Position numbers and translations under genes: made by a program. A DNA stretch of 64,000 bases, from positions 1 to 64,000 of the forward strand of contig JANCIK010000007.1 of assembly GCA_028532985.1 (NCBI GenBank), given 5' to 3'. The stretch comes from Stropharia rugosoannulata (Eukaryota; Basidiomycota; Agaricomycetes; Agaricales; Strophariaceae). Below the pieces are notes generated by a model. It had not been told where the DNA came from, ran no database searches, and worked only from the letters and a program-made list of their open reading frames with translations. This document shows positions 1-64,000 of this stretch, piece after piece. Every line of letters begins with the position of its first letter. The first letter of the stretch is position 1.

Positions 1-1
1 C

Positions 2-1990
2 ACCAAGCTTGATGTGCGGTGGGGGTACAACAATGTGCGCATCAAGGAGGGAGATGAGTGGAAGGCGGCGTTCTGAACAAACCGCGGTCTGTTCGAGCCT
101 ACGGTTATGTTCTTTGGTCTCACCAACTCGCCTGCAACGTTCCAGACCATGATGAACGAGATATTCAACGACCTCATTTTCGAGGGCATTGTCTGTGTCT
201 ACCTTGACGATATCCTCATCTACACCAAGACCCTCGAGGAACATCGTCGGGTGACACGTCTGGTCATGGAGCGTCTGCGACTCCACCGGTTGTATCTCAA
301 GCCGGAGAAGTGCGAGTTTGAGAAGCGTTGCATTGAGTATCTGGGGCTCATCATCTCGGAAGGTCAGGTGGAGATGGACCCGGTCAAGATTGCGGGTGTA
401 GCAGAGTGGCCGGTTCCCAAGTCACGCAAGGAGGTACAGAGCTTCTTGGGCTTCGTCAACTTCTATCGCTGCTTCATCGAGGACTTCTCTCACCATGCCC
501 GTCCGCTTTTTGAGCTGACGCGTAAGGACACTCCCTGGTTGTGGTCCTCTGATGCTCAGGCCGCCTTTGACATGTTGCGTACTGCGGTGACTTCGGCTCC
601 CATCCTGGCTTTCCCTCGTGACGACCTGCCCTACCGCGTTGAGGCAGACTCCTCGGACTTTGCTACTGGTGCTGTGCTCTCTCAGCAGTCGCGTGAAGAT
701 GGGAAATGGCACCCTGTCGCCTATTACTCCAAGAGCCTCAGTCCCGTACAGCGTAACTATGAGATCCATGACAAGGAGATGCTAGCGGTGATTCGAGCCC
801 TGGAGGAGTGGAGACACTTCCTTGAAGGTGCAGCTCATCCGGTGGAGATCTGGACAGACCACAAGAATCTGGAGTACTTCATGACGGCCAAAAAGCTTAA
901 CCGCAGACAGGCCCGCTGGTCCCTCTACCTCTCCCGCTTCGACTTCACGCTCCGCCACCGCCCTGGCCGTTCCATGGGGAAACCTGATGCCCTCTCGCGA
1001 CGAGCTGATCATGGAGACGGCGCTGGGATAACGCTGAGATGACACTCCTCAAGCCCGCCTTCTTTGCTATCCGGGCGCTCGAGGCAGTGGAGCTGGTGGG
1101 CGAGGAGAAGGACTTGTTGCACGAGATCCGGAAGGGAAACCGTCAGGGGAAACATGAGGAGATGGTGGCGAAGGCAGCAAAGGGTTTGTTGAGCAGTGGG
1201 GCCCGTTCTGTGCGATCCTCGGAGTGGAGGATGCAAGATGGTCTCCTCAGCTTCCGGGATAAGATCTACGTCCCCAACGACCCTGATCTCCGCCGCCGTA
1301 TTGTCTCCTTACACCACGACACCAAGGTGGCTGGTCATGCTGGATGTTGGAAGACACTGGAGTTAGTATCGCGCAACTACTGGTGGCCCCAGATGTCTCG
1401 GTACATTGGGCAGTACTGCAAGACCTGTGACCTCTGTATTCGCACCAAGATCCAGCGTCACCGCCCAGTTGGTGAGCTTCATCCTCTCCCTATCCCTGAG
1501 CAGCACTGGGCGGTTATCAGTGTGGACTTCATCGTGGAACTCCCTCTCTCCAATGGACATGACGCCATCATGAACGTGATAGACTCAGTCTCCAAGCGCG
1601 GTCACTTTATCCCAACGACTACCACTGTTAGTGCACTTGGAGCGGCCCGGCTCTATCTCCGTTATGTCTGGCGCCACCATGGTCTCCCTTGGATAGTCCT
1701 CTCGGATCGTGGGCCTCAGTTCATTGCTGAGTTCACTAGAGAGCTTTACCGGTTGTTGGGAATCCGCCTGGCGACGTCCACTGCCTACCACCCCCAATCT
1801 GATGGTCAGACGGAGCGCGTTAACATGGAGTTGGAACAGTACTTGCGGACCTTCGTGAATGAGCGTCAGGACGACTGGGAGGATCTCTTGCCTCTGGCCG
1901 AGTTCCAGTACAACAACCATGTCCACGCCTCCACCCAGCATACGCCTTTCATGCTCGACACTGGACGACACCCTCGGATGGGCTTTGAAC
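2..1990 (+). pseudogene. Ty3/gypsy chromovirus pol, 5' part (RT, RNase H, integrase core), interrupted
   Basis: This is the reverse transcriptase, RNase H and integrase part of an LTR retrotransposon polyprotein. The RT active-site motif YLDD and the flanking FFGLTNSPATFQ block are clear near the start. The RNase H region follows, with an EADSSDFATGAVLSQQ block and a TDHKNLEYF block. The integrase has an HHCC zinc finger (VAGHAGCW then CKTCDLC), catalytic Asp in SVDF, Asp in LSDRGPQF and Glu in GQTERVN. The reading frame is open before the first ATG at 107 but has a TGA at 74-76, where relatives have Arg (CGA). A one-base deletion around 1021-1031 separates the RNase H and integrase frames. 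The frame stops at 1990 where a large DNA transposon is inserted; the missing C-terminus resumes at 21449. The copy is therefore dead, and its 5' end lies outside the window. Confidence 0.95.
1987..1990. repeat. Target-site duplication GAAC, left copy
   Basis: GAAC here is repeated at 21449-21452 on the other side of the insertion. Keeping one copy joins integrase codons ggc ttt gaa to cct cat gaa in frame, which gives the expected integrase sequence. This fixes the insertion edges to the base. Confidence 0.85.
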
Positions 1991-2009
1991 ATCACGAAAA
2001 ACACTTTTG
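1991..2009 (+). repeat. Left terminal inverted repeat of the KDZ element
   Basis: Starts ATCACGAAAAACACTTTTG. It matches the reverse complement of the right end (ATCAGGAAAATGACTTTTG) at 16 of 19 positions, directly inside the GAAC duplication. Confidence 0.8.
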
Positions 2010-2194
2010 ATCTAAGGACACTTTAGGACAGTTTATTTATATCATCAGTTGATGGGATCATTAACTACTTTAGGATGTCATAGGTTGCCCTGTGTATCTC
2101 TGAAATACCCTGGATTGCTCTGAACCTCTAGACACATACATTATATAGATATACATAACTGGGGTGATTATAAACATGTGTACAGGAGTTATAA

Positions 2195-5100
2195 CTAGTA
2201 TATAGTCTGGTATGCATAGTGACTAAGCCAGTTATTGATAAAAAATGTGTCGCACTTATCCAAGATATTATCGTACTGCCAGGAATTTGAAACCAGGTCT
2301 CCTTGGTGATCTTTAAAGACTGGAAATAGCATGCAACCTTGTCTAATTCTTGAAAGTGGTATGATATCACCTTGTACCCTTCCATAACTGTCAGTGGATT
2401 TGGATATTCTGTACATTCCATGAGTTTGATCTGGTGCTGGTGCTGTACGTGTATACCATTCAATATAAGCTAATGGCTCTTTTGGCCATATACTGGGTGC
2501 TTGTGTTTGAAAACCAGGACCATGAATATGAGACGGCAGAGTGAAAATGACTTTGATTCTTCCGACCCGTGTTCCTGCATATGTATTGGTCAATAGATAT
2601 ACTTAACTAGCTTTCCAACATTCTACATACCTTCCATTCCTGTTGCCTCTGCAGATTCCTTATCAAGAACAATTACAGTATCAAAGCGTCCATGGGGAAG
2701 AGATTGTGAAGTAGGTATAGCTCTGATTATGTCATTATTGTCTTCATCATCGTCTTGGATTGACAATGGATGAAAGCGGAACATGTTGTAGGTATTGACA
2801 TAGTTAATAGGAAGTGGTGCAAAGCCCAGTTGCTGATTTGGCAAAGAGGGGTTTAGAAAGCTGTTTAGATAGCGCTTGAAGTGTAATTCAAAGAATGGAG
2901 CTTTGTGTAAGGTTTCAATAAGAGATATAGGCCTGTTTGCGTAATTAGGATATTTGGCAATTGAGATCTGCCTCTTTGGCAGTGTATCTGACTGTGGTAT
3001 AGTGGGGGGAATAGGAATTCTTGAACGTAAAGTAGCCTCAAAGATAGTAGCCTTCTCCTGACGGCTTAACCAATTGATCATTTGCGGGAATTCGTCTCTT
3101 TGATTTGTTGCCCTCCAGCCACGTTTAGCAAAATCAATATGAAGACGTTCAAACATCTCAGTGTTGTAATTGTCAGTTGTGCCAAACATCTCTATAGAAT
3201 CGATATAATGGAGAAGAGAATGAAGTTTTGGGAGGTCCAGGTCAGACCGGCATTGCAGCTGGATAAAGATGTTTTTGTATTTATGAAACTCAGCAAGCGA
3301 CTGCTTAAGATAATCCAGAGTCTCTGTACTATGAGTTGGGTATTGAGCAAGATATATAAAGTCCAAGAGGCCCTTGACTGCCTTGATGCATGCTGACGGC
3401 AAGATGTCGACAAGACAGCCAAGAAGGATCTTAGCCATGTTCTTACGCTCACTGCCAGATATCTGCGACAAGGCTGAGATTCCATTCTTGAAGCGCTTGA
3501 GGCCATATCCCAGAGGTAAGGCACGTATACGCTGATCCAACTCTTTTGTTCCTACACAGCTTTGACACCAGGAAACAAGGTGCTTGAATATGCCTTGGTA
3601 CAGCTGGTGCAGGACATCAGGAGTGATAGACGTATGAATGTCAGTGAGAGGAAACCCTTCCCAGAAAGGTGTGAAAGTACCGCCAGCCACGTCATGCGCC
3701 ATACATTCCTTGTGAAATGCATTTAGACCTCCGCCTGATGCTTCTTTGGCGTCCCGTATAACACCTTCAGTCCATGTTCTTGTACGCTTCTCAGAGGGTG
3801 CTGGACTGTTGAGATTATCAGCTGAGCAACGGCACTTGGGACAGGTACCATATTTTGAGCAAGTAACTAAACACTGCTCTGGGTAGTCCGCCACGTAGCA
3901 GGCAAGAATAGGGTGGACGCGACGGATGTCACCATTACTGCTCTGCATTTCAACACCATTGATACCAGCCTGCCGAAGAGAGTCGAGAACAATGCGCATG
4001 GAGGTGTGGAAGAGTCGTTGGCCCCGTGAACGTAGCTCAAGGTTGGTCATGCCAGACCTATTGAGCTTGTCGACAGAAAGGTATGCTATAAGTATAGCAG
4101 CATGTCTTGATGGACACCGACGTATCCCTTTTGGCAGGTTTCCTATTGTCAAGTAGACAGGATATGCACTTTTACCGCCAGAGAACTGAGTTAGCTGAGT
4201 TTTGTCTGTGGCGATAATTACTGGAGCTACAGTTGAGCCTTCTGGTAGCTTGCTCTATATAATTATAAGTATCTAGTAGCTCTGATGTATATAGCTTTGA
4301 GACGTACCTGTACTGCATGCCACCACTTTCCTGTCCACATCTCAGAAAATATACGGGATGATTTGCTATTGTCGGAGTAGACTTTCTCAGGTGCATAAAC
4401 AAGATGCTCAGAGTTGGAAGGGCTAGACCACAGACTCTGGATGGCCTTGATGGGGTCGCGGAAGCGTACCGTGAATTTCTGGTCTGGGAGGTCATGGAAG
4501 CGTATGTTCTTTGTTATCCATTCTCCTCCGCGTTCCGGCATAGCGTCAATCTTCTGGTGCAAAGCCCTTGTATTGTGAAAAGATAGACCTAGTTTCTCCA
4601 CCACCTGTGGTATATTAGCCATCTAGTATCTATGAAGGTGAAATGAGACGTACCAGGAATTTCCAAGAACCGGTCAAATGCCTTATGTCCAGGTGCATTT
4701 TTAACTGCCCATTGAGCTATGTTCCAGTCAGTTTCAGATGAGAAGGGATGATAGGGATTGGTAGCAGCTGTATCATCACTCATGGGACAGTCGCCGTCGC
4801 TATCAACATGCTGTGTAAGAATCTTGCCTGCTGTAGGATGCTTTACTCTATAGCGGGTATCATCCTCGTCGTCTAGTACAATGTGTTTGTTTGACCGCTG
4901 TGTAGCTGCTGTTGTTGGACCAGGACCAGGTTGTGGTAGAAGGATGAATTCATCTCTGTCTACATCTTGATCTGGGTCTATGTTGCTATCGCCATCATCA
5001 TCGTCAATAAATGGGGGTGGCCATTCAATATTCACATCCTCAAAGTCTGGATCAGTATCCATATTGTTCTCTGAGAAAAGGAAAGACGCCAATGGTTGTT

Positions 5101-5308
5101 GAGCAACAGAGGGAGAGTCTGGTGATGCCTGGACCCGTACAAGATCGGCATTCTTCCCTTTACGGTACCACTTGCATGAGCGCGCCATCGATAGATGAGA
5201 ATTGAGTCCTTTGCTTGTGGTAAAGGTTTTTGAGCAAGCAGGGCATTGTGGGATGGCATCTTGAGCAAGCTGAAAGTTAAGTCCATTATTCAGTTTTAAC
5301 TGGGGCAT
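2195..5308 (-). CDS. KDZ transposase (four predicted exons, about 985 aa)
   Basis: A cut-and-paste transposase of the KDZ (Kyakuja-Dileera-Zisupton) superfamily with an RNase H-like catalytic fold. Predicted exons on the minus strand are 5308-4654, about 4610-4308, 4254-2631 and 2574-2195. The start ATG at 5308 precedes a C2HC zinc finger (CPACSKTF, then H and C), as expected at the N-terminus. Exon 2 carries a TGKWW block and exon 3 an ATDKTQLTQF block with the first likely catalytic Asp. A later SITPDVLHQLYQG block and an NYNTEMFERLHIDFAKRGW block supply the second Asp and the Glu. The last exon ends with a family-like FFINNWLSHYAYQ. Introns 2 and 3 splice in frame; the first junction does not restore the conserved VVEKLGLSF frame with canonical sites, so this copy may be slightly damaged. 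The gene is transcribed toward the left end, with a long palindrome upstream. Confidence 0.9.
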
Positions 5309-5678
5309 TATGAAGAGTTGAAATGGCAAATTAAATTGGCAGGGCAGTAGAACAGGGAAGGGGTAAGCAAGCAAGCAGCGTACAATAAAGTTATCAAAAC
5401 CCCCCCATATGCTATGTCCTAGCTATAAATATGTTTTCCTATATTCTTCTTTCCCCTGGAAAGCGACGGCATCCTGGGCATGAGATTCAAGTAGTGAATA
5501 TAACAATCTAAAGAAATTATTAATAAAGTGCATAATTAAAGTCAGATAGAAAAAAGCATACCTTATTTCTTTATCCAAAGTTTCAGTCGTAAACATACTA
5601 GAGAGCAGTGGAAGCAGCAATTGTAGCATGGTGTGTAGAAGGCATGCAGCTGCTGCACTGTCGATCGTGATGTTCATG

Positions 5679-5779
5679 TGACAGTCATGTGACACTGTTT
5701 ACCTCAGATTGTGAGAAAAGTGGTTCAAAGTGAACCACTTTTCTCACAATCTGAGGTAAACAGTGTCACATGACTGTCA
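5679..5779. repeat. Perfect 49-bp inverted repeat with 3-nt loop
   Basis: The arms 5679-5727 and 5731-5779 are exact reverse complements around the loop AAG. The tip reads GGTTCA-AAG-TGAACC. It lies 371 bp upstream of the transposase start. It is related to, but not identical with, the palindrome at 15021-15067. It could form a cruciform in DNA or a hairpin in RNA. Confidence 0.95.
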
Positions 5780-5865
5780 TGCTTAGATGCGCCATCCTCA
5801 GACAAAAAGATAATTAGAAACCGGCCACAATTATATTAAAAAGTAAGATATGTAGGTTGCACTAT

Positions 5866-6316
5866 TTAAGGTATTGAGAGCATAGCATCTTCGCATCGAA
5901 GTGGGCGGCGGGGTACAACAACTGTGGCTTCTTGGACGATTCCTGATTTCTGATTGCTCATGGTTGGCTGTTGTTTTTTTAACCGCAAAACCTCCGCTTT
6001 AAGGAGGACAATTTCAGCTTGCAAATCTCGAACCAGTTGCTCTTGGACAACAAGAAGATTCTAAAGACAAAAGAGAGAAAATTAACATGAATAATAGACT
6101 TAGACTATACCCACGTACATATATTCTTTCATCCAAGCTAATGCCATTGTACTTGATTAGGGGGGAAAGTGTCGACGCAGCGGTAGCACTGAAAATAGTA
6201 GAAATAAGGGCTGGTGACGTGCTAGTAGCTGGGCTATTAGCAAAATCAACCAGTGTAGTAGCAGCAGACAGTGGGGGGTTTTCTTCATTGCTGGAGGTCT
6301 GGTTTGAGGGAGACAT
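5866..6316 (-). CDS. Small coiled-coil protein, two exons, 130 aa
   Basis: The exons 6316-6119 and 6060-5866 are joined by a canonical GTACGT...TTTAG intron in phase 0, giving 66 plus 64 residues. The first half is Ser/Thr/Ala-rich and probably disordered. The second half begins with a leucine-rich amphipathic stretch (NLLVVQEQLVRDLQAEIVLL, followed by KAEVLRLKK), a convincing short coiled coil, so dimerisation is likely. I do not recognise the family. It lies between the 101-bp palindrome and a membrane-protein pseudogene, on the same strand as the transposase, so it may be an element-encoded accessory factor. The exact in-frame splice and closed frame support a real gene; the function is unknown. 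Confidence 0.6.
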
Positions 6317-6485
6317 AATGAGTCAAGGTATAGTGTCGTATGAGTTTAAGAAAGCTCCATAGTCCAACTTAATATAGAAATACTAAGTCATAAATTTACG
6401 TGTACAACTGCATGCCGCTCATCCCAATTCTCTACTACCACGTCGCTCCTACCTCTTCACACTCTTTCTTTGTACACACTTCCTC

Positions 6486-7604
6486 ATGATTAATGTTGAC
6501 ATTGAAGACAAAAAAATCCTCTGTAAGTCTCACTAAATTATATATTTCCTGGATCTTGCTAAATTGTCATCGCAATAGTTCAAGGAGGTTGGGCGTTACT
6601 AGGCCTAGCTCTTTTCACCAGTATTGCTCGTCTATGCCATCGCATGCACCTCTGCAAGCTAGGCTATGATGATCTCTTGTCATTATTGGCATTGATCAGC
6701 ACTACAGCATTGCTCATTAGCTCTGTTTTGAGTACGACAAATCACAATGTTTCTATGGCTAGTCCTGGTTTACGATGGCTTTCTCTTCTGACCTCAGCAT
6801 CTACACTCTGGTACGTTAATAAACTGGTGTATCTTCTTATATTTACTTACTTCAAACCGTTACTCAAAGGTTAACACGTCTAGCTATGTCACTCACTCTT
6901 ACACGTCTCTTATGTCCTGGGAGCATGTACAACCTTTCAACTCTAGCATCAAAGACGTTCGCAGTATTCTTTGTTGTGATTGTTGTCCAGGAAGCCCTTT
7001 TCTGTCAAACTAATATTCCATGGTCTACTGGACTGCTTAATCTTCTTTGTACGTCACTGAGCTAATTATTTTTCTCTCTAACTAATACCCACTGCTACAG
7101 TCAATTTAACTGCCGATTTGTGGCTTCTTCTTGCGCCCTTATACATGCTACTTCAGATTCAACATTGCTTATGGAAAGGGCATTTTCACCTTCTTTCTGG
7201 AGCATTTGCATGTCACATATTCACCATGACTGCAAGTATTGTCCATGACGTATACATTGTAAAAGCGCCCCGTCCTGGACCATAGCCTTCTTAGGAATTA
7301 TTCAAGTAAGAAGTACTTGTTGAATGTCAATACATTGCTAACAATAGTATTTTTTTGCCATTAGATTGGTGTCACCGTCATTATTTCAAATGTACTTATT
7401 CTGGCAACTGCAACATACCGACTATTTCGCTATGTCAGACAAAGGCATCTTGTCCAGGCCCCTGCCCAGTTTCATCATTCGTCTATGCATTGGAATAACA
7501 GTTACCTGAGCCATATATCAATGTTTGAGCTTCAGTTTCAGCTTGGCGAGTCAGTAGATACTGGACCTATTTTCTTTAATACAGTGGCTGCATGCTCTAC
7601 TTGA
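6486..7604 (+). pseudogene. Multi-pass membrane protein, probably broken by a frameshift
   Basis: ATG at 6486 is followed by several short exons that splice in frame. They encode hydrophobic helices: a GWALLGLALF helix, an LLSLLALISTTALLISSV helix, a TFAVFFVVIVV helix and a DLWLLLAPLYMLL helix. The block from WLSLLTSASTLW across an intron to SLTLTRLLCPG resembles a family of basidiomycete seven-helix membrane proteins of unknown role. Near 7275 the frame reaches a stop, while one more base would continue it into a further helix (AFLGIIQ, intron, IGVTVIISNVLILAT). A one-base deletion is therefore likely. The terminal exon ends at 7604. It may be transposon cargo. Confidence is good that it is a membrane gene, low on function. 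Confidence 0.55.
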
Positions 7605-7791
7605 ATATCGTAAACACAATCTTTTTTGCATTCTTTAACTAGTAGACTCAAATATATTCATTAAAATAGTAATTACAAGTTACAAGAGTAGTAGTCAATT
7701 TAGAATTGAATATATGCACTGTGAATCATAGAGACTGAGGTTTCACAACACTGACTCTGACTGTGAGCACAATGGCTGAGTCTCTTCCAGG

Positions 7792-8210
7792 TCACTGCTG
7801 CCGTTTCCAGATGCCCAGCAAGTTCCCTGAGGAGAGCCGGAGGGACAACATGTGCGTGCTGCCGCCAAAAAGCGGCACATCGCCGGTATCTGCGGGCTTC
7901 ATGATGTCAACGACGATCAGGGCGCCGCCAGGCTTCAGGAAGAACGTGAGTTTCTTCGTGATGGCGTTGATGTCGGTGAAGTGGTGATAGGACAACGCAC
8001 ACTGGTATGCAGTTTATTATTTTAGTCTGAGATGATTTATGTGGATACTCACTGTAATCACGTCGAAGCGCAGCCCGTCGAGCTCGCCTTCTTCGCCCTT
8101 GAGATCTACGCAGACTGCACGCACCTCTTCAGCCGCAAGTCCTTGGTTGGACGCGGCCTCGTTAAATGCGTCGACCGGACCCTGGCTAATATCGACTCCG
8201 ACAAGTACCC
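7792..8210 (-). pseudogene. Fragment of a class I SAM-dependent methyltransferase
   Basis: Only the middle of the gene is present. The upstream part encodes the SAM-binding LVGVDIS motif, followed by an acidic loop and LDGLRFDVIT. After an intron (about 8050-7996) comes SYHHFTDINAITKKL and FLKPGGALIVVDIMKP, the usual post-motif and motif III region. The N-terminal glycine-rich motif I and the C-terminal third are missing. At its 5' edge (about 8210) it runs straight into an ornithine carbamoyltransferase exon on the same strand in a different frame, so the junction is chimeric and cannot make a functional protein. The retained intron argues for a DNA-level capture. Confidence 0.75.
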
Positions 8211-9147
8211 TTCAAATGCGCGCAGGCGCTCTGCCTTTTCTGCCTCCTGGCCCATTGAGATCCTGGGTTCTGGTTAGACAGAGTGGAGTGAGGAAAGACA
8301 AGGCTCATACCAAGTGTCGGTAACGACTACATCCGCATCCTTGACGGCCACTGCGGGGTCCGCAGTCCACTCAATCTGGTTTGCGATACCGAGCTGCTGA
8401 AGGTGGTCGATGATGGGTGCGGGGGAACGGTACTGCGGCGGGCTGGCGACACGAACGGTGTGGCCGAGGCGGGGGTATGTCACAAGCATGTCGTGCAGGA
8501 CGTTTGCGCAGTCACCGACGTACGCAATGGTGAGTGGGCCGAGGGCAGGGACGCCTTCTTCGCTTGCGCGCGGCGGTCGCATCTGTCGACCTTGCAAGCG
8601 GCTGCCATGTTTTCTTGATAGCTGCGTGCTCGTGCAGGGTGAGAAGGTCTGCGAGGACCTGGGTCGGATGTCAGCGAGGACAGTGCATTCAGCACGGGCA
8701 CGGGCGAATGAGCTGCGAGTTCCTGAGAACCAATCAGCAGGGTACATTGAGGAAAAGTGCAAGACGCACCTCGATCTCCGAGTGGTCTCCGACGCGGGCA
8801 AAGATACCTTGGCACATGCCACCAATGATGCGCGCCGAGTCGCGCATAGACTCGTTCACGCCGAGCTGGATGTCGTCGCGGCCGAGGAACATGGCCTGGC
8901 CGCCAAGCATAGATGCGCCCGTCTCTGCAGCAATACGTGTCTGGGTACTGCGCTTGGAGAAGAGGAGAGCGACGGTCTTGAGGAACAGCGACTGGGGCGG
9001 CAGGCGCATCTTCTTGCTCGACGTCGGTTGTTTGGGACCCAGCCATGGCTTGGAGAGTTGCTTGAGATTGTAGGCATGGACGACGACGCAGTTTATCTGT
9101 GCCGGGGTGAGATCTGCGAGGGTCATAAGGTGGCGAGGGCTTGCCAT
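8211..9147 (-). pseudogene. ARG3: Truncated ornithine carbamoyltransferase gene
   Basis: OTC makes citrulline from ornithine and carbamoyl phosphate in arginine synthesis. The fragment begins with [14 protein letters not shown] (with a possible start at 9147) and contains the carbamoyl-phosphate-binding region altered from the usual STRT ([10 protein letters not shown]), then [20 protein letters not shown]. Later exons carry [26 protein letters not shown] and, after an intron, ISMGQEAEKAERLRAFEG. The C-terminal ornithine-binding HCLP region is absent: the gene stops at about 8211 and methyltransferase sequence follows. An extra base near 8672 shifts the frame. Introns are kept. About 75 bp of 5' flank (9148-9222) may belong to the same fragment before ALG2 sequence starts in the opposite direction. 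Confidence 0.85.
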
Positions 9148-9222
9148 GGTGGTGAGAGTTAAACGAGTCGAGCAAGAGTCAAGTCAATTCTCGACAGAGG
9201 GAAATTGTTCCCACGTGATCGT

Positions 9223-10720
9223 GCAAGCTCGGCCATTCAGTGGACCTGTATACCTCATACCATGATCCAGGATACTGTTTTGAAGTTAATACCTCTTAGC
9301 CGCTTAAGGCGATACTGACTGCCACCTTGCAGGCACTCTGAAAGTGCGCCATGTAGTGCCCCCCTTTCCTCGTTCACTAGCGGGCAAATTCCATATTCTG
9401 TTTGCTCATCTGCGTCAGCTGCACTTGACCCTTCACCTGCTGCTGTGGAATGCGCCTCAATACGATGTCTATTTTGTGGACCAGCTCTCGACTTGTGTTC
9501 CATTCCTTCGCCTCTTTGGCAACACGCGGGTCGTGTTCTACTGTCACTTCCCGGATAAACTACTTGCAAATGGCGCATTTGTAGAAGGAAATCTCGTCAA
9601 GAAGAATGTTGGACTATTAAAACACTTGTACCGATTGCCTATGGATTGGTTAGAGGAAGTCACGACGAGTAAGCAAACGACTTGAATGTCTCTGATAATG
9701 CTAACTTACGATCATCGTAGGGCAAGCGGATATCATCCTTGCGAACTCGAAATTCACAGCACGAATTTTCAAATCGTATTTTCCTCTATTAAACAGACGC
9801 CTTGTATTGTATACCCCGAATAAATATAGCCGCATACGAGGCTGAAGTCGACTTTACGGACCCAAACATTGCTGCAGTAACATCGTACGTTCACTTAATA
9901 ACTGCGACTAGAACCTTGATTAAATCTATCCAGACCGAAGCCTACCCTGCTCTCATTGAACCGGTTTGAGGGCAAGAAGAACGCCATGCTGGCTCTTCGC
10001 GCATTTGCAAAGCTGCAAGCAAGGTCCTCGGACCTGCGCCTAGTCCTCGCTGGTGAGCCGTAACCCCTATAAAAAAACTCTATCCTACCTTACACTACAT
10101 CACATTCAGGTGGATACGATCCCCGGCTAGAAGACAATGTTGGCACACTTGAGGAGCTAATCGCCAGCGCGCAATCGCTCTCTCTCTCCTACACCATCTC
10201 TTCACCATCTCCACTCCCACCGCAGCTCACACCGCTCACCACGCCCACCGCCAACCCCGCCGTTCTTTTCCTCCTCAACTTCACCACTGCCCAGCGCACT
10301 GCCCTCTTACGCGCACCCAATACACTTGCATTGCTCTACACGCCTGCGAATGAGCACTTCGGGATCGTACCCGTAGGGGCAATGGCCTGCGGCGTACCCG
10401 TTCTCGCTGCTGACTCTGGCGGCCCGACGGAGAGCATCGTCACAGTTTTACTTCAGTCTCGTACAAGCTGGCTTGCGCGTCCCGATGCAGAGGTGTGGTC
10501 GGATGTGCTGTTTGAAATAGTGCGACTAAGTCCTGGGGAACGCGCGGACATCGCACGGAACGCAAAAGCGCGGGCGAGAGAATTGTTTGGAATGGATGCA
10601 ATGGCTACGGGCTTGGACGAGGCGCTGCAGGCGGCAGTAGCAATGGGTCCAGTAGACGCATTTGGTTCAGGTAGAACCCTGACGATGCTGCATGCTCACT
10701 TGCCCATGCTCGCGTTGTAG
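9223..10720 (+). pseudogene. ALG2: 5'-truncated, frameshifted ALG2 mannosyltransferase gene
   Basis: ALG2 adds the second and third mannoses to the dolichol-linked N-glycan precursor at the ER. The fragment starts within the first domain at KLGHSVDLYTSYHDPGYCFE, without the N-terminal GGAERLV region. It continues with VVPPFPRSLAGKFH, FVDQLSTCVPFLRLF and RVVFYCHFPDKLLA. Later exons encode PTLLSLNRFEGKKNA and the nucleotide-sugar site NEHFGIVPVGAMACGVPV and ADSGGPTESIV. The frame is lost near 9816, where one base too many (or two too few) precedes the expected INIAAYEAEVDF segment. The first intron boundary near 9278 also lacks a clean in-frame donor. The gene is inactive but keeps at least four introns. 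Confidence 0.85.
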
Positions 10721-10805
10721 CCATATATATAACACTAAGTGAGTCCTTGCCCTGTGGTCTTCTAAAACTCAAAAGACAAACATTGACTGACTAACCTCTG
10801 ACCTA

Positions 10806-11997
10806 GGTCCCTCGCAAACGTGCTCAAAAAGACTGGGTTCACGAAGATTGAGAGTCAGGCACGCTCTGCGGTCCCATAGGTCCGTCCCTCACCCACTCCT
10901 AGCTCTCCGCTCATGCTCAGCCTCTCTCCCTCCCATTGACCACCCACTCATCTCCCTCTCACCGCCATCCATGCGCCCATGCCATCTGTGTGCCCACAGT
11001 CCGCTTCACCGACAAAAATACGGGGCTCGACTGCAACTTGAACGTGAACGAGCGGCTCGGGCTAATCAACTCGGACCTGATCAAGACATACTGCCTCCTC
11101 AACCCATTCCTCTGCCCGCTGCTCTTCATGATCCAAGAGTGGGCAAAGCAGCACGAACTCAACTCGCCCAGCACGCCGCGCGTCCCTGTGTCGTTCAGCA
11201 GCTATGCACTCGCGCTCATGAGCATCGGGTTCTTCCAGGTGCGCGTTGTTCTTTCTTTCCTCTTGTTCTTCTTTTACTGGTTGCTGATCATCTGTCTTCG
11301 CGTACGCAGAACCAAGGCATGCTGCCGAACCTTCAAGACAGGTACACGCCGCTCTCTTCTAAGGAAGAGATCAAGCAGCACTGTCTGGACGCAGAAGCCG
11401 CACCAGGGGTGGGACGTCCGCTTCCAGCGCGGCCCGCCCGCCTTCCCGGGCGCAGTCGAGGTCGACCGCTATGACATGCTCATCAAGTGGTTCCGGTCAG
11501 TCCTCCGCCACATATAAATGCTTATGCTTAGCAATCCCACCAGGTTCTGAGAGAACTTCTCGTACACTGAGCAGTGCATCGACGTCTGCCGGGGCGGTGT
11601 TGTTCCACGGGAGCCGGTCGTGCCCTCCGAGGACAGCAAGCAAAAGGGCTCTGTGCGTCCCTCCTTTGTTCATCCCTCGCTAGACTGACCTCTAACATCA
11701 ACACAGGAGCCGCCATCGCCCATCTGCATCATAGACCCGTTCATCGTGACCAAGGTGCGTGCCCTCCGCTCTCGTGCAGCAGGCCGCCATGCTGACCAAG
11801 CTACGTAAAATAAACACACCCTCCTTGTCCACGTAAATGCGCATGCCGTGCAAAACACGACGCGCACGATATCGAGCAAGGTGCTGCACAAGTTCGTGAG
11901 GCAGTGCAGGGTGGCCGCACACGAGATCGAAAAGATGGACGAGTTTGAGCGGGCGGCGCACTGGCCGATATACGACGAGGAGGTGGACAGGATGTAG
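10806..11997 (+). pseudogene. Fragment of a Cid1-like poly(A)/poly(U) polymerase
   Basis: The segment matches the central and PAP-associated domains of non-canonical nucleotidyltransferases that tail RNA 3' ends. After a short upstream piece (SLANVLKKTGFTKIESQ) comes RFTDKNTGLDCNLNVNERLG, LINSDLIKTYCLLNP, IQEWAKQHELNSP and SFSSYALALMSIGFFQ. Later exons encode GMLPNLQ, the PAP-associated region ending IIDPFIVTK, and a C-terminal helix closing at 11997. The N-terminal catalytic GS and first Asp pair are missing. One base is lacking at the exon end near 10880 (VPIV expected), and a TGA replaces a codon in FRF*ENFSYTEQ near 11548. It is adjacent to and co-oriented with the ALG2 fragment. Confidence 0.75.
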
Positions 11998-12217
11998 ACA
12001 GCCGCTGTTATCTAGAGCAGTACTAATTTGATATGATGAGCCCACGTTAGATTAAAAATATTTCATTCCGCGAGTAGTATGGGACAAAGTTGGGTGTGGG
12101 GAGATCCAAGTCTGGATTTGGATGGGTGGGCCCGGGGGTCTCGCATCCCGCGCTGCATTTATCACCATCACCACCATCGTCGCTGGCGGCATCCACCCCT
12201 CTCTCCCTACCACAACC

Positions 12218-12782
12218 ATGTTTGGAAAAATCGGTGCAAAGAGTGCGTACGCCGTCCATCACGACGCCCACGCCCCAGCTGACAGCGCATAGAGCCCAAG
12301 GACGGCAACGGCGTCATCTCGCGATTGGTGACCCCCATCCCCTCGCGCCTGACGACGCCCAAGCCCCCGCATGGTGCTGACCAGTTCCACTTGGGCATGC
12401 TCACCATCTGCATCTTCTCCGGTACGCCCCTCCCCCTGTCCCCCCGCCCGACCTGCTGCTCACCGTCTGTCCCGCCCAGGCCGCGGGCTCGCCCTGGGGC
12501 TGGGCGTGGCCGTCCCCGACGTCATCCTGCGGGCGCTCGAGGCAGCGCCCCAGCCCGCCCCGCGCCGCTCGACGAGCAACTGCGACAGTATGCAGGGCAC
12601 GCAGCGCAAGCGCTTCTGGTGGCTGCCTTACGTCGTGCTCGAATTCGACAAGAACGAGATCCTCATCGATGCAATGGCCGGCGATCTCAACAACCCCGTG
12701 TGGAACTACCGCACTGACTTGTGCGTACCTCTCTCTCCCCCCGCCGGGCTCGCGCCGCTGACTCACGCTGCGTATCCAGCTT
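12218..12782 (+). pseudogene. SCH9: N-terminal fragment (C2 domain) of a SCH9-like AGC kinase gene
   Basis: From the start codon (MFGKIG) through two introns the segment encodes FHLGMLTICIFSGRGLALGL and then FWWLPYVVLEFDKNEILIDA and PVWNYRTD. These match the distinctive C2 domain at the N-terminus of fungal SCH9/Akt-type nutrient-signalling kinases. Similarity stops after the next intron (about 12782). The kinase domain is absent, and unrelated sequence follows. The piece keeps its own 5' flank, which suggests the captured DNA included the promoter region. Confidence 0.7.
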
Positions 12783-15020
12783 GTATCCAGCGACGTCTTT
12801 CATTCCATAACATTTTGCTTAAAGCGTTCTGGCTCAAAGTGTTCTCGCAGATGAGCTGGCAGTCCATCGGTTCCAGTTGAGCTCAGCAAAATGCACTCAT
12901 GAGAACTTCTATTAAATGTACGTTCTTAATCATACTATCGGTCTTCCTCTGAATGCAATGGCATGGTATGTTGCGGTTACTAACTCCTATCAAAATCTAG
13001 ATGTTGGTATAGAAAAGTGGTTTATGTCGAGGCGAAGTTGTGGTCAAGTCCTTGTACACATGGGGTGCCAATCGGTGCGTTCATATCTTGAGCCTTACAA
13101 ACATTGTATTTACCAGTAATGCAGTCCTTGGAATCAGTGATGAGAATGACAAAACATATCCAGAATTTATCTGTACGCCTATCTCCCATTCATATCCAGC
13201 AAGTTCACATGTCCAGATTGCATACAGGTCCGCGTATATGCGCATGAGCTATTTCTGGCAGCCCGCTCCTGAATTCTTGCCCTCCAGGTACACTGGTGGG
13301 CCTGCTCCAGATGAGGCACGAGGACCATAAAATATCGGCGCTGATAAATCAAGATCCCTGCACGGAAGAACAAGTGAGTACATACCTTTTACCATTGTTT
13401 TAGGCAGCATGCTCACTGCCTGAGTTGTCCAGTCGCAGCAGACATGTACTGTTCAGTACACTTCTGCTCGTCATCGTTCGCGTCCTCAGCCGCCTGTACA
13501 GTTACAGGAAACGATGAGCACAGACAAAGAAAAGGTAAGTACATACCTTATCATGTTGTTCTCGGTTGCTTTCTCACTTTGCAGCTTGTCCAGAAAGGGT
13601 CGCAATTCTGGTTAACAAGTAGATCGTGATAGGTACGTGGACAGTTTACTATCATGTACCTATCTGCTACTGACATTGCCCTAGCAAGGTAATTCTCTGA
13701 ACAACTTCAGGGTCAGTAATGACGAAGACAGAGGGCAACACGGTAACCTGGCACCTTCTGGGTCAGTAGGGTGCACCAACCTGGAATCAGCATTTCACGA
13801 GTGCATATGCTGCTGTCGTCGTTGGATACAGCCCGGTGAGTCTAGATTTGTTTGTGTTCATGTCAGGTGCTCGTGCCTTGACTCGAGTCAGGAATGGCGC
13901 TGTCGAAGCGCAGATTCGGTGCCGCCGTCTCGTGGTACAAACCAGTAAGTCCTGGCTTGTAATTTAAAAACTGTCCACTGACGGTGATGCTCATTGTTTT
14001 CTCACTTCCCTAGGCTGTTACGGACCCGTGCAGTCACATGAAACAATGCTGGGTCTGCTCGTCGTCATCTCTCGTGACTCTGGCCTGGCAGAAGTGCTAG
14101 AAACAACGAGACATGGAAGACGTGGAACAAGGTAAGTACGTACCTCTTAGTGTTATTTTAAATGCCCTGGTTAACGTACATGGTAGCCAAGACAAACGAA
14201 CATGTCTAGCAATGCCAGGTGTGCCCTTGCTCGTGCTCGTGCTTGTGTTTACTGCTGACGTCGTTATTCCAGGCCAAACACACCTGCCGCCTCGCAGATA
14301 AATTTGCGATTCATATTGCTATTGTCGTTGTTTCGTGCTCAAGTATGAGCATCACACGGCGGGCGTTGTGCTGATTGCCCAAGGTATGTAATTTCTGCCC
14401 ATTGTTAATGTTCCTGGACCGTGCTGACGTTGTTCTCCTCTCATGGGTTGCTAGTGAAGGAAATTACATGGATCTGCGATTGTCCCGTGGCCGCCGTTGT
14501 CTGCGAGGATATCAGTCACATACGAACCTTGCACTGTAATAGCTCAGGAAGGGCGTCGTTCTCAGTGTTTCCGCTTGCCGCAGGGGCAGGAACTTCAAAC
14601 CAAAGACAAGAAGAACAGGACGCTCAAATAATGTGCATATGCTCTCAGAAGCCTCGGAGCAGCGCACTCCCGAGTGGCTCGCAATCTGCCACGCCTTCCA
14701 CCCACTGCTGACGATTGCACGCACGCAACCGCTGTACCCTGACGAGCCCGTGGCGCATTCCCACCATGTCAATGCTCTGTCATCCATCCTCCCATCCCCC
14801 TGCTCCCTCTACTCCCATGCTTTTCAATATTCTTGAACCATCCTAGCGGCAACAAGAAGGCTTGAGTGGACACAACCAACACAAGATGGAGGAAGACGAC
14901 AAGCCTCGAGTGAACACAAGGAGAGCAAGCCCACCAGCGGCCATAGATCCCCAAACTGGCAGGGTGATATGTCACGCGTTGTAGGGCTTTGTGGTGCGTC
15001 GCGACGCGCATTGTGTACTC
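12783..15020. other. Cargo region with no recognisable gene
   Basis: No convincing long coding frame is present. Three near-identical donor-like motifs of the form GTRAGTACRTACCT occur at about 13374, 13535 and 14132, each followed by intron-like sequence and an AG. The intervening 80-150-nt segments look exon-sized but have no shared open frame. The stretch may be decayed host gene pieces or a spliced noncoding transcript. A possible short coding piece at 14633-14836 is not recognised. Confidence 0.4.
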
Positions 15021-15067
15021 GGAAGGTGGGAAAAGCCGTTCAGCTTGAACGGCTTTTCCCACCTTCC
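15021..15067. repeat. Perfect 22-bp inverted repeat with 3-nt loop
   Basis: The arms 15021-15042 and 15046-15067 are exact reverse complements around GCT. The tip CGTTCA-GCT-TGAACG and the arm resemble the inner arm of the 5679-5779 palindrome (16 of 22 aligned positions). It lies 332 bp upstream of the TET/JBP start. Confidence 0.95.
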
Positions 15068-15398
15068 AAGGACTATCTCGCTTACTTGGCCTAACCCCAA
15101 AGTCCTCTTCAAGCCATTACGTCCTCCATGTCTAACCTTTGTGTATTTAGTAGTAGTAATACTGTATTTATGAATAATTACTCTGGTACATGCATTTGCA
15201 AGCCCGAAAAAACAAGTAAGATATACGTAGTTTGGCCTCATGACGGGTTCGGAATGACTAAGCTGACGGATCACAGTACTCATCGGTTTGCTGTTGGTCC
15301 TTATCACTTATGCACTTTCACCCTCCCTGCAGCTATCCTTCCAAACACTGTCAGCTCTCTGCTTTTTTCTTCATTCATTGCTCCAGCAACCTACATAT

Positions 15399-18300
15399 AT
15401 GGCCAGAACTCTGACCCTTTCACCAAGAGAAATTAACCTAGCTATTACTGCTTTGCTGGCAACCAATCTCTGTGCTGACGGCTCGGAATCTGCATGGGAG
15501 AATATCCAACTAGTTTCTAAGCTTCAGTCAGCAATTTCTGACAGTTCTGGCTGCTTTTCAGAGCCCTCTATTCTTGTCAATATTGCTGATAGCAGTAGCT
15601 ATCAGCATGCTGTACGTATTTTAACTTTGATTGACATCTCAATTACACTTAATTACGCTATTGTAGGTCTCATACTTGGTTTCTCATCAAAGTGAAGGCC
15701 ATTCTTCCTTAATTCCACAGGTAAGAGCAATTACTATTCATATAATTAATTGAATCTAACCTGTATATTGTAGGAAAGGGATCAAATGGTAGACGCAAAT
15801 GATCCTGGTGCTAGAGGCCAAGGCAGACCTAGAGGTGGAGGAGGTGGTGGTACTGGAGGAGGAGGAGGAGGAGAAGGACAAGGCAGAGGCAGAGGCAGAG
15901 GTGGAGGAGGTGGTGGTGGTGGTGGAGGAGGAGGAGGAGGACAAGGCAGAGGTGGGGGAAGAAGAAGAGGAGGAGGAGGAGGAGGAGGAGGAGGAGGAGG
16001 AGGAGGAGGAGGAGGAGGAGGAGGAGGAGGAGGAGGAGGAGGAGGAGGTGGTGGTGGTGGTGGTGGTGGTGGTGGTGGAGGTGGTGGAGGAGGAGGAGGA
16101 GGACCACCTGCTGTCCGGATCTGCATTCGAGGAGGAACAAGAGCCCAGCGAGCAGCCGTACGTGCCCAAGTCAGGGCAACTGTTCTCGATGCCTGGCTGA
16201 ATGGACACGCTAATCCTGTACCACCACAAGTGAACATTAATCTGGCGAACTTGGATCAAGCAGGACTTTATCAAATCGATCCAGAAGACGGCGAAGACGA
16301 TGCAGTCGACGCTGCTGCTGTGGTTGGTGCAGAGGTCCAGGATGAGGCAGCTCTCGTATACCCCAATGCATCTAGCAACGCCATTGCTGAACGTCAGGCA
16401 CTGGCTACCACTGGCACCGTCTTTTTGTCTGTACTTGCTGCTCAGGCTTTATCTTGTGTTACGACAGAAGCCGGTTCCAGCTCTCAAGCACCTCACCGAC
16501 TACTGGAGCATATTATGGACCTGGGAATGTCTTCTTCATCTCCTGCTGTTATCCAGTCACCTTCTCTTTCCCTTTCGTCAATGGATCTCATGGAAGCCAT
16601 CAAACAGCAGTCCATGATATGTTCACGTATAGATGAAGCTACTACCATGGTTCATCTGTCGTATTTTCTGAACTGCATGCAGTTTGCATGTCTGGTTAAT
16701 AGGTGAGTCTACTATACTCTTTTTTTCATTGCTAATGGCTTTTATTAGATATTTGAATGAGCCTAGCTCATTAACGCAGACCAACCTGTTCACGCAAATG
16801 GAGAAGAATGGCGGAGAAGCACTTAGCTCTCTCAGGCGCTATCTGGCTGACGGAACTGCATGTTGCTCTTTAGCTGGAGCTGGTGAGTGCTACTTCAATT
16901 AATTGGTGGACTATATTAATATTTCTGTCTCAGCTTCATTTTATATTCTGATCTTAATGGCAGCTGCTGCTGTTCGCCCCAGGATTAGAGAGTGGAGGGG
17001 TGAGATTTGCTTGCGTATCTGCCAAGCACTGAGGTTTCCTTCAGATGGTACGTTCCTCTGTATTGCTTTATATATATTAACTTACTCAAATCTGACGTCT
17101 CAGATTCGAACTCCAATATTATTCGAAACAGCATTATCCCTGCTATAGCATATATGCGTAAGACTTATCCGCTGAGATTAAACATGTTGTTTCCCGTGGC
17201 CTTCCTGAATTCGTTCCTTAAGTCAAGTGACGTCGATTGTACTGATCTCATTGTTACTGATACAATTATGGATCATTTATACATCGTCAAGTGAGTCTTA
17301 TGCCATATCAGGGTTTAGGCTACTGCTGACTATTGCTACTTAGTGGGTTTACATCTGGGCGTGACTGGGAAGCATGGGAGTTATGTCTCTCACCAGTGTC
17401 TGGCATTCGCTACTCTTTGGACTCTCTGACGGATACGGTCATCTCCTCTGCCACGTATGGACTTCCTATCACATCTGGACTGCCTGTGCTGCCCATGACT
17501 CCTCATTCCCTTCGCTACCTACAGAGAGAGGCATACCCTAGTCCTGCTCCTAGTCAACCGTCATTTACTAGGTCATCTTCCCCAAGGTTGTCGTCTCCAG
17601 TGCCAATCCCTAGTGAGGCTCCTCCACACCCTTCTCATCCAGATCTAGTCTTGGTAAAGACAAACTTCAATCCAACTCTTGACTATAACACCAAAATGCG
17701 CTTCAAAAGTGGAGAGCATAGCAAGGACAGGCGGATCAAGTACACAGAGCAGCAGCGGAAGAAAGCAAAGTTGGCAATAGAATGTAGTGATTTAACTGAC
17801 TTCACAACCAAAGTAAGTACATATTTACTCTTTCTACAGTTATGTTATTCTAACCCTCATTAGATTCAGACCCAGCTACAGAGTGGCAGAAGGGCAAACG
17901 ACAGCAAGTATATCAGACTCTCTAGTACTTCCTTGAATGAGTAAGTTTATATTCACTATTTTAGATAATTACTGATAATTCTCATAGGAAAGTTCTACGC
18001 ATCAATGACAAGTCCGACAATCTCCTGGTCTTGGTCATTCCGACAATGCCAGAAGTAATGCGATTAGCATTACTTCCTCAGATTGCTGCTATCTTTCCGG
18101 CTCTTAGAAACATGGACTCTGCCGTAGAAGGCGACAGCCACTCCTTCACGTCTCTACACTTTAGCTATTACAACAGATATTCGAACAGAGTACGTGATCA
18201 TTTGCTAATTTCTACTTATATGCTGATTTTTATCTAGGGTGACGGAACTCCTGCCTCCGCCCATCCTTCTACTTTAACCAAGGCTGGTCAAAAGAAAATC

Positions 18301-18891
18301 AACACATGTCAAAATATTCCTAGGCAGAGCAATGAGCTCAAGGACCATTCCAGTGAGTATCAAGCCATGCAAGAGGTGTTTAAACCAGTTTTTGAATGGT
18401 TGACGTGCCAGGTAAGTAATTTTAAAGTCACTTCTTTATTGGTTTCTAATGGGCCATACTAGCTTCATACGCTTCTTCCTGAGCAGTTTACCACCCTCAG
18501 CCAGTATGTTGACATTCTTCCGTGCAGTGACATATCCCCCGTATACCCCTTTGGCGGCTTTGTTGTCAATCTCAATGTGACGACTAGGATTCATCGTGAC
18601 CATGGCGACCAAGATATATGTCTTGTTTTGCCCATCTCTGATGGCGAAGGAGGTGAGCTCTGTCTGTTTGAGCCAGGGATAGTTCTGCACCTCTGTACTG
18701 GAGACGCCGTTATATTCCCCTCTGCCCGTATTAGCCACTTTAACATGCACTTCAAAGGTAGGAGAGCATCTGTTGTACTTCATTCTGATGCACAGGGCCT
18801 TGCATGGGTCAAGGATAGAAATGGTTGGGATCATAATATTTTTATGAGAACTTATACGTCGAATAGTAGTGATCCAGATATTGGGATGTAG
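15399..18891 (+). CDS. TET/JBP-family 2OG-Fe(II) dioxygenase in a KDZ element (11 exons, about 983-993 aa)
   Basis: TET/JBP enzymes oxidise methylated bases in DNA using Fe(II), 2-oxoglutarate and oxygen. Predicted exons are 15399-15611, 15667-15720, 15774-16702, 16749-16882, 16934 or 16964-17047, 17104-17290, 17344-17812, 17864-17940, 17988-18189, 18238-18411 and 18463-18891. All phases agree. The C-terminal catalytic core has PFGGFVVNLNV, then the iron ligands in TRIHRDHGD (HxD), a GGELCLFEPG turn, and the distal His in ARISHFNMHFKG, followed by Arg-Arg for 2-oxoglutarate. The N-terminal half is unlike known enzymes and holds a long Gly tract. A middle segment is Pro/Ser-rich and then basic. 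The start could also be 15288 in the same frame. The gene points toward the right end of the transposon and looks intact. Activity on 5-methylcytosine is inferred from the family. Confidence 0.88.
15833..16105 (+). repeat. GGN microsatellite coding a glycine tract inside the TET/JBP gene
   Basis: About 270 bp of GGA/GGT triplets, preceded by GGCAGA units that give RGRGRG. In frame it encodes nearly pure glycine with a few Arg and Gln at its start. Because the repeat lacks stops, other frames are also open here (poly-Glu, and poly-Pro or poly-Ser on the other strand); those are artefacts. The tract is probably length-variable. Confidence 0.9.
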
Positions 18892-18988
18892 AATATTACA
18901 TAATCTACTTTAATTATATTTGCACTTAGTCTGAAGCTTTATTGCGCTCTGCCACGACACTTGTCTCATCTTTCTCCTAACTCCAAAC

Positions 18989-20640
18989 ATGGCTATTACT
19001 ACTCGTAAGCAAGCTGCTGCTTCTGCTACCCCCTCTGCCTCCTCTTCTTCCAAGTCATCCGGCAGTTCAAAGAGAAAGGGCAGCACATCTGCCGGTGGCA
19101 ACAATTCCAAACGTCAGAAGAATGCACCCGAGCCACCGTGTGATCTCGCCTTAATGAAGAAGGTCCTTGAATATCAAAAGCAATTATCAAAAGAAGGCCG
19201 TAAGAAATCTAAAGAGAAGCCGGCAGCTGTCGAAGAACCCAGTATGCCCTAATACTAATATACTGCTTATGGCTAATATATATTGTAACATTTATAGCAA
19301 GTCAGCAACGTGCTGCTGCATTGCTACAGACAGAGAATGAGAACGGCGACAATGCAGATGACCAATCCCTTGACCCTCCCGACGAGAACCTGAACCCCCT
19401 CCACCTCAGTGACGACGAAGCCGCTTTTGCAGATAGTCTCGAGGACTCAATCCCAAACAAGACCAATAACAACTCTGACGACAACAATGATTCCGACAAT
19501 GAGAAGGGTATGCAGAACAGAGAGAAGCAGGCCGACAATTCAGATTCCGACAATAACTTGGAAGACGACGATGAAGAGAAAGATGCATCCGCTACTGCTA
19601 TGGAAGATAATGGAGTAACGTCGTCCTTTTTGTTAATCATTTTCATTAAACTAACATATACTCTATTATACAGTTTGAGTTTGATTATACACCATCTAAG
19701 AAGAGTACCAGAAGGGCTGCATCTTTACACCAAGAGTCCACCCCAGGAGGTAAAGTCAAGCGTACCGACTTCCCTGCTGATATTGCCATCTTAGCAGATA
19801 GCGGCAAGAATCTCATCCGCTCTCACGTTTGCTTCGGCAACTGGGTTCTCGACGCCGATCCCGGCAAGGCTGACTGGATCTGGAAAATCATTAATGAGGC
19901 CCCCAATCACGTCGCCCTCTCCGCTCAGCCTGCCGCACGGAAGGGTCTGAAGACCATATCAAGCTTCTCTCATCAAGTTATGAGGTCAAACCTCCTCACC
20001 TATGTACGTTCTTTCTAGAATGTAATCACTATTCTAATCTTGTTGTAGGTTGCATATGGAAAAGGGGCCCTCTTCAACACCATCATCGCCAAAGCTCGAC
20101 AGCGTGTCGTCGGCCACTACAATTTGAGTGGCGATTCCGTCAGTAAGAACGTTGAGTGGCTCCTGGACGCATCTCACTTTATTTACGGTGATCTTAACAT
20201 CAAGGTATTTCATACCTTCCAACTACAATATTATCTGACCTATTTTTTATACAGGAGAAAACTTTCAACAATGTGAAACCCTTTGGAAACCCTCTCATTA
20301 AAGAGCTTATCCAGGCTATCTGGTTCAATAACGCGAAGGCTAGGGCCGACATCGGAACCGCTACACGTATGGCAAAGGAGGGTATAATTCCTTTATCCAC
20401 CGTGTTTCTTATCGTCGCTGCAGTAAGCTTTCTTCACTTCTTTGGTATATCTTACTAATACAAGAGCAGATTGAACATAGTATTGGCGAATACAAGACTG
20501 GTATTGAATGTCAAACTCATTTCAAGGAGCTTCAAATACGTACCCGGTATAGTTTCTGTATATTATTTATAACCCTTTTTTTAATCCTTCCTTTACTTTC
20601 AGCTACCGGTATCATCAACGAACATGGACAGGTTTGGTGA
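18989..20640 (+). CDS. Acidic/basic low-complexity protein with a DUF6532-like helical domain, 443 aa
   Basis: Seven predicted exons (18989-19241, 19298-19614, 19674-20003, 20049-20204, 20255-20422, 20470-20539, 20603-20640) join with matching phases into a closed frame. The N-terminus is Ser/Lys-rich with nuclear-signal-like patches (SSKRKGSTS, SKRQKN). An Asp/Asn/Glu-rich stretch follows, then a globular part containing FNNVKPFGNPLIKELIQAIW, IIPLSTVFLIVAA and GEYKTGIECQTHFKEL. This resembles a basidiomycete domain called DUF6532, though I am not certain. Just after the predicted stop, another frame reads LVKKSPKWTDAYEASFFKS, which looks coding, so the true C-terminus may have been lost by a frameshift or an unrecognised intron. 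It follows the TET/JBP gene on the same strand by about 100 bp and is likely part of the transposon. Confidence 0.6.
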
Positions 20641-21429
20641 AGAAATCACCAAAATGGACTGATGCATATGAAGCATCTTTCTTCAAGTCTATTGCGTTTG
20701 TAGTGTTATTTTCTCTACTTCATATACTAATTATATCTCTATTAGTAAATCTTGCAACATTGGTGCTCTTCTGGATAGTGATATGGGTGAGAATGTGGAG
20801 GACATCAGTGGTGTTGTCGGTGCTGAATTGGATATGCTTGTTGATAATGGCCTGGCGCTTTTTTAATTTCTTGCTATACTATTTATAATTGAATAATTAT
20901 ATTTCCTGATACTACATAGCCTGGGGCCTGGGAAATATTAGTGCATACATGAAGCCTTTCTCTAAAGCACCTACCTAGCTTAAAATATACATTCCAATTG
21001 TCCTAGGGTGGAATTAATCATATCTTAGTTTACCCAAGGTTTATATCTAGCAAATAATTTCTCTCCCAAGGCAGTGACAATAGACTTCTGCATGTTCCTG
21101 AGGCAATATTTAAAGGATGTAAGTTTGTGTATATGCTCCTTAACACTTTTTTCAGTCACCTTAGACACATCATAGAAGCATTTTTTTGCTTCATAAGTAC
21201 CCTAAGACTTGCTTACACCTCCCTTTGGAATGCTTTATCAGTAATACAAGGTTGATTTGGTGCATCCTGTACTGCCTTGACATGCTTTGGATTGCCCTGA
21301 GAAAGTTGTACTTGCTTGTTTGTGGAGGGACCTTGCCCTGAGTGCACCTAAGGGCCCTGGCTGCTTTGCATGCCCTGGCTGTCTTAGGATCTCTAAGGCA
21401 GTGCCAGGGAGATACAAAGCCCCTGGGGA
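20641..21429. other. Right subterminal region of the KDZ element
   Basis: AT-rich noncoding sequence after a possible coding tail up to about 20690. From 21270 to 21400 the motif GCCCTG recurs four times (in TTGCCCTGAG, TTGCCCTGAG, GGGCCCTGGC and ATGCCCTGGC). Similar GCCCTG and ACCCTG motifs lie near 2090-2115 at the left end. They may be subterminal transposase-binding repeats. Confidence 0.45.
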
Positions 21430-21448
21430 CAAAAGTCATTTTCCTGAT
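21430..21448 (-). repeat. Right terminal inverted repeat of the KDZ element
   Basis: Reads CAAAAGTCATTTTCCTGAT to the edge. Its reverse complement matches the left end at 16 of 19 positions. Confidence 0.8.
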
Positions 21449-21452
21449 GAAC
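21449..21452. repeat. Target-site duplication GAAC, right copy
   Basis: Second copy of the GAAC duplication. It begins the resumed integrase frame (gaa cct cat gaa gct cca). Confidence 0.85.
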
Positions 21453-22126
21453 CTCATGAAGCTCCATCGTCTCTGGAGACTGTGAATGAGTTCAAGGAGC
21501 GGATGGCTAGTACGTTGGAAGAAGCCAAGTCAGCGCTGGCTAAGGCCAAAGATGACATGGCTCGCTTCTACAACCGGCAACGTGACCCTCTCCCGGTGTA
21601 CAAACCAGGTGACAAGGTCTACCTGGATGCGTCAGACATCTGTACCTCCCGTCCCTCCAAGAAGTTGTCCCACTGTCTCCTGGGCCCGTATACGGTCGAG
21701 GCTGCTGTTGGATCTCATGCCTACCGTCTCAAACTCCCAGTTTCTCTCAAGTGTCTCCACCCTGTCTTCCCTGTCGTCAAGCTCACGCCCTGTCTCCCTG
21801 ACCCTATTCCGGGCCGCATTGCAGCGCCTCCTCCGGAACCTGAGCTAGTGGATAACGAGCTGGAGTACGAGGTTGAGGCCATCCTCAACAGCCGCATCCA
21901 TCGAAACAGGCTTCAGTTCCTCGTCAAATGGAAGGGGTATGGGTATGAGGAGAACTCCTGGGAGCATGCGGAAGACGTCTTCTCACCTCAGTTGGTGGCC
22001 AAGTTCTACCGGGAACATCCTGATGCTCCGCGGGTTATTGGCTCCCTGGCAATTGAACCTGGACGGTATAGAACAGTCAATGGTGGCGAGTGGATCACCT
22101 TACCACGCCGGGACGCCATGGCTTGA
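21449..22126 (+). pseudogene. Chromovirus integrase C-terminus with GPY/F motif and chromodomain
   Basis: This is the rest of the pol frame broken at 1990. It reads SSLETVNEFKERMASTLEEA, then the integrase tail PLPVYKPGDKVYLDAS, LSHCLLGPYTVEA (GPY motif) and HPVFPVVKLTP. A chromodomain follows (ELEYEVEAIL, LQFLVKWKGYGYEENSWEH), a module that directs integration to marked chromatin. The C-terminus closes at 22126, right at the polypurine tract. The segment itself is open, so most damage to the element lies in the 5' half plus the insertion. Confidence 0.95.
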
Positions 22127-22137
22127 AGGGGGGGTGA
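22126..22137 (+). promoter_or_regulatory. Polypurine tract of the chromovirus
   Basis: AAGGGGGGG directly before the LTR, partly overlapping the pol stop codon. It is in the expected place for plus-strand DNA priming. Confidence 0.75.
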
Positions 22138-22600
22138 TGTAAGGGGACGCTGTGCGTCACCCTTTATTTTATTTCATTTCATCTTCCTTCACTTTCTTTT
22201 ATTTTATTTTATTTTTATTTCTTACGCCACGCGCAGCCCGTGCAGTGTACACTATGCTCTGCAGTGTGTACTGTGCACAGGCGCGAGCGGTTTACATCAT
22301 GTGACGTACTGATGGGACACGTCCATCATGTGTTGTGCATATGATGTATGATGCACATCACATGAGGACATGATGTGGTGGCTTCTTGTGGCGGATCAAC
22401 TGTATAGTTTATTCTCACGCATCAATCAACGCTTCTATTATGTACTGTGGCGCCCGGCAGCGGGTTTCCTTAGGCTTTTGTCTTCGGAATCCCTCTGCTA
22501 GGTGCGCTTCTATTGTATTTATAGTTTACAGCTTAATAAACTTCGGAATCCCTCTGCTAGGTCTCGTGTGAGCTCGACACTGCGCAGAGTCGCCCTTACA
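22138..22600 (+). repeat. 3' LTR of the chromovirus (463 bp)
   Basis: Begins TGTAAGGG and ends CCCTTACA, a perfect 8-bp terminal inverted repeat with TG...CA ends, immediately after the polypurine tract. It contains AATAAA near 22537, and a 22-bp direct repeat starting CTTCGGAATCCC at 22482 and 22541. The flanking five bases after it are CTATG. The 5' LTR is outside the window. Confidence 0.85.
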
Positions 22601-23652
22601 CTATGTCTGGACTCATCTGTTCCTTGCACCTTTCACATAGTGTAGCTACATAGGACTGTACTATACAGTCCAGGGAACTATCCCAGTGTAGTTGTATCAT
22701 ATGGGTCATCCATGGCTTCTTGAAGAGGCATTCCAGATGCATCATCTTGGATTGATGCTTTGCTGACAGACCTTTGCTGACAACTGTCAGCTATCTCCTG
22801 ATCACCATCATAGTCTGCACTATCTTCCTGCTCTTCTGTTATGGTACATGAATTTAAATGAACAAGTAACGTTGGTGTCTTCCAATGAAGATACTAATAG
22901 TACATGGATTGTGGCACGACATTGAATGGGCACTTAACGTGTACAAGGCATGTAATGAGCACGGGCACTTAACCGGCGCTTAATAAATGTGTGAGTGATG
23001 TGGACGTAGTGTGGCACAATGAGTGCGCGTTGTTGGGAGCGTGAACAGCATGCTACAAGCTTGGGCCCTTAACGGGCACTTAAGCATGATTTACTATGTA
23101 TTACTGCTTGTGGCACAGAATACAAAGAGTGTAACTAATTATGTACTGTAGTTACTTGTTACAAGCACTTACTGGGTGGTAGAGCGCAACTATGAGAGCC
23201 TGTTAGTTAATTATTAAGGTTAGTGGGTTAGTGTAGACTTGTAAAGTAATACTAGCACTAGCTAGTGCAAGCAGAACCTTACTGTATTAGAATAAGTAAT
23301 TTCAGTGTTCTGGTTGTCTGCAATGGCAGAGACTCACTCAAGTGGAGGAGATGATGGTGGTATGAGATTAAGTTGTAAAGAATACATCTGAAACTGTTTA
23401 TATACTGGTACTACAAGGCTGTGCTAATTACCCAAACATGTTTCAATGTATGTAACCTTTTACTTGCTGTGTCTCTTTAAATAACCGTCCTGTGCTAGCA
23501 CAGCATTTAAAAATAGATATATGAGCGCTTATGTATTCTTAAATAAATAATAAAGCGCTTGTTTCAAACTGGAGTGTTTATTGAAAAGAAAAGGAAAGAT
23601 ATAACTACAACTTGAGTCTCTTTGTCTATTGTGTGGTTGAGAAGACTTATTG
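22601..23652. other. Intergenic, repeat-like, no gene recognised
   Basis: AT-rich sequence with recurring GGGCACTTAA-type motifs (about 22928, 22964 and 23074). A short possible coding piece on the minus strand near 22690-22850 (Asp/Gln-rich) is not recognised. Confidence 0.5.
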
Positions 23653-24249
23653 CTATTCAACAATCCCTAACATCTTCTTGCTTGTCTTCATGGGTGACAT
23701 ACTCATTGTATACACCAGGAGAGGGGTGATCTTCATTGTTGCTCTCATCATGTTGGTCACTGGAGGGAGGTGATCTTGATATGCAGTGGGTGATGCACAG
23801 TCGCCATCTTCATTGGCCTTATCATCGTTGCCAATGTAGTCATTATACGTGCCAGGAGAGGGACAATCATCATCTTCACTCTCACGAGTGATGTACTCTT
23901 CATAAGCATCTGGAGAAGGGCATCCACCATTGGCAATAACATTGTCTTCATCCTCACCATGATGAAGGTATTCATCATATGTGCCAGGAGATGGACAATC
24001 ATGATTATCATCTTGAGTGATGTACTCATCATAGGCACTCGGCAATGGGCAGTCATTGTCTTCTTTGCAAGTCAGATATTCATCATAAGTGCTAGGCAAT
24101 GGATGCTCACTATCATCTTTGGGCTTGACATATTTGTCATAGGCACTTGGTGATGGACAGTCCTGGTCATCCTTGTTAGCAATGTATTGGTCGTAGGTGC
24201 TCGGCAATGGACGGTGACAGGGCTGCTTTTTGGCTACGGGTGTAAACAT
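23653..24249 (-). CDS. Tandem-repeat protein with Pro-Ser-Pro / Tyr-Asp-x-Tyr units
   Basis: The protein starts MFTPVAKKQPCHRP and then consists almost wholly of degenerate 17-25-residue units. Each has the core C-P-S-P-x-x-Y-D-E-Y-I followed by an acidic, charged spacer. Examples are CPSPSAYDKYV, HPLPSTYDEYL, CPLPSAYDEYI, CPSPGTYDEYL and CPSPDAYEEYI. Eight units are in the main frame. The ninth (HPSPGVYNEYVTHE) is in another frame just downstream and ends at 23657, so a one-base shift near 23770 has hit the last units. There is no signal peptide at this start, and no Kex2 Lys-Arg sites between units. I do not recognise the family. An upstream exon could exist. Confidence 0.6.
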   Translation of the reverse strand: MFTPVAKKQPCHRPLPSTYDQYIANKDDQDCPSPSAYDKYVKPKDDSEHPLPSTYDEYLTCKEDNDCPLPSAYDEYITQDDNHDCPSPGTYDEYLHHGEDEDNVIANGGCPSPDAYEEYITRESEDDDCPSPGTYNDYIGNDDKANEDGDCASPTAYQDHLPPVTNMMRATMKITPLLVYTMSMSPMKTSKKMLGIVE

Positions 24250-25694
24250 TCAGAAGTTCCCTTAAAGGGATAGCTGCACGCAGGAAAACACAAGAGGGAC
24301 TAGAGTTGAGCCTGTCTCATAGTCTATAGCTATCAGCACGCGAGCATCATGACTATAAGCGCCTGCGCGCACTGTATCGCGAGATGGGTTGGTCAGCAAG
24401 CTGCACAGTCTAAAGTGCATAGTCTGGTCATCCGTGCAAGCAATCAGGAAAGCGTAGAATGGTTAAGCACCAGCAAAGAGTGGTGTTAGTACAGCTGAGC
24501 GGATACCAAAGGCGGTGTGAAGGGCTGTGCATGTATCTCATATGCGCACATCGCAAAGGCAGAATTTGTCTAAGTCCACACATCATGTGACCGTGGCGGC
24601 GCACATCAAAAGAGACGCGCAAAAGCCCGAGGGAATGAATGACATGCCCGCAGCGAATGCCAAGGGGCTGGAACACTAGAGGGAAGCCTGGATGCGATGC
24701 GCAGACCTTTGGCCGCGTGTTGCTAGTATTTACTTCGCCTTATCATTAGTACACATGCATGCATCGCATATAAACCTGTATCCTTGTCTATAGTAATTTA
24801 AGCAATTGTCTACCCACTAGTGTGAGGTGCGAAGTTGGGTTGGACTGGTCTGAAAAGCCTGTCTCTATAGTTCACAATGTGTGAAGGCAACATGTGTACA
24901 ATGATAGCACATTGAAAAGGTTTTACTTGTTTTTAAAACAAGGAGCTTCTGGTGTAAGAGGTTTAAACAACGGTTTCCGATGTGAACTGGTATGATGTGT
25001 GTAGGTAGAATTTAACCCTGAGGGAAGCTGGAGAAGTACAGAGATATTCTACTCCTTAAATACCCGTCTGGGTTGCCATGCCCAGATTGTACCATATATA
25101 CATCCAAGAAGATCCGACCGCCCATGCTGACTTTATCTTGTCGGAAACCATGCTGCACTACACAGCTTGGCCACAAATATCCTTATCTTCGGAAACCAAG
25201 CCCAAGCACAAGAGATCTTCCTGTGGCTGGATCAACTCCATGTTCTCCCCTAAACACACATCTCCTCCAACCCTCTTTCCACACCTATGTCCCTTGTGTT
25301 TGTATCGAGATACTTCTGCTTTCTGCTACCACACTCCTGCATGTCGTCGGAAACCCTTGCATATCTTTGGAATCCGTCACCCTTTTTGTCCCAGGTCATA
25401 TGTATGAGTATTTCCATGTGATTGACTCCCTTGTGGGTCCATAGTTACATCAGATTGTTAATATTGATCTGATGTTGTAGGCATCAGAAGTCTGCTGTTA
25501 TCTTTCTTGATCTGCCATTGAGTTGTAATAACATCTTGAGTCTTCCTTGTGCTTCTTCTTGTTCTTTCAGTTTCCTATTGTTATGGTGGATATGTCACTT
25601 CTTGTGTATCTATGTCTAAATGTCATGTTTTCACAAGGGCCCAGCCAGCCCTCACAGCATCGGATGGGAGATATGTGTAGTCCAGAGGTAGTAA
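24250..25694. other. No recognisable gene
   Basis: Mixed-composition sequence with only short, unsupported frames. The motif CGGAAACC recurs near 25140, 25194 and 25348. Similarity to reverse transcriptase begins abruptly at about 25695, which is taken as the 5' truncation point of the next element. Confidence 0.5.
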
Positions 25695-26993
25695 AAGGCA
25701 TACGGCGCGATTTATGAAGATGGCTTCGTCCCCCACCAGTTGAAGGAGCGGTTGATTTTTTATCGCCGTTACATCGATGATGGTTTCATGATTGTCTATG
25801 CCGAATCTCGTGAGGATGCTTTAGAGTATTGTCAGACATTCGTGCACTTTGAAGGACTCGAACTTACGTGGGAAGCGTCGCAGTTTAACCTGCCGTTTTT
25901 AGACATGATGGTTTACATTGACCCCAGCACAAATAGTGTTGAATGGCAACCATTTCGCAAACAACGCAACCACTTGGAACGTATTCCATACGCATCTCAC
26001 CACCCCCGTGACGTCAAGAAAGGCACGTTCATGGGAGAGATGACCAGGCTAGCGGTCTTATGTAGTAGACCTGATAATTACAAGGCCGCGTTAGCGGATC
26101 TTCGTAATATCTATATAAATCGTGGCTACCCTGAGAAGTTGGTTAATGCGTGGCTTAAAGCAAACACTACGAAGAGATGGGCTAACCGGTTTAGTACGCC
26201 GGATAGGGAAAATTCGCGCGAAGTAATTCGCGACGAGGGGAATTACCGCCTGTTCGATCTCATCGTGCTTAAGACACAATTTAATCCCGTATGGGACGCG
26301 TTCGATATTCATGCATTACAACAAGTAGTGTCAGATTCGTGGCTCGAAGAGATTGCTCGCTTACGCGACAATAGAGTTCACCGACTTTACAAGTACCTCT
26401 CGGCACTCGGAACTGAAACCGATGGGCTGGACTTCGATGAGGCTTTACGACTAGGTAGACAACACGGTTGGGACTTCAGACGGTCTATTCCCCTGGCTGG
26501 CGCTGGGCCGCTGATGCCGCATCCTGTTGAGGAGGCGGGAGAAGACCAGGTTATGCGGGATGTAAACCCGTCGGACGATGAGATAGTTGACTCCGATGGG
26601 GAGCAGTCGCCGGCTGCAACACCCTTACCTACGCTCGACTCCCCCCGGGGGGACGCTCAACCTTCCGAACCAGCGGACCTCTCCTGGGATGATGTTAGTT
26701 TTACCTATCTCGTTCCCGTGTCGTTCACGTCCCATTCGATGGAAGTACGCGAGGCTATTGACGCTCGTAAAATTGGTCTGACCACTGCTCGCTGGCTACT
26801 GTCACGTAAACGCTATAGCAATTACGGTGATCTGTTGTCCATTGCAAAGCGACACGTATTGGATTCACAACCCGATATCGTGGAACCAATTGTTGTTAAT
26901 GACGACGACTCAGACATTTATATGCCTGACGACGTGGCTCTCGACGATGACTTTGTCTTCGACGATCCCATGAATATTAACGATGATGTGTAA
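25695..26993 (+). pseudogene. 5'-truncated Penelope-like reverse transcriptase without GIY-YIG endonuclease
   Basis: The open frame enters from codon 25695 (AYGAIYEDGFVPHQLKERL) without a proper start and runs to a TAA/TAG region at 26993. It has the catalytic FYRRYIDDGFMIV, then LPFLDMMVYIDP, and RIPYASHHPRDVKKGTF followed by an Arg-containing helix. This order, with HP after the FLD block, is typical of Penelope-like elements. RT motifs upstream of YIDD are missing. The C-terminal 250 residues are acidic and show no GIY-YIG nuclease or CCHH motif. Endonuclease-deficient Penelope-like elements called Coprina are known from basidiomycete telomeres, and telomere-like repeats follow here. The remaining frame is intact, so truncation rather than decay disabled it. 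Confidence 0.8.
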
Positions 26994-27030
26994 ATACATT
27001 TCGTAGTATGTTATTGTGGTTCGATCAACC

Positions 27031-27061
27031 CGAACCCCTAACCCTAAACCTAACCTAAACC
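27031..27061 (+). repeat. Degenerate telomere-like tract (CCCTAA-type)
   Basis: Contains ACCCCTAACCCTAAACC followed by TAACCTAAACC, 38 bp after the reverse transcriptase stop. The strand orientation is that expected when a Penelope-like 3' end is attached to a telomere. Confidence 0.8.
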
Positions 27062-28007
27062 AATAAACCCGATTGCGTATTGCACGTGACCGGGGCTGGT
27101 CGTTTACACCAGGTATACGGTTGGCCGGGCGCACCCGGCCTTAACATACGTATCATCATACGATGCCCTAATAAGGCAGTCAATGTTATGATGCTCTATA
27201 AATATATGTCTGGATGAAAGGGCCTTAGGCTCGGCTTCTCAGTTCTTAAAACCAACCTGAAGTAACAAGGAAACGACGAGCGATTGCATTGTCTGGAGAG
27301 TATGGTCCTGGGACCGTTACGCCAAAGGCTTCGTGATTGCACTGGTCCTAGAGTATGCGCCCAGGCGCGTTACGCCAAGGCCTTAAAGCGACGTAACTGC
27401 GTGAAAGCGGTCCTGCAGTAGGAGGAACGGCGTGAAAACGTGGCTCGTGTAAGTCCCAATGAGGCCTCGGGTCGCTTAGTACGTGTCGGTAACTTCTGCG
27501 CGCGCGCAGACATCACCGGCGGTGTCACACGCACAGGTAATAATCCAAACCTTAATAGTCGTCACCCAACTTAGGCACAGCCGAAGGGGACCGGCGGCGC
27601 GGCAAGGGTTATTGTTATTTTAAGAACGAAAGAGGCTTCCACGACCGCGCTCCCTTAATCGGGACCGCAGGCGGTGTGAACCCGTAATTACACCGGTGCG
27701 AAACGTCGCAGGTGGGAGATAGTCATTATTTATAGCTGCACTCACGCAGAGGCAGTGTATTTTTGTCTTTATTTTATATTTAGACAGCATGAGACGTTCT
27801 ACTTCTTCGTAGAACAATGGATGGGAGCGTTGAGCTATTCTTGGAGTAGCCCGCACATGAGAAGCATCAGTTATGATGGGCCAAAGTGCCCGGATGACCT
27901 GGTGACCTGATCATGCGGTGTGGAATGGTCCTCAGGGTAGACAGCGTGTAAACACATTAGCACCCTCTCATGCGCACAGACCGTCGCCAGACGTCTATAA
28001 AAGCAGG
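27062..28007 (+). other. Probable noncoding part of a second Penelope-like copy
   Basis: No coding frame was found. The stretch lies between two telomere-like tracts and ends in a hammerhead ribozyme, a motif common in the terminal repeats of Penelope-like elements. An imperfect duplication of about 55 bp (GTTACGCCAAAGGC and GTTACGCCAAGGCC) occurs at 27280-27390. Confidence 0.45.
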
Positions 28008-28082
28008 CCAGGTTGCACTGATGAGGGGTATCCCGAAAGCGCCCTTTACTCCTTCGTTAGGTGTAGGGTCCTTTGCAACTGG
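28008..28082 (+). ncRNA. Type I hammerhead ribozyme
   Basis: The core CTGATGA is at 28018-28024 and GAAA at 28035-28038. Between them stem II is GGG/CCC with loop GTAT. Stem I pairs TTGCA (28013-28017) and G28012 with 28074-28079, then CCA (28008-28010) with TGG (28080-28082), leaving one bulged G at 28011. Stem III pairs 28039-28045 with 28065-28071, with one C-C mismatch and one G-T wobble, around a 19-nt loop. The predicted cleavage is after the CTT triplet, at 28073/28074. The open end at stem I makes it type I, the kind found in Penelope-like elements. It lies 30 bp from a telomere-like tract. Confidence 0.8.
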
Positions 28083-28112
28083 TCGATACCTCATACAGCT
28101 AAGTAAACGCCA

Positions 28113-28125
28113 CCCTAAACCCTAA
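28113..28125 (+). repeat. Short telomere-like tract CCCTAAACCCTAA at a gene breakpoint
   Basis: Two telomere-type units lie directly between the end of the ribozyme-bearing sequence and a truncated host gene on the minus strand. Read on the minus strand it is TTAGGGTTTAGGG added to the broken gene. Confidence 0.85.
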
Positions 28126-28397
28126 GTCTCCGCGGCAAAGTTGTCGATAAAGCTCTCCTGGAAGGGCTTGGTGGCGAGGTCGAGATAGCTCAGATAATCA
28201 GCGGCAGGTTTAGAGACATTTACATTGGGGTCGCCTGGGGCAGCGAGGATAGCGGGGTTGAGGTGGTCCAGCGACGGATCTGCACCATGGCTAAAGAATT
28301 CGTCCGGAGGGACAGGTAAGACGGTGATGTGGTAGGAGAGGAGATCACCATCCCTCCAGTCACTGCCTGACTTGGCAGACCGTATAGCATTTGCCAT
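28122..28397 (-). pseudogene. 5' exon of a host gene, cut off by telomere-like sequence
   Basis: The frame starts MANAIRSAKSGSDWRDGDLL and continues PVPPDEFFSHG to FIDNFAAE. It resembles the N-terminus of a large Agaricomycete family of unknown function in which a DFAA motif is followed by a nuclease-like region; that recollection is not certain. The last host codon is followed by ACT TAG, and the TAG is part of TTAGGG of the telomere-like tract. The protein is thus truncated at about 91 residues by the junction. Host-like sequence continues upstream on the minus strand past 28397 without further recognisable coding. Confidence 0.65.
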
Positions 28398-31323
28398 GAT
28401 TCGGATCTGAAGACGAAGTGAGATGGATCAATCCATGGAATACTGAAATGTATTTAGGCACCTGGTAAGTGTCGGTTGGTTATCGATGAACACGAATCAG
28501 GACATGATTATAGTAGCTTGGCACTTACCTCTGACACAAACAAAGGTCAAGTTAACGTTTTTTGAAGGCCGTTTTGTGATCAGGTCAAGATCAGGTATGA
28601 TGTAGGCGCATGGTAGTGTAAAAAATTAAATTAGCTTAGAATCATCGGTATAGAATGTGAGGCTTGCGCACAAGTTCTCAATGAGCCCTCGAAAGTCATA
28701 TGCTAAAGACGCAATAGAGCTGGATAACTTTCAAGTCGATACAATACTGTGTCTCCTTAAAGTCAATGTATTCGCCCATAACGAGCAAATAGTATTTTAA
28801 ACTAGTACAGTTCTTTGGGTACCAACAGTATGTAGCTTAGCAGGATGGACGAACTCGGGGATTTCGCGCGGCTGTGTGACATGCTTGCAGTCGCCCTCCA
28901 CCGTCTCAGCCGGTCACCGTGCGCATCGACTGTGTACGCCGACTACGCTGTTGCCCTCTTCGTGTTCTGATCCTCATCCCCCTCCTGCTCGTCCTTGTCT
29001 CCCCTCCCCATGGCCATGACACTCCTCGGAGTGCGTATGGGTCTTATACGGGCGGGGCCAGTGTCTGCTCCGCTTGCGTTGCATCATTGACCTTAAGAGC
29101 GTGTTCTTCTGCACTAGGTGGGTAACGCGAGTCGTCCGAGTGATCAATCAGATCTCGAGCCCCCATGTCCTCTGTGTCTTGTAAGTCCTCGCCATCTCAA
29201 TACACTTGCCTACCGCCTCGTGACATAGGAACAGGCGAAGGGGCAAGGCGTGTAAGAGGAACATGAGACAGCCCATACCACGAAGGAATAGGTGACAGCG
29301 CGAAACATGGCGGAAAGGGCGAAGGGCCTGACCGCGGCAGAATGGGAGAAGGCCCCAATCTCGGTTGTGCAAGTGTAGACGACGGTGGACTCCGTATCCG
29401 GGACTGCCATCCCCCGAGGGCATTCGCCAAATCCACGCCGTCCTGATCATCGAAGCATTCGTCTCTGACAGATGGCGCGACCCCACGTACGCGTTCTCGT
29501 CCTCCCCTCCTTCCCCATACACACTCTCTCAACGTCCGCAGCATCCGTTTCTACCCAGCTACTTCGTTCCGCGTTCCCCGACTGCGTGTCCATAGGCGGA
29601 GCTAGCCCGCCACTCGTAGGCATACTCGTGGTTGTGTCAAGGTAAACAGACGGGGGTGGTACCGCAATCACACCACTCGCGCTGAGGAGCGTCGCTCCGT
29701 TCGCAAGCGCAGCGCATCTGCGTCGCCCGCTTCTTCGCAGGCGCGTACCGCAACGTTGCTGCTTCGGGCTTATGTCCTGCGCAGGGGCGACCTTATACCT
29801 AAGCCCGCCGCGCACGACAGGTGCCGGGACTTGCTGGCAGACCAACAGGCCTACAGGGCGGAAGCGGATCGGGAATGGGCTCCCCTTCCCTCTCAACATC
29901 TGCCCACCACTTCCCGGTGCCGCGCCCGCGCCTCCCCCACCAGCGCGAAGCTCTGGGGACGTTATCCGTCCTGTCCATGACGTGCTGCGCCAGCGCAGTC
30001 GAGTCTGGGTCCAACAAAAGCGTTCGGCGAGGTCGGTGGGGTATGTTCCCTGTACAGTGTACTTGGCATGCTGTTATCTCTAGAAGGTGACGATAGAATC
30101 GGGGGAGGCGAGGAGGTGGTACGGGAGGTGGTGGACTAGGTGGGGGAAACATGCAAGCACATTTGGCGGGGCTGTTGGTCCCGTCCCATCTTATACTGGC
30201 GAAGGCGAGCGAGGAGCGGGGGAGGCCGACCCAAGGGTGTCCTCACAGAGACGGCATGGGCGGGGAGGTGACCGAATGGAAACCGATTGTATTGGGGAAA
30301 GGAGCAGCTGCGGCTGAGACGAATGCGAGCAGGGGCGTAATGCGCGACGGAGACGTTGCTCCTGCATTCAACGGTGACCACCCCCCGTTGCCGACGACGT
30401 GCCTGTACCTTTAACATGCACAATCCGATAAGCAGAGGCTTCAAGCCTAGCTCGGACATCGTCGCCGACGGTTATGACCCCGAGCGAATCCGAGTGTTCA
30501 ACAACGAGGAGCGGTGGAAATGGGTGTATGCGGGGAAAGGGTGGACGTGCTGGACAACGGGACGCGACATAGGCTGAGTTGTCGATGGGGTGGGGATAGC
30601 CTTTCTACGCCGCGCAGGGAGGGCGGGGGGCAGGCGAGGAAGGGCCCGCATGTACCTATCGATACATAAGCTGCAGCCATTTCCAGGTAAACAGAGCACA
30701 TACGTTGACAAATCTTCGTTGCCTGCACTTTTCCTCTTCTCCCCGCCGTACCTGGCAACCCTCGTCTTATGCCCGTCATGACCCAGACCACTCCTCATCC
30801 ATCACACCGGACATCGATGGAGCAGAACCACATAGCAGGCGTTCCGGGTCCGAAACGAGGCTGCGGGGTCTTCCTTCATCCAGCTGTGCGGTGCGCCGAA
30901 TGGGAGCGATCTGAAGCGAGACCGCTGGCTCCATTGCAAGTCCAATGCGACAATGAGACGGGGTGAACTTTTGTTTACAAACAGACATACCTAGCAAGTC
31001 CTGCCCTCGCCATACGGCGGCTGTACTCCTCGACTTTGCTTTACCGCATACTTGTGTTGACCTGAACGTGAAAAGGGACGTGAGGCCTGCCTGTTTCTCA
31101 GCAAGCCATAGTCAGATGATGGCGGGGAAAGGCAAGAAGCTAACGCAGCGTTGCCGAACCGTGCGGGACCAGGCGGGACCCAAGCGGCACCGGGACCCCG
31201 GAACACAGCCGGAACGGAACGCTCTATGTTCCCCGAAGTACTCGCTCGCCGACAAACATCAAGGCTTTTTTATTTTTTTTGAAATAGTTACATATGTTCG
31301 ATACAAAAGTGTTTACGTGGTCT
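28398..31323. other. GC-rich region of decayed, unrecognised coding sequence
   Basis: Many overlapping short frames on both strands. The most gene-like are on the minus strand: a Ser/Pro/Thr-rich stretch around 29600-29720 (SGGLAPPMDTQSG) and a Pro-rich stretch at 29210-29540 (GPSPILPRSGPSPFP). They sit in different frames without good splice links. They could be the cytoplasmic tail of a membrane protein that has decayed. No domain was identified, and 28400-28900 holds nothing recognisable. Confidence 0.4.
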
Positions 31324-34300
31324 CTACCAGCGCAGAAACGGTCCATCTGTCTTGGTTAAAACTTGGACAAGGTACGGCATACAAAGTGCACCGTGCAAGG
31401 GGTGAATTGATATTAACATAATATGTTCAGTCACCAGGAGTAATGGAGACAGAGGGAGAGGTATCAAGCAAGAAGGGGCAACCTGGTACCATGCAGCGGC
31501 ACACATACAGTGAAAAATTAGATAATACATAAAAAGAAGCGAGGCAGGGATTCCTACTGTGAATGGACGGCACGAGGCGCTCCTCTTCGTCTGCAGCACA
31601 GGTTTCCCTTGCAGCGCAGGCTTCGGTAGGGGCACGGGCGGGAGGGGCGGAAGCGGTGGGTGCGAGACTGAACCATGAGCAGGGTACGACCCCGACCCGT
31701 CTTCGCTGTAGGGCCCCGAGCCGGGCGTCGTAGCAGGCGTACTGCTCGGCGAGCCGCTTCCACACCCAGAGCTCGAACCAGAAGCGTAGGCGTATACTGA
31801 CGCAGTCCCATGTGCAGACATACCCTCCCTTGGCCCCCCACTACCCACGCGGCTCAGCGCGACACTCGTCGGGGCGGTACTGTGCGACGCCGATGAGTTT
31901 GTCGTCGCCGTGGGCGAGGCTGCACGGGTGATTGCACTGCCGCGGCTGCTCGTGCTGGCACCGCTGCCTGCGCGCGTGGCGCCCTGTGCGCCGCCGCGGT
32001 GTGACTGAGAGCGTGAATGGGTGGCAGAGGCAGAGTGCGAGTACGAATTGGAGTTCGGGTGATGGTGATGGTGCTGGGAAGACAATGACGATGCCGATGA
32101 GGACAAAACGAATGCTGCATGATCCTGGGCACGGTCACACCTCGCAGCGATCCGTGTCGCAGCCGCGCATGCCCTTTCGACGATAGGTCGGGCAGGCGAG
32201 GTGGTCGGAGTATGCGCGAGGAGGTCTGGCCAAAAAACAATCAGCATTTATCACACAAACCAAGAGAAATAAAATAAGACGCACCTCTGTACAGCAGGAC
32301 GTACCGCATCACGCGCTGCGACGGCAGAATCGCAAGGTCACGGACGAGCGGGAGGCGTTCTGCCTTTGGCATTGGCGTGCCCTGTTCGCCTGACGAACAC
32401 TCCTCCGCATGGCCAGCACTAGTAGCGCCACTCCCGGCATAAACGAGCGACACACCCGACACATCCCTCACAAGCGACGGAACACTCGTCATGCTCCGCC
32501 TGCACCCAGCGCTCGCACGCTTCAACGGGCTCTCCTTCTCCTTACCCTCAATCCACGACCCCTCCACCTCCCCACGACGCGCTCCAGAGCCAGACCCAGC
32601 GAACAGCCCACCCGCGCCCCTACTCCTCTTCTTCTTCAGCACACCCTCCTCCGCACTGTCTTGCTGCGAAGGACCAAACCACGCCCCGACAGCACCACAC
32701 CAGCGCACATACACCCTCTCCACCTCCTCCACTTTGTCCAGCAGCGCGCGCGCCACGCCCGCCGTGCCAGGTGCAGCTGTCATCCCCGCTTGGACCCGTC
32801 CAGAAGCCGCGCTGAGCTCGCCAGCCAGAGCACGCATGAGCGCCGGGGGCGGAGGCGTGGTGTGGCCCGCGTGCAGCGCAGAGAGGAGCCGCTGGTACCG
32901 CTTCTCTGTGAGCAGGAGTTCACGGCAGATGAGCAGCGCGCGTTGGGCAGTATGCCACTCGGCCTGTGGGTCGACGGGTGTTGGGGGCGGTGCAGAGGCG
33001 TGCCCAGGTGCGGTGGTGGTAGCTTGACTCTGTGCATTCTCATGAGTAGGAACTGCAGGCGGGGCCGACGCTCTCCTATCAACTTCCTCCCTCCTCAATG
33101 GCCACTGGCCCCGGAGCAGGGCTATCACACATCCCCCTCTCCCTCTCCCTCTCGCGCTCCATCATGCCCTCACGGTCCAACCACACCCCAAGCCCCATAT
33201 CCGCATCTTCGTCGCACCCATACAGATGTGTCCCAGCCCGACCATTTTCTATATCCTCTCCAGCTGCCCGCGTCCTCTCGCGGGCCCACACCCCAATCTC
33301 GCGCATACGCTCCAGCTCGCGCACGAGACCCGCATCCGACACGCCCTCGTCCGCCATCGCTGCTGCGAGCGTCCAGCGTCGGCGCCCAGGTGCGTCGGGT
33401 GCGCTGGGGTCAAGCTGTGCCGTGTTCCGATGCAGCGGCGGACGCGGAATGGCTTGTAGTGGTGGTGGTGGTGGTGATGCATGTTCGACGGTAGGCGCAG
33501 ATCGTTCGACATCCGACTCGTCCGCAGGCGTACCGAGCGTGAACTTGGCCCGGCGCGGACTGATTGGTGTCGTCTCCATCTTCTTTTCTGTGAACAAAAT
33601 CGGTATGTCCACCTTCGCAGAAGCAGGACGCGGTTTGGTCAGCTTGCCATGGCTCGCGGTGGGTTTGCGCACCAACGCAGCCGCAGGTAGGTCCTGCGCC
33701 TGTGCTCGAGCCTGTAAATTCGGGTTCGCATCTTGCACGGCGTCCCGCATCGCAAGCGAAACACGCACCAGCGCACGCTGCTCCGCGATATTCGCTGACC
33801 CGTCCGAGGAGGGACGTAGAGGTTCGGATTCGGAGAAGGTGTGCGCGGGCTCAGACATAAACACAGACGACGACATAGACAACCGCGGTGTATCCGCAGT
33901 CAGAGCGCGGCGTGGTTTGACCAGCTTGCCTTTGCCTTGGAAGTGCGTTGCTTGAATACCGTTGCCTTGAGAATGCGCTTCGTGCTGCGAGGCCGTCTGT
34001 GCGTGTAGATAAGGAGCCACGGGCGAGGTATAAGATGCAGGCGAGGAAGTGTACGGCGCCAAAGGCAGCACTTGTGCTTTTGTCTGTGCTGAGGTCGAGG
34101 GAGGGGCCTAGATGGAGGAGAGAAAGAAAAGCGAGGTCAGCAATACGTCCTTCGAGCTCGAAGGTACACCAAAAATAATAAAAGTCACCAAAAATAACGG
34201 AAGTCAAAGACATACCTCATCTTCCTCATCCCTCGGACCCCCACTCCCACTCAACCACCTCAGCACCGCTCTTACGCGCTTCATGCTCGCCCTCCACACG

Positions 34301-34660
34301 AAACTTCCCCCCTTTTCCTTCTCCTTGTCGCCTTGACTCTTCTCTTTCCCATCCCTGATTGGAGTTATGCCAAAAGCGCGCAAATGGAAGGCTGAGGGTG
34401 GGGGCTGCCTCCTCCCACTCCCACTCGCGGGTGCGTGGCCTATATCAGACATCGTACCGTGGCCTACGTCTGACATGGTGTAGGCATGTCCATGCCCGGC
34501 GTCTGATGAGGTATATTCGAGTTCGCGAGATCATCTTCAGGTCTCTGGACGACTTCAGGAGGACAACTCCGCCCCTGTCTCTCCCCCGTACCCGTCTCGG
34601 TCGTTGGATACACCACTACCGCTGGGTACGTATCCCCGCCCGCCTCTATCCCGCGCATCG
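31324..34660 (-). pseudogene. DH-domain RhoGEF gene with two frameshifts
   Basis: DH domains activate Rho GTPases by catalysing GDP release. The recognisable core runs on the minus strand from about 32960: RALLICRELLLTEKRYQRLL, then LPLVRDLAILPSQRVMRYVL, and after an in-frame intron (32287-32230) DLLAHTPTTSPARPIVERAC. The N-terminal half is long, charged and disordered (exons near 34476-34207 and 34113-33079, joined in frame as DEEDE-APPSTSAQ). The C-terminal tail is Ser/His-rich. The frame is lost near 33085 (one G too many in a GAGGAGGGAGGAA run) and near 34510. No PH or CNH domain is seen after it. Both breaks lie in low-complexity sequence, so gene death is likely but not proven. Confidence 0.6.
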
Positions 34661-35241
34661 TCGTCCCGCAGCCGAGCTCACCAGACGTTGGGTACGCGAA
34701 GAATTGTGCACAGGAGGAGGAAATGGCGTTAGATATGCTGCGCTGCGCGTCGTTGCGCGTCGTTGCGCGTCCGTGGAAAGGTGTGTGAGGTGGATGGCAG
34801 CGCCGTAGCCAGTGGGTCCGGGGCGACTGCGAGTGGGAGTGAGAGCGGGAGCTCTAGCCTGTTGAGCCGCATCACGATGGGCGCAAGGGATATGACCAGA
34901 ATGGGCACGAGGGCGGGTGGAGGTGGAGGAACGCAGGAAAGTAAGAGTGGCAGCGGGTCATCAAGAAGACCGCGGACGGCGCCTGAGCTGAGGGTGGATG
35001 AGTGGGGTCTCGGACCTAATTGGCGAGTCGTGGAGACTGGTGGCGAGGAACGCCATGGACTTGAAGAAGGCGAGCAAGAGGCATGGGAGGTCGTCGACGC
35101 GCACGATGCGGATGGGTGTGCGGCGCGAAATGTACAAGTGGGCGGGGGGCACGAGGCAGTGCTTTACAGGTTTAAGGATGGAGAACCTTCGAGCCTACGT
35201 CGCGGGTAGGTGAGGGGGGGTGCAGGCAATAAGTAAGTCTA

Positions 35242-35750
35242 TTACTCACATATTTTCCCCAGCCATAACTGCCATCCGCAGCGGTGATATCGGGGATACA
35301 CCATGCTCCACGTTGCTGTCAAAGGTGGCGGGGGCACGGGTGTGCAATGGCGCCGATGCGCATGGCTCCAGAGATAAGAATGTCCCGGTGGAAGGTGAGG
35401 CGCTTTCGGGCGGCGACGCGACGAAGGTGGCAGAATATGACGAGCAGGGTGGCAAGGGCGAGGAAGAGGAGGGTGCTGAGGATCGTGATAGGTCCTCGCC
35501 CTCGGTCGGCGTGAATGTAGGGTAAAGGGAGTCAAAACAGGCCCTAGGGACGTCGTATCCCGCAGGGGCTGCAATGCGAGCGTTCCTGGTCTGAAACGAG
35601 CTCGCATGCAGCCCTTGCCTCGGGCAGTCGCGCAGCACTCTTGACGGAGAGCATGGCGCGGACTTGCCACACGGTAAGCTCCTGCAGGTCGAGTGTGAGC
35701 GCGAGAGACGCTTGGCGTACGTAGAACGATGCACTGTAGGATAGGTTATC
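35242..35750 (-). pseudogene. Fragment of an unrecognised single-pass membrane protein
   Basis: On the minus strand an exon-like segment reads ASFYVRQASLALTLDLQEL, then TVWQVRAMLSVKSAARLPEA. Further on, in another frame, a membrane helix appears (ILSTLLFLALATLLVIF) followed by a basic stop-transfer stretch (CHLRRVAARKRLTFHRD). The frame change between them indicates a frameshift or a missed intron. The family was not identified. Confidence 0.35.
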
Positions 35751-38549
35751 AGAGATTGCGTGAAAAAGGGAAAGAAATGCAGGGGCTTACGCAAAATTGT
35801 CTGGTGAGTTCTACGTGAGGAACAGACAAAGAACGAGGTAACGGATATTGACGGCCACCCGTAGCCCCCAGTCAGTCCCTGGATGAGTCCTTCCAGGGGA
35901 TGTGGTGGCCGTTGTTATCGATGGGCAGAACACGCGTCGACGATGGCGGGAACATAATTTAGGGTAGGCTTTTGTGACTTTACTTTCGGAACTGGAAGCA
36001 CGATATAGAAAATGTAGAACATAATAAATTCAATTCGACATATACATACAACCTACGGCGTGGAGATTACTTTAGCGTCGCGAACTAACCATAAAAATAT
36101 ATCATAAAGGACGATGTGAGTTTTTCCCGGATATTCTTCCGCTCCGGGAGGAGTGGATATCATCCACTGCTGTATGTCGTCAAATGCATCTGCGGAGTGA
36201 ATGTCGATGTTAGTGGGAATACCGGGATACCGTTGAAGGACGCCGTATTTCCCCAAGGAGATGGCGAATGCTACACGACACATAATGCCTCGGTATCTGC
36301 AGTCAACGCTTCCAAAGCCAGTCCCTTCTGCATTTTTGTGATGATTAAAGTCGGGCTATATATATTTTTTAAATGAACGCTCTGCAAGTGTTTCTGAAGA
36401 AATAAGCTCTTACACCGTGTAAATAGCACGCAAAACAAATGTGCTTCAACATAATTCTGAAGTTGGTTTGAAAATTTGTATACGCCGGGTCCTCATCACG
36501 ATCCATGTACCCATTCTTTTTGCTGAATCCGCAAGAGTTGTGGTGGTGGCGGATCTTTTTCCAGTCGAGCCCAAGACAAACACAGGTGATGCAGACGTCC
36601 AATGTCAACCGGTTCAGCGCTGCCATCACAGGCTGGACGACGTTGGTCTGAAAGCGGTTACTGCTCGTGAGTGCACGCGAGCTGTCGACTCTCGCCATTA
36701 CAGACGGTGTTCCGGTATAGGCGCGAGGCGGCGGTGGCAGCGGCGTACTCCGTGGTGAGGTCGTGATGCAGTTGATGACACACTCATCCGCCCCGAAGGA
36801 GTAGACTGGCTGTTGCCAATTTTCTGGGGGAAGAAGAGGGTTGGGGCGTCCTTCAGGCAAGCGCAGGCGGCGGCTGGTACGTGGGTGCCGTGAATGTGAA
36901 AGACGAAGGCGGGTGCGGCATCTTGAACGCTGAGCCTGACTGAGACCGGGCTGTAGCATGCGCTGAACTAGCAGATCGCGCGCCGCGCGGTTGCAACGAC
37001 GACAGCGTCTGGAACGAGGACGGCACAAACGATGGTTCTTGATGTAGGATGATTTGATGTACCAGGTACATGAATATACGCTTGACATATTATATCAATG
37101 CTATTAAGCAATGTGTATTAAGTATATATGTTTGCTGCAGTAGAATAAAAAAAGTAAACCTTGTAAAGACTTAAGTTCGGGCGACGCAAGTGCAGGAGTG
37201 ACGTCCTTAGTTGGTCCTCGGAGATTGATACTTGCGTCGGTGTTGACACAGCGAGAAGACGATGTCTGGACGAGGTCGCGTCCGAGAAGGCACCCAGATC
37301 TCCTCGGGCTGGCCTTTTCATTATGGAAGCAGGTACCGTCGCCCGAGATCTCTCAAGATGCGCGAGATCGGTACAAGCGATACAAGCCTGGTGTGGATCT
37401 GGCTGCTGTGGGTGCTGGGACCCTTCTGATTTTTATTTGGCAAACGCTAACGGCTGCTACGTCTGCACCAGGTGCAGGTCAAGCAGAGGGGGCATCTGGA
37501 AATGTTAGTGAAAGTGCTGCTGCGCCTTGAACCAGCCAAGACCAAGAACATACGCTGTGTTAATGTCACGCAGTTACACCTGCATAAATGCAGGTCAGAC
37601 GAGGGGCATAGGGGACAGAACAGGAAGTAAACGCATGTATTTATACTGCTATCGTACATGGAGAGGGCATGCTAAAAAGCGACCTCGCAGTAGCTGGAAT
37701 TGCTGCAGCAAGGTCTGAACGCCGATCCGCCTGCGTAAGTGGAACTCGCGACGTCGGAGCGGGCTGGATTCGAGCCTATGTCGCGGGTTGGGGAGGGGCG
37801 GGGGGGAGCGGGGTGCATTGCGATTGCAGCAGGAAGTGAGGGCAGGAGTGGGTATTGGAGGCGCAAAGGGCATGGGGTGTGGGCTGGCAAAGGGGTGGGG
37901 GATAAGGTAAGGCATACGACGGCAGCCTGCAGCTCGGGGGCGAGCGCGAGAGCTACCGTCGCAGAGGCAGCGTGTGGATGACGGGTAGGGAGTGCGGCCG
38001 ATGGAGAAGGGCGGCCGGTTAGGGCAGTGGATGGCTGGGGAGAGGTCAGGTCAGGGAGAGAGCGTAATTGGGGCACTTACTCACCAACCCAAGCCCAGTC
38101 CATTCTTCCTTCCAGCTATTCAGCGTTTCTGCGGCATTTGCACCGAGCCCGCCAGTTCGATTGCGAGCGCAAGGGCTGCTGTGCGCAATGGGCGTAGTGA
38201 GAGGCTGGCAGAGAGTGGACGAGCGTCCCTGGTAAGAGACGAGGGAAGGGGAGGGGAGGAGTAAGCTTCAGGTGGTGCTTCACGTGGGTGGGTGGATAAG
38301 CGAGGCCGCATATACGCGGCTCCAGCGGTGAGGGAGAGCCTGGATAGGGGAGGGCAATCGATGGTGGTGGTTTATGAACAACGCAGGCCGTGTGTCCGTC
38401 GTCGCCGTGGTAGCACGGAATGCGCGGCCCGGAACGGCGCAGACAGACCAAGGGAAGTGGCGAGAATTCGTGTGGACGAGGGGTGCAGCAGCGTGGGGTA
38501 GCGCGGCTGGAGCGTGGGTGCGGGGATGCTGTGGACGATGCGGCTGCCT
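35751..38549. other. Degenerate region with low-complexity frames
   Basis: Short stretches look coding: minus strand near 36580-36800 (CVINCITTSPRSTPL) and plus strand 37263-37530, a possible two-exon start MSGRGRVREGTQ followed by a hydrophobic AAVGAGTLLIFIWQTLTAA. None joins into a convincing gene, and no known domain is seen. Confidence 0.35.
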
Positions 38550-39350
38550 GGAGGAGACTGCCCGGAGAGGGCGGCGTTGCTGCCTTACGGGCGGCCAGAG
38601 GGCATGCGATGGGTAGAGTGCATGACGGCGTGGTGGGAAGCAGGCGTCGTCCACGCGAGGCAGTGCGCCGTGGTGCGTGCGTGCGTGGCGGAGTCGTTCC
38701 GTGGACGTACGGCTGTGTGACGGGCAGGGTAGGGGAAGGGCTAGCCATGCAGCATGGCAGCGTCGAGGTGAGGCAGTGGGTATGCGTGGCTGAGTGCGTG
38801 GCGGGGTGGGTGCGTGGGGACAAAACGGCCATGCAGCATCGTGTGGCTGCATGGCTGCATGGCGAGGTGGGGCGGGTACGGGTGGGGCGGGGCGTGGAGG
38901 CGGCGTGGCAGCGAGATCAAGCAGGGCGGCGTGGCAAGGCGAGGCGGCGTGGCAGAGAGGTGAAGCAGGGTGGCAAGGCGGCGTGGCGGATGTCGCTGCG
39001 TGGCTGATGCGTGGCGGGGCGGGATGCGTGGCGGGGCGGGACAGAGGAGCAGGCTGCGTGGCGGCGACGTTGGGCGTGGCGTGGCGTGGTCGGACAACCG
39101 GCTGCGAGATAGCCGGCTGCTGGCTACCGCTGCGTGGCTGCCGTGCGTGGCAGGAGCCTTGCATGGCTGGCACATGAAAGCCGTGCATGGCAGTAAAGTA
39201 GCCGGTGTTGCCGACTACGCCAGGTTCGGCATAAAGCGTGGCAAGATGTGCCGTGAGCTGCCGGCGTGGCGGCGACGCGTGGCGGGAATTGCCGGTGAGC
39301 CTGCCACGCACGGCAGCCACGCACGGCCAGGTTGGCCTGCCACGCAGCCT
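38550..39350 (+). repeat. G-rich degenerate minisatellite (GTGGCG-type)
   Basis: The plus strand is crowded with GTGGC, GCGTGGCG and GGCGGGGC words at irregular spacing, ending in facing copies such as TGCGTGGCAGG and CCTGCCACGCACGG near 39130-39320. The strong G over C skew and lack of stops create long spurious frames on both strands. Confidence 0.7.
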
Positions 39351-39514
39351 TACAGTATTTTATTTGTACAACTCGTAAAACAAACAAATAAAATGTTGTG
39401 AGACATCATATGGGGGTTTTCAAGGCGTGGGAATCCGAATCTGCAATCAGATTTGTTCCCACGGTTACCGTTCAGGCCCATAACCCATGCCCCCGCGGAG
39501 CGGGGGCATAGGTA

Positions 39515-39569
39515 TAGGGCTGAACCCTACTCCGAACCCTACCCAAAAAACAAAAAGTAGCCCATAACC
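39515..39569 (+). repeat. 55-bp direct repeat, left copy (telomere-like)
   Basis: Identical to 40450-40504. It contains GAACCCTACTCCGAACCCTA and CCCATAACC, resembling degraded telomere units, and is followed by CCTAAACCC. It flanks the left side of the 119-bp array. Confidence 0.85.
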
Positions 39570-39578
39570 CTAAACCCA

Positions 39579-40318
39579 CGATGCTGGAGCAATGTACTCA
39601 GTGCAGACAATATTGCGAAGCAAGATCACAAGTTTTGACTGTTCTGCTTCGAGTACTTGGTGCACTCGCAGCTGGGGCTCCACGCGCCCCAATTTCACGA
39701 AGCTAGAGCAGTGTACCCAGTGCAGACAATATTGCGAAGCAAGATCACAAGTTTTGAGTGTTCTGCTTCGAGTACTTGGTGCACTCGCAGCTGGGGCTCC
39801 ACGTGCCCCAATTTCACGATGCTGGAGCAATGTACTCAGTGCAGACAATATTGCGAAGCAAGTTCACAAGTTTTGAGTGTTCTGCTTCGAGTACTTGGTG
39901 CAAACACAGCTGGGGCGCGTGGAGCCCCAGTTTCACAATGCTGGAGCAGTGTACTCAGTGCAGACAATATTGCGAAGCAAGTTCACAAGTTTTGAGTGTT
40001 CTGCTTCGAGTACTTGGTGCACACACAGCTGGGGCGCGTGGAGCCCTAGTTTCACGATGCTGGAGCAGTGTACTCAGTGCAGACAATATTGCGAAGCAAG
40101 TTCACAAGTTTTGAGTGTTCTGCTTCGAGTACTTGGTGCACACACAGCTGGGGCTCCACACGCCCCAATTTCACGAAGCTGGAGCAATGTACTCAGTGCA
40201 GACAATATTGCGAAGCAAGTTCACAAGTTTTGAGTGTTCTGCTTCGAGTACTTGGTGCACTCGCAGCTGGGGCGCATGGAGCCCCATTTTCACGATGCTG
40301 GAGCAGTGTACTCAGTGC
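39579..40318 (+). repeat. 119-bp tandem array, about 6.2 copies
   Basis: The anchor GCAGACAATATTGCGAAGC occurs at 39603, 39722, 39841, 39960, 40079 and 40198, exactly 119 bp apart. Copies differ by a few bases. Each has a 17-bp segment bounded by GGGG and CCCC that is in one orientation in copies 1, 2 and 5 and inverted in copies 3, 4 and 6. Because 119 is not a multiple of three, the frames running through the array are artefacts. Confidence 0.95.
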
Positions 40319-40449
40319 TCTCAAACTGTTGAATCTATTTGTCTCAACCCACCCACCACCAACTGTCCCAACCCAACCAGTCCCTACCATACAGAACCCA
40401 ACCCAACCCATCCCATCCCTACTCATCTGGGCCCAACCCAAGCCATCCC
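40319..40449 (+). repeat. C-rich CCCAACC-type tract
   Basis: Degenerate CCCAACCC, CCCATCCC and CCCTACC words between the array and the right 55-bp repeat. The minus strand reads GGGTTGGG-like and is reminiscent of a degenerate telomere repeat. Confidence 0.65.
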
Positions 40450-40504
40450 TAGGGCTGAACCCTACTCCGAACCCTACCCAAAAAACAAAAAGTAGCCCAT
40501 AACC
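40450..40504 (+). repeat. 55-bp direct repeat, right copy, abutting a P450 fragment
   Basis: Exact copy of 39515-39569. Its last base touches cytochrome P450 coding sequence read from the minus strand. Confidence 0.85.
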
Positions 40505-40645
40505 GTACAACGCCCTCTATATATGGTAGGCGAGCGCGATCCGCAAAGTTGGGCAAACGATTTGGACCGACAATGTTGTCGAGTTCTTGGTGTGCCTTCA
40601 TTAATAAACACTCATAAATTTCACATACTCGACAAAGAAGCATAG
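40505..40645 (-). pseudogene. Cytochrome P450 exon fragment
   Basis: The minus strand encodes KAHQELDNIVGPNRLPNFAD and RARLPYIEGVV, the segment just before the P450 K-helix (ExxR). The frame is cut off after GVV by the 55-bp repeat. No heme-binding region or other P450 exons were found nearby. Confidence 0.75.
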
Positions 40646-40733
40646 CTCGATAAAGGAACATAGAAATAACTGTAAACATATCGAACCATATTTAGCAGAC
40701 AGATTTTGCATTACTATTCGTTAATGGGGAGAG

Positions 40734-42853
40734 CTAGTAGGCCTTCGCTTTACGAACTTCCCATCTACCTCCTAATCCATCGCGAAGTAGCATGATTTCC
40801 TTCCCTGAGTTTGTAGCATCCCAATGATCCACGCGACGTAGCTTGGGGCAGCGCCATGCCAGCAATCCGGCAATCTCATCGTTCTTCCGCAGCCTGGAGC
40901 GCACCATCGCTGACAGGTTCTTCTGTGACGGGTTGGGAACACTATTCGCTTGCAAACCTGTAGATGACGACGGCGAATAATTGCCCATTACTGACTCGGC
41001 TGCGTCGCCTCCCACTTCATAGAAGAACTTGACTCCGCAAAGCGTAGTAAGTGCAGGGAGTGTAGCCAAGACCTCCATCCACTCATGCCCATTGGATACG
41101 GGATGGACACCAGACCCGGTGGCTTTATCTCTTGCACTGCTGTTATTTGTTCTTCTGGGACCGATAGTTAGCTCGCGTACCCCAGGGACAGCAACAGTTA
41201 GACGTCGAATATCATCCATATCATTCCAAGCAGAAATGGCCACACTCGTGAGTGAGAGATGCTTCTGAAGGAGTGTCAAAATATGAGCATCTGTAGAAGA
41301 GCCTGTTAACTTTGAGTCAGCGATGTGTACATAAACTAAACGTAAGAAGTAGAGCGCACTTGAATTAGCAAATCCGCTGAATCCTAGAGAGAACCCGCTG
41401 ACTGATTCCAATGGCCTCAATGGTCCGTCACTTAGCGCATCACCCAGTATGGCTGAAATCAATCCGGTCGAGCCATGGAGCTCTCGTAGACGTGGAAGTG
41501 CTCCGGAAGGGAACTGGAGCGTGCCACCACCAACGGTGCTTCCCGCAGTCAAAGTTACCTCCACTTTTACCGCCTCGAGTTGATGATGAGCAGACAAAAA
41601 CTGTATCAAAAGCTCTGAATCGGAGACCCGGAGATTTATAAGTGTCACCCTAGTTAAGCTCGCCCAGCGACCGAACGTAAGCAGCTCATCTGCGAGCGGC
41701 TTGAGACGAGCTGGGGGGATCGCGGCTCCTGGGCCAGCCGTAGGCCGGGCCCGAGGAAGTGTATAAGTTATTTCCAAGTCTTTGAGGTTTGCACACTTAT
41801 GCAGGGTCGCGGCGATACGTGTAAGCTGAGGGGTTTTCGACGCTCCATAAGAGTGGGGAGTCGCACGAAAAGTAACGCGCTCCAGAGTGAATGGCTAAGG
41901 TTTTTATCAGATATCAAACGCAAGGCAATTGAGAAATGACACACGGTTGACGTATCGTCTTCGTCTTCGTCTTCTGCCGGTCCAAACATAGTATTATCCC
42001 ATATCTCAATCTGTTTAAGGCCGCCCTGTTGTGCAAGAACTTCCCAGACCTTGTCGATTCCCACCGGCGAGTGAATAGCTGCCCATTTGAACGAGTGTAA
42101 TCCCGAAAGATAAGGAAGCGCACGCAGGAGAAACCGCTCGTGCTTCGCATGCTGTGCCAGGCCATCGTCAGTGCTCTCCAAATCGGTATCTTTCTCGCCA
42201 GGCAGAATTCCCCTCGGCACCAGTGCGGTGGATGATGATCCCGATGTCGACGGACGCTCATCCAATATCTCCAGGGTCCGCACGTTGCCTGCCAGAGCGC
42301 GATGCACAGCCAGATGGTGCCAGACACTGAGAGCCGATGCTTTCGTGCGGACAACACGATACTCAAAATGACGTGGGAACACGACCCCGGCCAGGCGCTT
42401 GCATACGAGTCCGACGCGTCCGACATCCGCCCTGGTCTCAACATGGCCGATAATGACGTCCAGCAGTTCAGTGGGTAAGTCAAGCAGGCCAAGTCCCATG
42501 CCAGCATCTCTACGAGGAGAAAGAACACGCGCACCGGCGTAGACATATGGATCGAGAATGCTGACGAGATGGACAACCAGTGCATGCTCTGCAGGAGTCA
42601 ACCTGTATGCCGCCCCTCCGGTACGAGCAGGGAGGGACCCCACGAGTTTCATGAGAACGGTGAGCGCATTGAGTGGGTCTGTGCGCGGGTGGGCCGAAAG
42701 AGAAACATTGATTGCGGTTCTGTTGGTGGAGGGGAACGACGCGAGCTTTCCTGCCCGTGGCTGCGAAACTCCAGGTTTTGTCCTTGTCTTGAGTTTTGGT
42801 TTTACTGAATTGGAGAGGGACGCGTTGCCAGTACCCATCGTCCCGTAGACCAT
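40734..42853 (-). CDS. F-box protein, two exons, 689 aa
   Basis: F-box proteins recruit substrates to SCF ubiquitin ligases. Exons 42853-41945 and 41894-40734 join in phase 0 across a 50-nt GTGTGT...TTAG intron, which merges VTFRATPHSYGAS with the downstream frame. The F-box is GLLDLPTELLDVIIGHV followed by VGLVCKRLAGVVFPRHF at about residues 123-170. The rest shows irregular leucine-rich helices like those of basidiomycete F-box/LRR proteins. The Ser/Lys-rich N-terminus is probably disordered. The gene is intact, and no specific substrate can be inferred. Confidence 0.8.
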
Positions 42854-43382
42854 GGTGGAAGACAGACAACCAAGATCACGCCCACGGCATCCTTATTGCT
42901 ATCGCGGAGTTCTTTATCATTCACATGTGCAGCGGTAAGCGAGCACCAGTTGGTGAGAACTTGAACGTGACAGGCTGAATTGGCGTCTACGTGCGCCACA
43001 TGTATTACTCGCGATTTACAAGAACGTTTCTGTTAGGCGCTGTTCCAAGGCTGTGTGCTGAATTTGGATTTATCGCGCCATGAATGGATGCTTCTTGCAA
43101 CATTCGCTGCGATAGAAGGGAAGGTATGAATTTATGAGTGCGCCTTGAAAGTCTTCTCGAAGCCCTGCGATACATGTCCTCGATTTGTTTTCCGTATAAG
43201 CACTCTCAAAGTATAGGACATACTCTAGTCGCCTCTGCCAAAACACCAGATGTGATATTAAACAAACTTATCTATACGCTACTCCCTTCCTCTCCCTTCG
43301 CGCTGCTCACAGTCACATAATTAGGTTGAGATAAAAATCAGTATAATAGTAAAGATAAATAGAATAAAATCCTGTTTAAAAG
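42854..43382. other. Intergenic
   Basis: Lies between the F-box gene start and the end of the RhoGEF gene, both on the minus strand. No feature was recognised; the short frames have no support. Confidence 0.6.
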
Positions 43383-46300
43383 TTACATGTCCCATTCATC
43401 CCAAGCGCCCGCCTCCCCATTCGCACCAGCCCCGATGCCCAGCTCTTGCGTCTCCACAAGCTCTATGACGCACTCGCTCACTCCCTCCCGGTCGTCCTTC
43501 GTCCCCCGCATCACGACGAGCACAGGGTTGTCGACATCTTCGTACGGACCGGCATACAGCAGGCGGATGTCCTGCCCGCGGATCACCTGCGCAAGCGCAC
43601 CCGTCGTTATATTCCGGACTTCGATGAACTCGGGTGAAATAAGCAGTATATGACCGTTACGTGCGGCGTACGACGCGGCCTTCACCTCCCACTTGATGTA
43701 ACCGCTGTGCCGCACGGGGACTCCACGCTTGTCGATGTAGAAGCCGATTTCTGCCAGGGAAATCAATGATGGAAGGAACAAAGAAGAGGGGGTGCGTACC
43801 GTCGTATATCACGAGCAACTCCGTTGGATTTGCGCGTATGAAGCCGAGTGGTTTAAGACCCTCCAGACGTTCCTTAAGATAAGCCATCGGTTTATTATTG
43901 CTGATGTCCCGGAACTCTGGCACGACAGTGACTGAGGAATCCGCAATACTGAATATACACAACTTGTGAGCTTCGGGGAAATTATCTAACAAGTATACAC
44001 GACTAACCTCTTCGGGTCCAGTGTAATGATCCCAGTGCTTGTACATATTCCAATCGTTTTCGACAAGCTAGCGATCGCGTGAGCATCTTTAGGGATATAT
44101 CCAGGCTAGAGGATCCTAAGTAACATTTTTCGCATAAGCCAATGCTGAAACACTCACCTGCCCATATAGCCTAAAAACCGTTGCCTCCTTCCCGCTCACG
44201 CGCTTCGGGGTAAGGGTCACGTCAGCCGAGTCGACGGGCTCCAGAATTTGGAGGTTCAGTGAGGTCCCCATGCGGCGCTTCGACGAAACCACCACTACAT
44301 ACAACAAATTCAGGTCGTGTCATGAAAGCATATTTTTCAGCAAAAGGGCACTTACGCAGAGCACGTTTGTCGACGTGGACGTGCTTAAACAAAGTGACGT
44401 ATACGTCAGCCCCAACGACGCGCTCAACAGCTGCCTCCAGGGTACGCGAATCCATTTGGCTCCCGCCCACCCGGCGGACAACGGTATCAAGGGAATACGA
44501 TATAAGCGATGAGTCGACATGCACCACCAAACGATTGAACGTCTTGTCGCCAAGCGAAGTCAGAGCTGCCAGCCCAAGGATGTTTTTATAAGTTAAAATA
44601 CGAAGATACCCTGAATAAATGTGGGAGGGATCAGCATATTATATACATCTGGTGCGATATTCATGTTCACTCACTTTCGGAATTAGCTAAGCCAATGTAT
44701 ATTCCAGGACCACATCCGACAGCAAGGTATCTCTTCTTCGGCGATCCGTAACCTATGCACAGATACCGACTATGGGTAACACATTGGAACACGAAGTGAA
44801 AATACTCACTAAAGGGAACGGCGCATCTGATGTGCCCAGTAAGGGCCACTCCTGAATGCTGAGACGGGTCGCTTGACGGGGTGCGGAAAAACGCATCGGT
44901 GAGCGTCCGGGGATTAAACCACTATCCGTTCGACGCGCCGGTAAGATCCAAATTACAGATCATATCCAGCCCACGTACCATATTCGCCTCCTGACGCGCC
45001 TTATGCACGCCCATGGCGTCTACGAAAGCGTTGTACCACTTCTTCCGCTGCGCCTCGCTATTGACATAGAGTGTGTACCGCCGTGTCGCCCTATTCCCAG
45101 CGTGATACACGGTGAAGGGGAATATCTGGACGTGATGACTCCGGAACGAATCCGTTTTCTCTCGACGGGACTCTGGTGGAGAGTTGAAAGATCCGAGGCG
45201 AAGGAATGAAAGTGGCATGGGCTATTGGTACATGTTAAGGATTGGGATCGTCACCCGGATCGAGGTACGCACGCGGGACATTAGGAGGCGCTTGATTGTG
45301 CCATTAGGCCTTTTCTCCTCCCGGGTAAGGATAACTAAGGGAAGATCAACACTAGGATTGAAGTAGATAGGAAAGAACTCTTACAATAATTGTCTAACAG
45401 AGCGGCTGCTAGATCCAACCACTTCTCTGAGAAACCCGTCTCTGTACGCCCACGACGCGCAACAGGTCCCGTATACACCAGCGAACGACTTTCGTTGTAC
45501 AGGTCCATGTCCTAGGGTACCCACATGTAAGCATATTCTATGACGGAAAAGAAAAGAATGCAATTTACGATTATTTCGCCCTTCTGGAATACGAGACTTT
45601 CACATAGATTCCAAAACTTGACTTTGCCTTCAGCAGCTTCGATACCGGGCTGCGTGCTCTTCACACAGTCGTTCAGTATAGAAAGGATTATGGGGAGAGT
45701 CTCGAGATCGGGGTGCTGGTACTCGGTATCGGTGAGCTTCAGGATTTGTTGTACGAGGAGAATGAGCCGGGGTAGGCGAGTTACTGGGCGCGAGAGGAAC
45801 GTTATGAGGTCACGCTTCCGAATGCGGGGGTCCTCCGCGACGGAATGAATGAATACCTCGTAGGAACGATTCGATTTAAGTTGTTGTCGGTGATGGGACT
45901 CTGCAAGTGGGTAATGCTTGATGTATATTTCGTATGTAGAGCGGAAATCGGACTTGATTGTCGCTGGAAGATATGTAAGATGCCTCGGAATACATGTAGT
46001 GGCTGGGTACCTACCATCGAGTAAAACGTCGGCGATTGATTGAACTAGGGGATGCTGCTCGCGCTGGCGCTCAAAGAGGGCTTTAAGAAGGCGTTTATGC
46101 TGCAAAGTTATTTCTTTCAAGTTACCAAATACTTCGTTAACGAATGTCGATAACCGTGAACTGCGCATGATGGGGGGGTCGGAGTTACGAAGGCCTTGAA
46201 TAAAAACCTAGCCCCTGATCAATAAAGACGAACGGTGTAGAACTGAAATGCTTACATCCTGCACCGCTTCCAGGTCAGCGACGTATTCCAGTTCGGATTT

Positions 46301-47051
46301 TATGACCTCGAATATAACCGACTGGCGCTGCACCTCTTGCTTTCCCAAAGCCTCCTGAGCCTCCGGTGGAACGAGACGATGCCATTCGCGGTCGTTTTCA
46401 GACAGTTCGGCTGCTTGAAAGCGGCGCAGACCTTCCTCCGAAGTTAAACTGGACGCTAGCGATGGTCAGTGAAACAAGCATGGATCAAGGAACAAAGATA
46501 TACACACGAAAGGTCCGCAAGTTTCTGGAGCTCTCCGTCGTAATCCTGTACAGGTGTACTCTACAATGAGAAAATGAGTGAAGTTTATGAAAAGCCTAAG
46601 CAGTATGTACCTCTCCTGAGTGGAAATCGTCGGTCTGTGCATGATAGGACGATGCAAACGAGACCACAGATGGGTTATGTGGCTTATGCCTCGAACCATG
46701 ACTGCCGTCGTCGCTCCGGCTATACTGGTGGCGCACCCGAGGCGTCGCAAGGTCCTGTTGTCCATACATCATAGGTTGAGGAAAGGAAGTCGTTTGCTGG
46801 CCATTGAAAGACGATCGTAGTTGTTCAGCGCGCATGCTTCCGCTGGAGTCATTAAACGATTGTACTCGTGGTCGAGGGGGTAGGGGAGGCGAGGTACCAG
46901 TGACAGCGTCCCATGGATTATGCATGGGCGCAGCGTCGTACGCGGGCGGCGTCACTTCGAATCTGTAATCACCGTTCGGTATTGCTGGCTGCTGGGCGCC
47001 GGGAGGTAGGCGTGGCACGGCTGCTGCGGGTGTGCGTAGGTTTCCATACAT
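43383..47051 (-). CDS. Rho1-type guanine nucleotide exchange factor, DH-PH-CNH (ROM/TUS1 family)
   Basis: Fungal ROM1/ROM2/TUS1 proteins activate Rho1 for cell-wall integrity signalling at the plasma membrane. The first exon (47051 to about 46610) encodes a Pro/Ser-rich N-terminus. A SEENDREWHRLVPPE-like region follows, then the DH domain (QSVIFEVIKSELEYVADLEA, FVNEVFGNLKEITLQHKRL, FLSRPVTRLPRLILLVQQIL). The PH domain contains HVQIFPFTVYHAGN and SEAQRKKWYNAFVDAM. The CNH domain occupies the end (VTVVPEFRDI, FIRANPTELLVIYD, LVVMRGTKDD), closing EWDM at 43383. Roughly ten short introns separate the exons. No DEP domain is visible in this N-terminus. All conserved blocks are open, so the gene looks functional, unlike the DH gene at 31-34 kb. 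Confidence 0.85.
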
Positions 47052-48530
47052 GTAAGTGGAGGTAGAGATGCAAAAAGCCAGTTGGGAGTCGGGACGACGG
47101 ATCTCGGTCGTTACCCCTCGCCAATCACCATGATCTCATTCTCCATATGTTTGCGCCCTGTTTATGTCTTTGTTTGCGTAGATTTGACAAGATGCCGGCG
47201 GCAACGGCCGATCTGATCATTACCCCAGCTTCCCCTAATCTGATTCGTTATAAAGATTGGTCTTTCCGCAGCCAACGTTCATCGATACCGCGAAAGAGTA
47301 ATCAGGGTTTGCAATTTGAACAGGGTCAGGGCTTAAATATTAAACGCAGAGCCCCCGCAGTGTGTTTCCCAGGGAAATGCAAAGGTTTTTAGCAAGTACC
47401 ACGCCGCTTTACCTCTCGATATATTTGCATTCAATATGAAAACACCTGGCTATCGGAAGATAAGCACAGACCAATACCCGTCGCTACAACTCTTCAAGAA
47501 GACGAGCGCCCACAGCAATTTTGCCTCTGCGTAAGGATGCTAACAGACTATCATCATCCAGATATGACGCCCGCAATGGTTAAGCGCAAAAGCCAGCTCC
47601 CTATTTTATTCCAGTCATATGCAATTCCTCATTTTTAGATACTACCTACGAGCACTACGAACATTAACAGGGAGGTACCTACACTTCTAATAAGTATATA
47701 TTAATCACCATACATTTTCATACCCATACCAGAGGAGTAAAAACGTTAAGCGCTGCGCCAAAGCCTGCATTGGATCCCAGAGGTGACTTATGTCCGTTTG
47801 GTGGATTTGGGTACAGGTCAGAGATTGATGTGGTGCAGAAAAAACCCCATTCTTTATCAAATACGTTACACAGCCTATTCCGTGCTGGTATAGCTTAGGG
47901 ATAGCTGACTCTTTGACTGGAACGTTGTCTGTTGTATACATTAGTACTTCATGCTGACTTGTATGTTTCATCAACTTCTCCCGATGTCAGCACATTGGAC
48001 AAGCCTGAAGACTATTTTGTGCGTCTGTCCAGCCGGTCCCTCGGCAGTAGCGTCCATGCAGAAGGTGTCATTTGACGTGAATGGAAAGATATGTGAAGTA
48101 TCTCACCCTGTAACATACTGATCGGATAATAAAAGTGTAAAATTGTGTTTGTGTGTGTGGGTGCGAGCGACGACTTGTGTGGTCGTCTTGAGGGAGTATG
48201 TTCAAAGAATGAAGAGATTAAAATAAAAGAATGACTGTATATCTGTGCGAGCTCCGGCTGAATGTGAATGAAAGTGGGTGGTAAATTAACTGCCTACATA
48301 CAATGTACATACCGTCTTTAAATACTGCAGAAATAGTTTAGTGATTAATTAAAGTTTAAATTTCTCGCAAGGAAGAACCGAGGCAGTGTGTAGATCCGAG
48401 AAACCTCTGAGGGCGAATGTATTGACCGTAGAAGATACCAAACGGGTGTTTTCCATGCATAGCCGTTTTGCGTTCCTTACAAAAGTACTTTCTATAAGAT
48501 TCTCATGAATATCACCGCAGTACTATGATC
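47052..48530. other. Intergenic, no gene recognised
   Basis: AT-rich sequence; the frames at 47147-47392 and 47705-47974 have no family features. The first few hundred bases probably hold the RhoGEF promoter. Confidence 0.5.
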
Positions 48531-49443
48531 AATACTACTCTCAAGGGCCAGCTGTGGCAGCCATCCGTCGGCCCATCAGGTAGCGGCGCGGCATACCTGA
48601 ACGAACTTCAACTAGAATAAGATCGCGGTGATTTCTTATATCTGCCATGCCTGTTAGAAGTACATTGCTGCTCATCGACATGCGAAAATGCTGACTCTTC
48701 GTTCAAAGGTGAATGAAGGAATAACATTCCGCACTATCGTTTTTGGCCTTCCCCTTTTTTGTGATGCTCAAAATCAAGCATTTATAGCATTTTTCGGCTA
48801 TCTTGTCATCGATAACAGCATCTTGACAAATGATGTTTTCAATAAATGTACATCTTTATTCCCAGTGAATGACGCTAATATTGGTGCTCCATTCCAATAC
48901 GGGAGATTTTCTCGTCGACAGGGCGGAAGCATGGTACACGGATCACATGCGTCGTCGCTCCATCCCACGTTTGCCTAGTATTTCCGAGAATTTGTTCCAG
49001 GAAAAAGTGTAAAGCTAGGAGGTGGGTATTTCCGTTGAGTTTGTGAATGTTATACGTAGTCCTTAACAGTATGGCGTCTGAGGTCTCATTGTTATTTGGC
49101 CCAATACCACTAGTAGCGGCTGTAGAGATAGCTGTTGCTACATAGATGAGAGACTTCTACGTTATAAATCCTGGACGTATGTTCTTGTTCCATGATTAGA
49201 CCAGCTACCCCTGACAGTACGGCTGCTAAGCTTAATTGACCGCGTTCAATAAAAAATCGGAGGCAATCGCCTCAAGTCATGCAGCTTCTGAGTACTTCTG
49301 TCAAGATGATTCCGGACAGTGAGTAAATTCTGGCATGTATTGCGGATGTGATCAAGTCTGATAGAACACGCACAAGGCTTTTACACAATATCAGTTAATT
49401 TTATAAACACGAAGTCATCACTGAGTTCCAGAAGCAGGTGTAG
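48531..49443 (+). pseudogene. Carboxylesterase, 3' half only, decayed
   Basis: The segment parallels the 3' half of the carboxylesterase copy 2.5 kb downstream: TLKGQLWQPSVG matches TLNRELWQPAVG, and VNEGITFRTIVFGLPL matches its VNEGTMFSTTLLGLGL. A TAA follows early (YLNELQLE*), other frames are interrupted and the 5' half is absent. It ends with EFQKQV and TAG like its partner. It is probably the remains of a tandem duplicate. Confidence 0.65.
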
Positions 49444-50095
49444 ACTTAATAGAGACTGCAAGTTCCTCTTTGTTAATATTTTGTATGTGCAAGCCCTTTC
49501 TTCCACATGAAAGACACACATGCTCCGAGCTCTTAGACCTCTCTAGGTACACGTAAGATACGTGAGAATATGGATGAAGACTCGTATGATTAATTACCAT
49601 TATTAAGAGTTTCTATTTTATTCGAACTGCCCAAGAACTGTCAATGTCATAACTATTTTAACGTGCCTGAAATAAGGCGGAAAAATAAGCCAAACATTTT
49701 ATATTCTAATATGAAATTATATCCCTTTAATCACTTATCATTTGACACTCCACCAGCATCGTCCGTCCACCTCCGAGTTGTAGCTATTGTTCTCATGCAC
49801 GGCTTACTGACAATACTAGTATTCGCATAATCAACTATTGTCATTGTGCACGGCGCTCAATGTGGCACTCATAGCGATTATACATATGTCCGGCTGGGTA
49901 GATCTGATGGACGTGCCTTAAATTCCTACGTAGTTATCTCAGTTAGAAGCACATCGTGTGACTCTAAAGTAATTACGAGACTCCTCATCTTTTCGGCCAA
50001 TATTAAACGCCTCATGTACCAGCACATCCAGAAGAACTTTGAGGAGAAATGTATATATACGAGACTTTACTTTACATTCGGGCTCAAGAACTCAA

Positions 50096-51930
50096 ATGCG
50101 GTACTCATTACTACTCTCTGTGTATACGGGTCTTCTAGTCTGGATTGCGAAGCCCGTCATTGGGGACTCAGCGCTTCCAGGTTTTGTCGATGTCACCCTA
50201 CCTTTCGGTACATTCCGCGGTATCTCATCGCCCGGCATTGACAAGTTCCTTTTTATACTCTAGAAACTACAGGTTGAACACCTTCGGTTTTGTATGATTC
50301 CTCTTTATTTTACCTAGAGAGTCTTACAGATAAAGTGATCTAGTTGGCAAGTGCAACAATGCCGCCTGAGGATCTCAATGCTGGTATCCTAGACCAGCGT
50401 GTTGCGCTACAATTTCTTCAGGCAAACATTGCAGCATTTGGTGGAGATCCCACAAAGGCAAGTGCACTACATGCCTTCATGATACCAGTACAGCGAATAA
50501 CCTACTACTAGATTACAATCTGGGGTCAAGTGAGTAAAGACAGCCTAATATATCTGAACCCTCTTCCTTATCTGATATTTTAGTCGGCCGGCGGGGGAAG
50601 CGTTCAAGCTCACATGATCTACCCTGACAGTGAGAACCTCTTCCGCGCTGGAATTGGTGATTCAGCCACTGGACCATTGTTAGCCATAATTTTCATACAT
50701 ACAAAGTACTTGGTTAACGTTTGTTCTAGCAAGACATCCCCGGATGTGGCAGTGTCTTTGACGAACCTGGAAAACCATTCACTCGTCTGCTTGAGGCCAC
50801 CAATTGTTCGGCTGGATCAGCTGCGGTTTCTTGTCTACAGGCAATTCCTTTTGACGTATGTATCCAATTTATGCTAGAATTTCCTACGAATATACACAGC
50901 TGATGTGCGCACGTATTCATATCTGCAGACACTTTTAAATATCAGTAATACGTTGGTGGTGGGTACTTTGAATCGTGAGCTCTGGCAGCCCGCTGTAGGT
51001 GCCAACGGAAGCTTTGCTACGGAGAGAGCTTCGGCAAGAATAAACCGAGGGGGCTTCTTAAGCTTGCCGTATATGGGTGGAACCAATGTCTGCATATTCT
51101 CCCAAAATATGGATCTATTGAGTAATCTGATGTTGTCACTATAGGTGAACGAGGGTACGATGTTCAGTACCACTTTACTGGGATTAGGCCTATCTGGTGA
51201 TGCGGAGACACAAGCATTCATCAACTTCATGGACCATACTGTCATCGACAATAGTACATTTACCAGCGACGTCATTAATACGTTTGTGAATTTCTTCCCT
51301 GCAAACGACTCAAGTCTGGGTGCTCCGTTCAATATTGGAGACTCTCTCTTTGACAGGGCAGCAGCCTGGTATACTGATCAAATGTTCCTGTCCGCGCGAA
51401 GGGACTTCTTCCAGCAAGGGTCCTCCCTTCAGCCAATGTTTGCATACTATTTCAGAGAGTTCGTCGCTGGAAACAACGTAGAGTTAGGAGGTGCGTGTTT
51501 CCTGTTCATCGCAAACTCTTACATATAATATAACGCGACGATCTAGTTGCTCACCAAGCTGAGCTACAGCTAATATTTGGCTCACCACCTCTCCCGGACA
51601 ACGAGCAGGGTCTTGCGATCCAGATGAGGGACTTTTATATCAATTTTGTTACTGATCTCAACCCCAGTGGGCGTGAGTGGACGCTTTACTTAGTTAAAGA
51701 GATACATTATTGACACTAGATCATAAGCGGAATGGACGGCATATAACAATGAATCTCCTCAAGTTATGCAACTGCTTAATAACTCTGTCATGATGATACC
51801 TGACGGTCAGTAGTCCCGCGTGTATTCTTTATAGACTTTGATTGAAAGTTGGAGTTGGAGCAGACTTCGACGTCCCCCAAACTAACTTTTCAAATACTTT
51901 GGAGGTTCTGGCAGAGTTCCAGAAGTGAGG
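50096..51930 (+). pseudogene. Type-B carboxylesterase/lipase with an internal deletion
   Basis: Starts with a signal peptide (MRYSLLLSVYTGLLVWI) and the mature N-terminus FVDVTLPFGTFRGISSPGID. The next recognisable piece is NYRLNTFGF and then LNAGILDQRVALQFLQ, so about 100 residues that should carry the oxyanion-hole HGGG are missing. The nucleophile motif is intact across an intron (GQ-SAGGGSV). Later exons hold TRLLEATNCSAGSAAV, NEGTMFSTTLLGLG and the His region HQAELQLIFGSPP, ending EFQK at about 51930. One intron has a GC donor. The deletion and lost splice links suggest an inactive gene. The family hydrolyses esters and would be secreted. Confidence 0.7.
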
Positions 51931-53026
51931 AAGGATACAGGCTGAATTTTTTTTTGGAAGTATCATATTCTTTGGTTTTTCTTCGTGTATGTGAACTTGA
52001 GACTGTAGTCTAACGTGCAACTACCGCTGTGCAATATTATCCCACGGTAATTAAAGATATAAAAATAAACTGCTTGAGAAGGAGCCGCACTGCCGCAGTG
52101 CCAGATGCAAATTTCTTTTACTTTCAATTAGAGCTCAGAGTCGGGATAAATACTTGAAATTATGCTACCAACTCAATTGAATATTTTAAAATTAATTAAT
52201 GTCCAAATGTTGCACACCTTCGTCGTAGCAAGCGGGGCGACATCAACATTCAATGCAACGCTTCTCCATTATGGGGGGATTTGAGGGGCATGACTTGGCA
52301 TGGCAGAGCGTGAACAATGCGCATTTCATATCCAACAAAGGTTTAGTCCTAGTAACGACGATTTTTCTTAACTCACCGTTGAAAGTGACTCAGAATGACA
52401 CTCACGGAAAGGTCTGAATTGAGTCTCATTACACGCTTTCTCTTACTACCGCCACTACCTCTTATAAAGTCAAGACGGTTCTGCCAACCAAGTTTCTGCG
52501 CAGCCAATGGTTCCAACATCCAAGTCGAAGGTGATCTTCCCTAGCATACCAGCTTATGGGCGGGTGCCGATGCGGAAAAGGTAACACGATGAACTATTAT
52601 TGTTACAACAGCAGTAAGTATGAATTAAATTCAAACCTTGCGTGATTTCATGATAATATAACTACTATAGCTAGAGCTTTGAGGTTTTATATGACATGCT
52701 CAACCGGTCAAGCATTGACTGTATGTAGTAAAGAAAACGCCTTAACTAAATGTCATTGAAATTGTTTGCGTTCCACCGAAAACTCGCTGTTCAAGCAAAG
52801 AAGGTACCGAGTAGTGCTGTGATGGGCTTGCATACAGAAGATAACCAATCTGCTAACGGTGGCATAGTTTCGAGGCGGAACAGAAGTGCGGAAGATATGC
52901 GGCGCACTTGGTTGCGCCCGGGGGTGCGCATGCGCCCAAGTCGCCAAAAGAGGAAAAACGTGACGCATACCGCGTAGTGGTTGTGGCTGTACCTAAACAT
53001 TCCTTGCCCATTACCACCACAACAAT
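51931..53026. other. Intergenic, no gene recognised
   Basis: Low-complexity AT-rich sequence, then the presumed promoter of the ATG18 gene. The short frames have no support. Confidence 0.5.
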
Positions 53027-54599
53027 ATGGTCGAAAAGACGAATTCAAACATGCTATTCGCCAACTTCAACCAAGATTTTTCGTGAGTACTCACTTTCCG
53101 CCACTTCTCTCTCCTCAACTGACTCGAATTTAGGTGTATCTCGGTGGGGACACGGAAAGGGTACAGTGTTACCAACTGCGATCCATTCGGGCGAGTGTAC
53201 ACTATGAGTAAGGTCCAGAGATACCTATAGGCATTGTATCCTGAAGTATCAATGCGGACAGACGACGGAGCCCGAGGAATCGTTGAAATGCTGTTCTGCA
53301 CGTCGTTAATCGTGCTCGTGGGCGCGGCGGACCAGCCGCAGTCGAGTCCGCGGAAGCTCCAGATTGTGAACACCAAGGTACGTTCCTAACCATCGCGGAC
53401 GATATATGCCAGACGGCGAACTGACTTACAGACGGTTTGAAGCGCCAATCCATGATCTGCGAGCTGCTCTTCCCATCCTCCATCCTCGCCGTCAAGCTCA
53501 ACCGAAAATCCCTCGTCATTGTGCTCGAGATGGAGATATACATATACGACATATCAAACATGCGCCTCCTTCATGTCATAGAAACCACGGCGAACCCAGA
53601 AGGTAAGTGGTTATATTCTCAGTAGCAAGGGCAGTCAGAGAACTCGTGTTAGCGATCTGCGCGCTGTCGCCCTCGGCGGACAGCTCCTATCTCGCCTACC
53701 CGTCTCCAGTACCCTCGCCGACCTCGCAACTGTCTACAACAGCATCCACATCCACCGCAACGGCTGCACCCAACCAGTCCGGCGATGTTCTTCTATTCTC
53801 CACCCGATCACTGACCGTAGCCAACGTCATCCAGGCTCACAAGGCCCCGCTCGCTTTCCTAGCAATCAACTCAACCGGCACTCTACTAGCGACATCCTCC
53901 GAGAAGGGCACCGTCATCCGCGTATGGAGTATTCCCGGAGCAGAGAAGCTGTACCAGTTCCGGCGGGGCACTCGGGAGACCAGAATATATTCCATGAACT
54001 TCAACCTCGTTAGCACGCTGCTGGCCGTGAGTTCGGCACACGACACTGTCCACATATTCAAGCTCGGCAGCACCAGTAATAAATTGACGCCGTCGGTCGA
54101 GGGGCCTGCAAGTCCACCAGAATCGGTAGATGGGGCGAGTCAGGACCTGGCGGGGGGATACGAAGCGTTTATCGAGAAGAAGAAGAGCAGCAGCGTGTCG
54201 TCGAGTCTCAGGCGTAAGTCCATGCAGATGACGAAGAGCTTCACGCACTCGATGGGGGGATATCTACCGAACACCTTGACGGAGATGTGGGAGCCATCGC
54301 GCGACTTTGCTTTCCTGCGCCTGCCTACCAGTGGTGCCCGAAGCATTGTCGCCTTGTCTGGGTATGTTTCGGTTTTTCATTCATGGATAGCAACTTACAT
54401 AATTTAGGACAATGCCCCACGTCATGGTACTTTCGTCCGAGGGCTACTTTTACTTGTATAGTATAGATTTAGAGAAGGGCGGGGAATGTACGTTAATGAA
54501 GCAGTACAAGTACGTTTTCTTCTGTGCATCCAGCTTCTCCTACTTACGCTCTATAGCCTGCTCGATTCGGCAGACGAGGCAACGGGTCTAGCTGATTGA
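53027..54599 (+). CDS. ATG18: ATG18-type PROPPIN (autophagy, PI3P/PI(3,5)P2-binding beta-propeller)
   Basis: PROPPINs bind phosphoinositides on autophagosomal and vacuolar membranes. The start [19 protein letters not shown] is followed after an intron by [19 protein letters not shown]. Then come [42 protein letters not shown] and [18 protein letters not shown]. The diagnostic lipid-binding FRRG is in [15 protein letters not shown], preceded by [16 protein letters not shown] disordered loop ([20 protein letters not shown]) lies in blade 6, then [18 protein letters not shown]. The last exons encode [15 protein letters not shown] and end [13 protein letters not shown] at 54599. At least five short introns are present. 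The gene appears intact; another PROPPIN paralogue cannot be fully excluded. Confidence 0.9.
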
Positions 54600-54897
54600 T
54601 TCTGCGGAGTTCGGAGAGGCGCCTACTCATGAAGGGCGATTGTATCACCATTTACTCAACGCGGACGTATTCCACAATTTATTGCTTCATTATTGTCAGC
54701 GGTCATTTGGATGGATATGACGTGCAGACGACAGGATTTGAAGACGTTTACCGTACCGTTGCCTGAACTAGCATGTTCGCGTAGTAGTTAATACATATTT
54801 GTTGACGAGTCAGCCCCGGGACTGTGTCGGCTAATTGGAACTTGTCCCCATCCCCCATGGTGTTTATGACTCCCAACGCCGACACCCATCGAGTCAT

Positions 54898-57675
54898 ATG
54901 CACATACTAAACAGGCGGTTCCTGTCGAATGTCCTTCCATATATAGTGCAGCCGGGTTCGCTTTTGACCACCAGCACGCCCACTTGGATGATCACCGCCA
55001 GTCGGCTTTTCTCATCCACCTCCATCTGCCTCAAAAAATTGCCATACCAGCTCGAAAAACGGGCGAAAAAAGAAGCGAAAAGGCTCTTACTCCACCAACT
55101 CGAAGCGAAACGAAAAGCCATGCCACCTGCGAAAACCGATACTGAGCTCGTCAGGGCTTTGTCCGCGCTGCCTGGAAAGATAGGGCGGTCGTCGGTGTAC
55201 CCTGCGCCTGCGGACCCCTCTATTTCCATCCGTAGCTGGAAGATGTCAGAGTTCAAGTACTACGAAGTCCCCTCGCCGTTCCCAACGCTCGCCCGGGGCC
55301 TCTTTACGCGCGAACTACCAGAGAAGGGTCAGGACGGGGAGAAGAAGTACAAGATCGTCGCGCGGGGCTACGACAAGTTCTTCAACATCGGGGAGGTTCC
55401 CTGGACCGAGGCACGTCCCCTATGCACCTTTACACGTTCGGAAAGGCGATCTGACGCGATTTTAGTGGGATACAATCGAAAAGCATACCTCGCCGCCGTA
55501 TAACCTCTCCGTAAAGTCGAACGGATGCATCATCTTCATCGCGGCTCTGACGCCGGATAAACTACTCATCACATCGAAACACGCTCTGGGACCATCGACG
55601 GTCGGCGGGGGCGATCTCAGTCACGCCCAGGCTGGGGAGGGTTGGCTGCGCAAATATCTCGCGGCTAAGGGACGAGAGGAGGCGGACCTGGCCAAGGTTC
55701 TTTGGGAGAACAACTGGACTGCTATTGCTGAGGTACGCTCATACAGATATATTACAACTTCTGTCGTGCTAACGGATGCAGCTATGCGACGACAACTTCG
55801 AGGAACATGTCTTGGGCTACCCGCCCGAACTGACGGGTCTACACCTGCACGGCCTCAACAAGTGCAGCGTGGAATTCGAGACGATGCCCGCTGAAACTGT
55901 TGACGCGTTCGCGGAGGAATGGGGCTTCATCAAGACCGCTCATATCACGCTCGATACCGTAAAGGAAGTCCGGGAGTTCACCAGTGCCTGCGCGGAGAAG
56001 GGAGAGTGGAACGGGGAGGCGGTCGAGGGCTTCGTAGTCCGCACCCGTGTGGCGCAGCCGTCGCCCAAATCTCCTTACCACGAAGGCTCTTCATTCTTCT
56101 TCAAGGTCAAATTCGACGAACCATACATGATGTACCGCGACTGGCGCGAGGTGACGAAGATACTGCTCAGCAAGGGCCTCGATCCGAACATCCTCCCCAA
56201 ATCGAAGCTGAAGCGCGCGGAGACGAAGCTCTACGTCAAGTGGGTCATCGAGGAAATCAAGCAAAACCCGAAAGCTTTCGTCAACTACACCAAAGGAAAG
56301 GGCATTATTGCTACACGCGAGAAGTACCTTGCTTTGCTGAAGTCGGGCATGACTGAGGAGACCGCGGTGGAGGTGGTGAACTCTTCCCAAGGACCTAAGA
56401 AGTTCAGCAAGACGATCATAGTCCCGGTGGCCATTCCAGGCTGCGGAAAGACAGTTGTTAGTGTCGCTCTGGCTCGCATCTTCGGCTTTGGACACACCCA
56501 GAGCGATGATGTGCATAATGTCAAGAAGCCCGCCCCTGTTTTCATCAAGAACGTCGTGAACCTGCTCAAGACTCACGACGTCGTCATTGCTGATAAGTGC
56601 GTATCTCCTTTCTTTATTTTCGCCGCCCGCTCAACTTTGCTTTTTTAGAAATAATCACCTAATACAGCACCGTCAATCTCTTCGGGAAGCTAGTTACACC
56701 GAGAAGGAGCCTGTTCGCCTGCTCGCCCTTCACTGGGCATTGGACAAGCCTCAAGCGACTATCCATCGTGTCTGCGGGGACCGCATCCAGGACCGAGGCG
56801 ACAACCACCAGACCCTCCGGGCTGATAAAGCCAAATCGCACGAACAAGTTCTCTGGATGTTCCTTTCGCAGTACCAGGAGCTCACCGGGAGCGAAGTCGA
56901 CAACATCATTGACATGGACCTCGAAGAAGACCTCGAATCCGCCGTCCGCCGCGCTGCGCAAGGCTGTGTCGAAATCTTGGGTCTACCCGAACCTACGGAG
57001 CAGCAGATCGCCGACGGTTTGGCTGCGGTCGCGTCATACGTACCGGCGATGCAGAAGCCCCCTCCTGCCTCCCCAAAAGACCCCAGGAAAGCAGCGACTC
57101 AAGATGCGCAGGCCGTTGCGAAGAAGAAGAACAAACCCCCTCGGTTTTATGGCATGCTACCAGAGATCGACCTCGTCCCCCTGCTCGACTCCCGCCTGGC
57201 GGAACCTGATGCTCCCGCAGGCATTCTTGCCTGGTGGGAGACACTCAAGAAGGAACGCCGCTATGCGACGAAGCCGCACGTCACAATCATTCACGGGACA
57301 ACCAGGAGCGAAGATGAGGGGCTCTGGACGCGTTGCGGGAATATCGCTGCAATGGGGAAGCCGCCCGTGTTCAAGGCGCGCATCGGCCATATACTGTGGA
57401 ATAAGCGTGTAATGGTGCTCACGGTTGAAGACTTCGCGCTTGACGACCCGGGTGAGAAAGACGCCCGGAACGGCTTTGTGTTCGTTTCGCAGCTGCCTGA
57501 ATTTGTCAGAAACCGGCTCCACATTACCGTTGGAACTTATAAGGAGTCTATCAAGCCTGTAGAAGGCAAGGCCCTGGTCGAATCGTGGAGGGAAAAAGAC
57601 ACCACTCAGAATATTGAGGAGCTACCCGTCAGTGACATTGAGGTCCTGGGAAGGATAAAGCCTATGAATGGATGA
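54898..57675 (+). CDS. TRL1: Fungal tRNA ligase (adenylyltransferase, kinase and cyclic phosphodiesterase)
   Basis: Trl1 joins tRNA exons after intron removal and HAC1-type mRNA in the unfolded protein response. Exons are 54898-55410, 55466-55732, 55782-56596 and 56649-57675, and all phases agree; the first intron has a GC donor (GAG|GCACGT). The ligase nucleotidyl-lysine is in NLSVKSNGCIIFIAAL. The kinase P-loop is VAIPGCGKTVV. The cyclic phosphodiesterase has its two HxT motifs in PHVTIIHGTTR and LHITVG. The first Met at 54898 adds an N-terminal extension with a presequence-like MITASRLFSSTS and a basic helix. The conserved part starts around MPPAKTDTELV (ATG at 55120), which may be the true or an alternative start. 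The gene is intact and follows ATG18 on the same strand. Confidence 0.92.
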
Positions 57676-58050
57676 CAATGCGTATTTTCTTTCAGTAATT
57701 TTTTGGAGTCATTTGCCCTATTTTTTTATTGTCGTTCACGTTGCATTCTGTATCTAACCCCCAAGTACTTACTCTCCCCTCATAACCGTTTTGAACTATG
57801 CATAGAACATGTAAATTATTTATAGTGTTATTCAATCACAACTCTGAACCTTATTCACTTCTAACAACCAAAGTAGATAGAATGTGATTTATTTTGGATG
57901 ATTTACGTCGAAGAAGGTATGATACAGTAAGTGGACCAACTATTTCACTATAATACACGGATCAATCATAGCATTCTCCGAGTCAGTAACTGGAAGAATA
58001 ACAAAATACAACAATGAAACAGTGCGAAAAGACCTTCAGCTTCATTCCTG
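57676..58050. other. Intergenic between convergent genes
   Basis: AT-rich 3' flank shared by the tRNA ligase gene and the convergent gene at 58051-59056. No further feature was recognised. Confidence 0.6.
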
Positions 58051-59056
58051 TCACCAATCCTTGGTCAAGAAGCCAGGCTTGCCTGCTCGTATTGGCCGTG
58101 GCATGTATAACGCTGGTTCATCGTCCGATCCACACGAATCGCAGGATGATGAAGGTGATGTACAGCTAAGTTCATTCGTTATCCACGACAGATTAACCGG
58201 CTTTTGGAGCGCGCGTGTCAGGTCTAACTGGGGAGACGAGTAGTCCTGCACGTAGCACCCTGGCATCCTCACGGAGAGTTCGTATAAGAGACCCTTCAAA
58301 GCCTGTTCTTCCTACATATGGTCAGCCCGTACGTCACAAGAAATATGGATGAGAATACGTACTGTTGTTCCCATTATCAACGAGCTTGACCTACGGCATA
58401 CCCTCTCAATCCTATCAAAGCAATGTGTGAGGAATGAGTTGCTCAAGTCGGCACGATCGCGTGAGCTACCGTGAGCCAGGAGCTGGTAGAGACAGTCCAG
58501 GTGGATAGGCAGCGTGGTTCTGTCCAGGAGGTCGTCAACGCATTCCGAGAATTCACTGAAGGTGATATGTTCCGCGTTGTACAAATCTCCAATAAATGCG
58601 GAGATGGCGTAGGGATCGACTGTACGAATCAATTCCGATGCCAAAAGTGTACGGCTGTATATTGTATGATCCTGCGAATTAATCGTTATCAGTACTCATA
58701 AACTAAAGCCACAGTTCAAAAAGCTCACTAACGTTCCAGTACATGTAGAAGGTTGTTATTGCCGCTTCTGTCAGTCGTTCTCGTATCTCTTGGCTTAGGG
58801 AGGCAGTGAGGTTCCTTGCAACCTCCGTCACAAGCATAGCTATCGTTCGCGAGAAGGCAGCGTTAGTGAAGGCAGCGGCCAGCATCATCTCAATAGCCAT
58901 TTCCATTCCGACTGTACGGTGGTTTACTATGGCCCGGCAGAGTATGAGGGCTTGTAGATAGATTTCGGTGAAGTGGGAGACGGTGAAGCTCTGCATATTC
59001 AGTGATGGAGAGGACGAATGTGGGTTTCTTTCAAGAGTCAATTGCTGGACCGTCAT
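58051..59056 (-). CDS. Unrecognised helical protein, three exons
   Basis: The frame starts MTVQQLTLERNPHSSSPSLN at 59056. It splices after YMYWN into DHTIYSRTLLASELIRTVDP, and after LIMGTT into EEQALKGLLYELSVRMPG, ending at 58051; both introns are canonical and in frame. The protein is about 285 residues, mostly alpha-helical, with EMAIEMMLAAAFTNAAFSRT and ILCRAIVNHRTVG. The repeating helical pattern is reminiscent of MIF4G/HEAT-type domains, but no certain family was identified. There is no signal peptide or membrane segment. Confidence 0.6.
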
Positions 59057-59530
59057 CGAAACCGCGCCTTATTTATGCGTCTAAATTGTGGCCCGTTGGC
59101 CTACAAGCGACGCGCTTTTCATGGACGCGCTTTCTAAAAATAGACATGTGCCACTGACTGGAGGGCCACGCTATCACAATGAGCACGCTGTATTCATCCG
59201 CTATGTTACGTTCACAATACATAATTACATATAGCGCTATGGAATTATATCGAAATTGGCCTAAATACCGCCGGTCATAATTTTGTAGGAATGGATGGTT
59301 ATACAGTACCGAAGGAACGGCTTTATTAGCCCTTTTATTCAATATAAACAGATACCAAGGCATTACCGGAATATATTCAGAGCATACACTTTATAAGTAA
59401 CTCATCTAGTAGATCATGGAATATAATCCTGCTCACGCAAGGTGAAGTAAATATAGTCCGAAAAGAACGAAGGAAGTTGTACATGACAAACATATATATC
59501 TAACGGAGGCATAGACAGTGTACGAAGACA
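59057..59530. other. Intergenic
   Basis: AT-rich sequence holding the presumed promoter of the gene at 58051-59056 and the 3' flank of the membrane-protein gene. Nothing else was recognised. Confidence 0.55.
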
Positions 59531-61125
59531 TCATAGAGCCATGAAGTAATTGGGGCCATACTTGTCCTCTTTGTTGCGCGCTTCGCCAGTGGAATCGTCG
59601 GCAGCCGGCGGAGCCGGCCGAATAGGGCTATTGGGCGTTTTGTTGCTCTCGCTCGACAGGCGCCGCAGAGTCCCGGCTCGGCGTAACTCAATACCATCCG
59701 GAGTGACCTCACCTGAGAATCGCGTCTCTCGGGCATCTGGAGCGCGGAACTCAATTGGTATCTCGCTTTCAGCGCCACTAAACATGGAGTAATTTCCCCC
59801 GCCTGATTTGTGCGCTTCGTAGTCCCATTGTCGAAGGTGGAGCAGGAATCGCGCGGTCATTTGCCCAGACAGTCTATGGATGTTTTTAGTAGGGTAAACT
59901 TTACGATATCGCAAAATAATCGTACGGCATGGTTAGCGCGTTCAATAAGCGTTGAGTGAATGTTCCGGGCTATTAGCCTATAAGTGTTTGTCCGAGAGCG
60001 CAAAACGAAGCGGCAACGTACTTTCCCCTCAAATTGGAGAATCATGGCAGCGAATGAGAATCCGGAAACCAGTCTATAGGATGCGTTAGCGCGGTTCCCA
60101 GTCCTCCGGCGTGAAGCGCATACGCGAAATATAGCAAACCTACGACTGCTTCAGAGCATGTAGAATTTAGGAAACAAAGAACATACCTTGCTCGATAATC
60201 AAGTATATCAATCCTTTCTTATAAAGCCTCCAAGTTCCATCTAATCTGATGCTCTGGAAGCCTTTGACAGTCGTGAAGATCGTAGACAAGGTTTCGAAGA
60301 TGACAGTGAGCATATTGAGATATTCGGTAACTGAACTCAGTCAGTATTGCTATGTAGCCTAGATATTAATACTACCTTTTCTAAGAGATGACTTAGTTCA
60401 TCGTAAATGCGCAAGACGTAGGACACTCACGGAGCTTTTCCTTTACTCCCATTGCATGCGATGTAAGGTATATACCACTGCAACGCCGTCACGGTATCAG
60501 CGGAGCACGGCCGAAGCCAACCACAGACAACGTACTGATGCTAAAACGATGATGAAAGCCCCCAAACCCCCGAAAAAGATAAGGATAAATTTATTTCGAT
60601 TGAATACAGCGTAAGTTCTCGCTCCCCAAGTAACTAGGACACTGTTAGAAACTGACCGGCGTAGTATGTCAGTCGTTGCTCACCGAGGATCGCAGCGCGT
60701 CCTATCACGCTGAGGATGGCGCATATCTGATATCCAGCGTCGCAGCTGAAACCCTGTGCTCAGCGGGGAAGATTCAGTCGGGCCGAATCCAAAACGCACT
60801 GGAAGACAATGGGTATATCAGTAGATGTAGATAACGTAGACGATAATGAGTCATACCCTCATGGTCGGCAGTTTCTCAGCCAGCGCCAACGTGTAAATAA
60901 CGTTTGCAACCAGTGCATAGCGGCACGCTATGTACAGTGCCGTTGACACCGTGAACTTCTGCAGCCACATGTACTTGACTTCCCGCGTCCATGTGAGCGC
61001 ATAGTCGTAATAGAGCAAAGCTGTAAGTGACAGAGTGAGGATGAAGCCATAACTGGAGAGCCTTATGGATGCAGACCGATACTAGAGTACTGGATGCAGA
61101 ACCGCAAAAATCTGTACGCGGTCGA
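59531..61125 (-). CDS. DUF6533-like multi-pass membrane protein
   Basis: On the minus strand the N-terminal exon reads LLYYDYALTWTREVKYMWLQ, then KFTVSTALYIACRYALVANV and IYTLALAEKLPT. This matches the basidiomycete DUF6533 domain (a DY...T...EV..W pattern followed by an aromatic helix). Further exons between 60800 and 59920 encode hydrophobic helices but are short and hard to join. The last exon (about 59880-59531) encodes a cytosolic tail with MTARFLLHLRQWDYEAH, a common ending in this family, then a charged stretch finishing YGPNYFMAL. The start is not fixed and may lie nearer 61320. The function is unknown; the family is expanded in mushrooms. Confidence 0.6.
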
Positions 61126-61329
61126 AGTTGTCGTAAGGGGTACAAGTGGGTAGATGATTGCTGCTCACAATACAGACAGGGCCTTTGTTCTGTCCATCGG
61201 GGAGCTGTTGTCTATGATGGCATGAGGAGAGAGTGGTAACGCTGAGTGAGCGGTGCGCCGAAAGCATAGGACTATCTGATATTATCTCAATATTATCCAG
61301 TATGTAATTCGATGCCAGCAATCGACACC

Positions 61330-62200
61330 GAAATTGCGATCAGAGGGGACAGGGCTGGACAGGGGCACATATGCTAAGTCGACAACCGCCACATTTATTC
61401 TGGCCCTCTGGGCAGAGACCTGCGGGCGCCTGATGGAATTCTGAGAGACCATGCGCAAACTGGGAGGACCTAGACACTGAGCACGACATCAGTAGTTTGG
61501 TGAGCGTCAAATTTATTACTTCAAGCGAAAGGATCGGAGGTAAGTTGTTACATACATATGTTAAATCGTGGTCGCTCCCCGGGATTTTCGTCTCTTGAAT
61601 TGCGGGATCTAGACTGAAAAGAATTTGTCAATATTCATTTTCGCTGTAGTACACCACATTCTGAAGATTCGCGGATGTGGCGTTATTGTTAGGAGAGACA
61701 TGGCGTATCGGATAAGCCAAGGCGCTTTGTAGCTAGCACATGGACAGCACAAAAGGAAAACATCTTGCCTGAGTCTGCATTGAATCATAGTCAATATATC
61801 TACTAATCTGCTTCAGTTTAGTTACCAGAACTAAGTCATTCACCTAGAGCAACTGACATCGCATAGAGCTCCACTATTATGCTTGAAAAGACGTCCGACT
61901 CATGCGAAGATCATGTCCGAGTATAGCCGATGGAAAACACGGAAGAAGCCGATGCACGCATGGAGGCCACCGTCGTCACGCGTGTCTCATTTCCAATTTT
62001 CTTCCTGCTTGACACCAGTTGACACCCTAACCACCGTCCGAAGACAAGGTCAGGCCAGGAGCTGGATTGTTCACTCACCTAGTATCCATAGATCATCGTA
62101 AAGTCAGAAAACACCTTGAGAAACCTGCCCCCGAGGGCAACGGATTGCGGCAAGCGCCACCGATCTATTTCGTTTTTTGACCTATCTTGTGTTCGCGCCA
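61330..62200. other. Intergenic
   Basis: No gene recognised; presumed promoter of the downstream glycosylase gene at its right end. Confidence 0.5.
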
Positions 62201-63695
62201 ATGCGAAAGAAAATTCAATCTGAGAGCAAAGATGATGAATCATTGACCTCTCCCCCAAATTCTACCCCGGTCGTGAATCCTTTCTCTCAGTATAGTTACC
62301 AGTCCCCATCACGAAGAGAAAAACGCCAAGTGGCTGTTCGATCTGAGGAGATCACCTACCAACCACCAGCTAGTTCAAGTCGGAGGTCATCAAGGCTGTC
62401 TTCGAGTCCTCATAAGTCGACCTCGACTCTAGGAAAACGGACTCTGGTAGATGATGACGCCAGTGTTCCGACGGAGAGCAAGGACGCGGAGCAAAGTGAC
62501 GTTGGGTCGCGATCGCTAACAAGTAAATTTCTTGTCGGTGTTTGTCGTATCTAATCATTCAAATCCAACAGAATCAAAGCAAGTCAAAGTATATGAACAT
62601 CTTCGGCCTCTCAGCGATTATCTTGCGCCTGAACTTGACAGTAAGAAGAGCTTGATGTTGAACCTCCTAAAAGAGCAATTCTGAGTATATTATTCGCAGT
62701 TATTTTCTGCGGTATCAAGTGAGTAAGGTTGAAGTCTCTTTTCGGTCTTGCTATATGAAGAACCAGCCCTGGGGAGCAATCTGTGTTAATAGGACACCAC
62801 TTTGCGGACCCCACAAATCACTTTTGGTCATGTCTTCATCAGTCAGGCATGTACTTCGTGTTCGCGTCATATTCTCGCCTGAGCAACGTCTCTAGGTCTA
62901 ACTTCTCGAAAGCTGGATCCCAGAGAAGATTATAAGTTACCAACGGAGTATCGATTAGGTATGGTAAGTCAGAAGAGATTCGTCCTGGCTTATTTTCGCC
63001 CTAATGCCTACAGACAAACCTCGTAAAACGCCCCACTGTAGAGGTAACGAGTCGTTTATGGAGCACTTACTATAACTAACAGTATGATATTTATAGCAAA
63101 GTGAGCTGTCTCGACAGGAGCAGCTAGACGGGGTACCAGAGCTGCTGAATAAGATATACCAATACAAGCCGTATGTCGTTTGCTTTGTGGGGCTTGGTAT
63201 CGCGGAAATTGTGAGATCAAAAGTGACAACTGTTCGTCGGTCGACATGCTTCAATAAATGATAAGATACTCATAGATTCGTGGTAAAATGGTACAGCAAG
63301 TGAAAAAGATGGGCACGGGCACGCCGAAAGCGAAGGCGGAGGTGGGACTGCAGACCTACAAGATCATTCACCAAGGTACGTGTGATATTCTAATCTCCCT
63401 AACATGATTTTTACCACATGAATAACCATACTCACAGGGTCGCATGAGACAATATTCTACGCCGTTTCCAGTACATCGGGGCGGGTGGTCAGATATCAGG
63501 TTTACATTTTTATATCGCTTACTTGTCACTACTGAGGGAAAGGGACAGAAAAGCGACAAGATAGAACAGTTCAAGAGCTTACAAGAGTTATCTCTGAACG
63601 TGAAAGCGGGAACGTTTGACTCTACTGACCTGATACCACTGCAAAGTTTCAGTGGTTTATGTGAAATAACAGTAGATTCGAAAATGTCCCGATAA
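62201..63695 (+). CDS. Mug/TDG-family G/T(U)-mismatch DNA glycosylase
   Basis: These enzymes remove uracil or thymine mispaired with guanine at the start of base-excision repair. ATG at 62201 opens a Ser/Lys-rich disordered N-terminus. After an intron comes KQVKVYEHLRPLSDYLAPEL. The active-site loop is assembled across introns as IIFCGIN-PGEQSVLIG, followed by HHFADPTNHFW and SCLHQSG. Then come DPREDYKLPTEYRLGM, TNLVKRPTVE, RQEQLDGVPELLNKI, YKPYVVCFVGLGIAEIV and, near the end, ETIFYAVSSTSGRVVRYQ, which corresponds to the conserved minor-groove loop. The last exon ends at 63695 after KMSR. Around eight short introns are predicted. The gene looks intact. The usual NPG motif is present; exact substrate range is not predictable. 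Confidence 0.85.
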
Positions 63696-64000
63696 CGTCC
63701 TAAGCATGATACAGCTCAGAATAATCCCCTGGCATTGCCAGGTATATTTTACGCGTATATTTGTATTGTCATTTTTTCTTTGCTTTTAACTAATGACTTA
63801 TTTGTTTCCAACAAATCCCGAGCTTGCTACACTAAGAGTGCGCGCAGAACTAGTCAAGTCTACCCTATTGACAAGCTGAACAACGTTTCCAGTGATTGCA
63901 CTTTCAGGTTCATTTACTGTTGCCTGCTCGCGTGGATTGAAACTTATAGAGCTCAGGCCTGTCGTGGTATTCATCTCGGGGTCCTGTAGACGTGATCCAG
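63696..64000. other. 3' flank, no gene recognised
   Basis: Short frames only; the window ends here. Confidence 0.5.

Follow-up and report, generated by a model that had tools for sequence, protein, structure and literature searches.

A probable PlavakaB-type transposon of Stropharia rugosoannulata with a TET-type dioxygenase gene and a central spacer filled with host-gene fragments

Element Boundaries and Insertion Site

The window, a 64,000-nt stretch at the start of a Stropharia rugosoannulata contig (JANCIK010000007.1), contains a chromovirus (Ty3/Gypsy-type) pol gene interrupted by a 19,460-bp DNA transposon (1990–21449, ends CATCA..TGATG). The left part of pol (1–1989, forward strand), clipped by the contig start and broken within the integrase after 1989, was recognized by Integrase_H2C2 (E 4.8e-20), rve (E 6.8e-07, below its cut-off) and copies elsewhere, and the right part of the frame (21450–22126, forward strand), by its reading frame and copies of the right flank elsewhere. 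The terminal inverted repeats are located at 1990–2012 (forward strand, CATCACGAAAAACACTTTTGATC) and 21427–21449 (reverse strand, ending in TGATG on the forward strand), and match each other at 16 out of 19 positions in the window, exactly as the initial annotation had it. The target duplication is AA, present at 1988–1989 and at 21450–21451, the latter copy being placed by comparison of the flank with empty chromovirus sites.

Copies of the element, named here by contig, share these ends: all six bounded copies start with CATCACG and finish with CCTGATG, and are flanked by 2-bp duplications, AA in C7 (the window copy), CA in C12, AC in C13, TA in both C6 and C2, and GA in C9, none of which extends to 3 bp. 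The outer C and the outer G are part of the element in each of the six. While the earlier reading of a large, bounded DNA transposon holds and the ends of other copies agree with those of the window, the element extends beyond the proposed 1991–21448 by one base on either side. GAAC does stand on both sides, but the claimed 4-bp duplication is ruled out by the five other bounded copies, where checking of its length again yields 2 bp; GAAC appears since a chance G precedes and a chance C follows AA, and this appearance is limited to the window among the six. The C6 and C2 copies are even larger, 34 and 61 kb, respectively. The 21-bp right end has 83 exact copies in the genome. One locus with an identical right end has no match to the left end of the window element.

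The left chromovirus flank has 36 matches in the genome, including the window, and the right one, 38; 35 of each were compared, the omitted ones falling short of the junction. At 32 out of 34 places outside the window the left flank runs into the right flank with an overlap of exactly 2 bp, as expected for a single AA at an empty site, while at the remaining two (C8:3.14 Mb and C3:30.8 kb) the alignments end 4 and 15 bases early and the spacing is that of an uninterrupted copy. Hence, the chromovirus arrived first and the transposon inserted later, in agreement with the initial annotation; none of the other chromovirus copies found has the insert at this site, contrary to what would be expected were it a part of the retroelement. 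Joining of short flanks also keeps the integrase frame (GFE–PHEAP), as had been proposed.

Transposase and Other Element Genes

The transposase gene (2195–5308, reverse strand) was modeled by hand as four exons (5308–4654, 4588–4308, 4254–2631, 2574–2195) encoding 979 aa without stops. The protein matches the Plavaka domain PF18759 over the whole profile (1–325, E 9.7e-113) and has the motif order D..D..C450xxC453..H657xxxH661..E, the catalytic D and E being assigned by motif position only. Kojima (2025, PMC12730594) assigns Plavaka to the CACTA/EnSpm clade and not to KDZ. The ends CATCA..TGATG with duplications of 2 bp (2 or 3 bp in PlavakaB), observed in all six bounded copies, correspond to PlavakaB. 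The initial label of a KDZ element, which implies a Kyakuja, Dileera or Zisupton transposase and duplications of 7–8 bp, is therefore abandoned on the evidence of the transposase domain and the duplication length.

A gene on the opposite side of the central spacer (15399–18891, forward strand, eleven exons, 993 aa) is predicted to encode a TET/JBP-type dioxygenase. Its hand-made gene model is open and every intron is GT–AG. The Tet_JBP profile match is below the cut-off (E 7.5e-05), a profile search reached TET2 with E 0.01, and the last exon alone had no useful match among PDB sequences. The predicted structure of a homologue (P0002, pLDDT 72.6) has CcTET as its best match in a fold search (E 2.4e-10), which supports a TET fold. 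Three residues, H177, D179, and H225, are invariant in all nine aligned sequences (the window protein and eight out of ten matches) and correspond to the HxD/E..H iron-binding residues of TET/JBP. The motif is HRD, that is, HxD, not the HxE of PE-type TETs. Counting from the first His, AG-type TETs carry Gly or Ser at +5 (Gly331 in CcTET) and Asp at +11 (Asp337), and an ungapped count puts Asp and Val, respectively, at these positions in the window protein.

Two more genes are located on the forward strand. A multi-exon gene with approximate exon borders (6485–7605), identified from reading frames and lying in the backbone common to the C10 copy, encodes a membrane-like protein matching no family above its cut-off. 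A DUF6532 gene (18989–20865; E 6.1e-25 on a hand-joined model) has its first six exons joined in frame, the borders of the last two exons being provisional, and is not strongly CpG-poor (0.80).

Captured Host-Gene Fragments

For most of the segment 7763–14756, between the transposase and TET genes, matching sequence with its introns is found in six unlinked regions spread over five other contigs, and most of this cargo is of host origin. It starts with two pieces of a methyltransferase-like gene (7763–8205, reverse strand) matching C4:3343897–3344910 at 86% and 96%, the Methyltransf_25 match of the donor being below the cut-off (E 9.4e-05). Next to it are fragments of an ornithine carbamoyltransferase (OTC) gene (8205–9226, reverse strand; C12:1378041–1379074, 96%), with OTCace_N in the cargo and both OTC domains in the donor, and of a glycosyltransferase gene (9226–10691, forward strand; C4:3341370–3342850, 96%; Glycos_transf_1), which we take to be ALG2-like. 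They are followed on the forward strand by a fragment of a poly(A)-polymerase-like gene together with the start of the next gene (10691–12780; C11:2032570–2034671, 93%; MTPAP-like_central), two pieces from C6:508472–510023 (12832–13245, 91% and 73%) and a piece from C11:299946–300231 (13988–14266, 88%), and the last piece is derived, on the reverse strand, from C2:841517–841605 (14668–14756, 90%). Parts of the 12.8–15.0 kb region have no donor match.

Six joins were inspected, and the overlap is 0–1 bp in four of them. At 10691 the overlap is 1 bp with a mismatch, or else the junction holds a 2-bp filler; at the join near 12.8 kb, small tandem duplications accompany a stretch that has no match. 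The OTC piece takes the place of approximately 1 kb of C4 sequence and is not a clean insertion. In three segments, 10 of 101, 12 of 107, and 45 of 203 donor CpGs are altered in the cargo, against 2 of 87, 2 of 95, and 10 of 167 in the reverse direction; a fourth segment has no substitution bias (6 vs. 7). The OTC exon has 8 synonymous and 5 other changes, the glycosyltransferase exon, 14 and 16; these changes are too few, and too confounded by the constraint on the donor itself, to indicate selection on the cargo.

The patchwork of host-gene fragments in the middle 7 kb, absent from the initial annotation, is the most informative part of the element.

Cargo in Other Copies

The C12 copy has the same chimera, nearly unchanged (in total, 28 mismatches and 16 gap openings across four alignments that overlap in part), different flanks, and its own CA duplication. 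As a near-identical chimera is present in two copies with different flanks, the element moved after the capture. The central spacers of the C7/C12, C13/C9, and C10 copies contain different chimeras. The C10 copy shares backbone sequence with the window element and carries other fragments, which begin at the same left border (window base 7749). A 579-bp internal deletion is present in the C1 piece.

In C13, the cargo comes from donors other than those of the window, and one capture step can be compared with the corresponding empty site: a caspase-domain gene contributed a 1,769-bp piece, which lies at the exact point where neither the C9 copy nor the donor locus is interrupted. This insert is located within older cargo, with no base lost or duplicated at the target and overlaps of 1 and 0 bp.

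Discussion

The gene content and the ends suggest a cut-and-paste transposon of the PlavakaB type, autonomous to judge from its genes, with a dioxygenase of the TET type and a spacer in its center that accumulates fragments; together with the capture route proposed here, we consider this description probable. A fragment would enter when end joining seals a double-strand break in the spacer and takes in loose host DNA, and fragments would be trimmed by later deletions. Insertions would be tolerated and survive there because a spacer between two divergent gene blocks would be dispensable, while the TET protein may counter CpG methylation of the element. We infer end joining from a single empty-site case (C13/C9), and the six unlinked, intron-containing donor regions, the 0–1 bp overlap at four out of six joins and the lossless C13 insert agree with it, so that we favor the reading of a Plavaka that captures genes by taking fragments into its spacer in this way.

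Faulty gap repair after excision, in which synthesis begun at one edge would jump to unlinked templates and back, is a possible, if doubtful, source of the same patchwork. Serial donors with minimal overlap and the OTC piece set between two C4-derived pieces suit template switching, and gap repair often leaves internal deletions like that of 579 bp in the C1 piece; however, the C13 insert, made without base loss, would need synthesis to return by coincidence to exactly the same base. The distinct chimeras in the central spacers of C7/C12, C13/C9, and C10 also bear on a passive role of the element, in which ordinary insertions and segmental duplications fell into an old transposon. Although no special device is required for insertions to land in dispensable DNA, these chimeras, and the fact that the window cargo travelled with the element, which partly refutes passivity as regards movement, make this improbable.

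It is very unlikely that two neighboring elements with opposite end deletions trapped the DNA between them: Plavaka and CACTA are relatives (PMC12730594), and a review describes such a hybrid route for Pack-CACTA (PMC13317346), but the route predicts one block of flanking DNA instead of six unlinked regions and leaves the insert inside older cargo unexplained. An assembly artefact could be suspected as the window lies at the end of a contig and the analysis used assembled sequence, yet recurrence of the chimera at C12, between different flanks and beside a separate CA duplication, makes it scarcely credible.

The cargo is flanked by 37-bp palindromes specific to the element family, palindrome A (5679–5779; 49-bp arms, 100% complementary, with a 3-bp loop; core 5711–5747) and palindrome B (15015–15073; 28-bp arms, 93% complementary; core 15026–15062). 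A built-in capture site, where palindromes would favor breaks near the central spacer, host-gene fragments would be repeatedly ligated in and reshuffled, and the TET protein would aid escape from silencing, seems unlikely to us; if true, it would mean that an autonomous DNA transposon possesses a device for capturing genes.

The way in which DNA transposons acquire unlinked gene fragments is unsettled, and a 2026 review (PMC13317346) allows for an undiscovered mechanism. In the present case, comparison of the source locus, the empty copy and the filled copy fixes one capture to the exact base, which makes capture models distinguishable. In the portions of the literature searched, no capture of genes was reported for Plavaka, a group of mushroom transposons. 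Like plant Pack-TYPE and Pack-CACTA elements (PMC8903248, PMC13317346), the window element is a DNA transposon with host gene fragments, including coding DNA, between its ends; those, however, are described as non-autonomous, whereas the fungal element has its own transposase gene with an open model, and may be called Pack-like rather than a Pack-TYPE member. Gene-capturing Helitrons of Pleurotus ostreatus (PMC4289320) are also basidiomycete transposons with captured gene fragments, but of the rolling-circle type, in contrast to the inverted ends, Plavaka transposase and target duplications observed here.

PlavakaB transposons (Kojima, 2025, PMC12730594), among them the TET-carrying ones of Agaricus bisporus and Gymnopus confluens, share with the window element the Plavaka transposase, the CATCA..TGATG ends, the 2-bp duplication and a TET-type gene; capture goes unmentioned in their descriptions there, while the window element has a captured host-gene chimera. 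According to the same source, TET/JBP genes are also frequent in basidiomycete KDZ elements, which differ from the window element in their transposase and in duplications of 7 or 8 bp instead of 2 bp, and the TETs of published Plavaka have HxE, compared to HxD here. Thus, gene shuffling by Plavaka would be paired with a TET type outside those listed for Plavaka in that account.

Ends, target duplication and order of insertion

The genome examined comprises 48 Mb in 20 contigs, and contig C7 opens with the 64 kb of the window. Comparison of six copies with different flanks places the window element at 1990–21449: in all six, C precedes ATCAC and the right end reads CCTGATG. The 16 of 19 matching positions reported for the inverted ends were confirmed, while the coordinates 1991–21448 of the initial annotation are replaced by these common ends, and its GAAC duplication shrinks to 2 bp. 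The duplications are AA in C7, CA in C12, AC in C13, TA in both C6 and C2, and GA in C9 (expected by chance at 1 in 16 per copy), and none extends to 3 bp; GAAC appears because AA happens to be preceded by G and followed by C at the window's insertion site. The same pattern of ends and 2-bp duplication is described for PlavakaB by Kojima (2025; PMC12730594). Judged by end positions, the copies span 19.5 kb (C12), 22.2 kb (C13), 26.7 kb (C9), 33.8 kb (C6) and 61 kb (C2).

The left and right chromovirus flanks have 36 (window included) and 38 matches in the genome, respectively; one left and three right matches falling short of the junction were dropped. In 32 of 34 chromovirus places other than the window, the left flank runs into the right one through a single AA, and in the remaining two, whose alignments fall short by 4 and 15 bases, the flanks are spaced like those of uninterrupted copies. 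By this flank comparison, the transposon landed in an already existing chromovirus. The nesting and mobility proposed earlier hold with the corrected ends. A nearly identical chromovirus lacking the insertion lies at the start of C8 (C8:1499–2486); the C7 and C8 starts are perhaps shared chromosome ends.

The 21-bp right end has 83 exact copies genome-wide and approximately 206 bp are common to many places at 90%, therefore many other elements use the same right end. Twelve exact right ends in a row, mostly about 5.55 kb apart, form a tandem array of related elements at C13:2112923–2177767.

Core genes

The transposase (979 aa, four exons) matches Plavaka (PF18759, E 9.7e-113), with the motif order D..D..CxxC..HxxxH..E; among the best 120 of 749 protein matches, the top one to span most of its length has 55% identity. 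Named relatives among these 120, and among ten matches of the TET-type protein, belong to mushroom-forming fungi, which makes an agaricomycete the probable host. The core set also includes genes for DUF6532 (E 6.1e-25; borders of the last exons are provisional) and a membrane-like protein. Similarity of the window to several copies (L003, L005, L025) breaks off at 5308, precisely on the transposase start codon, a pattern resembling modular exchange of coding and upstream parts. In the C9 copy the transposase is split in two pieces.

The TET-type gene encodes 993 aa in eleven exons, all introns being GT–AG; a GGA repeat at 15855–16103 codes for a long glycine run near the protein start. Its Tet_JBP match (E 7.5e-05) is under the Pfam cut-off. 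When it is combined with eight homologues in a profile, TET2 is matched (E 0.01) with the HRD motif aligned. The AlphaFold model of homologue P0002 (mean pLDDT 72.6, pTM 0.56) best matches CcTET in PDB (E 2.4e-10, 13% identity), followed by NgTET, TET2 and CMD1. All nine aligned TET-type sequences, including that of the window, have HxD, whereas Kojima (PMC12730594) reports HxE for TET-carrying Plavaka.

Captured host fragments

The element is a gene-capturing form of a known transposon kind, and its real interest lies in the capture. None of the papers searched mentions both Plavaka and gene capture, and the passages of PMC6431247 consulted do not mention Plavaka. Cargo segments between 7763 and 14756 are 73 to 96% identical to donors at C4:3343897–3344910, C12:1378041–1379074, C4:3341370–3342850, C11:2032570–2034671, C6:508472–510023, C11:299946–300231 and C2:841517–841605; no donor match was found at about 13.25–13.99, 14.27–14.67 and 14.76–15.0 kb. 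The cargo or its source contains OTCace, Glycos_transf_1 and MTPAP-like palm families, and a methyltransferase below the cut-off; a protein kinase adjoining the C11 source and ankyrin repeats between two C6 pieces lie outside the captured parts. Of six joins inspected, four (7840, 8205, 9226, 13053) show 0–1 bp overlap; at 10691 the 1-bp overlap is accompanied by a mismatch or a 2-bp filler, and the join near 12.8 kb contains an unmatched stretch. The OTC piece (8205–9226, from C12) is directly flanked on both sides by sequence from a single C4 locus and takes the place of that locus's own 1 kb or so, a replacement unexplained by simple insertion.

The C12 copy has the same cargo; the four alignments between them, which overlap in part, contain 28 mismatches and 16 gap openings in total. 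The C13 interior (L060) contains a different chimera, with donors at C1:1236855–1240542 (TPR and Peptidase_C1_2 domains), C13:1687077–1691122 and C7:518535–520307 (Peptidase_C14, caspase). The last donor's 1,769-bp piece is missing from the C9 copy, which is uninterrupted at the insertion point, as is the donor at C13:1687971; no bases were lost or duplicated, and the overlaps are 1 and 0 bp. By coordinates, about 507 bp at L060:8834 are present in C9 and missing from C13, which suggests that trimming of cargo occurs as well. A short C10 copy shares backbone with the window up to 7749, and continues with fragments matching C13:1005894–1006012 (89%) and C6:3394643–3395066 (83%). Among the copies whose interiors were read, three chimeras (C7/C12, C13/C9 and C10) are thus seen.

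Palindromes

The 37-bp core of palindromes A (5679–5779) and B (15015–15073) occurs as a GTGGG type at 12 places and a GTGAG type at eight, all 20 inside the six bounded elements or two partial relatives (C10:244–271 kb and C13:2.68–2.71 Mb); reversed-pattern controls gave no matches. The two relatives are much alike, with three palindromes each, and in both the match to the transposase gene is limited to its first stretch. Eight of the 20 cores, compared by letter, differ in sequence and keep complementarity over 16–17 pairs, which could result from either selection or hairpin-guided conversion. In all six cases measured, palindrome A lies upstream of the transposase gene, 421–520 bp from its start; none was found in the C6 copy by exact pattern. 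The C10 copy retains one arm of each palindrome, with the endpoint at or beside the loop, which fits breakage at the centre. We do not claim palindromes as the cause of capture, because the C13 insertion point is at least 2.7 kb from any of them.

CpG content

In three of four cargo segments tested, 10 of 101, 12 of 107 and 45 of 203 donor CpGs are altered in the cargo, against 2 of 87, 2 of 95 and 10 of 167 in the opposite direction; in the fourth, all substitutions number 6 versus 7. The CpG observed/expected ratio is 0.54 for the transposase, 0.52 for the membrane-like gene, 0.46 for TET and 0.80 for DUF6532, with 0.94 in cargo and 0.98–1.07 in host stretches. This pattern suggests past methylation of the element, which would be a reason for carrying a TET protein.

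Elsewhere in the window, 39577–40318 consists of 6.2 tandem copies of a 119-bp unit.
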